A stretch of DNA of 23,987 bases from a virus. The notes under the pieces are model-generated. The model saw only the letters and a list, made by a program, of their open reading frames with translations, was not told where the DNA came from and ran no database searches. The position numbers were made by a program, and so were the translations under genes. Positions 1 to 23,987 of this stretch are shown here, one piece after another. Each line of letters opens with the position of its first letter. The first letter of the stretch is position 1. The stretch lies in IMG/VR virus record IMGVR_UViG_3300025030_000416, positions 1-23,987 of that record; one strand, 5' to 3'.

Positions 1-365
1 CCAAAATCACCACTAAAACTCTGCCGGGCTACCACGAACCATTTAGCTGCCCTTATAACCTTATCCGTCTCTTCTTTCCATTCCTTCCGATACTCATCAT
101 AAAACTGGCGGCTATAAGGTAATACTGCTACCCTACGATAAAATTGGTTAAACAACTCAGGATCAGCTAAAACAGAAAAGAAATCATATAGGCCCCGATC
201 CAGATCATTATAGACCTCTAATGGCTTAGGCTTCTTAGCTAACAGAATCGAAGCCCCACCACCAAAAGGCTCCACATATCTTTCGTGGGGTATCTTAATT
301 AACACGGGAATTATTTTTCTTACCATATTACCTTTTCCACCAAACCAGCGTATTGGGCTTCTCAT
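1..365 (-). CDS. Dam-type (D12 class) adenine-specific DNA methyltransferase, C-terminus cut by window edge
   Basis: This was read by translating the minus strand; about 121 residues are present. The N-terminus has WFGGKG followed by PFGGGAS, the S-adenosylmethionine-binding motif I of the D12 class, and then YNDLD, as in Dam and phage T4 Dam. The catalytic DPPY motif would lie beyond the left edge. The start is the ATG at 365-363, preceded by GGAG with a 5-6 nt gap. It is the last gene seen in the leftward replication block. A phage Dam-like enzyme would methylate adenine in phage DNA, plausibly to avoid host restriction, but the target site cannot be read from this fragment. Confidence 0.85.
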   Translation of the reverse strand, partial: MRSPIRWFGGKGNMVRKIIPVLIKIPHERYVEPFGGGASILLAKKPKPLEVYNDLDRGLYDFFSVLADPELFNQFYRRVAVLPYSRQFYDEYRKEWKEETDKVIRAAKWFVVARQSFSGDF

Positions 366-426
366 TAATTCTCCACAATATGGTTAATAAATCGTAACAA
401 TCCCATACCCATTGCTAGGTCCAAAT

Positions 427-1074
427 TTATGCTGGGTTGAGTTGTTCTTTAATCCCTGCTATATTTCCTAGACACCATGCAAGCCGGCTGTCCTCGCATG
501 TATTCTGGCAGATATAATCTTGTTTTCCTTCACCGGTTAATGCTCTAGCGCAATAAAAACGTTTCTTCCCGATAATCTGCTCGGCATTTTTTAATAATTC
601 AAATGGGTTATTGGAATATTTAAGATCTCCACGAGAATATTTTTTTAAAGTCGTCCAGAAGTTTGTTTTTTGCCATTTTAAGCCTAATGGGCACGGGCAG
701 GCATAACTAATCTGATATGGGATTCCCATCTTAATTTCTTTCCTCTGGACAAGGCCAGAGCCATAACAATCCGGGCATTCTAATTGTTGCCCCTCTACTC
801 TCCCTGCAATGAGGGCTTTTGGGCTAGGGTGGTTTTTTTGTATACCTTTTTCAATCATTTGGTCAGTTATTTCCCGGATGAGTGCTACAATATTGGTAGT
901 GGGATATATCTGGATGTTTTTTTGGCAGATATGAATAATAGCCTCATAAAAATAGAAGTCCGGTAGATCATTAAGCAGAAGTCTGAAGATTTTTAGCTTT
1001 TCTTTTGTAAGTTCTATTCCAGCTAAAATAGATGTTAACATGGCCATCCCCTGGTTAAAAATTTTATCCTCCAT
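427..1074 (-). CDS. candidate replicative helicase loader with zinc-finger-like Cys motifs
   Basis: The 215-residue protein opens with a helical region (residues about 10-75) of the form LTSILAGIELTKEKLKIFRLLLNDLPD. I associate this pattern with phage helicase loader/inhibitor proteins that sit beside DnaD-like organizers. The middle has CPDCYGSG near residue 100 and CPCP near residue 126, a DnaJ-like Cys pattern that could bind zinc, and more Cys follow at the C-terminus. The start overlaps the end of the upstream replisome gene by 11 nt, and GGAGG lies upstream of its ATG, so the two are translationally coupled. The loader role is inferred from this pairing and the N-terminal pattern. A general zinc-binding replication protein is the alternative. 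Confidence 0.6.
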   Translation of the reverse strand: MEDKIFNQGMAMLTSILAGIELTKEKLKIFRLLLNDLPDFYFYEAIIHICQKNIQIYPTTNIVALIREITDQMIEKGIQKNHPSPKALIAGRVEGQQLECPDCYGSGLVQRKEIKMGIPYQISYACPCPLGLKWQKTNFWTTLKKYSRGDLKYSNNPFELLKNAEQIIGKKRFYCARALTGEGKQDYICQNTCEDSRLAWCLGNIAGIKEQLNPA

Positions 1075-1915
1075 TTTCTTTTATCTCCTCCCGTTTTTCT
1101 TGTGACTCATCCATATACTCGTGTAGCCCTTTCCATTCTTTCGGTATTTTTTTTATAGGGACCCTTTTAGCTTCCTGTAAGTAGCCCTCAAATTTCTCAG
1201 CATTAAAGAGAGTTGAAAGCCGAAGATACTTTCGCATATCAGGGTCATTGATCCATTCTTTTGTTTTGAGGTCTATCACAATTTTGAAATCTTCTAAGGT
1301 ATATCCTTCTTTAAGTCTAGCAGTCAGAAATTTATTTGATTGAGAATTGTGGGGAAAAGTTGATCCTATTACTTGATTAAGATAATCAATAGCTTCATTA
1401 CTTTGTTTTTGGAAAGATGTAAGGTCGGGTTTGCCCGACTGTATATTATCCTTATCCTCATCCTTACTTACTAATCCTAATACTAATCCTGCAGTCGTGG
1501 TTGGATTTTTTTGGGATAGACTATAGGGATACTCTATTGATAGACTATCGTAGTAGTCTAAAAAATCCTGAATTAATGGGCACTTATGAAGAGTAAGGAG
1601 ATGATTTTCAATGTTCGTTTTAACTTTATCATTGAAAACCTGATGTTGAAGCATTTTGCGTACCCAAACGACAGAAAAATTTGGATGGTATAGAGTATGC
1701 CGATAGTCTACCGATAGAGTATGTATCTCTTGTTTTAATTCTTTGGCCGAAAGTCCTGTTTCTTCCTGGATGGTTGAAACAGGTAGATAATAGATACCTG
1801 AAATATGGCCATGAGGATTGGTAATAAAATATAAAAAGAGGCCTTTGGTACGAAAAGAAAGAGGTTTTACTTCGGGGTCAGTCCAAAAAGAATCGTTTAC
1901 AAATCTTTTGGCCAT
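1064..1915 (-). CDS. phage replisome organizer-like protein (DnaD-type, conserved phage C-terminal domain)
   Basis: In this 283-residue protein, residues about 1-110 look like a winged-helix DNA-binding region (SFWTDPEVKPLSFRTKGLFLY, then a GLSAKELKQEI helix). Residues about 175-250 carry the pattern of the conserved phage C-terminal domain found in replisome organizers: a YLNQVIGSTF helix, ARLKEGYTLEDFKIVIDLK, W, then KYLRLSTLFNAEKFEGYL. Such proteins bind the phage origin and recruit the helicase with a loader, which fits the gene downstream. The start is set by GGAGGT five bases before the ATG. That ribosome binding site is the target of the leader RNA pairing described at 1915-2075. The middle (residues about 120-170) is low-complexity linker. 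Confidence 0.8.
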   Translation of the reverse strand: MAKRFVNDSFWTDPEVKPLSFRTKGLFLYFITNPHGHISGIYYLPVSTIQEETGLSAKELKQEIHTLSVDYRHTLYHPNFSVVWVRKMLQHQVFNDKVKTNIENHLLTLHKCPLIQDFLDYYDSLSIEYPYSLSQKNPTTTAGLVLGLVSKDEDKDNIQSGKPDLTSFQKQSNEAIDYLNQVIGSTFPHNSQSNKFLTARLKEGYTLEDFKIVIDLKTKEWINDPDMRKYLRLSTLFNAEKFEGYLQEAKRVPIKKIPKEWKGLHEYMDESQEKREEIKENGG

Positions 1916-2075
1916 ATCTTACCTCCATAACAAGGTTAGAGAAGGGGAAGTGTTATGGTGCTTCCCCTTCTTTCCCCAGGTAAGTCAAGAGGGGACTTTG
2001 GGCGGAAACCCTCATGCCTTACCAGGCTGTCAAATATAGAACCTGGGGATCAGCCAAGTCCAAAAGGAGTGTTGA
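1916..2075 (-). ncRNA. riboswitch-like structured leader RNA of the replication operon
   Basis: All pairings are seen directly; minus-strand reading, plus coordinates. The upstream element has GGACTT (2061-2056) with AAGTCC (1998-1993), CCAGG (2046-2042) with CCTGG (2026-2022), GGTAAG (2023-2018) with CTTACC (1984-1979), and GAGGG (2013-2009) with CCCTC (1993-1989). The first helix crosses the last two, making a pseudoknot. The downstream element is a perfect 10-bp hairpin (1970-1961 with 1950-1941). Eight loop bases (1958-1951) are exactly complementary to 1932-1925, which runs into the GGAGG ribosome binding site. In addition CTTACCT (1984-1978) can pair with AGGTAAG (1924-1918) at the ribosome binding site, in competition with its partner at 2023-2018. 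No known riboswitch class was recognised. The function is inferred. Confidence 0.55.
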
Positions 2076-2079
2076 ATAT

Positions 2080-2108
2080 ATAATACCATGTGCTTTTTAG
2101 TTTATCAA
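2080..2108 (-). promoter_or_regulatory. candidate sigma-70 promoter for the leftward replication genes
   Basis: Read on the minus strand, TTGATA (2108-2103) and TATTAT (2085-2080) are separated by exactly 17 bases. This is a good match to the -35/-10 consensus. Transcription would begin near 2073 and give a leader of about 160 nt before the ATG at 1915. No equally good plus-strand promoter was seen in the same gap. TTGCTT (2176-2181), 17 bases, then TAGATT (2199-2204) is a weak candidate for the rightward genes. Confidence 0.6.
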
Positions 2109-2118
2109 GATTAGCAAC

Positions 2119-2166
2119 TATTCTTTTTTTTAATCGTTCGGATGAAAACCATGTGAAAAAAGAATA
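2119..2166. repeat. 11-bp inverted repeat in the divergent control region
   Basis: TATTCTTTTTT at 2119-2129 is the exact reverse complement of AAAAAAGAATA at 2156-2166, with 26 bases between. It lies just upstream of the minus-strand promoter candidate and before the rightward genes. It could be an operator or a terminator-like hairpin, but neither copy is followed by a clean T-run. The rest of 2085-2244 shows no gene. Confidence 0.4.
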
Positions 2167-2244
2167 AGTATTTTGTTGCTTTTCTTCTTGGGTAGGTTTA
2201 GATTAGTAAACTAAAAACAGAAAGGGTGTGAAGGGGAGAGAGAA

Positions 2245-2532
2245 ATGAAACAATGGCTGGGAGACAACAATCTTAACGGTTGTCTGCGGTGTTTCCATGC
2301 CCGTATTGTGCTACAGATATGCCGGGGTAAGAATCCCCGGAAAGGTGGTAGGAGACGCACATTGTTAGATACTGTGCTTACACCTACAGTCCCAGCCCAG
2401 AGACCAACAGGATCGGGCATCCGGCGTATATACTGTCGGCAAGGACTGTGGCGAAAAGAGTATAGAACCGTTTCTACCTTCTTTGGTTTTATGGGTAGGC
2501 GGTGCGAATGGTTTGAGGGGGAAGAGACATGA
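2245..2532 (+). CDS. small Cys-rich, probably zinc-binding phage protein
   Basis: This 95-residue protein has a Cys pair (NGCLRC, residues 13 and 16) and two further Cys in RIYCRQGLW and RRCEWFE. The spacing matches small phage and archaeal-type proteins with a pattern CxxC, then CxxGLW, then a C-terminal CxxFE, which I take as a four-Cys metal site. The centre is Arg/Lys-rich. GGGGAGAG lies seven bases before the ATG. Its stop overlaps the next gene's ATG (ATGA), so the two are coupled. It is the first rightward gene after the divergent control region. Function unknown; a nucleic-acid-binding role is a guess. Confidence 0.6.
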   Translation: MKQWLGDNNLNGCLRCFHARIVLQICRGKNPRKGGRRRTLLDTVLTPTVPAQRPTGSGIRRIYCRQGLWRKEYRTVSTFFGFMGRRCEWFEGEET

Positions 2533-3311
2533 CTGCCGAGTACCATCATCTTACCAGGGAGTTAGAGGTACGGGTACGGGAGATGTTTGAAAACGGGAAA
2601 AATATTAGCCAGATAGCCAGGGAGATCGGGTATTCCCGGGTGACCGTGCAGAAGTGGATAAAAAAATGGAGGCTTAAAACGGGTAAGCTAAAGCCGCTAG
2701 GCCACATGCCTAGAAAGGGATTACCGCCTATCGTGGCTCGGTATGATCGGTTGGCGGCACAAGGTATTCCGAAGGAAGTGGCTGAGGCCAACGATAAAAA
2801 TATAGAGCTATGTTTAGAGTGGGATAGGTGCGAGATATGTTTGCTGAGTCCGGGCAAGCGGAAGCAGTTGAAAGATATGTATTATGCGGGTTTTTCACCG
2901 CCGTTGATAGCCGTGTATCACAAGATTCCCTTTAGGGCGTTGGCGGGTCATGCACTACGCAAGAAGTGGGATCGTAAGATGGCCAACGATCCAGAGAGGA
3001 TAGCGACCGAGCGGGATACGTTGCTAGATGAGGTGTATCATATCATAGCGGAGTCAGAGGCGAGTGGTACACCGGCGGATAAGATAGCGGCATTAAAACT
3101 AGCGGCACAGTTGCAGGAAGTTGGGTCTTTTAGGGCAGAGAAAGAGAATACCCCGCAGAGGGTTTTTACTCCGGGAGTGTTGGTGAAGATGAAGCTAACG
3201 CTTAATAATACTGGGCAGACAAGAAATACCCTAGAAGAGGGGGAAGAGAATAGCGAGATGCTAGAAATCACGGCAGGGGAACTAAAAGGAGGAAAGGAAA
3301 ATGAAATATAG
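2529..3311 (+). CDS. helix-turn-helix DNA-binding protein, candidate small terminase subunit
   Basis: The 260-residue protein carries a clear helix-turn-helix at residues about 22-48 (NGKNISQIAREIGYSRVTVQ, then KWIKKW). A second HTH-like stretch lies near residues 125-150 (YYAGFSPPLIAVYHKIPFRAL, then a basic helix). The C-terminal third is acidic and probably disordered. N-terminal HTH plus a helical middle is typical of small terminase subunits that recognise the packaging site. It lies on the same strand upstream of the large terminase, but the cassette arrays and about 9.5 kb separate them. A homeodomain-like transcription regulator is the main alternative. Its 3' end overlaps the next start by 11 nt. 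Confidence 0.5.
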   Translation: MTAEYHHLTRELEVRVREMFENGKNISQIAREIGYSRVTVQKWIKKWRLKTGKLKPLGHMPRKGLPPIVARYDRLAAQGIPKEVAEANDKNIELCLEWDRCEICLLSPGKRKQLKDMYYAGFSPPLIAVYHKIPFRALAGHALRKKWDRKMANDPERIATERDTLLDEVYHIIAESEASGTPADKIAALKLAAQLQEVGSFRAEKENTPQRVFTPGVLVKMKLTLNNTGQTRNTLEEGEENSEMLEITAGELKGGKENEI

Positions 3312-3735
3312 GAATATTTTTGTATTTCCGTGGGGAGAGATAAGAGTTCCAGAGGAAAAGGAGGGTTTCGAATATCCTATAATTTACGGTGGAGATGCTA
3401 TTAGTGACCAGACTGTAGATAGCGGGGATGTATTTGAGGTTACATTACTTACTGCGGCCAAGAGGTATTTTAATCCGCACCCAAACTGCTTCTATATTGC
3501 GGTTGTATCGCCAAGCCAGTATGAACCTTTGGAATATTTTAGTTCTCCAGAATGGCCGCTCAAGGTTACTCGGGTAGGAGACATGCGGGTTCTCTTATAC
3601 GATAATATCCTTATTTACACACATAAAGACATTCCGCTAAGCAAAGGAGGGAGACACAACAGTATTTTCATATCCGAGGCAGTTTTTATGGGCGGTAGCG
3701 GTGAGGGAGTAGTGCTTCTTAGAACGGCGGTATAA
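3301..3735 (+). CDS. hypothetical phage protein
   Basis: This 144-residue protein belongs to no family I recognise. It is rich in aromatic and beta-forming residues, with no signal peptide or membrane segment. It begins inside the end of the preceding HTH gene, and AAAGGAGGAAAGG provides a strong ribosome binding site just before the ATG. It is therefore co-transcribed with its neighbours. Confidence 0.7.
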   Translation: MKYRNIFVFPWGEIRVPEEKEGFEYPIIYGGDAISDQTVDSGDVFEVTLLTAAKRYFNPHPNCFYIAVVSPSQYEPLEYFSSPEWPLKVTRVGDMRVLLYDNILIYTHKDIPLSKGGRHNSIFISEAVFMGGSGEGVVLLRTAV

Positions 3736-3737
3736 GC

Positions 3738-3929
3738 ATGAAGTATCAGCTTGGTAAGTTTAAATTTGGGATAGTAGTTATGAATTTTGGGTATGCAATA
3801 GGAGTTAGAGTCAATAACCGTGCATGGCGGATAAAACTCCCGATACCGTTACAATGGGCAACTATAAGGTATTCAATACGGCAGCAAGGTCTTTTAAAGA
3901 GCATTCGCCATCGCTTTTGGGTTTGTTAA
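3738..3929 (+). CDS. small basic hypothetical protein
   Basis: A 63-residue protein of calculated strong positive charge, with a beta-like N-terminal half (KYQLGKFKFGIVVMNFGYAIGVRV) and a basic helical C-terminus. It starts two bases after the preceding stop, so it is likely coupled, although no clear Shine-Dalgarno is seen. No family recognised. It could be a small nucleic-acid-binding protein, but this is only a guess from charge. Confidence 0.5.
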   Translation: MKYQLGKFKFGIVVMNFGYAIGVRVNNRAWRIKLPIPLQWATIRYSIRQQGLLKSIRHRFWVC

Positions 3930-3944
3930 GAGGAGAATAGAAAA

Positions 3945-4160
3945 ATGTCTGAGACCCTACATCCATTATTCCCGCTTGGCGGGGCTTCTCTGCCACGGCC
4001 AGGGGCACTGCCTAAAAGCCCCAACATACGAGAGTTGTTGTTACGGCAGAAAGAACTACTTATTACGAAACTACAGAATATAGAAAGGGCACTCACTTTA
4101 TTAGAAAAGGAGGATGTACTGGAGGGGGTTGAGATGTGTAGGGAGATTATGGGATGGTGA
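3945..4160 (+). CDS. small protein with a Pro-rich N-terminus and leucine-zipper-like helix
   Basis: The first 25 of 71 residues are Pro/Leu/Gly-rich. Residues about 30-60 form a leucine-rich amphipathic helix (ELLLRQKELLITKLQNIERAL), consistent with a coiled coil. GAGGAG upstream of the ATG gives a ribosome binding site. This is the last phage gene before cassette array 1; the first attC begins 18 bases after its stop. Function unknown. Confidence 0.6.
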   Translation: MSETLHPLFPLGGASLPRPGALPKSPNIRELLLRQKELLITKLQNIERALTLLEKEDVLEGVEMCREIMGW

Positions 4161-4177
4161 AACGGATACTGACGCTA

Positions 4178-4234
4178 ATATAACGCAGTAATCAGCCGCC
4201 CGTGTAACGGGTCGGCTGGATGAGATTGTTAAAT
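4178..4234 (+). repeat. attC site A1 (57 bp), left boundary of array 1
   Basis: Left core ATATAAC (4178-4184) and right core GTTAAAT (4228-4234) flank an imperfect palindrome: CAGCCG and CCCGT on the left, ACGGG and CGGCTG on the right. A complete attC, rather than an attI, borders the phage sequence here. The last phage gene stops at 4160. Confidence 0.85.
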
Positions 4235-4255
4235 TTATTTTATGGAGGTTATTTT

Positions 4256-4495
4256 ATGCTGACAGATGATGAACTGAGAGAAGCATTTATGGCAACGAAT
4301 ACGGCAGAACCCCTAGCTGAAGGCTGGCCAGGCCTTGAAAGATTTGCGAGAGAAGTCGAAAGGCGTGTGGAAGAAAAGCATTTGCCTCTTGCCGATAGGT
4401 ACGGCAAGGAATGCGACGTATGTGGCGTGTTCCATCCATTGTCGAAATTGCAATGGAATGGTGCACAATTAGTTTGTTTTCCAATTTGCGGATAA
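4256..4495 (+). CDS. cassette 1: small protein with Cys/His motif
   Basis: The start was chosen at 4256 because GGAGG (4243-4247) lies nine bases upstream; the longer frame from 4220 would begin inside attC A1. The 79-residue product has an acidic N-terminal helix (LTDDELREAF) and a C-terminal CDVCGVFH, then VCFPICG, a possible zinc-binding site. The stop TAA lies within the left core of the next attC. No family recognised. It is expected to be carried and swapped as a single-gene cassette. Confidence 0.7.
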   Translation: MLTDDELREAFMATNTAEPLAEGWPGLERFAREVERRVEEKHLPLADRYGKECDVCGVFHPLSKLQWNGAQLVCFPICG

Positions 4496-4536
4496 CAATT
4501 AGTTGACCCCGCATGGGGTCAAACGGGAGGTTGAAA
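4490..4536 (+). repeat. attC site A2 (47 bp)
   Basis: Left core GGATAAC (4490-4496) and right core GTTGAAA (4530-4536) both deviate slightly from consensus. The stem is a perfect TTGACCCC/GGGGTCAA with a GCAT loop. It is the shortest attC here. Confidence 0.75.
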
Positions 4537-4737
4537 ATGCAAGATTCTATCCCTTATGAAAACATTGGGAAGCAGGAGTACGAAATAGAAATATTCAACA
4601 CGCTTCGTAAAGTGAAGCGTGCTGGGAACGAGTTAATGTCACTTTCGCCTGAAATACTGATATTCACCGATTGCACCCATCCCATGCAAAACATCATAGT
4701 GCCGGAATCGGAAATCAAATCATGGAAAAGGATTTAA
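4537..4737 (+). CDS. cassette 2: hypothetical 66-residue protein
   Basis: The ATG at 4537 immediately follows the right core of attC A2, and its GGGAGG ribosome binding site (4525-4530) lies inside that attC. I prefer it over the upstream in-frame ATG at 4513, which falls in the attC stem. The product is soluble and mixed in charge, with no recognisable motif. The stop TAA lies in the left core of A3. Confidence 0.65.
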   Translation: MQDSIPYENIGKQEYEIEIFNTLRKVKRAGNELMSLSPEILIFTDCTHPMQNIIVPESEIKSWKRI

Positions 4738-4790
4738 CGAATAGGTGAGCGGCGGGTGCTTCACCCGCCCGCTGGAGGGACTGGTTATAC
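4732..4790 (+). repeat. attC site A3 (59 bp)
   Basis: Left core ATTTAAC (4732-4738) and right core GTTATAC (4784-4790). The stem has GCGGCGGGT on the left and ACCCGCCCGC on the right around a GCTTC loop. Confidence 0.82.
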
Positions 4791-4806
4791 GGTTTATGGA
4801 GGTAAT

Positions 4807-5004
4807 ATGGAAAATCTTAGGATAAAGTGGGTATGTAGATGGTCGCCACAAGAGCGTCAACTTCGGTTTTTTCGGATAATGTGGGAAACATATAGGAAAG
4901 GCCCTGATCCGGTACGTTGTTATTCTCACAAGCTTGCTGTGTCTATAAAGCGATGGCTGCCACGCATTACGTTTCGCGTCAGTACCGGTGGTATTTATGT
5001 ATAA
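4807..5004 (+). CDS. cassette 3: small basic hypothetical protein
   Basis: The 65-residue product is rich in Arg, Lys and Trp. The ATG at 4807 has GGAGGT (4798-4803) directly upstream. An in-frame start at 4756 would lie inside attC A3 and is rejected. The stop lies in the left core of A4. No family recognised; the charge suggests a nucleic-acid or membrane-surface partner, without further support. Confidence 0.6.
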   Translation: MENLRIKWVCRWSPQERQLRFFRIMWETYRKGPDPVRCYSHKLAVSIKRWLPRITFRVSTGGIYV

Positions 5005-5058
5005 CGATATAACTAAGCTGTCGGGCTTTGCCCAGTCAGCTTGAGTGCCTTGTTAGCG
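4999..5058 (+). repeat. attC site A4 (60 bp)
   Basis: Left core GTATAAC (4999-5005) and right core GTTAGCG (5052-5058). The stem pairs AAGCTG with CAGCTT and GGGC with GCCC around a TTT loop. A second TATAAC at 5008-5013 is an alternative left core, but the first gives symmetric spacers. Confidence 0.82.
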
Positions 5059-5082
5059 AAATTCTTTTAATTGGAGACCGCC

Positions 5083-5409
5083 ATGAAGATTGAAGTTTAT
5101 CCGCAGTACCGAGATTACGCCGGGATGCTCGACTTTTACATTTTTTCAGTTGACCATGACGGCAGCAGATCCTTTTGCACCTCTTTGGAAAAGATGACCT
5201 TCCAAAAACATACAGAGGAGAGGACGGTTGAAAAGCCAACGATGTCCCTTAATCAGTATGTGGCAAAGCCATTTTTACAGGCGATGGCTGATGCGCTAGA
5301 CAAGCTCGGCATTCGGGCCACGGGGAAGCCGATTGCTGAAAACGAGTTGGTTGCCACCAAATACCATCTTGAGGATATGCGAAAACTGGTATTCGAGGCT
5401 TCTCGCTAA
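5083..5409 (+). CDS. cassette 4: hypothetical 108-residue protein
   Basis: The start is the ATG at 5083, with GGAG (5073-5076) upstream. An in-frame TTG at 5071 is possible but has no ribosome binding site. The first half looks beta-rich (IEVYPQYRDYAGMLDFYIFS); the second half has amphipathic helices. No signal peptide, membrane segment or catalytic motif is seen. The stop is inside the left core of A5. I do not recognise the family. Confidence 0.7.
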   Translation: MKIEVYPQYRDYAGMLDFYIFSVDHDGSRSFCTSLEKMTFQKHTEERTVEKPTMSLNQYVAKPFLQAMADALDKLGIRATGKPIAENELVATKYHLEDMRKLVFEASR

Positions 5410-5463
5410 CGTAAAGGCTGACTTGCCGTGGCTTCCACGGTCAAGTCCAGCCGCTTGTTAGGG
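5404..5463 (+). repeat. attC site A5 (60 bp)
   Basis: Left core CGCTAAC (5404-5410) and right core GTTAGGG (5457-5463). The long stem pairs GGCTG, GACTTG and CCGTGG on the left with CCACGG, CAAGTC and CAGCC on the right, around a CTT loop. Confidence 0.88.
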
Positions 5464-5835
5464 GTTTAAAATCCCTAACCATTGGAGGAACGATATGAAT
5501 ATAGATTTATGGACAATCGTAGTGATAACGCCCCAGATAATTGCGCTAATTGCGATGGTGTTCGCGCGACGGGCATCAGCTCGCGCCTGTGCTGCGAGTG
5601 AGTTGGCTTCTGTGGAAGCCTCTAAAGCCTTACGGTCAATAGATAATGTTTTATCTTCTCGCTCTGCGACCCGTACTGCTTCCATTGATGATCTCTTATC
5701 CTCTTGTAATTTTAACCATGAGGACATTTTGTTATGATTAGGACTTCCAACTTGGATTCTACCTGTAGCCAAAAGGTGACGCACTTTTTCTTCTCCCCAC
5801 TCTTCATATTGGGCAAATGGATTTCTTCTAGTCAT
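5458..5835 (-). CDS. cassette 5 (reverse-oriented gene): coiled-coil protein with C-terminal membrane segment
   Basis: The 125-residue minus-strand protein begins with a GEEKVRHLLATGRI helix and a SWLKLQEDKR segment. An Ala/Glu/Arg-rich coiled coil follows (residues about 45-90), then a hydrophobic C-terminus (TIAISAIIWGVITTIV). The minus-strand gene at 12351-12728 has the same length and domain order, which argues that this strand is the real one. AGGGGAG lies upstream of the ATG, partly inside the reverse complement of the A6 left core, and the stop lies in the A5 right core. I recall similar small membrane proteins in integron cassettes. The overlapping plus ORF at 5495-5737 also has a ribosome binding site and is not excluded. 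Confidence 0.65.
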   Translation of the reverse strand: MTRRNPFAQYEEWGEEKVRHLLATGRIQVGSPNHNKMSSWLKLQEDKRSSMEAVRVAEREDKTLSIDRKALEASTEANSLAAQARADARRANTIAISAIIWGVITTIVHKSIFISFLQWLGILNP

Positions 5836-5845
5836 AACATTTCTC

Positions 5846-5905
5846 CCCTAACGCACGAATTAAGCGGCGCAGTCCCACTGCGTCCGCTTGAATGATTTGT
5901 TAGAC
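5846..5905 (+). repeat. attC site A6 (60 bp)
   Basis: Left core CCCTAAC (5846-5852) and right core GTTAGAC (5899-5905). The stem pairs AAGCGG with CCGCTT and GCAG with CTGC around a TCCCA loop. Confidence 0.87.
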
Positions 5906-5923
5906 CATTTTGGGGAGGCGCTT

Positions 5924-6097
5924 ATGTGTTTAAAAATTGAAGAAATAGCCATGATGAACGGGGTTTGCCCTCTTTGTTTAGGTACTGGATTATTGCCACG
6001 GGAAGAACCTATATCCACTTGCACGTTCTGCCTCGGGAGCCGCAAAATAAATATTACAAAAGAGAAAGGCGAAGAGATCGGAGAAAGCGTTGAGTAA
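5924..6097 (+). CDS. cassette 6, first gene: small DnaJ-like zinc-finger protein
   Basis: The 57-residue product has CPLCLGTG and, 17 residues on, CTFCLGS. These are two CxxCxG knuckles like the DnaJ zinc-finger repeat, which would bind one zinc ion. The start at 5924 is chosen because GGGGAGG (5912-5918) lies five bases upstream; the in-frame ATG at 5888 lies inside attC A6. The C-terminus is Lys/Glu-rich. It converges with a short minus-strand ORF in the same cassette. Confidence 0.65.
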   Translation: MCLKIEEIAMMNGVCPLCLGTGLLPREEPISTCTFCLGSRKINITKEKGEEIGESVE

Positions 6098-6164
6098 GAA
6101 TAGTGACCGCCGTACCCGCAATGACGCCAAGGAAGATGCTGAAACCTTGAAGAAAGTAATCCAT
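6054..6164 (-). CDS. cassette 6, second gene: 36-residue single-pass membrane peptide (convergent)
   Basis: Found by reading the minus strand of the 90-base space between the zinc-finger gene and attC A7. The peptide MDYFLQGFSIFLGVIAGTAV is followed by a short basic tail, giving one membrane-spanning helix with positive charges after it. A strong AAGGAG lies five bases before the ATG. It overlaps the 3' end of the plus gene by 44 bases. The size and shape resemble small membrane toxins or leader-type peptides, but no antitoxin is seen and the function is unknown. It may be a chance ORF. Confidence 0.4.
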   Translation of the reverse strand: MDYFLQGFSIFLGVIAGTAVTILTQRFLRSLRLSLL

Positions 6165-6190
6165 AATTTCTCCTTTTATTTATTATTTGG

Positions 6191-6247
6191 GTCTAACGAC
6201 TGAATTGACCGGCGCTTTTGGGCGTCCGGTCGAATGACTTGTTATAC
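6191..6247 (+). repeat. attC site A7 (57 bp), near-identical to A8
   Basis: Left core GTCTAAC (6191-6197) and right core GTTATAC (6241-6247). The stem pairs GACCGG with CCGGTC and GCGC with the facing GGGCG. From the AAC of the left core to GTTAT of the right core it is identical to A8. Confidence 0.9.
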
Positions 6248-6267
6248 CAGTTTTAATGGAGGATGAA

Positions 6268-6612
6268 ATGGGAATCTGTTGGTACTGTCATTGGGGATGG
6301 CCGAAACCCGTAGCCGATATTTACACGAGGGCTTGCGTTGCCCTGGGAGATGAAGACGGACACGCCTTGCACTACGGACCAGCACATATTGTTTGGGAAG
6401 ATGAAAATTTTGGCTCTGCCGAATGGTGCCTTGAGCACTTTGATGAATACTCCGAGAATTTGAGTGATACCGAAAAGACAGTTGTGCGACAGTCGCTTGT
6501 GGAACTTGTAGCTTTGCCATTGGATGTCCGAGATGTCGAGCCGGAAGATTACGACGATGAACATCCTGCACTATTTCCTCCCCCGGCTGATGTTGTGATG
6601 GTGAAGGTATAA
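6268..6612 (+). CDS. cassette 7: conserved cassette-type protein with CWYCHWGWPKPVA motif
   Basis: The N-terminal MGICWYCHWGWPKPVADIY is a pattern I recall from integron cassette proteins of unknown function. It is followed by HYGPAHIVWEDENF and an acidic C-terminus (114 residues in all). The start is the ATG at 6268 with GGAGG (6258-6262) five bases upstream, not the ATG at 6256, which overlaps that ribosome binding site. The two Cys and one His in the first residues may bind metal. The stop lies in the left core of A8. It is bracketed by two near-identical attC sites, as expected for a cassette from a homogeneous chromosomal array. Confidence 0.75.
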   Translation: MGICWYCHWGWPKPVADIYTRACVALGDEDGHALHYGPAHIVWEDENFGSAEWCLEHFDEYSENLSDTEKTVVRQSLVELVALPLDVRDVEPEDYDDEHPALFPPPADVVMVKV

Positions 6613-6663
6613 CGACTGAATTGACCGGCGCTTTTGGGCGTCCGGTCGAATGACTTGTTATGT
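6607..6663 (+). repeat. attC site A8 (57 bp), near-identical to A7
   Basis: Left core GTATAAC (6607-6613) and right core GTTATGT (6657-6663), with a stem identical to A7. It is the last complete attC of array 1. Confidence 0.9.
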
Positions 6664-6671
6664 AAGGTTTT

Positions 6672-6863
6672 ATGAATCTTATTAAATTTTTTCATTCCAT
6701 TCGGTTATTTCCTAAGTGCGGTGCTTGGATGATTGAGAAACGCCCAAACTACCAAGAAGAGGATCTGGATGAATGGGAAACTGTTGGTTCCCATATTTGT
6801 TACCGTTGGAAGTATCACGATGGATTACACCGATGTCATTGCGGAAAAATATTTCATACATAA
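6672..6863 (+). CDS. cassette 8: small Cys/His-rich protein, last of array 1
   Basis: The 63-residue product has Cys and His near its C-terminus (HICYRWKYHDGLHRCHCGKIF), a possible zinc site. The ATG at 6672 follows the right core of A8, with only a short TAAGG upstream. The stop TAA lies in ACATAAC (6858-6864), which resembles a left attC core as in the other cassettes. However, no palindrome or right core follows, so the downstream attC appears lost. Confidence 0.6.
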   Translation: MNLIKFFHSIRLFPKCGAWMIEKRPNYQEEDLDEWETVGSHICYRWKYHDGLHRCHCGKIFHT

Positions 6864-6864
6864 C
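6858..6864 (+). other. putative left-core remnant of an attC at the end of array 1
   Basis: ACATAAC contains the stop codon of cassette 8 in the same way that other left cores contain their gene's stop. No attC stem follows; phage sequence starts at once. A 7-base degenerate match is weak on its own. It gains weight from the orphan right half-site at 10497-10514. Confidence 0.35.
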
Positions 6865-6918
6865 AGTTTGGTAGGGAGCACAAAACAATCATGAATGGTA
6901 GAAGGAGGTGAATAAGTT

Positions 6919-7173
6919 ATGACTTGGCGGGGATGGTTACTAGCAGTGGTGTTAAGCATAGCAATTAGTTCCGCTGGATGGGCAGGGGGGCGGGATAGAG
7001 AATGTAGTGGGTATCGGGCCAGCACAGGGGATTGCGATAGAGACGGTAAACCGAACTGGAGGGACCCGGACTGGCAGGATAGGAATAACGAGGTTGAAGA
7101 TTATTATAGAGATGACGATGGAGACGGGATAATTAATTCGGTTGACCCAGTGGAGGATGAGGATGTCTCTTAA
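6919..7173 (+). CDS. secreted Asp-rich protein with thrombospondin type 3-like calcium-binding repeats
   Basis: The first 22 residues are a signal peptide (TWRGWLLAVVLSIAISSAGWAG, cleavage after AGWA or close by). The mature part has DCDRDGKPNWRDPDW and DDDGDGIINSVDPVEDED. These match the DxDxDG-N/D pattern of thrombospondin type 3-like or EF-hand-like loops that bind Ca2+. AAGGAGGTGA gives a very strong ribosome binding site. It is 84 residues long, the first phage gene after array 1, and overlaps the next gene by 11 bases. An exported role at the host envelope is inferred; a decoration or lysis-associated protein is possible. Confidence 0.65.
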   Translation: MTWRGWLLAVVLSIAISSAGWAGGRDRECSGYRASTGDCDRDGKPNWRDPDWQDRNNEVEDYYRDDDGDGIINSVDPVEDEDVS

Positions 7174-7513
7174 AGCCGGCGGTAGGAAGTTCAAAATTCT
7201 CTATGTAGATTTTCTGTGGCAGAAGGTTAGAAAGTACGGGTCAGAGAAACAAGATATAGACGAGGGATTAAAAAAAGAACTCTGGCCGATCTTAGAAGCC
7301 GCATCAGAGGCCGGGGAGGAGATACGGATAACGGACGATAGGGCTATGGGCGTACCACCAATTTTTTATTTAGCCGTGTCATTAAGTATACAGGCATACC
7401 TGGAACTTGCTCTAAAGACAGGTAAACCACTGGTGTTAAATAAACAGCCCAGTGCCGAGCAGGGGTACTCTCGTAAGGCGATGCAAGAATTAAAAAAAAG
7501 GGGTATAAATTGA
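7163..7513 (+). CDS. hypothetical 116-residue phage protein
   Basis: The start at 7163 is chosen because GGAGG (7152-7156) lies six bases upstream; the ATG at 7157 and a TTG at 7142 are less well placed. The protein is mostly helical and mixed in charge (VDFLWQKVRKYG, ELWPILEAASEAGEEI), with a Lys/Arg-rich C-terminus. No signal peptide or known motif is seen. It is tightly packed between overlapping neighbours, typical of one transcription unit. Confidence 0.65.
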   Translation: MSLKAGGRKFKILYVDFLWQKVRKYGSEKQDIDEGLKKELWPILEAASEAGEEIRITDDRAMGVPPIFYLAVSLSIQAYLELALKTGKPLVLNKQPSAEQGYSRKAMQELKKRGIN

Positions 7514-7749
7514 AAGCAATTGATATTGATGATGATCCTATTGATGATCCTATTGATCCCGATAGAGCAATAGATGTGAATTGGCGGAGATATTTTGCCG
7601 ATGTAGCCAACAGGGAAAAGGAGCATTTCTCCTATCCCTCGGCTTATACAGAACCCGAACCCGGAATGCCACCATATTGGTTAAGGTTCCGGGTTTTTGA
7701 TGTTGCGGGTACCGTGCGGACTAGGTCATGCATAATGGGAAAGAATTAG
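7510..7749 (+). CDS. small Asp-rich hypothetical protein
   Basis: It starts with TTG overlapping the preceding stop (TTGA), implying coupled translation. The N-terminus is a short acidic repeat (DIDDDPIDDPIDPDRAID), and the rest contains aromatic residues and a Pro-rich patch. It is 79 residues long. No family recognised. The non-ATG start makes the call less certain. Confidence 0.5.
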   Translation: MKAIDIDDDPIDDPIDPDRAIDVNWRRYFADVANREKEHFSYPSAYTEPEPGMPPYWLRFRVFDVAGTVRTRSCIMGKN

Positions 7750-7761
7750 AGGAGCGCGGAA

Positions 7762-8019
7762 ATGTTTAATCAAGGGCAGATAGTACGGCATAAATTAAGT
7801 CCACGTGTACATTTTTTGGTCTTGGGGCAGTTAAGCCCCGGGAATTATGTTTTACGGGTGGCGGCTGGGGAGGTATTAGATTTATCTCAAGTAGTAGTGC
7901 TCAATGAGATAGAGTTAGAAGGAGTAGAAGATGAAGGCGGGGAGAGGATTCCAGAGGCCGAGGACTATGACTGGGAGAATACCCCGGAACTAGGAATAGA
8001 TGACTTAATAGGGAGGTAA
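7762..8019 (+). CDS. hypothetical acidic protein with beta-rich N-terminal half
   Basis: Residues 1-45 of the 85-residue product look like a small beta barrel (GQIVRHKLSPRVHFLVLGQL, then NYVLRVAAGEVLDLSQVVVL), a shape common in phage accessory proteins. The C-terminal half is strongly acidic. GGAGCGCGG lies upstream of the ATG. Function unknown. Confidence 0.65.
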   Translation: MFNQGQIVRHKLSPRVHFLVLGQLSPGNYVLRVAAGEVLDLSQVVVLNEIELEGVEDEGGERIPEAEDYDWENTPELGIDDLIGR

Positions 8020-8023
8020 AAAG

Positions 8024-8296
8024 ATGAAGATAGGGATAAAAGCAGGAGAAGAAGTAGAACTTTCTTACAAGAGTTATTCTGGATACATGGAAGATACCCT
8101 TCTAATTACAGTTGAGGCTATGGGCGGCAACAAAACTAAGGAGTCTATTATTTCTATTAATAGGTATCCGATACTGAGGGTTTGTGATAAGGTTTTTGAA
8201 CTAATTTTAACGGCTCCAGCAGGGCGGAAAATATTTAAAAATACACTAATGAAGGTTTTGTTACATGAAGAAGATAGTCCGACAGAAGCGGAATAA
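8024..8296 (+). CDS. hypothetical 90-residue protein
   Basis: It begins five bases after the preceding stop, with GGGAGG as ribosome binding site. It is predicted mixed alpha/beta, with no signal peptide. The end overlaps the next gene by 32 bases in another frame. No family recognised. Confidence 0.6.
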   Translation: MKIGIKAGEEVELSYKSYSGYMEDTLLITVEAMGGNKTKESIISINRYPILRVCDKVFELILTAPAGRKIFKNTLMKVLLHEEDSPTEAE

Positions 8297-8552
8297 AGAA
8301 ATAGCCAAGCTATTTTGGGAAGAGCACTGGCCTAAGAAACGGATTGCTAGAACGCTAGGCTTAGATATTACAACGGTTAGAGATATATTGGGAAAGGAAG
8401 AAGCCCCACAACCTTTGACCACACAAGTTCCTATACAACCTTCTACTCAGGTAAAGAAAGAAGGTAAAAAGAAACTAGAGGACTATACCTTGGAAGAGGC
8501 AGAGGGGATAACCAAGCTGATAGAAAAGGTTTTAGAAAAAGTGGGAGGGTAA
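8265..8552 (+). CDS. small helix-turn-helix DNA-binding protein
   Basis: Residues about 8-42 form a clear helix-turn-helix (RNKEIAKLFWEEHWPKKRIA, then RTLGLDITTVRDIL), like the N-terminal HTH of transposase or sigma-like regulators. A Pro/Gln/Thr linker follows, then an acidic helical C-terminus. The 95-residue gene starts inside the end of its upstream neighbour. A regulator of this gene block, or a DNA-bound structural protein, is plausible. No target site was identified. Confidence 0.65.
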   Translation: MKKIVRQKRNKEIAKLFWEEHWPKKRIARTLGLDITTVRDILGKEEAPQPLTTQVPIQPSTQVKKEGKKKLEDYTLEEAEGITKLIEKVLEKVGG

Positions 8553-8600
8553 AGCAGATGGAAAGGTGGGGTATGTTAGAAAGGAAAAGGGAGGAGAATA

Positions 8601-9488
8601 ATGCAAGAGTTATATAGAGCAGTATTTATAACACAGATTTTTAGTTGCGAGCGGTGTTTCCAGGCAGTTAGAGAGGTGTTTACAAAGACCAGCGGACTAA
8701 CTATCGAAGAAGGTGAGACACTAAAACAGGCCAGCGAAGCCAAGAACCGGACTAATGTGTTTGGGAGAATGATTAAGGTTGCTCTCCCCGCAGAAAACCA
8801 GCGTCCAGAACGGGCTTTTTTGCACGGCATTATCCAGTATCGCACTATGCACAGCCTGGACATTATTTTTAGAGACAGTATTCTTAAAAAAGTTACTGGA
8901 GCGATATGCCATGAAGTCAGGATAGCTGTTGTAGGGCATGGGGAGACCAAGCAATATGTATTAAAACCCGGGATAGAACCTATTGACGAAACGGCACAGG
9001 TTAAGTTAGCTCACCAAAGCGATTATCTCGAGATAGAAAGCACCAGGAGGCTGCTGGAGAACCTAAGCAATAAAGAGTGGATAAGCGAGGGCGATTTACG
9101 GAGACGGTTTGAAGACAGTAAAGGCCATACTGGAAGCTACTGGAGCTTAGGGAACAAGATTGAAACCGCATTACGGGTAGGCTTTATACAGACGGCTCCC
9201 GATACGACCCAAATTATGTTTTCTATTACCAAGCTGGGCCTGAAATTCCTTAAAGGGGGGATAATGACAGTATTAGAACATGAAAGGGGCCTGGTGAGGG
9301 GACTGCATCTTGCGATCTTAGAGTGGAACGACGGTATAGCATCTTTGAAGGGATTAACGGCGGGATTAACGCAGAACATGACCCGGTTGCTTACTGACGG
9401 TAGTATCCAGGGAGAAGATAAAGAAGAGCGGGAGGCTTTTTTGGACGAACTAGACAGAAGCCGGGACTTTAGGGAAAAGGTAGAGTAA
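8601..9488 (+). CDS. hypothetical 295-residue phage protein
   Basis: GGGAGGAG lies six bases before the ATG. The protein is soluble. Residues about 130-220 contain helix-turn patterns (TRRLLENLSNKEWISEGDLRR, then a beta-hairpin-like ITKLGLKFLKGG) that resemble a winged-helix fold. The C-terminal 60 residues are highly charged helix. An early CERC pair could bind metal. I do not recognise the family. It is followed at 13 bases by another unknown gene. Confidence 0.65.
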   Translation: MQELYRAVFITQIFSCERCFQAVREVFTKTSGLTIEEGETLKQASEAKNRTNVFGRMIKVALPAENQRPERAFLHGIIQYRTMHSLDIIFRDSILKKVTGAICHEVRIAVVGHGETKQYVLKPGIEPIDETAQVKLAHQSDYLEIESTRRLLENLSNKEWISEGDLRRRFEDSKGHTGSYWSLGNKIETALRVGFIQTAPDTTQIMFSITKLGLKFLKGGIMTVLEHERGLVRGLHLAILEWNDGIASLKGLTAGLTQNMTRLLTDGSIQGEDKEEREAFLDELDRSRDFREKVE

Positions 9489-9500
9489 AGGAGGAATTTT

Positions 9501-10133
9501 ATGCTTTTAAAGGCAAAAATCAAGCAATATCAGGTAAAGATCGGTATAGGGCTGTTGTTAGGGGGATTGCCCCAGGATAAAAAAGCATTAGAATATCTTG
9601 CCGGGCATCCAGAGAGAGACGGTTCCTTAGCGGCTAGTGAGATGTTGGCTGATAATGCAGAGGAGCTTGAAGAAATTGAGGAAAAAAGAAGTAATAAGTG
9701 TATCTTTCGTAGAACGCCAGACGGAAAGCCTGCGGTTGACGAGCATCATGTCCGGGCTTTTGTCCGGGATGTGCTTAAAAAGCTGGAGTTAAATAAAAAA
9801 GCTCCGTGGAAAGGGTTCTGGATGAGCGTCCATACTGTTCCGATGCTGATTCCAGTTGAAGGAGAAGAGATTATAGAGAGCCGGGCATTCAAAGCTGGGT
9901 TTCCGAATCCTGCTAATATTGTTGTAGTGCATGAAGCGGTAAAAAACGCTACCCTTAGGTTCACACTGGAAATTCACGGGGATAATGGAGAGAAGGCTAG
10001 TATTGAAGATTTGCACTATATCTTTGAATACGGAGGGCGGTATGTAGGATTTGGGCCAGCCAAAACTAAGTCCATGAGTGAAACGCCTTATGGGATATTC
10101 ACTTGTCATAACCTTGTTCCTTCTCCTGAATAG
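9501..10133 (+). CDS. hypothetical 210-residue phage protein
   Basis: AGGAGG precedes the ATG by seven bases. The N-terminus is basic helical, the middle has an acidic helix (EELEEIEEKRS), and the C-terminal 110 residues look beta-rich. It ends near GGRYVGFGPAKTKSMSETPY, a glycine-rich closing pattern I have seen in conserved phage proteins of unknown role. No catalytic motif is visible. It is the last confident phage gene before array 2. Confidence 0.65.
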   Translation: MLLKAKIKQYQVKIGIGLLLGGLPQDKKALEYLAGHPERDGSLAASEMLADNAEELEEIEEKRSNKCIFRRTPDGKPAVDEHHVRAFVRDVLKKLELNKKAPWKGFWMSVHTVPMLIPVEGEEIIESRAFKAGFPNPANIVVVHEAVKNATLRFTLEIHGDNGEKASIEDLHYIFEYGGRYVGFGPAKTKSMSETPYGIFTCHNLVPSPE

Positions 10134-10227
10134 AAAAGGCTGAGGCCTAAGAACAGACCAGAAGGGAAGAGTCTTAGACCGAGGTATAGAGACGAAGGGC
10201 CATGGACTTGAAGGGAAGAGACTTGAT
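10134..10227. repeat. short intergenic stretch with two imperfect direct repeats
   Basis: GAAGGGAAGAG occurs at about 10161-10171 and again at about 10210-10220, each followed by a similar CTT-containing stretch. No gene or palindrome was seen. The second copy sits just before the ATG at 10228 and may act as a weak ribosome binding site. Confidence 0.35.
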
Positions 10228-10512
10228 ATGCCTTTGACTGGAATGGAAAAGACGAGATTGGCCTTAGATTGGATAAGAAAGGATGCCCAGGGAATTGTAG
10301 TTGAATATAGTGTTGATGATTACCCGAAAGACTGGGAACTAACCCCTGCACTTTGGGAAAGGTGGATAGTCGGAAAGCTCAAGGATGCAGGTGTTCCGAT
10401 CAAGGGTGTTTTGAAATTTTCGGGGCTTGAAAGTGGCACGCTGCATAGGCTGGACGACCCTGCTGATTTTGGTAGGGCGAAATGGGTTTGGGTACCTCCA
10501 GCCGCTTGTTAG
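10228..10512 (+). CDS. hypothetical protein whose C-terminus runs into an attC remnant
   Basis: The 94-residue product reads coherently to GRAKWVWVP. The last residues (PAAC) and the TAG stop are encoded by the right half of an attC site (10497-10514). The N-terminal half is helical, with TRLALDWIRKDA. The ribosome binding site is weak. The native C-terminus is probably lost and replaced by attC-derived sequence, so this may be a truncated gene. Family unknown. Confidence 0.5.
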   Translation: MPLTGMEKTRLALDWIRKDAQGIVVEYSVDDYPKDWELTPALWERWIVGKLKDAGVPIKGVLKFSGLESGTLHRLDDPADFGRAKWVWVPPAAC

Positions 10513-10514
10513 GA
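10497..10514 (+). other. right half of an attC site (left half missing), start of array 2
   Basis: The 17 bases TCCAGCCGCTTGTTAGG are identical to the right end of attC A5 (5446-5462). They include the right core GTTAGGA (10508-10514) and the outer stem arm CAGCC. No left core or matching left arm is found directly upstream, where the gene at 10228-10512 runs instead. Confidence 0.7.
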
Positions 10515-10521
10515 GGTAATT

Positions 10522-10755
10522 ATGGAAGGAAGCCGCATAGAAGCACAAAGGCAAAAGAATCTTCGGCGTTCAGAACTGCTGGGAAAAGTGTTTAGAATAG
10601 TTATTGTTGCAGGCAAAGCAGGACAGATTGGGTACAGGTGCTATCGCTCTAAAGGTATGAAGCTAAAATGTGGTCGTTGTGGGCGAGGGAATATTACGGT
10701 TGAATTAGGTTATAAATGCCGTGTTTGCGGGACGGAGGTAATACAGATTATATAA
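10522..10755 (+). CDS. cassette 9: small zinc-ribbon protein
   Basis: The 77-residue product is basic at the N-terminus. Its C-terminal half has KCGRCGRGN and, 14 residues on, KCRVCGTE. This is a classic four-Cys zinc ribbon (CxxC...CxxC), as in small RNA- or DNA-binding proteins. The ribosome binding site GGAGGT overlaps the right core of the attC half-site, and the stop TAA lies in the left core of A9. The exact role is unknown. Confidence 0.7.
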   Translation: MEGSRIEAQRQKNLRRSELLGKVFRIVIVAGKAGQIGYRCYRSKGMKLKCGRCGRGNITVELGYKCRVCGTEVIQII

Positions 10756-10839
10756 CGTAGAGGTCAGCGGCGGCGGGCCGCTGACTCCAGAATTGAAACA
10801 AGACGCGAACCCGCCGTTCGCTGCACCGCTTGGTTAGGC
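10750..10839 (+). repeat. attC site A9 (90 bp, longest of the window)
   Basis: Left core ATATAAC (10750-10756) and right core GTTAGGC (10833-10839). Inside are two separate hairpins: GTCAGCGGC with GCCGCTGAC, and GCGAAC with GTTCGC. The layout departs from the single long stem of the other sites. It may be a longer attC variant or a fusion of two attC halves. Confidence 0.7.
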
Positions 10840-10843
10840 CATT

Positions 10844-11197
10844 ATGAGTCAACGCTTGCACATCGGAAACACGAAAGACGAGTTCTACGACTGCGTGCTG
10901 GAAAGCGCGGATGGCGCAGAAGAAAAACTGCGGGCAGATTGGCTCGCGATGGGAAACGGATTCTATCTCGGGCCGTGGAAAATACGAATCGGCGACAAGA
11001 ACCTGTTCAAGGAAATCGAACCGATCATCGCAGGAATCTTCGAGGAACTTGGCAAGGAATACCCGGACGATGTTTGGGCGTTCTATGACGGCGAACGAAA
11101 CTTGGAGCATCCGACGCGCGAGGAGCTGGGCGCATGGCTTTGGCCTAACGCAGAGGTCAGCCGACGGCGTAGCCGGTCGGCTGGAGCGACTGGTTAG
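10844..11197 (+). CDS. cassette 10: hypothetical acidic protein whose reading frame runs through attC A10
   Basis: The 117-residue frame starts four bases after the right core of A9. Residues 1-100 read as a coherent soluble, acidic protein (NGFYLGPWKIRIGD, GIFEELGKEYPDD). The last 17 residues are encoded by attC A10, and the stop TAG falls in its right core. The gene is markedly G+C-rich compared with the phage genes. There is no clear Shine-Dalgarno. Family not recognised, though the WPNAEVSRRRSRSAGATG tail is simply translated attC. Confidence 0.65.
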   Translation: MSQRLHIGNTKDEFYDCVLESADGAEEKLRADWLAMGNGFYLGPWKIRIGDKNLFKEIEPIIAGIFEELGKEYPDDVWAFYDGERNLEHPTREELGAWLWPNAEVSRRRSRSAGATG

Positions 11198-11199
11198 CT
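11143..11199 (+). repeat. attC site A10 (57 bp)
   Basis: Left core GCCTAAC (11143-11149) and right core GTTAGCT (11193-11199) match consensus well. The stem pairs CAGCCGAC and GGC on the left with GCC and GTCGGCTG on the right. Confidence 0.9.
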
Positions 11200-11218
11200 A
11201 CGGAAAGGGGAAACTTTT

Positions 11219-11449
11219 ATGCATAAAGAAGAACTTATCTTTAAAGTAATTGAGCCTTCAGGAAAAGTCTATAAAATATACACAAACGGCAAAACTGAAG
11301 GGTTCGCTAAGGGTTCATGTATATTTAAGTATCATATTGGGTTGTTGAATCGTCAATTGGCTACTCAATATTTGGTCAATAAATCCCTTGCGTCATCATG
11401 TCCTGCAACAAAGGCAATATCATCAGAGCTAGGGGGATTGCAAGGATGA
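11219..11449 (+). CDS. cassette 11: hypothetical 76-residue protein, 3' end overlapping a reverse pseudogene
   Basis: The first 45 residues form a beta-rich unit (FKVIEPSGKVYKIYTNGKTE, GFAKGSCIFKY) of a kind I associate with cassette proteins of unknown function. The ATG follows a GGAAAGGGGAAA stretch. The C-terminal third overlaps the antisense remnant at 11376-11735 and may not be native. The attC that should follow this gene was not found, so it may be fused to the next cassette. Confidence 0.5.
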   Translation: MHKEELIFKVIEPSGKVYKIYTNGKTEGFAKGSCIFKYHIGLLNRQLATQYLVNKSLASSCPATKAISSELGGLQG

Positions 11450-11775
11450 CCGTTTCACCATAACCAAGGGGGTAATATGATGAATTTTTTATGTGGGCTT
11501 TATCAAAAGGGTAACCGAGAGCCTTACCCATTACATGCAAGAGGTCAATCAATAGATCAGCTTTACGGGGTGCCCATGATTCAAGTGGGTAATTTTTGTC
11601 CTGAAGGTGAGCATGATAAAGTTTCCATGCCGAAAGGACATCCTGCTCAAGCGATGTCTTGGGAAGAAATTCAACATCAATCATGTTTAGACTCTCGACA
11701 TGCTGAGGAGCCAGAGTGGATGAACGAGTAGACATGAGGTCTTTAAATATTCTTAATTTTCTTTCTCTGCCGCGA
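11376..11775 (-). pseudogene. cassette remnant: 5'-truncated DUF6680-like gene (reverse orientation)
   Basis: The minus strand reads KLRIFKDLMSTRSSTLAPQH then VESLNMIDVEF, AWKLYHAHL and LLIDLLHVMGKALGYPFDKAHIK. I recognise these as the core of DUF6680-type small membrane proteins, common in genomic accessory regions. Family members begin with a membrane segment before this core. Here that part is missing, because reading upstream past the only ATG (11735) the frame runs at about 11770 into the arm of a truncated attC. The C-terminus (ILAIPLALMILPLLQDM) also looks atypical. The overlapping plus ORF at 11477-11731 has a possible ribosome binding site but low-complexity sense. The family name is from memory and needs a profile search. 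Confidence 0.55.
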
Positions 11776-11809
11776 AGGCGGAGCGTCCGCGTTGACGCAA
11801 ATGTTAGGC
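11776..11809 (+). other. right half of an attC site (left half missing)
   Basis: Right core GTTAGGC (11803-11809) is preceded by a long arm, GGCGGAGCGTCCGCGTTGAC then GCAAAT, which has no complementary left arm or left core upstream. The deletion removed the left half together with the 5' end of the reverse DUF6680-like gene. Confidence 0.6.
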
Positions 11810-11826
11810 ATGGTAAAGGAGCGATG

Positions 11827-12276
11827 ATGAAAACGGTAGGTGATTACCTTCGCAAGCTGCAAGAGTTCCCGGAAGATTGGCCAGTATGGGTTTCAACGCA
11901 AGCCGGCGGCGGAATTTCCATTGAACACCGGGAGATAAACGGCGAGCCTGTAGTGGCCGTCTTTGGCAGCAACGGCGGACGTTTCGGCGAGAACCCGCTG
12001 ACCGACCAAGAGTACGAAAAAAAGTCCAAGTTGTTCCTTGGTCTGCGGCAGCAGGGTTACGAGTATACCTCAATCCACGGCGACCACCGACTGTATCGGC
12101 GAAGCGGAATGAACGATACCTGCTACGGCACTCACTTTGATAGACGCATTGTTGAACGCATGGTGGACGAAGGGCTGTTGCACGAAACCGAAGTGGATGT
12201 TGCGCGAGTGCGGCGTTGTACAGGGCAGGCGTTGACTTCATTGGTTTTGAAAAAGACGCCACTTATTACGAAATAG
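11827..12276 (+). CDS. cassette 12: hypothetical 149-residue protein
   Basis: The start is at 11827 (or the adjacent ATG at 11824), with AAAGGAG (11815-11821) upstream. The longer frame from 11716 crosses the attC arm and is rejected. The N-terminal 70 residues (TVGDYLRKLQEFPEDWPVWV, then GSNGGRFGEN) resemble small cassette or phage proteins of unknown role. The second half has GDHRLYRRSGMNDTCYGTHF and a helical EGLLHETEVD. It is G+C-rich relative to phage genes. No catalytic motif identified. Confidence 0.7.
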   Translation: MKTVGDYLRKLQEFPEDWPVWVSTQAGGGISIEHREINGEPVVAVFGSNGGRFGENPLTDQEYEKKSKLFLGLRQQGYEYTSIHGDHRLYRRSGMNDTCYGTHFDRRIVERMVDEGLLHETEVDVARVRRCTGQALTSLVLKKTPLITK

Positions 12277-12296
12277 CAAAGGGCAAATTAGGTGCT

Positions 12297-12356
12297 TGCT
12301 AACGCTAGAACTCACCTGCCGCCGCTTCGGCGGTCAGGTGTAGTGACTTGTTAGGA
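12297..12356 (+). repeat. attC site A11 (60 bp)
   Basis: Left core TGCTAAC (12297-12303) and right core GTTAGGA (12350-12356). The stem pairs ACCTG and CCGCCG with CGGCGG and CAGGT around CTT. The left arm, from AACGC through CACCTGC, is shared with A12. Confidence 0.9.
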
Positions 12357-12728
12357 GGAGGTAATTTTGTTTATAAGCCATAGTACAAGCCATATAATAT
12401 CTTCCCTTGCTGCTATTGTAGCGATTATTATAGCTATAATCATGATTATTCGATCATTCCAACGAGAACGGTTAGCTAACCGTGCCTCTGCCAAAGCAGA
12501 AGAAGCAATGCGGTTAGCTTCTTTGGCTATAGAGAGAGTGGCTTCTTCACGTGCATCACGTTTAGTTGCATCAGATGCTTCCAATGCAAGCCGTTTAGAT
12601 TCAAGCCAGGCATCAACCTGAGACCGTCTTTCTGTACCGAGGGAACCATGCAGTCCTTTTGCAATTTCAAGCAAGATAGCCTCCGGGCCTTTGGCCTCAA
12701 GGGGTTCAACAAGGTAGGATTTGTCCAT
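12351..12728 (-). CDS. cassette 13 (reverse-oriented gene): coiled-coil protein with C-terminal membrane segment
   Basis: The 125-residue minus-strand protein has the same plan as the one at 5458-5835: a GPEAILLEIAKGLHGSLG helix, a DAWLESKRLALEAS segment, an Ala-rich coiled coil (residues about 55-90) and a hydrophobic C-terminus (IIMIIAIIIATIA, then IIWLVLWLI). The ribosome binding site AGGAGGT, seven bases before the ATG, is partly supplied by the reverse complement of the A12 left core (GTTAGGA). The stop TAA lies in the A11 right core. A plus-strand ORF with a TTG start (12367-12621) also has a Shine-Dalgarno, but the shared family points to the minus strand. It probably sits in the inner membrane with the coiled coil in the cytoplasm. 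Confidence 0.68.
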   Translation of the reverse strand: MDKSYLVEPLEAKGPEAILLEIAKGLHGSLGTERRSQVDAWLESKRLALEASDATKRDAREEATLSIAKEANRIASSALAEARLANRSRWNDRIIMIIAIIIATIAAREDIIWLVLWLINKITSS

Positions 12729-12738
12729 TTTTATTACC

Positions 12739-12806
12739 TCCTAACGCTAGAACTCACCTGCTAAAACCGCCTTGCGGTTTTGGTCAGGTGGAGGGACTGG
12801 TTAGCA
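12739..12806 (+). repeat. attC site A12 (68 bp), right boundary of array 2
   Basis: Left core TCCTAAC (12739-12745) and right core GTTAGCA (12800-12806). The long stem pairs CTCACCTG and AAAACCGC with GCGGTTTT and CAGGTGGAG. Phage sequence leading to the terminase starts right after; 12807-12876 holds no recognisable gene. Confidence 0.9.
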
Positions 12807-12876
12807 TTTATGAAGATATTATTAAAGATATTTATTCCTCAATTTATTGGTTTTCCTTAATTAGAAATTCTTTGAG

Positions 12877-14505
12877 ATGACTTGTTTCTACTGCAATAAA
12901 AAAGTACCCAATATAGGACAGGATTACTGGGGTGATCCGATATGCCAGGAGTGCAACGCCAGGTATTATAAGCCTGGTTGGGAGACGGGGCAGGATAGGC
13001 ATAGGATAGAATTGCCCTGGTATTTAAAGATCAGGTACGATATAGATAAAGCCGAGCAGGGCATTATAGTAAAATACTCTCCTCTACCCTCTATTCAACC
13101 GTTCCACCAGAGTAGGGGTTACAATCGGTGTATAATTGGCCCCAGGGGCTCGACCAAGACATCCTCTGCCCTTATAGAAAAGTTGCTTATTGCCCAGAGG
13201 AACTTTCCTCGGTTCAGGCATTTTAAGTTTTTAATTGTGAGAAGGACCTATCGGGAACTGAAAGATTCTACACAGGCAACCTTCTTTAAGCTCTTTCCAA
13301 AAGATGAAGTAAACTGCATCTATAGGGGTGGAGAAGAAGAAACGGCTAGTTTGATCTTACAGGGAGCTAACCCAGGGGTAGTAGATTTTATTTTTAGAAG
13401 TGCCCAAGAGCCAGAGGATGTTGGTAAGTTCCTGTCCGGTGAATATACTGGGGTACTTATTGATGAGGCCGTACAAGTACCGAGGATGGTACGAGATGGG
13501 CTGGTAGGCTGCTTACGGTATCCAGAAGGCTTCCCCCCAAAAGATTATCATATTGATCTTATAAGTAACCCCCCTGACTCCGAAGAACACTGGATATATC
13601 AGTGTTTCTATCCTGAATCCAGGAAAAAATTACCCAACCATGCCCTTTTCCTCAATACTCCATTTGAAAATAAACCGATGCTCCGTAACGACCCCAATTA
13701 TTACAATAAACTTTGTGAGGCAATGCCCCCGGATATGGCTGAAATATATGTTTATGGAAAGGTGGGGTACATACAGAAGGGAGACCCTTTTTATCCCTGG
13801 TTTGCGAAAGATTTGCATGTCTTTGATAAGACACAGGAAAAGCTGTCTCCTTACGGGACAATACTCAGGGGGTTGGATTTTGGTCTGGGTAAAAGTGTTT
13901 GTTTATATTGCTATGAAGATGAGAGAGGGAATATTGATATACTGGATGAGATAGTTGTGAGTGATCGGGGAGGGACAAAAAGATTGGCTGAGATGGCGAT
14001 ACTCCTGAAAAACAGATGTTATCGGGACTTTCTTTTTGAAGATTTTGCCGATATTGCAGGCAAAAATTATACTTCTGCAAGTCCAGATACCTCGGATTTT
14101 GATATTTTGACGAAATACGGTATTATCCCCCGGGGCAGGCAATCGCAATATAAAGAACGTCGTAATATTTTGTATCACTTCCTTACAACTATTGACCCAG
14201 AGCTAAAACGGCCTAAATTGCGGGTAGATAAAAGTTGTGTGAATATTATCCGGGGTTTTCTGGGGGGCTATCGGCAGCCTAAACAGAAAGACCGGACAAC
14301 AACCCAAAAAGTAATGCCGGTAAAAGAGGGGCATTACGAACATTTTTTTAATGCCTTAGAATATATCTTGGTGGGGCGTTATGGGATGGATGACCAGGCA
14401 GAACTACCGCTTAGGGGTAAGAGACGGGACACATACGATAGTGGAGAGGACTGGTTTGGAGAGATGGAACCAGTAGAAAATCAATGGGGATACTTAGGGA
14501 GGTGA
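12877..14505 (+). CDS. terL: large terminase subunit (packaging ATPase and nuclease)
   Basis: This 542-residue protein pumps phage DNA into proheads and cuts it. The ATPase domain has Walker A GPRGSTKT (residues 88-95) and Walker B GVLIDE (192-197). The C-terminal RNase H-like nuclease has its first acidic residue in RGLDFGLGKS (D334), further acidic residues in LFEDFADIAG, and HFFNALEYI near the end. Unusually, the N-terminus carries CFYC and CQEC (Cys 3, 6, 23, 26), a four-Cys zinc-ribbon-like motif before the motor. The start ATG has no strong Shine-Dalgarno and lies 70 bases after the last attC, so part of its native leader may have been altered by the array. It heads the structural gene run. 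Confidence 0.92.
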   Translation: MTCFYCNKKVPNIGQDYWGDPICQECNARYYKPGWETGQDRHRIELPWYLKIRYDIDKAEQGIIVKYSPLPSIQPFHQSRGYNRCIIGPRGSTKTSSALIEKLLIAQRNFPRFRHFKFLIVRRTYRELKDSTQATFFKLFPKDEVNCIYRGGEEETASLILQGANPGVVDFIFRSAQEPEDVGKFLSGEYTGVLIDEAVQVPRMVRDGLVGCLRYPEGFPPKDYHIDLISNPPDSEEHWIYQCFYPESRKKLPNHALFLNTPFENKPMLRNDPNYYNKLCEAMPPDMAEIYVYGKVGYIQKGDPFYPWFAKDLHVFDKTQEKLSPYGTILRGLDFGLGKSVCLYCYEDERGNIDILDEIVVSDRGGTKRLAEMAILLKNRCYRDFLFEDFADIAGKNYTSASPDTSDFDILTKYGIIPRGRQSQYKERRNILYHFLTTIDPELKRPKLRVDKSCVNIIRGFLGGYRQPKQKDRTTTQKVMPVKEGHYEHFFNALEYILVGRYGMDDQAELPLRGKRRDTYDSGEDWFGEMEPVENQWGYLGR

Positions 14506-14592
14506 GAAAAATCAAAGAGTTTATATTTCATTGGGGAACAATAATGGGAAGTAGTGGGCATAAACTGATATTATTAGGGACAGCAATTTAAG

Positions 14593-14826
14593 ATGTGTCG
14601 CTGCAAAAAATGTAATACACCCTTAACTAGACATAGAACAGACAAGGTGGAGATAGAGGAGATTAGGTGTTTCAATGGGCATGTGATAGGCTATGTGGTT
14701 AATGGACAAGTGGATTTTATTGCTGACCTAGAGGAAAAGAAGGTAATTGATCTGCAAAAAAAGGGAGGTCAGCGGGGAGTGAGTAAACGATGGAGCAGAA
14801 AAGTAGCAGAAAAGTACTTGACATGA
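14593..14826 (+). CDS. small zinc-finger protein
   Basis: The 77-residue product opens with MCRCKKCNTPLTRHR and then EEIRCFNGHVIGY. Three Cys and a Cys/His pair suit a zinc ribbon. The C-terminus is basic and helical (KKGGQRGVSKRWSRKVAEKY). The ribosome binding site is weak. It sits between terminase and portal genes and is followed by a terminator hairpin. The role is unknown, perhaps nucleic-acid binding. Confidence 0.65.
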   Translation: MCRCKKCNTPLTRHRTDKVEIEEIRCFNGHVIGYVVNGQVDFIADLEEKKVIDLQKKGGQRGVSKRWSRKVAEKYLT

Positions 14827-14842
14827 ATAAGAAAAAAAACAT

Positions 14843-14864
14843 AAGCTAATAGATAGCTTTTTTT
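14843..14864 (+). terminator. rho-independent terminator after the zinc-finger gene
   Basis: AAGCTA (14843-14848) pairs perfectly with TAGCTT (14854-14859) around a five-base loop, and five further T follow. A run of A upstream (14832-14839) makes it potentially bidirectional. Confidence 0.65.
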
Positions 14865-14868
14865 GTGT

Positions 14869-14977
14869 ATGGTAAAGGCCACCTGCCCCGGAACAGGGAC
14901 CTTTGTAATACCAGAGCCAATAAAATCCTTGCAAGGGGGATTTTTTAGGGGTAAAACCTTAGAATCCCCCTTTTTTA
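14869..14977 (+). terminator. structured leader and second terminator-like hairpin before the portal gene
   Basis: First, a bulged hairpin pairs TGGTA (14870-14874) with TACCA (14909-14913), AAGG with CCTT, and CCTG (14882-14885) with CAGG (14894-14897). Second, GGGGGATT (14935-14942) pairs with AATCCCCC (14963-14970), followed by TTTTTT. The outer bases CCAATAAAA and TTTTATTGG extend it. The portal start follows within 25 bases, so transcription of the portal must either pass this hairpin or start beyond it. Confidence 0.6.
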
Positions 14978-14998
14978 TTGGCCAAAGATGGAGACAGA

Positions 14999-16936
14999 AT
15001 GTTACTTGATTCATTAGATTACGAAATATTGGGCTTGCCGACAGTAGGTGGTAATATAGGGGATCTGTTTGGCAAGCCCAATATTGTCAGAGAAAGCCTA
15101 GCGGACTATGACTATGCAAAGGCTAAATGGAAGAAGTGGCAGAAGGAGACAAAAGAGAGCTTTGGGTTTTATGATGGGTCAGGGCAATGGAATAAACAAC
15201 TAAGGACCTTTTTGGAGTCAAGGAGAAAGCCTGTTATTACGATCAATCAAATTTTAGGGATAGTGAATTTAGTAATCGGGCATTATTGGATCAACCAATT
15301 TGATACTAAGGTCTTTCCTGTAGAATCGGGTGATGAAGTAGTAGCAGAGATATTGACTGAAGTGTTAAAACAGATTGAGAGCCAAACAACGGGTAGGAGA
15401 GAGGTAGGCAAGGGCTTTATCCAGGCCCTTATTAGTGGAATAGGCTATTTGGACTTAGGATTAGAGGAAGATATGTGGAGACAAAAGGAATACATTAGAT
15501 ATAAGGTCTTTAATCCCTTACATGCCTTGCCCGATCCCGATTATACAGAAGATGATTTCAAGGATGCGGATTTTTTTATTAAAGAGATGGAGTTTAGTAA
15601 GAAGAAGTTTATAGCCGCCTACCCAGAGGCAGAAGATTTAATACAGGATTTAACTAACTATTATGCCTTAGAACTTGACTCTGGCATTGTTGACCACGAT
15701 TCCCGTCCTGGCGGTAGATATGATGATGCCGATATGTTTGGTATGCCCCGGAACCGTACTCCCTACAAAGTTATCGAAAGACAGTATCGGGAATATAAAG
15801 ATACCTACCTTATTGCTGATCCCTTTAAGGATAATGTAATAGAGCTTGAGCGGGAAGAATATTTACAACACAGAGGCACTTTTATAGATGATCTGGAGAT
15901 TGTTAAAAAACGCACCCCTGCCCTAAAGACTATTTCTATCCTCCTTGGCCCTAACGAAATTATCGAAGGACCAGTCGAAAGCCCCGTACATAATTATTAT
16001 TACTCCATTACCCCTATTTTTGCGTATGATTCTTTAGGGAAAAAATTTGGCATAGTGGAAAACTTGAAGGGGCCACAGATGGAGCGCAACAAACGACGGG
16101 CTCAACTATTGGAAATGCTGCTGTTAGCTCCCCAGGTTGGCCTTACTATAGATCACGGAGCACTTAGTCCGGCGATGATAGCAAAAATAGAACGGGAAGG
16201 AATATCGGCAGGGAGTATCTTAGTTAAAATGCCGGGTAGAAATATACAGGTCCGGCCCCAAGCCCAATTTCCTGATGGCTTTTTTAGGTTAGAGCAGGAA
16301 GCGAAAGACGACTCCTATGATGTTTCTAGTGTAAATAAAGACCTATTAGGCTTTAAAGATGATAAAACAGCATCGGGCAGGGCTATTGGCTTGAGACAAA
16401 GGCAGGCAGCAGTGTCGTTACAGGGGTTGCTGGAAAATTTCAAGTTTGCCAAGCAGCATCTTAGCCGGATGGTACTATGGCTAGTCCAGGACACCTATCA
16501 ATATGATGACTTTATTAGAGTTATCGGCCAAAAAGATACCCCCCTTAGACAAAGGCTGTTCGATAAGGGGATAAGACGTATCTTAGAGGACTTAACGATT
16601 ACCGATTATGATGTTGTAGTAGCGGAAGGGGAAAGCACCCCTACTGCACGGCTGGCAAGGTTTGAAGAGGCAATGAGTCTGCTCGAATCCCCTCTCCAAA
16701 AATACTTTCCCCCACAGGCAATGGCAGAGATAGGAAAAGCATTAATAGAAATGAGTGATATGCCAGGTGATATTAAAGATAGTATCAGGCAGCAGACAGA
16801 GGTACTAGGACAAATTATGGGCGGGGCTAATATGCCTCCTACGGGCCGGCAGATATTTCCGGCTGGAGGCAATATTGGAGCACCGCCACTACCACCACAA
16901 CCCGGCCCGCCACCTATGGCGGCAGCTATAGTATAA
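14999..16936 (+). CDS. portal protein (P22-like podovirus type)
   Basis: This 645-residue protein forms the dodecameric ring through which DNA enters and leaves the head. The start at 14999 is chosen for GGAG (14990-14993) five bases upstream; an in-frame TTG at 14978 lies in the terminator T-run. Portal-like features include ITINQILGIVNLVIGHYWIN near residue 75, GIGYLDLGLEED (about 155), FNPLHALPDPDYTE (about 180), the DADFFI helix, and the stem-region helices QMERNKRRAQLLEML. The C-terminus is Pro/Gly-rich. The size and order (terminase, portal, scaffold, capsid) match P22-like podoviruses. Confidence 0.88.
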   Translation: MLLDSLDYEILGLPTVGGNIGDLFGKPNIVRESLADYDYAKAKWKKWQKETKESFGFYDGSGQWNKQLRTFLESRRKPVITINQILGIVNLVIGHYWINQFDTKVFPVESGDEVVAEILTEVLKQIESQTTGRREVGKGFIQALISGIGYLDLGLEEDMWRQKEYIRYKVFNPLHALPDPDYTEDDFKDADFFIKEMEFSKKKFIAAYPEAEDLIQDLTNYYALELDSGIVDHDSRPGGRYDDADMFGMPRNRTPYKVIERQYREYKDTYLIADPFKDNVIELEREEYLQHRGTFIDDLEIVKKRTPALKTISILLGPNEIIEGPVESPVHNYYYSITPIFAYDSLGKKFGIVENLKGPQMERNKRRAQLLEMLLLAPQVGLTIDHGALSPAMIAKIEREGISAGSILVKMPGRNIQVRPQAQFPDGFFRLEQEAKDDSYDVSSVNKDLLGFKDDKTASGRAIGLRQRQAAVSLQGLLENFKFAKQHLSRMVLWLVQDTYQYDDFIRVIGQKDTPLRQRLFDKGIRRILEDLTITDYDVVVAEGESTPTARLARFEEAMSLLESPLQKYFPPQAMAEIGKALIEMSDMPGDIKDSIRQQTEVLGQIMGGANMPPTGRQIFPAGGNIGAPPLPPQPGPPPMAAAIV

Positions 16937-16951
16937 AGGGGGAAGCATAAT

Positions 16952-17080
16952 ATGGTAGCTCCTAAAGTAAAAGCGGGTAAGACTAAAGTCAAGCAGGTCT
17001 TTACTAAATATGTACCGTCTCCACCGGCAGAAGCACCGGTTGTTGCACCAAAGGCCAAAAAGGGAAAAAGGGATGAGTAA
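16952..17080 (+). CDS. small basic Ala/Pro-rich protein (42 residues)
   Basis: Read directly from the sequence. The peptide begins MVAPKVKAGKTKVKQVF and ends in a Pro/Ala-rich, Lys-rich tail. GGGGGA lies upstream of the ATG. Its stop overlaps the start of the next gene (ATGAGTAA), so they are coupled. It is likely disordered and positively charged; the role is unknown, possibly head-internal or DNA-bound. Confidence 0.5.
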   Translation: MVAPKVKAGKTKVKQVFTKYVPSPPAEAPVVAPKAKKGKRDE

Positions 17081-17264
17081 AAAGAAGTATTCAGAGAAAG
17101 CCCAGGATAAGATAGCAACCGTAATGCGGGAGGGCTATGCAGGGAAATTGCATTCAGGCAAAGGGCCAATAGTAACTAGCCCAGAGCAGATGAAGGCCAT
17201 TGCACTATCTGAAGCCCGGGAACGGGGCTATAAAGTGCCTTCAGTTAAAAAGAAAGGGCGATAG
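17073..17264 (+). CDS. DUF6496-like small basic protein
   Basis: The 63-residue protein reads SEKAQDKIATVMREGYAGKL, HSGKG, then TSPEQMKAIALSEARERGYKVP. I recognise this as the DUF6496 pattern (M-E-GKL-SG---VTS--QAIAIALSEAREKGYKVP), found widely in phages and bacteria. The start ATG at 17073 overlaps the end of the upstream gene; the in-frame start at 17010 lies inside that gene and is rejected. The family function is unknown to me. It sits between portal and scaffold. Confidence 0.75.
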   Translation: MSKKKYSEKAQDKIATVMREGYAGKLHSGKGPIVTSPEQMKAIALSEARERGYKVPSVKKKGR

Positions 17265-17306
17265 GATAAAATAGAGCTTGTTAATAAAAAAGAAGGAGGT
17301 GGTAAG

Positions 17307-17468
17307 ATGGCAAAGACAGTTTGCAAACCAAGTCCGAACATGGAGCCCTCACAAGAAGGGATAATGAAAGGCATGTCTGGAAAGGGTACTAATAAGGGTA
17401 ATGACCAGATGATGCCAGAGATGCAGAAAGGAACGAATAAGAAAGAGGGTAAGCATATGGAGAAATAA
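17307..17468 (+). CDS. small Lys/Met/Gly-rich protein (53 residues)
   Basis: AAGGAGGTGG lies just before the ATG, a very strong ribosome binding site. The product has repeated KGTNKG and KGTNKKEG units with scattered Met and no hydrophobic segment, so it is probably disordered. It is the last gene before the structured leader of the scaffold-capsid unit. No family recognised. Confidence 0.55.
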   Translation: MAKTVCKPSPNMEPSQEGIMKGMSGKGTNKGNDQMMPEMQKGTNKKEGKHMEK

Positions 17469-17547
17469 CTTACTTCTCAGAGTAAGTAAAAATTGATCTT
17501 CTCCAAGCCGTTGCAACGGTTGAGAAAAGTCCCGTCTCATGGAGAAG
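17469..17547 (+). ncRNA. intergenic hairpin cluster
   Basis: CTTACT (17469-17474) pairs with AGTAAG (17481-17486). CTTCTCC (17498-17504) pairs with GGAGAAG (17541-17547), enclosing CCGTT/AACGG (17508-17519). There is no gene here; the 284 bases from 17469 to 17752 are almost entirely hairpins. Confidence 0.45.
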
Positions 17548-17552
17548 GAAAG

Positions 17553-17635
17553 GGCATAGGAAGGGGGACATTCCTATTGAGCTTGGCTGGGTTATCCCAG
17601 TCCTCAGTAGAGAATGTCCCCCTTTTTTTATGCCC
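17553..17635 (+). terminator. long terminator-like hairpin before the scaffold-capsid unit
   Basis: GGGGGACATTC (17563-17573) pairs perfectly with GAATGTCCCCC (17612-17622), followed by seven T (17623-17629). GGGCATA (17553-17559) pairs with TATGCCC (17629-17635) on the outside, and CTGGG/CCCAG forms an inner hairpin. It should stop most upstream transcription, which implies regulated read-through or a new start before the scaffold gene. Confidence 0.65.
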
Positions 17636-17647
17636 AAAGTATCGGGC

Positions 17648-17737
17648 CGGTTACTAAGCAGCAATGCTTACCCGAAACGGTTACTAGGTAGAAATACCTA
17701 CCCGAAACGGTTACTAGGCAATAATGCCTACCCGAAA
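17648..17737 (+). ncRNA. three tandem 30-nt hairpin units with compensatory stem changes
   Basis: Each unit has CGG, TTAC, a six-base stem arm, a four-base loop, the matching arm, CCCG and AAA. The arms are TAAGCA/TGCTTA (17655-17670), TAGGTA/TACCTA (17685-17700) and TAGGCA/TGCCTA (17715-17730). Two positions change between units, and each time the partner base changes so that pairing is kept. Loops 1 and 2 are GCAA and GAAA (GNRA tetraloops); loop 3 is ATAA. The units end just before the scaffold ribosome binding site. An in-frame translation (RLLGxNxYPK repeats) exists from 17630 but has no ribosome binding site. Confidence 0.7.
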
Positions 17738-17752
17738 GAAAGGAGACCTAAG

Positions 17753-18661
17753 ATGGAACTAAAATTTGATGCCAGTATTGCCGATGACCTTCTTGGTGAA
17801 GGTGATGGCAGTACAACTCCCGGAGATTCGCCTATTAGATTTGACTCTGAGACTCCCCCGGATACTTCTTTATCTGCTCTATTAGATGAGATAGATAAAG
17901 AACCCGTAAGCGGTGAGCCAGAGCCACAGATAGACGAGGCTCTAAAGAAGTTTATGGCTAAGTATGGGAACGATCCTGCAAAGATCGCTGCGGCGGCCCT
18001 TGAGTCGCAAAAGCGGATGAATAAGGTTGCCCGGGAGCGAACCCAGTATGAACGTGAGCTACGGGAGCGTGAAGAAAAAATAAGGGAATTACGCTCCTTA
18101 ACAGTGCAACCCCCACAAGGCAGGCAAGCAAATCCTTCTCAAGACCTTCCTGAATGGGATGAGGTGTATCCAGACCCTAATAAGTTCTTTCCTATAATAG
18201 ATAGGCGGATAGAAGAAGTTACCCACGCTGTCTTACAAAATGCCCGCCAGCAAGAGCAGCAGAGGCAGGCATTACAAGAACTTAAAACGGCGGATATAGA
18301 GTTTGAAGATAATCATCCCGAACTCAGTATAGAGGAAGTTGAGAAGGTCAAGCGTTATGCTGAACGTAGAGGCGTCCGATACTTAGAAGATGCCTACCGA
18401 AGCATTCTGTCTATACAACAGCAGACAGGCGGTAAGAATAGCGGCAAAGACAACCGTCGTGCAGAGATTGCTCGACTCACCAGACCGAGAACTTTACGGT
18501 CTAGCGGTGTCGGCGGTATGGGAAGCGGCGGTAGTACGAATTTAGAAGAAGAGCTACAGAAGGTCGCTAACGGGAGTATGGAAGACTATGCCAAATTACC
18601 GCCAACAGTTCAGAAACGCATCCAATATATGCTTGCTAGGGGGGGGTTGCCAGAAGAATAG
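17753..18661 (+). CDS. putative scaffold protein
   Basis: The start at 17753 has AGGAG (17741-17745) seven bases upstream; the open frame reaches back to 17630 through the hairpin repeats, which I do not count as coding. The product is about 302 residues, highly charged, with an acidic N-terminus, a long helical coiled coil (RERTQYERELREREEKIREL, then more Gln/Glu-rich helix) and a Gly-rich stretch near the end. This composition and its place directly before the major capsid gene fit a scaffold that guides prohead assembly and leaves before packaging. It is called from context and composition; no motif is diagnostic. Confidence 0.75.
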   Translation: MELKFDASIADDLLGEGDGSTTPGDSPIRFDSETPPDTSLSALLDEIDKEPVSGEPEPQIDEALKKFMAKYGNDPAKIAAAALESQKRMNKVARERTQYERELREREEKIRELRSLTVQPPQGRQANPSQDLPEWDEVYPDPNKFFPIIDRRIEEVTHAVLQNARQQEQQRQALQELKTADIEFEDNHPELSIEEVEKVKRYAERRGVRYLEDAYRSILSIQQQTGGKNSGKDNRRAEIARLTRPRTLRSSGVGGMGSGGSTNLEEELQKVANGSMEDYAKLPPTVQKRIQYMLARGGLPEE

Positions 18662-18675
18662 AGGTGAGAAAATAA

Positions 18676-19704
18676 ATGGCAGATACTAGCATTGCAACTG
18701 GAAGTGCTTTAACTCAGAAGTTATGGGATAAGGCGATAATTTTTGAGGCCATGAAGTATTTATACTTCAAGCGGTTTAGTGGCCCTGGTATGAACAATAT
18801 TTTTGAGGAAAAGGATGATCTATCCAAGAAGAAGGGCGATAGGATAACCTATCAGCTCTTTATGAAATTGGCCAATGCTCCCTCTTTAAGCGGTAGTACC
18901 CTGGAGCTTAACGAAGAGGCTTTAGTTCCTTACTCCGATACTGTAACGGTGGAGTTAATGCGGAACGGTGTCCGGCTAGATGGAGAACTAACCGAGCAAC
19001 GGGTAGTTTTTAACCTGCAAGAGACTGCCAGGCAGGCCCTAGCGATATGGTTAGCTGAAACGATAGATTCATATTGTTTCAGGTTTCTCTGGGGAGATAC
19101 GACCCTTACCTTTGGTGAAACGGCGCAAGCACCAGAGGCTACTGCTATAGTCTATGCGGGTGATGCGACAAGCACTAGCGATATTGATGCGAGTGATACC
19201 TACGATCTTACTCTTATGGATGCGTGTAAGGAAAAAGCTATCACCCGGGACCCAATGGTAAGGCCGCTGAATGTTGATGGAGATGAGGTTTATATCAACA
19301 TTCTACATCCGTTTCAAATTACCGATATACGGAGCAACACCGCTGCGGGCCAGTGGCAAGATTATCAGAAATATGCTGCGGCCCAGGATGGGCAAAAAAA
19401 TCCCATCTTCACAGGGGCAAATGCCATGTACAATGGTGTGCTGATCCATTCCCATAGGAACATCCGTACAGTAACCAACTGGGGAGCGGGTAGTAATGTT
19501 AATGGCGCAGAGGGATTGTTCTGTGGGAAGCAAACCGGGTGTATAGCCTGGGCAAAAAAGCCTTTCTGGAGGCAGAAGTTGTTTGATTACCAGGATAAGG
19601 CTGGTTTTGCATGTGGAGCTATATTGGGTATTAACAAGACTATCTTCAATAGTCTGGATTATGCCGTGTTTGTAGTTCGGTCAGCGGCAGTAGCCCATAG
19701 TTAA
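18676..19704 (+). CDS. major capsid protein (N4-gp56-like family)
   Basis: The 342-residue protein has the pattern EKDDLSKKKGDRITYQLFMK then ANAPSLSGSTLELNEEALVP and YSDTVTVELMRNGVRLDGELTEQR. I recognise this as the N4-gp56 family of HK97-fold capsid proteins. Later stretches include DGDEVYINILHPFQITDIR and GVLIHSHRNIRT, which fit the capsid core. GAGGTGAG precedes the ATG. It follows the scaffold at 14 bases and should be the most highly expressed gene of the unit. Confidence 0.88.
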   Translation: MADTSIATGSALTQKLWDKAIIFEAMKYLYFKRFSGPGMNNIFEEKDDLSKKKGDRITYQLFMKLANAPSLSGSTLELNEEALVPYSDTVTVELMRNGVRLDGELTEQRVVFNLQETARQALAIWLAETIDSYCFRFLWGDTTLTFGETAQAPEATAIVYAGDATSTSDIDASDTYDLTLMDACKEKAITRDPMVRPLNVDGDEVYINILHPFQITDIRSNTAAGQWQDYQKYAAAQDGQKNPIFTGANAMYNGVLIHSHRNIRTVTNWGAGSNVNGAEGLFCGKQTGCIAWAKKPFWRQKLFDYQDKAGFACGAILGINKTIFNSLDYAVFVVRSAAVAHS

Positions 19705-19721
19705 TAGGAGGTGATGGGAGA

Positions 19722-20207
19722 ATGAAAAAGCTATTGATTCTTGCAGCAGCTCTTTCGCTTCTATTAACTCCTTTAGGGGTGGGGGCTGCGGATGATGAGA
19801 ACTTCAAGATTTTAACAATTACCAGTGCAACCTATAACAGTTCGACGGCCGGTTATCCTTATTTAAGTGTGTCTCCGTGGCTTGATCTTACCACGGGGTC
19901 AACCAAGAAGATAGGTGGCGCAACTGATACTTATGGGTTCATGGAAACCTTTTTCCTCCATGCTATCAACAAGGGCGGTGCGGCCAAGAGCATTGTTGTC
20001 AGACTGGAGCATAGCCCTGACAAAGATGTTGCCTATACCCTGTTTGATTTCCCATCCATAACCAGCACAACTAATTATGTGCGAAGTTATGCGTCTGGGC
20101 CAGTCAATTTCCAAGGGGTAGGGCGGTATGTACGGGCGAAAGTGATTTTTGGTGGAAGCGGTGCAGCTTCATGGGCTATTCGCCTGAAGTTGCAACTAAA
20201 GCGGTAG
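19722..20207 (+). CDS. exported beta-rich protein following the capsid gene
   Basis: Residues 1-22 form a signal peptide (KKLLILAAALSLLLTPLGVGA, cleavage after VGA). The mature 140 residues are rich in Ser, Thr, Gly and aromatic residues and look like an all-beta domain. GGAGGTGATGGGAG lies before the ATG. A head decoration or adsorption-interfering protein is possible, but a Sec signal on a virion protein would be unusual. It lies in the same transcription unit as the capsid gene and before an envelope-type membrane protein, which hints at host-envelope modification. Family unknown. Confidence 0.65.
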   Translation: MKKLLILAAALSLLLTPLGVGAADDENFKILTITSATYNSSTAGYPYLSVSPWLDLTTGSTKKIGGATDTYGFMETFFLHAINKGGAAKSIVVRLEHSPDKDVAYTLFDFPSITSTTNYVRSYASGPVNFQGVGRYVRAKVIFGGSGAASWAIRLKLQLKR

Positions 20208-20218
20208 TAAGGAAAGAG

Positions 20219-20256
20219 AAGGAGGGGGGGTATTAGGAAGTTCCCCTCTCCTATCT
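20219..20256 (+). other. short hairpin before the O-antigen-ligase-like gene
   Basis: GGAGGGG near 20220-20227 can pair with CCCCTCTCC near 20242-20250. No T-run follows. It may be a weak attenuator or an RNA-stability hairpin between the two genes. Confidence 0.3.
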
Positions 20257-20274
20257 CCAGAAAAGGAGCATATT

Positions 20275-21468
20275 TTGGTTCTATTGACCTTTGTTGTTAT
20301 CCTGACTATTGCACTTAGTATTGATCCCTTTACCACCGATTGTTTGAACTATAAAACCCTGAGCTTGCTGACATTTGGGGGAGTAGGGGCGGTGGTTTTA
20401 TTCTGGAAGCAATATCCCCTATTTTCTGTTCTTGCCCTTGTGGCCTTATACCATTATGTCAGTCCGGCAGGTATGTTCCCGCCTAGTCTTATTGTGCTGG
20501 CTTATGGAGTGCTTTTTACCGCACTCTTTTATTTCTGCAAAAACCATCTCCAGGATAATTGGATTAAGATGGCTATATGTGTGGCGGCTATTTTCCAGGC
20601 TGGTTATGGTCTGATGCAAATTTTCTATGACCCGATATTTACAATGATTGACGAATCCCTTGTAAGTTGGCGCATATTTGGGACCTTCGGCAATAGTCAG
20701 TATTGGGCAATGTTTCTGGTGGCAGCTATCCCGCTATTTTTTGTCAATAGTTCGGTTCGTTATTTCAGGGCAATAGGATTACCTATAGTATTGGGGGCGT
20801 TATTAGCCAATATTGTTGTCCGCCATGAGATAGGATTTAGTGAAATGGTGGGGGTGATTGCCGGATTGATATGGGTGGCGCATTTAGGCATTAGGCGGCA
20901 TTTCTTTCTTCCTTTTGTTGTAACGAGTCTTTTAGCAGGGATTTTAGTGAGTGTTATGCTGAGCTTTTCATCAGCAATCAGGAGTAATGTAGTTATGGCA
21001 TTCAATAACCGGCTTTATATTACCAAAGAGACCATGTCTCTTATTAAGAAACAGCCCATAACAGGTTATGGGTTGGGCTTTTATGAGCCTATCATGTCGT
21101 TATATGATAAGCAATGGGAGCATACGCAGGCCCGGGGGCCTAACAAGTGGGGTAAAGACACGATTCTTACCTATGCCCATAATGAATATTTGCAGGCATG
21201 GTTTGAACTGGGTTTGCTGGGGTTGGTAGGAAGCGTGGGACTATTCTGTTACGTTGGATGGCAGGCATTATTTGGGACTGTAAATATGCCCTATTGGTAT
21301 AGTGTATTTATTGTCGGACTGTTCGCATGGGTACATTTCCCCTTGCACTTGCCTTTTATGGCGGTGTTTTTTCTTAGGGGGACCGAGCAGCCACTGCCAG
21401 TGAAAAAGAAAAAGGGGAAAGGGTTGTATTATGGTTGCCCAATGCCCAGGACGGTGAAGTTTATTTGA
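20275..21468 (+). CDS. O-antigen ligase/polymerase-like integral membrane protein
   Basis: The 397-residue protein has about ten hydrophobic segments. It also carries the Wzy_C/O-antigen ligase signatures: GTFGN (136-140) before a membrane segment, KKQPITGYGLGFY (258-270), and a loop ending AHNEYLQAWFELGLLGLVG (301-319), with the conserved His and Glu. Such enzymes join or polymerise O-antigen or related glycans on the periplasmic face of the inner membrane. The start TTG has AAAGGAG about eight bases upstream. The C-terminus is Lys-rich. Placed amid head genes, it could alter the host surface polysaccharide. The exact substrate cannot be read from sequence. Confidence 0.75.
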   Translation: MVLLTFVVILTIALSIDPFTTDCLNYKTLSLLTFGGVGAVVLFWKQYPLFSVLALVALYHYVSPAGMFPPSLIVLAYGVLFTALFYFCKNHLQDNWIKMAICVAAIFQAGYGLMQIFYDPIFTMIDESLVSWRIFGTFGNSQYWAMFLVAAIPLFFVNSSVRYFRAIGLPIVLGALLANIVVRHEIGFSEMVGVIAGLIWVAHLGIRRHFFLPFVVTSLLAGILVSVMLSFSSAIRSNVVMAFNNRLYITKETMSLIKKQPITGYGLGFYEPIMSLYDKQWEHTQARGPNKWGKDTILTYAHNEYLQAWFELGLLGLVGSVGLFCYVGWQALFGTVNMPYWYSVFIVGLFAWVHFPLHLPFMAVFFLRGTEQPLPVKKKKGKGLYYGCPMPRTVKFI

Positions 21469-21486
21469 AAGGAGGTGGAAATAAAC

Positions 21487-21810
21487 ATGGAGGTATTAGA
21501 ATATTACGATCCGCAGGCAAATAAGGAGGTTAAGAAATTTTGTGGGATAGTTTTTATTAAGGGTCGTCCTACCCGGGTATTTGACGATACGATTGTTAAA
21601 AGGGCTATGAGGGCACCTGCTGTATTTCGGATTGTTGACAAATCCGATGAGGATCGGCAGGCAGAAAAAGCTGCCATGATAAAGCAGATTAGCTTGGCAG
21701 AGGCAGTAAAACAGTTGGAGGAGCGGCAGGATAAGGTGGATGATGCTTTGCAAAGTATCCTAGTCCTTTTGCAAGAGAAAAAAAGTAACTTGAGAAAAAA
21801 GGAGGATTAA
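21487..21810 (+). CDS. hypothetical protein with C-terminal coiled coil
   Basis: The ATG at 21487 is preferred; the in-frame GTG at 21475 lies inside the AAGGAGGTG ribosome binding site. It gives 107 residues. Residues 1-50 look beta-rich (KFCGIVFIKGRPTRVF), with a FDD segment. The C-terminal half is a charged coiled coil (LAEAVKQLEERQDKVDDALQ). It is likely a small virion or assembly protein; no family recognised. Confidence 0.6.
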   Translation: MEVLEYYDPQANKEVKKFCGIVFIKGRPTRVFDDTIVKRAMRAPAVFRIVDKSDEDRQAEKAAMIKQISLAEAVKQLEERQDKVDDALQSILVLLQEKKSNLRKKED

Positions 21811-21815
21811 AGAAG

Positions 21816-22016
21816 ATGGGAAAGAATTACGAGCAAGACCTGACCCCTAAGTTGTATGGAACAGGGAACCAAAAGACCGGGAATGCTAGCGATATGGGGC
21901 CTTATGGTGTTCCTACGTTTACAACTGACGAGACCGAGAAAGAGATCAATGCCGGTGGAGGCCCGATCAATATGCCCCTAACAGAAAAAGAAGGCTTTTT
22001 TAAAAAGGGAAAGTAG
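21816..22016 (+). CDS. small Gly/Thr-rich hypothetical protein
   Basis: The 66-residue product has no hydrophobic core and is rich in Gly, Asn, Thr and Lys. AAGGAGG precedes the ATG. It is probably disordered. It lies between the coiled-coil gene and a hairpin. Function unknown. Confidence 0.5.
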   Translation: MGKNYEQDLTPKLYGTGNQKTGNASDMGPYGVPTFTTDETEKEINAGGGPINMPLTEKEGFFKKGK

Positions 22017-22027
22017 CTAAAAAGGAT

Positions 22028-22079
22028 GGGGCTGGCCCTGGGGAAAATAAGCCTAGATAGAGACAGGATGCCCAGCCCC
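22028..22079 (+). other. long-range hairpin before the adaptor gene
   Basis: GGGGCTGG (22028-22035) pairs with CCAGCCCC (22072-22079), with CCTG (22037-22040) and CAGG (22064-22067) pairing inside. There is no T-run, so it is not a clear terminator. It may act on RNA stability or translation of the gene at 22097. Confidence 0.45.
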
Positions 22080-22096
22080 TAGCTATAGGGATTTAT

Positions 22097-22792
22097 ATGG
22101 CAAAGTACAGCCTGTTACAGATGATAAATATTGTAAAGCATAAGCTGGGAGAAGATGTTTTAGCTACCCTTGCTTCTACAACCGATAGGCTGGCTCTATA
22201 TTTGATGGATGAAATTAATCTCCTGATGTACGAAATAGCTGGGGCAGCAGACTGGAGATGGCTTTATCGGCGTGGGAACAGCTTCGCCACTGTAGTTAAT
22301 CAACAAGACTATTCTGCCGCCGGAGGGGAGCTAAATAGCGATGCAGAGTATTACTTTAATTTCCGGCAACAAAAGACCCCACTCCTCTTGAAACGCAGGG
22401 ATGAAATTTGGTTAGCGCATATCTATCCAGACTATACAGATAGTGAGGGCGACCCTGAAAATGTTATTGTGCCAGCCTATCAGACAATATGGCTTGACCC
22501 AATTCCTACATCGGTAATGACTATTTATTACGATGACAAAAAATATATTACCCGTCTGACTGCTGATGGAAACACGCCCGATATACCAGAAAAAGATCAA
22601 CATATCCTTCTTACTGGGCTTACATGGAAGGGAATGGAATTTATCGCTAAAAGCGTAACACCGTTGTCAACAAAAGAAGAAAGCAAGTTTTACGCTAAAC
22701 TACAAAAAATGATAGACATTCATAGTGACCCACTGCCAGATCATTATCCCAAAATGGCAGGGTGGGATTATGGAGAGAATCCCTATGCCTAG
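22097..22792 (+). CDS. head-to-tail adaptor (P22 gp4-like)
   Basis: In this 231-residue protein, residues 1-50 are helical (LLQMINIVKHKLGEDVLATL) and are followed by EINLLMYEIAGAADWRWLYR. The middle is beta-rich, with IWLDPIPTSVMTIYYDDKKY, and a C-terminal helical pair holds TWKGMEFIAKSV. This matches the plan of gp4-like adaptors that join the portal to the podovirus tail. The stop overlaps the next gene by eight bases, as for paired tail genes. The family call rests on the plan and position, not on a diagnostic motif. Confidence 0.65.
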   Translation: MAKYSLLQMINIVKHKLGEDVLATLASTTDRLALYLMDEINLLMYEIAGAADWRWLYRRGNSFATVVNQQDYSAAGGELNSDAEYYFNFRQQKTPLLLKRRDEIWLAHIYPDYTDSEGDPENVIVPAYQTIWLDPIPTSVMTIYYDDKKYITRLTADGNTPDIPEKDQHILLTGLTWKGMEFIAKSVTPLSTKEESKFYAKLQKMIDIHSDPLPDHYPKMAGWDYGENPYA

Positions 22793-23987
22793 TTTATTGA
22801 TAAGAGATTTTAGTGCTGGGAAAAACTCCCGATTACCTGGAAATTTAATTCCCGATAACGCTGTCCAGGATATTTTGAATTGGGAATTTAACGTTAATGG
22901 TGGGCCTAAGACTAGAAATGGCACGAGTAAGTATAACCCTATAGCTGTTGGGGCTGGTGGGGCAATAACAGGCATGTTTCTCTGCAAATATAATGATGGA
23001 ACACGCAAATTTGTTGTATCCGAAGGGACAGAGTTGCATGTAGATGCTGCTGGTGTTTTTAGCTCTATCAAAACGGGACTAACTAGTGGGCAATATCCCC
23101 AGATGGCTATGCTGGCTAATCTGGCTGTCTTTGTCAATGGTGCAGAGGCCCCGCAAAAATATAATGGAACTACAGTATCCGATTTAGGTGGGAGTCCACC
23201 GGCAGATCCTTCAATAATTTGTGCCCACCGCAATCATTTGTTTATGGCTGGGGCGAGTGCCGACCCCAGTAAAATAACTGCCTGTGCGGTTAATGCCCCA
23301 GAGGATTGGACAACGCCGAATGATTCATGGACAGGCTATTGCGGGTATCAGGATGGAGACCCACCTATAGCTTTTCTTTCATTTATGGATACGTTTTTGT
23401 ATGTGTTTAAGAGACAAGCTATTTGGCGAATACTGGGTAGTACAGGGAACTCATCTAGTGCTAATGTTTTTACACCAGAAAGAGTAGCATTTTTAACCGG
23501 CACAGTAGCCCGCTTCTCGGTTGTCTCAATCGGGTCAGACGCTTTCTTTTATGATGTTGAAGGGATAAAGAGTCTTGCCGATACCGAGCGGGCCGCTGGG
23601 ATAGAATATCCTAATTTAACTTTTAACATTCAGAACGATATTATTGGCCTGAAAACACAGAATTATAGCATGTTTTATGGGGTTAATCATAAGACCAAAT
23701 CACAATACTGGCTTGCTGTAGCTGAACCGGGACAAACCAATAACAATATAGTTATTGTGCTGGATTATTCTTTGAGAACGCCTGGGCCTGCTGGGACGTT
23801 GCTCCCTGCCGCAACAATTTTTAAGTTTACTGAGCCTAAAAACATTATTTCTTTAGCCCTTATAGAAGCTACTACAGGCCAAGACATTTTGTACGCAGGT
23901 TCACACGATGGCTATATCTATCGGTTGGATACAGGGACTAACGATAATGGATCGGCTTTTACCAAAAGACTCAAAACTAAATCCTAT
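22785..23987 (+). CDS. tail hub/stabilisation protein (P22 gp10-like), C-terminus cut by window edge
   Basis: The open frame from the ATG at 22785 runs to the window end (401 residues visible). It begins LLIRDFSAGKNSRLPGNLIP, a form seen in phage proteins that coat the tail tube, followed by LNWEFNVNGGPKTRNG. The rest is rich in beta-propeller-like repeats (MAMLANLAVFVNGAEAPQKY, FLYVFKRQAIWRILG, DAFFYDVEGIKSL). It follows the adaptor gene with an eight-base overlap. It is called gp10-like from order and fold pattern; the remaining C-terminus and the tailspike gene should lie further right. Confidence 0.7.
   Translation, partial: MPSLLIRDFSAGKNSRLPGNLIPDNAVQDILNWEFNVNGGPKTRNGTSKYNPIAVGAGGAITGMFLCKYNDGTRKFVVSEGTELHVDAAGVFSSIKTGLTSGQYPQMAMLANLAVFVNGAEAPQKYNGTTVSDLGGSPPADPSIICAHRNHLFMAGASADPSKITACAVNAPEDWTTPNDSWTGYCGYQDGDPPIAFLSFMDTFLYVFKRQAIWRILGSTGNSSSANVFTPERVAFLTGTVARFSVVSIGSDAFFYDVEGIKSLADTERAAGIEYPNLTFNIQNDIIGLKTQNYSMFYGVNHKTKSQYWLAVAEPGQTNNNIVIVLDYSLRTPGPAGTLLPAATIFKFTEPKNIISLALIEATTGQDILYAGSHDGYIYRLDTGTNDNGSAFTKRLKTKSY

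Follow-up and report, generated by a model that had tools for sequence, protein, structure and literature searches.

The 5′ leader of the replication operon in this virus resembles a translational operator more than a riboswitch that senses a metabolite, and its structure probably limits or controls production of the initiator. Near the start codon of the DnaD-like initiator gene the leader is structured far above chance, and this part is best described, on the predicted pairings, as two hairpins, S1 and S3, whose loops form a kissing-loop or H-type pseudoknot at the Shine-Dalgarno sequence (SD). In its simplest form this predicted arrangement amounts to adjacent hairpins with complementary loops, of which S3 masks the SD.

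The window, the whole stretch of DNA that was analysed, is a single virus record of 23,987 bases, with structural genes for a P22-type portal, a Phage_capsid_3 major head protein and a terminase. Amid these lies an ORF (20275-21468) with a match to the O-antigen ligase family Wzy_C (5e-16), which is unusual in a phage and possibly points to modification of host surface sugars. A further peculiarity is a segment of 28 bases (22040-22067) that is missing from three near-identical contigs (L002, L003 and L004) and falls in an intergenic hairpin, GGGGCUGG...CCAGCCCC. The replication operon is on the minus strand and runs leftwards through the initiator, a 215-aa protein, whose start overlaps the end of the initiator gene, and a D12-class methyltransferase (Table 1). 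The initiator gene begins with the SD GGAGGU (1926-1921), a five-base spacer and an AUG at 1915. A promoter-like site may place the start of transcription near 2073; as 1.4 such sites are expected by chance in the region scanned, this evidence for a leader promoter is suggestive only. The divergent intergenic region (2094-2217) holds two more inverted repeats, 2119-2138/2147-2166 and 2094-2104/2207-2217, the latter adjoining or covering the −35 region of the leftward promoter, and both are possible operators. The initial annotation had described a structured minus-strand leader before the replication operon and taken it for a riboswitch: the leader, of about 158 nt, its promoter-like sequence and the SD-occluding pairing are borne out, and the riboswitch is not.

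Table 1. Genes, promoter-like site and predicted RNA pairings of the leader region, in window coordinates.
Feature	Position	Strand	Details
D12-class adenine DNA methyltransferase, 5′ part	1..365	-	PF02086 1.9e-10; truncated by window end
Second operon gene, 215 aa	427..1074	-	phrog_30578 (annotated unknown function) 1.8e-7
DnaD-like / Phg_2220_C replication initiation protein, 283 aa	1064..1915	-	PF09524 2.4e-25; phrog_428 3e-33; phrog_1701 6e-23
5′ leader of replication operon, about 158 nt	1916..2073	-	nested z -3.5, packing z -4.3
Hairpin S3, CUAACCUUGUUAUGGAGGUAAG	1918..1939	-	encloses SD GGAGGU (1926-1921); probability 0.99; -5.1 kcal/mol alone
S2, predicted loop-loop / H-type pseudoknot pairing, 8 bp	1925..1958	-	CCAUAACA (1958-1951) with UGUUAUGG (1932-1925)
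Hairpin S1, stem 11 bp	1940..1971	-	10-nt loop CACCAUAACA (1960-1951); probability 0.96; inverted repeat I7
Alternative anti-SD helix, 7 bp	1918..1984	-	CUUACCU (1984-1978)/AGGUAAG (1924-1918); directly abuts S2
Long-range helix, 9 bp	1973..2049	-	UCCCCAGGU (2049-2041) with ACCUGGGGA (1981-1973); probability 0.95; inverted repeat I16
Promoter-like site	2080..2108	-	TTGATA-17-TATTAT, extended -10 TG; 10/12 consensus matches

The stem of S1 is formed by AGAAGGGGAAG and CUUCCCCUUCU (1971-1961/1950-1940), and S3 carries in its loop the very segment with which the S1 loop can pair. This loop-loop pairing, S2, consists of eight Watson-Crick pairs that extend into the SD and cover its first two bases (G, G), with a stacking energy of -13.0; such energies are sums over stacks and carry no penalty for the pseudoknot. 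From the second base of the SD onwards, pairing in the nested ensemble is at 97-100%, through S3 (0.99). At the sequence level the leader carries a predicted pseudoknot at or near the ribosome binding site (RBS), as is expected of a pseudoknot translational operator that works like that of gene 32.

These features exceed what shuffled sequences and other gene starts produce. For the 72-nt domain at 1984-1913, helix packing, which allows any topology, gives a z of -5.5 and nested folding, which excludes pseudoknots, a z of -3.8, with none of 100 shuffles reaching either value. The combination of hairpin and loop/SD pairing has a p of 0.002, the floor for 500 shuffles, and the joint energy of S1 and S2 is unmatched by the best pseudoknot at 412 other gene starts. 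Contiguous coverage of the RBS by two adjacent helices occurs in 23 of 20,000 shuffles (about 0.1%) and at none of 1072 control starts, and the loop-loop pairing energy of the window is equalled at one of 879 control gene starts. As a baseline, the control leaders of these phages also show slightly more structure than shuffles (mean z -0.69), with 3.9% at or below -3.5.

Is this arrangement found in front of related initiators? Relatives were collected via profiles of the initiator N-terminal domain (27-56% identity). Their leaders have no significant sequence similarity to the window leader and no trace of its upstream domain, and the complementary segments that the initial annotation expected homologous leaders to share are not kept. 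Relatives of the Phg_2220_C type are mostly without a long leader, and in three close relatives (L324, L329 and L331) the gene abuts or overlaps the upstream ORF and has none. Among the close relatives that do have leaders, most are more structured than controls. Two relatives have the same architecture in unrelated sequence. In L332 the initiator is related over its full length, shares the domain architecture (PF09524) and is 30% identical over about 264 aa. It is preceded by a near-consensus promoter (11/12), a 139-nt intergenic gap and a strong hairpin; the loop of its SD hairpin, CUACCGAAUAGGAGUAG, pairs over 8 bp with an upstream UUAUUCGG that lies in an unpaired part of this strong hairpin. 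The L326 initiator (43% identity over the N-terminal 125 aa) has a leader with an S1 of GCCUGUC/GACAGGC, a hairpin abutting the SD, CUCUUACGCAAAGAG, and 6 bp of loop pairing, UUUGCG/CGCAAA. The kissing pairing is absent in L322, L127, L325 and L323. L322, the closest relative (56%), has a near-consensus promoter and a leader of about 150 nt with a nested z of -4.3, in which the SD is folded partly within the base of a 24-bp stem. That leader (2846-3000) has competing pairings of its own, unrelated in sequence to those of the window: AGAACACA/UGUGUUCU, GGGAUU against two copies of AAUCCC, and CCUGAAUA/UGUUUAGG at the SD.

Counted over all relatives with an SD, the SD-hairpin/loop architecture is present in two of nine (L332 and L326, the window excluded) versus 8 of 879 controls, the latter being those that reach the L326 energy. 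The enrichment (Fisher p 0.004 for these counts, range 0.004-0.016) is post hoc, and since the architecture was defined after the cases had been seen, its recurrence in relatives is suggestive only. This stricter test was used in place of a looser pseudoknot statistic, whose family-wide excess of RBS pseudoknots was dropped because several of the positives resembled intrinsic terminators of upstream genes (L310, L313 and L219). The leader might also be merely idiosyncratic, structured for instance for mRNA stabilisation or passive attenuation and with no regulatory role, the complementarity between loop and SD being coincidental. Its orphan sequence, and the several relatives that lack a leader or such a pairing, would fit this reading; several related tests with chance levels of about 1 in 1000, the recurrence in L332 and L326, and the excess of structure over controls in most close relatives' leaders speak against it, and we regard it as unlikely.

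Known translational operators offer partial parallels. In the gene 32 operators of T4 and RB69 the pseudoknot was kept though the sequences diverged (PMC535899), and one protein regulator can be served by distinct RNAs (PMC5100602). The window leader resembles the gene 32 case in belonging to a phage replication gene, in having a pseudoknot (here predicted) in the 5′ leader, and in its sequence divergence among related phages. However, the T4 and RB69 pseudoknots precede an RBS that is unstructured and has UUAAA repeats, along which gp32 spreads, whereas in the window the pairing extends into the SD, the SD sits within a hairpin of its own, and the protein belongs to a different family. The gene 32 operator is also autogenous, while for the window leader autogenous repression is a proposal.

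A second parallel, the repZ leader of ColIb-P9 (IncI-alpha), likewise belongs to a replication initiator and has its pseudoknot directly upstream of the RBS, and there the pseudoknot is needed for translation and is blocked by an antisense RNA (PMC8383071). By analogy, a pseudoknot next to the RBS can also activate translation, which counts against a model of repression. The pseudoknot of the window might accordingly be an activator under antisense control, in which case the loop-SD pairing would help ribosomes to load and either an antisense RNA or the translation of a short upstream ORF would compete for the S1 loop. The kind of gene and the position of the pseudoknot are the same as in repZ, and a 20-codon ORF (AUG at 2016) has its stop codon, UAA, within the S1 loop. 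In contrast to repZ, however, the pairing overlaps the SD, and neither an antisense promoter nor a functional leader peptide is evident: S2 would obstruct the site instead of presenting it, nothing promoter-like was seen on the plus strand in 1700-2400 (a consensus scan only, and hence a weak test), and the 20-codon ORF has no properly spaced SD. Since the first two bases of the SD lie within S2 and an antisense promoter was not seen, we consider an activating role distinctly improbable.

Alternatively, the inverted repeats could act as DNA, as a binding site for a repressor or the initiator or as part of an origin, with the RNA pairing a by-product. The S1 arms form a perfect inverted repeat, AGAAGGGGAAG-10-CTTCCCCTTCT (I7), whose half-site centres are 21 bp apart, or two helical turns, and an origin is often near the initiator gene, so that a general association of initiator genes with a nearby origin also favours this reading. 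Yet a function in DNA does not readily explain two interleaved inverted repeats of which one runs exactly into the SD, and interleaving of this RNA type is kept in two relatives with unrelated arms. A better origin candidate is moreover found inside the initiator gene itself, where iteron-like repeats (GATAGACTAT/ATAGAGTATG, direct and inverted, in 22-nt units) lie at 1515-1560 and 1689-1723. A role as a DNA element is in our view quite doubtful.

The remaining part of the leader concerns the riboswitch that was initially proposed. All pairings named in that proposal are present on the minus strand. The hairpin with an 8-base loop pairing beside the SD is real, with a stem of 11 rather than 10 bp, and CUUACCU does have two partners, AGGUAAG (1924-1918) at the SD and, as CUUACC, GGUAAG (2023-2018) upstream. 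The 9-bp helix 2049-2041/1981-1973 and the SD hairpin 1939-1918 had been missed. An upstream pseudoknotted fold can be drawn as well, but the upstream domain, 2064-1972, does not clearly exceed shuffles in structure, with a packing z of -2.3 and a nested z of -1.0. The 9-bp helix is incompatible both with GGUAAG/CUUACC (2023-2018/1984-1979) and with the alternative anti-SD helix, and together with S3 it prevails in the nested ensemble. Once it is blocked, the probability of GGUAAG/CUUACC rises from 0.02 to 0.99, whereas CUUACCU/AGGUAAG, which had been proposed as the helix of a translational switch, stays at 0.0 in all cases in this model, which excludes pseudoknots. The SD is equally masked in the same model whichever alternative strand is blocked; since a nested model cannot include the pseudoknot, this absence of SD switching is evidence rather than proof. 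Mutually exclusive pairings can thus be drawn on paper, yet they are not predicted to shift the pairing of the SD, and the energy model gives no support for a coupling of the upstream domain with the SD.

Searches for homologues of the leader were likewise negative. Rfam 15 gave no matches at gathering thresholds, and permissive E-values yielded only chance-level, unrelated ones. No leader homologue was found by blastn in phage records or by BLAST and nhmmer on the fetched loci, a 14-mer scan of viral contigs returned 109 stretches, all chance-like, and R1 and R2, covariance models built from a single sequence, recovered only the window itself convincingly from 60 sources; R2 on 30 genomes, run with no positive control, gave no matches. 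Words common to the window and L127 ('CATGAGG...TCCG' and 'GTTATGGAGG') were taken as chance, the leader-to-leader BLAST having an E-value of 0.69. Single-protein scans with the initiator and with the neighbouring HTH protein found no relatives, a portal scan found only near-identical contigs, none of which extends to the leader, and the bacterial genomes searched for close relatives of the initiator held distant ones only. In the phage records, viral contigs and genome contigs searched, and among relatives of the gene, no alignable homologous leader was found in which a conserved, covarying aptamer could show.

HDV-like, hammerhead, twister and preQ1/SAM-type folds were rejected for the leader because of their topology. 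The preQ1-II and SAM-II classes are translational riboswitches with SD-occluding pseudoknots. Like them, the window leader engages the SD or its flank in a (predicted) pseudoknot; unlike them, it has no conserved aptamer, Rfam match or ligand-linked gene context, and its upstream domain is an orphan, whereas known aptamers are conserved across genera. A metabolite-binding riboswitch, in which 2064-1972 would bind a ligand and CUUACC would decide the pairing of the SD, can thus draw on three mutually exclusive helices (UCCCCAGGU/ACCUGGGGA, GGUAAG/CUUACC and CUUACCU/AGGUAAG) and on a double-pseudoknot topology that uses nearly all segments, but given the weak upstream domain, the unaltered SD masking and the lack of any Rfam match, homologue or trace of the domain in relatives' leaders, we hold it to be very improbable.

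On balance, and with moderate confidence, we favour the view that the last 60-70 nt of the leader are a sequence-divergent translational operator of the initiator gene, locked by the pairing of the S1 and S3 loops. Computation shows the pairings, their departure from chance, the masked SD of the nested ensemble and the architecture in two relatives; that the structure forms in the cell and represses, and that a regulator acts on it, we infer. S1 and S3 would fold as the leader is transcribed, S3 would mask the SD, and a kissing-loop or H-type pseudoknot contact between its loop and the apical loop of S1 would lock the masked state, so that basal translation of the initiator and of the genes coupled to it would be low. 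A trans-acting event that opens or stabilises the S1-S3 complex would then set the level of translation. The factor acting on this complex would most plausibly be the initiator itself, or another RNA-binding factor of phage or host; the simplest model is that the initiator binds autogenously, as gp32 does in T4 and RB69. Related phages would have the same arrangement in different sequence, as expected of a structure-dependent, fast-diverging operator. More tentatively, a group of DnaD-like phage initiators might be under kissing-loop RBS operators, with the loop of an upstream hairpin paired to that of an SD-masking one, which change in sequence too fast for homology searches to find them and yet keep their architecture, an extension that we find conceivable but rather unlikely.

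The leader offers a short and directly testable target, consisting of two 8-nt segments and one compensatory swap. If the operator is real, such elements, kept only in their layout, would be missed by RNA searches that depend on homology, and phages with DnaD-type initiators would set the dose of their initiator at translation, by locking the ribosome binding site through a loop-loop contact.

Follow-up and report, generated by a model that had tools for sequence, protein, structure and literature searches.

The window analysed here, a stretch of 23,987 nucleotides from the IMG/VR record IMGVR_UViG_3300025030_000416, is part of the genome of a tailed phage of the Caudoviricetes, as shown by PHROG profile matches to a terminase, a portal and a capsid gene, which follow one another in that order (Table 1). 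It contains eleven complete integron attC sites in a single orientation, grouped in two clusters (positions 4178-6663 and 10750-12806). Phage genes flank both arrays and fill the stretch between them, with phage DNA starting again at 6864, right after array 1. An initial annotation had described two attC clusters of one shared orientation, with small ORFs between the sites, on a tailed-phage contig without an integron integrase (IntI), and all of this was confirmed. It had, however, counted twelve complete sites. The hairpin at 4489-4536 is symmetric, lacks an extrahelical base and is unmatched by either covariance model used below, and two further elements (around 10497-10517 and 11750-11812) are half-sites.

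Table 1. Features of the two arrays and the downstream phage genes, in window coordinates. SD, Shine-Dalgarno sequence; R1 and R2, attC covariance models.
Feature	Position	Strand	Evidence
attC A1 of 57 nt, leftmost in array 1	4178..4234	-	R1 37.4 bits, E 7.5e-9; R2 48.0 bits; bottom-strand fold with extrahelical base
Cassette ORF, 79 aa, SD, antiparallel to attC	4256..4495	+	
Degenerate attC-like hairpin, no extrahelical base, outside attC count	4489..4536	.	Fold; no model match
Cassette ORF; TAA stop overlaps TAAC core of A3	4538..4737	+	
attC A3	4732..4790	-	R2 48.4 bits, E 1.7e-10; no R1 match
Cassette ORF, 65 aa, SD; TAA stop within A4 core	4807..5004	+	
attC A4	4999..5058	-	R1 35.9, R2 41.7 bits
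Cassette ORF, 108 aa	5083..5409	+	Homologues in two contigs
attC A5, two extrahelical bases	5404..5463	-	R2 29.1 bits, E 2e-5; fold
Cassette ORF for a small membrane protein of 125 aa, canonical orientation; SD immediately follows R′ box	5458..5835	-	
attC A6, nearest to class 1 consensus	5846..5905	-	R1 60.4 bits, E 7.4e-16
Cassette ORF, 57 aa, two CxxC pairs	5924..6097	+	
attC A7	6191..6247	-	R1 41.8, R2 64.9 bits
Cassette ORF, 114 aa	6268..6612	+	Homologues in six viral contigs
attC A8, near copy of A7 (98% identical over 56 bp)	6607..6663	-	R1 42.9, R2 64.4 bits
Final cassette of array 1; TAA stop exactly at predicted crossover TAA|C	6672..6863	+	Sequence
Half attC with R″/L″ end only (in terms of the minus strand); array 2 eroded here on its left	10497..10517	-	Sequence
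Cassette ORF, 77 aa, zinc-ribbon-like; stop within B1 core	10522..10755	+	
attC B1, 90 nt	10750..10839	-	R1 22.3 bits, E 3e-4
Cassette ORF, 117 aa	10844..11197	+	
attC B2	11143..11199	-	R1 46.6, R2 50.1 bits
Cassette ORF, 76 aa	11219..11449	+	
DUF6680 gene, N-terminally truncated, canonical orientation, broken cassette	11376..11735	-	Pfam PF20385 1.5e-26, profile 44-135/170
Half attC; other half gone along with DUF6680 N-terminus	11750..11812	-	Sequence
Cassette ORF, 150 aa, SD	11824..12276	+	
attC B4	12297..12356	-	R1 46.8, R2 59.2 bits
Cassette ORF, canonical orientation, 125 aa, resembles 5458-5835	12351..12728	-	
attC B5, rightmost in array 2, 70 bp upstream of terL	12739..12806	-	R1 27.6, R2 39.7 bits
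Terminase large subunit	12877..14505	+	phrog_2 3.7e-22
Portal protein	14978..16936	+	phrog_156 6.5e-80
Major capsid protein	18676..19704	+	phrog_334 2.1e-68

Model R1, built from eight class 1 plasmid attC sites only, recovered nine of the eleven complete sites, all on the minus strand (E 7e-16 to 3e-4). Ten were found with model R2, which gained 4732-4790 and 5404-5463 over R1, and the 90-nt site at 10750-10839 was matched by R1 only. The attC assignment of the initial annotation thus stood up to covariance models, each of the eleven complete sites being matched by at least one of the two. A strict attC pattern matched once in the window against zero times in 100 shuffles, and the stems showed 29 changes on both sides against 12.6 when shuffled. 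R″ and R′ core boxes (RYYYAAC ... GTTRRRY) are present at all eleven sites, with deviations at one or two positions in some boxes, and a conserved hairpin with an extrahelical base and asymmetric arms was evident from the folds, the class 1 model and the covariation. Each cluster is therefore a CALIN, that is at least two attC sites close together without IntI, and the two IntI-less arrays are genuine. Given their intergenic position, the hairpins could act on the transcript as phage regulatory elements (terminators or RNA processing sites) with no more than an attC-like appearance. This is highly improbable, as the likeness to class 1 attC sites extends in sequence and structure down to the core boxes, the T-run of intrinsic terminators is missing, and contigs with no other relationship exchange units at the TAA|C of the core. 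An Rfam search of the window returned no match.

The array-phage junctions were also found, at 99.9% identity, in two IMG/VR contigs from other samples, L003 (matching window positions 5474-22749) and L006 (10537 onward); the left junction of array 1, at about 4178, is present in the window contig only. Arrays often break assemblies, and both of these contigs start 10-25 bp past attC ends, as might happen in a chimera or where bacterial contamination was joined to phage. However, the arrays are contiguous with phage genes in three contigs, they are bordered on either side and separated from one another by phage genes, and about 20 other viral contigs have the same organisation, with arrays adjoining terL in L058, L063 and L075. 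Because L003 and L006 reproduce the junctions, we discount a chimera almost entirely. The starts of the two contigs were also considered as a sign of cassette variation within the population, a possibility that was rejected because the breakpoints are not at crossover positions. A comparison of related phage contigs for different cassette content at the same place had been suggested, but the cassette set was identical in all of them, with no gain or loss at the array locus. Queries with the terminase, portal, capsid, early and inter-array genes returned only the same species, and there was therefore no variant array or empty site to compare. The predicted empty site of array 1 had no exact match in IMG/VR, array DNA had none among plasmids, and likewise none was found for the 11827-12276 protein.

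Models, folds and core-box ends all place the attC top strands on the minus strand of the window, the reverse of the orientation first assigned. On true class 1 sites R1 scores 56-87 bits when the strand is correct and no more than 31 when it is not, and it gave no significant match on the plus strand of the window. R″ and R′ are near-symmetric, and consequently the ORFs fit equally well under a reading in which plus-strand sites carry canonical cassettes, the asymmetry of the attC sites being an unusual, phage-typical one. Against such a misleading strand call stand the result of the class 1-only model, the extrahelical base and the TAACAA...GCGTTA ends, which fit the minus strand at the sites examined, and the unit edges described below.

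Relative to these minus-strand sites, 11 of the 14 cassette ORFs in the window are antiparallel, lying on the plus strand. The cassettes had been said to face the late-gene direction, which holds for these eleven and fails for the three canonical ORFs on the minus strand (5458-5835, 11376-11735, which is truncated, and 12351-12728). The usual though not absolute arrangement, in which the ORF runs 5′ to 3′ towards its own attC, is thus not that of the window, and the inversion was missed initially because attC had been read on the wrong strand. Across 95 cassette intervals from IntI-less viral contigs, with direction called by an ORF heuristic, 67 were antiparallel, 10 parallel and 18 unresolved; by contig the ratio was 21:2 in favour of antiparallel (p = 6.6e-5). 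The controls (IntI-bearing and class 1; a small, mostly gammaproteobacterial set) gave 18 parallel and one antiparallel interval, the latter from L046. With ORF length alone and no SD bonus, the viral ratio was 44:13 antiparallel (contigs 15:3, p = 0.008). An SD was present for 63 of 90 antiparallel against 11 of 76 parallel ORFs, and family matches fell to antiparallel ORFs (12 Pfam and 41 PHROG) and to none of the parallel ones in either database. Every resolved interval was canonical in L072 and L063; the first L072 interval encloses an antiparallel unit whose attC was missed by the model. As a bacterial control, Fibrobacterota had 16 IntI loci and few R2-type attC; two sites were present in L109 only, enclosing ORFs of 441 and 312 aa that run parallel to attC. 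A control scan of 168 genomes with R2 found no attC.

Two otherwise unrelated viral contigs, L112 and L113, have in common a 651 bp Mom-like unit running from the TAAC core that lies 5′ of the ORF, with that attC included, to CATAA|C. In a second case (L054/L072), the upstream attC and ORF are in common and divergence sets in just after CATAAC, as expected of minus-strand sites. These units have edges that match the predicted crossover at the R′ box of an inverted attC, and those of the L112/L113 unit appear compatible with the inverted, minus-site reading only. L121 carries the same Mom ORF behind a different attC, which a simple R′ crossover does not explain and which looks as if crossover had occurred at a plus-strand G|TT. 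On balance, we regard a misleading strand call as improbable. Cassette-sized units therefore vary at attC boundaries between phages in contigs other than the window, which itself has the cassette format of one small ORF and one attC; mobility is seen in the other contigs only. Such differences are compatible with mobilisation in trans by a host integrase.

Where the function of cargo in these viral arrays is recognisable, it is of phage type and comprises DNA methyltransferases, Mom-like DNA modification and Phage_gp49_66, which is what a reservoir of accessory early genes and anti-restriction genes should contain. The Mom-like protein, matched by 276 phage records, is usually an ordinary phage anti-restriction gene; in L029/L032 it is packaged with attC as cassette cargo, and it is absent from the window itself. 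Within the window, the ORF at 5083..5409 has homologues in two attC-free phage-like contigs (32% over 110 aa and 50% over 42 aa), and that at 6268..6612 has homologues 48-61% identical in a further six viral contigs, all of them attC-free. Judged by these similarities, the nearest relatives of at least two window cassette genes appear to be ordinary attC-free phage genes.

CALINs in phage genomes have been described by Qi, Rajabal, Ghaly, Tetu and Gillings (2023), with 17 CALINs in temperate and virulent phages and IntI1 recombining five of the six phage attC sites tested, from phages other than that of the window (PMC9892861). Like the viral arrays here, these are attC clusters without IntI that carry DNA methyltransferase cargo; no ORF inversion was described for them. 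The two arrays of the window together comprise eleven complete sites. The cassettes of TJE1 and PH101 were described as one-directional, as is typical (PMC9892861), and their sites were not scored by R2. Another phage of that study, MW202573, has three attC on the minus strand beside plus-annotated genes and so fits the inverted class. No inverted phage cassettes were found in the published, largely open-access papers searched, and gene direction relative to attC in phages seems to have gone unexamined there. What is new is an ORF orientation opposite to attC, here and on about 20 other IntI-less viral contigs.

Class 1 cassettes (aadA1, aadA2, catB3, qacL, cmlA1) resemble those of the window in attC sequence and fold, in having one ORF per attC and in a stop at or near the core box. 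Class 1 integrons differ in that transcription from Pc passes through the ORF first and then through its attC, whereas in the window attC precedes the ORF and IntI is lacking. Sedentary chromosomal integrons, represented by the IntI-bearing isolate contig L046/L050, likewise have long single-strand attC arrays with small ORFs, but these are parallel to attC (nine parallel and one antiparallel in L046) and IntI is present. The window could nonetheless hold a CALIN of the ordinary kind, derived from a bacterial chromosomal integron of which a fragment was caught by illegitimate or off-target recombination as in Qi et al. 2023, its orientation being unremarkable. Published phage CALINs, virulent phages included (PMC9892861), the three canonical cassettes, and the eroded ends and half-sites of array 2, which are like those of decaying arrays, all accord with this. 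Captured arrays should, however, stay parallel, as in the controls (18:1) and unlike the viral intervals (67:10 antiparallel); moreover, parallel ORFs had no family matches and cassette genes have phage homologues. An ordinary CALIN is therefore unlikely.

No match to the IntI profile TIGR02249 was found in the window, whose contig is incomplete, or in L003 and L006, and the intI gene of a complete integron is thus lacking from all three. Neither IntI, host nor recombination event was seen for the window phage. We favour, with a probability of roughly three in four, a phage-adapted pool of inverted cassettes, held in IntI-less arrays in a tailed phage and served in trans by a host IntI. Each unit is one attC and one small ORF, most ORFs being inverted relative to attC; in the direction of phage transcription the order is attC, Shine-Dalgarno, ORF, the TAA stop often being supplied by the following site through its crossover box (TAA|C). 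Host-encoded IntI would act in trans on folded phage attC, and units may be added, removed and exchanged among co-infecting phages, prophages and host arrays. Cassette genes would be read from phage promoters and not from the integron Pc, and selection would therefore keep units whose ORF runs along phage transcription. Because attC in the viral arrays are antiparallel to the flanking phage genes and their transcription (13:2), the recombinogenic bottom strand would coincide with the phage sense strand.

The capture and spread of cassettes through the host integrase, as initially proposed, gains from the genuine IntI-less arrays and from units that differ between phages at attC boundaries. Simple pick-up and spread of bacterial integron cassettes fits poorly, given the inverted genes and the phage homologues. 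More tentatively, and somewhat short of an even chance, phages may have a cassette pool of their own apart from bacterial integrons, in which phage genes gain an inverted attC that allows expression from the phage operon, silence at a bacterial attI and mobilisation by host IntI, phages being a birthplace of cassettes and not carriers only. In a normal integron, genes inverted relative to attC would face Pc in the antisense direction, and inverted polarity predicts that such cassettes fall silent once a bacterium captures them. This polarity is a simple mark, countable in any virome. Standard attC callers give the strand. If phages do make small genes of their own attC-tagged and swap them, cassettes would have one concrete origin, anti-restriction genes a way of spreading from phage to phage, and the abundance of orphan genes in integrons an explanation.

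Eleven complete attC sites were delimited in the window by sequence and fold, in two clusters of hairpins with attC core boxes placed between the early genes and terL. A covariance model trained solely on eight attC sites from class 1 plasmid arrays, with no phage sites (R1), recovered nine of the eleven (E 7e-16 to 3e-4), bearing out the initial annotation's reading of these elements as integron gene-cassette attC. All nine lay on the minus strand, and the sole plus-strand match of R1 in the window was a 10.5-bit fragment. A broader model (R2), which is partly phage-trained since six of its 19 training sites came from the window itself, recovered ten sites, every one of them minus. Covariation was present in the stems of the combined attC alignment, and a strict attC consensus pattern gave 0 matches in 100 shuffles of the window. 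The sites had initially been read on the plus strand; alignment with class 1 sites corrects this to minus, where they read TAACAA...A-bulge...GCGTTA, like aadA1. True class 1 sites scored 56 to 87 bits on the correct strand, against a maximum of 31 bits on the opposite one.

The window, 23,987 bases of a virus record, encodes tailed-phage genes (a DnaD-like helicase loader, terminase large subunit, portal and major capsid proteins). As first claimed, no integron integrase (IntI) was found in the window contig, which is a fragment. Phage clusters of attC lacking an integrase (CALINs) have been known since 2023. An assembly chimera is excluded by two contigs from other, separate IMG/VR samples, which match the window at 99.9% where they overlap it: L003 spans 5474-22749 and L006 spans 10537 to beyond the window end, so that both arrays (array 1 in part) are joined to phage genes on those contigs. 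The exception is the leftmost junction (~4178), which is supported by the window contig alone. A third contig, L008, holds late genes only.

Within the window, 11 of 14 cassette ORFs lie on the plus strand, antiparallel to their attC, with a Shine-Dalgarno sequence (SD) and start right behind the box and a TAA stop often within the following TAAC core. The other three are canonical; among them the truncated DUF6680 is a genuine parallel exception, and is not part of the set of ORFs matched to families below. The remaining two, from different arrays, encode small membrane proteins that are related to each other (36% over 67 positions, E 4e-6), and one cassette family may therefore have entered twice. 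The final stop of array 1 abuts phage DNA precisely at TAA|C, which fits a scheme of inverted units. Array 2 is worn at both ends.

Coordinates of features in the window and in compared viral or MAG contigs
Feature	Location	Strand	Observation
Methyltransferase start	3-365	-	DNA adenine methyltransferase (phrog_56, 7.5e-33), interrupted by contig end
Capsid-like ORF	3301-3735	+	144 aa, upstream of array 1; 24% over 151 positions to C-terminal half of own major capsid protein (E 2e-6); by sequence, possibly a duplicated or decoration-type capsid fragment
Array 1	4178-6663		attC cluster
Cassette gene	5083-5409		
Cassette gene	5458-5835	-	Canonical; small membrane protein
Cassette gene	6268-6612		
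Final TAA stop	6861-6863		Array 1 right edge
Half-site	near 10510		Array 2 end
Array 2	10750-12806		attC cluster
Cassette gene	11376-11735	-	Canonical; truncated DUF6680
Cassette gene	12351-12728	-	Canonical; small membrane protein
attC site	12739-12806		No cassette behind
Tandem repeat	17648-17737	+	30 bp, three copies, near start of ORF between portal and capsid
O-antigen ligase	20275-21468	+	Wzy_C, 5e-16, amid structural genes; odd location for such a membrane enzyme, perhaps with a role in host-surface change
Insertion	22040-22067		28 bp relative to L003, L006 and L008; chief difference among contigs of this phage species
L056 array	195-3110	+	
L056 array	9422-11547	-	
L014 terminase-like protein	7287-9959	+	890 aa, Chitinivibrionales MAG contig; by eye only, looks like an intein insertion, with a Hint-like motif after residue 75
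L029 Mom-like unit	4166-4816		
L032 Mom-like unit	7528-8178		

Across IntI-less viral arrays with this attC type, inversion is the general pattern. A single scan of IMG/VR with one attC pattern and no gene condition, covering attC of that pattern, yielded 35 stretches, all from contigs that are fragments; on these and the reference loci R2 found 139 sites, with further ones in extended regions. IntI scored above cut-off in 2 of 37 records searched, with one additional weak partial match. Many contigs are plainly phage (terminase, portal, primase, polymerase or tail genes), and in L058, L063 and L075 the array adjoins terL as in the window. Taking the better ORF in each interval between adjacent attC, 67 of 95 intervals on IntI-less viral contigs were antiparallel, 10 parallel and 18 unresolved (21 contigs to 2, p 6.6e-5); with ORF length as sole criterion the antiparallel excess was 44 to 13 (contigs 15 to 3, p 0.008). 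Controls (IntI-bearing contigs and class 1 arrays) gave 18 parallel and 1 antiparallel, in a small set with some L017 coordinates placed by eye, and ORFs of one extra IntI-bearing Fibrobacterota contig were likewise parallel. An SD preceded 63/90 antiparallel and 11/76 parallel ORFs, the ORF chooser weighting SD alike on either strand. Since a wrong-strand reading frame is expected to match no family, family matches also test orientation: 78 antiparallel ORFs matched 12 Pfam and 41 PHROG families, including DNA methyltransferases, MT-A70, Dam and Phage_gp49_66, and 61 parallel ORFs matched none. In MW202573, a published phage, three minus-strand attC adjoin genes whose annotation is on plus. 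Relative to flanking phage gene transcription, 13 arrays were antiparallel, 2 parallel and 15 mixed. On a 66-kb contig (L056; IMGVR_UViG_3300020171_000022, 16000-35999), two arrays lie on opposite strands with ORFs antiparallel in both (11:0). A search of the available non-preprint literature found neither gene-versus-attC inversion in phage arrays nor its frequency.

Footprints of exchange were also seen. L029 and the terminase-bearing L032, otherwise unrelated viral contigs, have in common a 651-bp stretch (94.5%) that includes an attC and a Mom-like ORF. It opens with the TAAC core of this attC, which precedes the ORF, and closes at CATAA|C, beyond which the sequences diverge. From these edges, each mobile unit is [attC, ORF], and crossover takes place at the R' box of the inverted attC; for a canonical unit the order would be [ORF, attC]. 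A second unit of matching layout is common to L054 and L072. Such footprints support both the strand call and mobility. The Mom-like anti-restriction cassette occurs in five viral contigs (also L114, L121 and L122), with internal deletion or truncation in L121 and L122; in L121 the ORF stands behind a different attC, which simple crossover at the R' box does not account for. The protein is widespread in phages (276 phage records), with distant plasmid relatives only.

Relatives of the window cassette gene at 6268-6612 (48-61% identity) were found in six other viral contigs, with no attC near them in any of the six, and two phage-like contigs that had been binned with MAGs carry relatives of the gene at 5083-5409. 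At least two window cassettes thus carry genes that elsewhere are plain phage genes; either phage genes turned into cassettes, or cassettes shed their attC in other phages. The same literature search found neither unit footprints nor a phage origin of some cassette cargo.

For the window phage, no IntI, host or live exchange was seen. IntI1 recombines 5 of 6 tested attC of virulent phages (PMC9892861), and IntI works on the attC bottom strand, strand choice setting cassette orientation at attI (PMC11023631). The data establish what the attC are and on which strand they lie, their phage setting, the inversion and the unit edges; as the most likely mechanism we propose that the IntI of the host recombines folded phage attC in trans. 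In an inverted unit the attC bottom strand is the phage sense strand, and in a bacterial integron the inverted gene would lie antisense to the cassette promoter (Pc). Inverted units would benefit a phage with an operon reading through the array, not the bacterium.

Follow-up and report, generated by a model that had tools for sequence, protein, structure and literature searches.

Three tandem hairpins before the putative scaffold gene of a tailed phage: a candidate leader element of the scaffold-capsid mRNA

What might three near-copies of one small hairpin be doing directly before the head assembly genes of a tailed phage? The question is raised by a tailed-phage fragment of 23,987 nt (an IMG/VR virus record), analysed here over its whole length and called the window below, the right half of which carries a packaging and head module. 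The large terminase gene (12877-14505) is followed by a P22-like portal gene (14978-16936; Pfam P22_portal, E=2.1e-88), three small ORFs, a structured non-coding stretch at about 17468-17752 and then, both on the + strand, a putative scaffold gene of 302 aa (17753-18661) and the gene for the major capsid protein (18676-19704; Pfam Phage_capsid_3, E=1.7e-41; PHROG 334). As assignments by profile match, those of the capsid and portal proteins are strong. The scaffold identity of 17753-18661 is putative and comes mainly from gene order, the profile matches being weak (Pfam Phage_scaffold at E=6.6e-4, below its cut-off, and PHROG head scaffolding at E=0.006). The hairpins lie within the non-coding stretch, and the putative scaffold gene is the first gene 3' of them. 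Further along, amid head and tail genes, the window encodes a Wzy_C/O-antigen-ligase-like membrane protein (20275-21468; Pfam E=5e-16).

The array consists of three contiguous 30-nt units at 17648-17737 (TRF: period 30, 3.0 copies, 85% matches) and is the top-scoring TRF tandem array of the window. The unit motif, with up to 3 mismatches allowed, is found nowhere else in the window and had 0 occurrences in shuffles. Every unit folded alone is predicted to adopt the same structure, (((....((((((....)))))).))), at -7.7, -8.1 and -9.2 kcal/mol: an outer clamp of 3 bp (CGG/CCG) is separated by a 4x1 internal loop (UUAC facing C) from an inner stem of 6 bp, which carries a 4-nt loop, and AAA trails the hairpin. 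On the + strand, unit 1 (17648-17677) reads CGG-UUAC-UAAGCA-GCAA-UGCUUA-C-CCG-AAA, unit 2 (17678-17707) has the stem UAGGUA/UACCUA with the loop GAAA, and unit 3 (17708-17737) has the stem UAGGCA/UGCCUA with the loop AUAA. Two of the three loops are GNRA tetraloops, as had been noticed from the sequence alone; AUAA is not. All nine pairs are Watson-Crick in all three copies, which are 83-87% alike. The leader as a whole has a folding z of about -7.5; that of each unit is modest, about -2.0 to -2.9, and an alternative predicted fold of the leader includes pairing between units.

The differences between the copies leave the stems paired. There are six variable columns (10, 12, 14, 15, 19 and 21), four of which make up two stem pairs. 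Columns 10 and 21 covary, with A-T in copy 1 and G-C in the other two, and so do columns 12 and 19, where copy 2 has T-A and copies 1 and 3 have C-G; columns 14 and 15 are loop bases, and there is no uncompensated stem change. The claim that the units differ at two stem positions, each change being matched by its partner, is thus borne out. In column shuffling, 54 of 300,000 trials produced a helix of five or more pairs, two or more of them covarying, and seven random substitutions placed on the consensus kept all pairs and yielded at least 2 covarying ones with p = 3.6e-5 (3.2e-4 when only transitions were allowed), both null models being simple ones picked after the array had been seen. The variation is also unevenly placed: the 16-nt core takes all six variable columns, and the 14 columns that flank it have none (p=0.0135, a post hoc and weak statistic). 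The hairpin observation is correct and beyond chance, and selection on RNA pairing of the units is likely. That said, the evidence for compensation consists of two pair changes inside one virus, and the sequence-only reading took the paired changes to indicate selection on RNA structure. Proof of this they are not, since template switching can rewrite one arm of a stem to fit its partner and so produce paired stem changes in one event (PMC8794818).

The surroundings of the array are structured as well. On its 5' side lies a long terminator-like hairpin (17552-17635, + strand) with a T7 run at 17623-17629 and an outer stem GGGCAUA/UAUGCCC. The strong terminator-like hairpin described earlier is real, with the difference that its stem runs beyond the T-run; since the stem closes over the run, the modelled structure could also be a processing (cleavage) site besides a terminator. 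A three-way-junction-like fold (CUUCUCCA...UGGAGAAG; 17498-17547, + strand), predicted from folding only, is found 5' of the terminator. On the other side, the array fills almost the whole gap from the terminator-like hairpin to the Shine-Dalgarno-like AAGGAG (17740-17745, + strand) that serves the scaffold ATG at 17753. This ribosome-binding site begins 3 nt after unit 3, which agrees with the position originally given to the array. No sigma-70-like promoter is listed from 17273 to the scaffold gene (17753), and an open frame from an ATG at 17630 crosses the array in phase into the scaffold gene (ORF 17630-18661, 343 aa). Two tertiary or alternative pairings were considered and set aside. Antitermination would have the array pair with the arms of the terminator; the predicted fold shows none of this, and the array lies downstream of the terminator. 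For a GAAA tetraloop docking into a receptor of 11 nt (CCUAAG...UAUGG) where the scaffold gene starts, CCUAAG and AUGG are present, but there is no loop and one base is wrong.

Does the array occur elsewhere? The window shares more than 99.8% identity with three other IMG/VR contigs, in all of which the array is letter-identical, with 0 differences over 17400-18700. By capsid protein, the closest relatives after these reach no more than 44% identity, and in the nearest capsid group (L021-L035) the loci having both genes show a portal-scaffold gap of about 10-15 nt and no leader. The covariance-model search proposed in the sequence-only reading could be carried out, and it returned the window and the three near-identical records, leaving no divergent relative for comparison: there was no match beyond the window in 82 loci (449 kb), and the matches in 12 whole records were limited to the three near-identical ones. 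The exact array pattern is absent from 84,980 prokaryote genomes, and a scan of viral contigs with that pattern gave the three near-identical contigs and one chance match (L003). A looser pattern hit at least 119 stretches; among the matches listed, a tandem array is seen only in the window's own records, and those that pair elsewhere are few and single, without tandem copies. No phage DNA similar to 17400-19704 was found, the scaffold, portal and capsid proteins as single queries brought back the three near-identical contigs and nothing else, genome contigs scanned for the terminase yielded no closer relatives, and Rfam gave 0 matches in the window at gathering score. Among the relatives, genomes and Rfam families searched, the array thus appears to be an orphan, so far seen in one virus, and because of this its age and maintenance cannot be judged.

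Our preferred reading, which we hold tentatively, is that the array acts in cis as a leader of the scaffold-capsid mRNA, probably as a row of three protein-binding sites that tunes expression. The 5' leader of this mRNA would include the array, and the recognised surface of each unit would be its conserved outer part (the CGG/CCG clamp, the UUAC/C internal loop and the AAA linker), the inner 6-bp stem having a structural role only. Three copies would allow multivalent binding of one RNA-binding protein, of the phage or the host, and the bound protein would set the amounts of scaffold and capsid, most simply via translation initiation 3 nt downstream or via mRNA lifetime. That the array is transcribed, that it is bound, by which protein and in which direction this acts are points that we infer. 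The model is favoured by the retention of all 9 pairs in the 3 copies despite six variable columns, and the restriction of changes to the core fits an internal loop and linkers that are read and a stem that is not. Against it, no divergent relative carries the array, so that there is no independent covariation, and the nearest capsid relatives are without a leader; the unit z is modest, pairing between units is possible, and the third loop is not GNRA. What stands of the earlier interpretation, then, is the hairpins, their paired differences and the scaffold-capsid leader position, but not the paired changes as proof of selection. The roles it suggested, in binding a coat or scaffold protein, in controlling translation or in read-through, are candidates and not established.

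A less specific role would require no dedicated protein at all. In transcripts of bacteria and phages, leader hairpins are an established means of stabilising mRNA, and the array may be a passive 5' stabiliser or insulator in which hairpins slow an exonuclease or RNase E and keep the ribosome-binding site open. The mRNA would then start with three hairpins after read-through or cleavage in 17552-17635. The position of the array between a long hairpin that closes over its own T-run and an exposed AAGGAG is what such an arrangement would look like, the hairpins are repeated, and capsid needs high expression. A stabiliser needs no conserved internal loop or linker, yet there are 0 changes in those 14 columns, an argument tempered by a p of only 0.0135 and by copies that are possibly young. 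We regard this explanation as unlikely, though the likeliest of the alternatives.

It is also conceivable that the array has no selected function and arose by recent tandem triplication of a small palindrome, the paired changes coming from template switching within the hairpin during replication, for which paired stem changes in one event are documented (PMC8794818). Copies 83-87% alike and confined to one virus are consistent with this, and an array that is letter-identical in the three other contigs gives no sign of long maintenance. Such an origin would take two separate conversions in different copies, and it would have to account for changes that are confined to the core. Moreover, no loop (GCAA, GAAA or AUAA) reverse-complements another, so the footprint of loop inversion is missing, a test to be read with the proviso that a stem-only conversion leaves none. 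On balance a purely neutral array is unlikely, yet template switching is an alternative to be given weight.

The units might instead act as duplex DNA, as three operators or phage-specific promoter elements for scaffold-capsid transcription, with 6-bp half-sites, a 4-bp spacer and a distance of 30 bp between sites; an operon behind a terminator needs a promoter. This would suit 16-bp palindromes at a regular 30-bp spacing in what is nearly the sole sequence from terminator to gene, as well as the lack of a listed sigma-70-type promoter between 17273 and 17753. The sequence of a half-site is normally constant, whereas here both half-sites change together with symmetry kept, which pairing fits better. 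Symmetry is also imperfect outside the core (UUAC vs C), and the window holds no other copies, unlike what is expected of a general phage promoter. DNA operators are therefore improbable. Translation of the array, in which the scaffold N-terminus would start at ATG 17630 and carry three RLLGxNxYPK repeats, is very improbable: the frame is open and in phase (17630-18661) and 30 nt is a multiple of 3, but this ATG directly follows the T-run inside the outer stem of the long hairpin and has no ribosome-binding site, ATG 17753 has a good one (AAGGAG), and the copy differences (S/G/G, S/R/N, A/T/A) are mostly non-synonymous while nucleotide pairing is perfect.

A protein-read leader would have well-known counterparts. 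The MS2-type translational operator and lambda boxB are hairpins in phage mRNA leaders that are read by proteins, and like them the units are short hairpins with an unpaired feature in stem or loop, placed beside the start of a structural gene. The window differs in its tandem triplet, its 4x1 internal loop and its apparent origin in a dsDNA tailed phage, so the likeness is one of resemblance only. A second parallel comes from P22, where unassembled scaffold lowers its own synthesis post-transcriptionally. The window shares with P22 the type of portal and the portal-scaffold-coat order, and the array sits where an autoregulatory site would be, although the window scaffold gives no sign of RNA binding; a literature search on P22 scaffold autoregulation turned up nothing usable.

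Other known elements fit less well. A CsrA/RsmA target leader needs GGA in the hairpin loops, which here are GCAA, GAAA and AUAA, and there is no CsrA gene in the window. As an observation apart from this array, the gene annotated immediately 5' of the capsid gene in BcepIL02 and Pavtok is CsrA-like (L014 2209-2403 and L018 2197-2388), and a strong hairpin comes after it, near the start of the capsid gene. A lambda-type nut site, which would have a GNRA-like boxB in every copy beside a boxA and ahead of the terminators it overrides, is a poor match, in that AUAA is not GNRA, the loops are of 4 nt and the array comes after the terminator at 17552-17635. The hairpin promoters of N4 virion RNA polymerase, which go with a gene for that polymerase, have a 5-7 bp stem and a 3-nt loop, against the 4-nt loop of the units.

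Though the array itself is confined to one virus, leader hairpins of another kind emerged from the capsid genes of its relatives. These were scored as hairpins with CGUNA within the loop and a stem of five pairs or more, no more than 260 nt upstream of the capsid gene. In a first set, a hairpin with a CGTNA[AC] loop was present in the 260 nt upstream of the capsid gene at 25 of 78 loci, compared to 4.9% of random 260-nt windows drawn from these loci. A second set of 71 non-redundant leaders, centred on L077 and partly overlapping the first, gave such hairpins in 28 leaders, against 9 of 213 windows inside the capsid gene and 4 of 71 leaders on the reverse strand (Fisher p = 2.8e-12 and 7.6e-7 for the two controls). 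Among 256 XYZNW loop patterns, CGTNA ranks first with 42 of the 71 leaders (the runner-up has 18), a ranking that is partly circular because discovery and testing of the motif drew in part on the same loci, and the reverse-strand and in-gene controls leave that circularity in place.

The CGUNA hairpins have a fixed loop and varied stems, lie mostly 40-140 nt before the start codon and are present in two or three copies in 13 of the 71 leaders. They are carried by leaders in the ranges L037-L099 and L220-L297, as well as at about 1400-1460 of L391 and about 2398 of L016, and are missing from the BcepIL02/Pavtok-type clade (0/43). Sequenced carriers include Rhizobium phage RHph_Y1_10 and Microcystis phage Mae-JY35, in which CGUNA hairpins elsewhere in the genome are at background level; the evidence is thus one of enrichment in leaders, not of exclusivity. 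Rfam gave 0 matches in 20 related loci and a literature search on conserved hairpins before capsid genes found nothing usable, and the element looks like an undescribed capsid-leader RNA. Leader hairpins, sometimes several of them, are common before the capsid genes of this capsid family.

The array of the window is not a member of this class. There are no CGUNA hairpins near its scaffold and capsid genes, the only matches being far away at 11344 and 21090, and the likeness of CGGUUAC in the units to the loop CGUUAC in relatives, with an extra G and a different structural place, is put down to chance. The two kinds, the CGUNA one being from related podovirus-type contigs, are alike in preceding a capsid-assembly gene and in having several copies in some cases; they differ in the CGUNA loop, in a position before the capsid and not the scaffold gene, and in stems unrelated to the window units. 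By analogy, the CGUNA hairpins lend indirect support to the leader model. A broader proposal, to which we give little credence, is that multi-copy leader hairpins read by a phage protein are a common means of control over the capsid-assembly genes in this widespread capsid family. CGUNA hairpins would serve this in one group, ahead of the capsid gene, and an independent array of three hairpins would do so here, ahead of the scaffold gene. If true, this would be a general RNA-level means for dsDNA phages to balance scaffold and coat, and RNA-level setting of the scaffold:coat ratio in double-stranded DNA phages is poorly known. A compact triplicated hairpin right before the scaffold gene is easy to transfer to a reporter, and the fixed-loop hairpins in capsid leaders of cultured, sequenced phages make the question testable beyond an uncultured virus.

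The window contains a second set of repeated hairpins. At 4177-12807, flanked by a terminase-small-like HTH gene and the gene of the large terminase, lies an integron cassette array of about ten attC-like sites (YTAACG...GTTAGN, bulged hairpins). The clearest are at 4177-4235, 4732-4791, 4998-5059, 5404-5464 and 5846-5906, as well as at 6191-6248, 6606-6664, 11143-11200, 12297-12357 and 12739-12807. Ten ORFs of the cassette region have no Pfam match, and the window has no tyrosine integrase. Cassette clusters in phages are known (PMC9892861). The 30-nt units before the scaffold gene are not attC sites, which are bulged hairpins of about 60 nt or more, and they have no RYYYAAC/GTTRRRY boxes. 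One of the three near-identical contigs (G002) has the same cassette array from 5474 on. All three lack 28 nt that the window has at 22040-22067, a stretch that sits in a small inverted repeat (GGGGCTGG...CCAGCCCC) of the gap preceding 22097.
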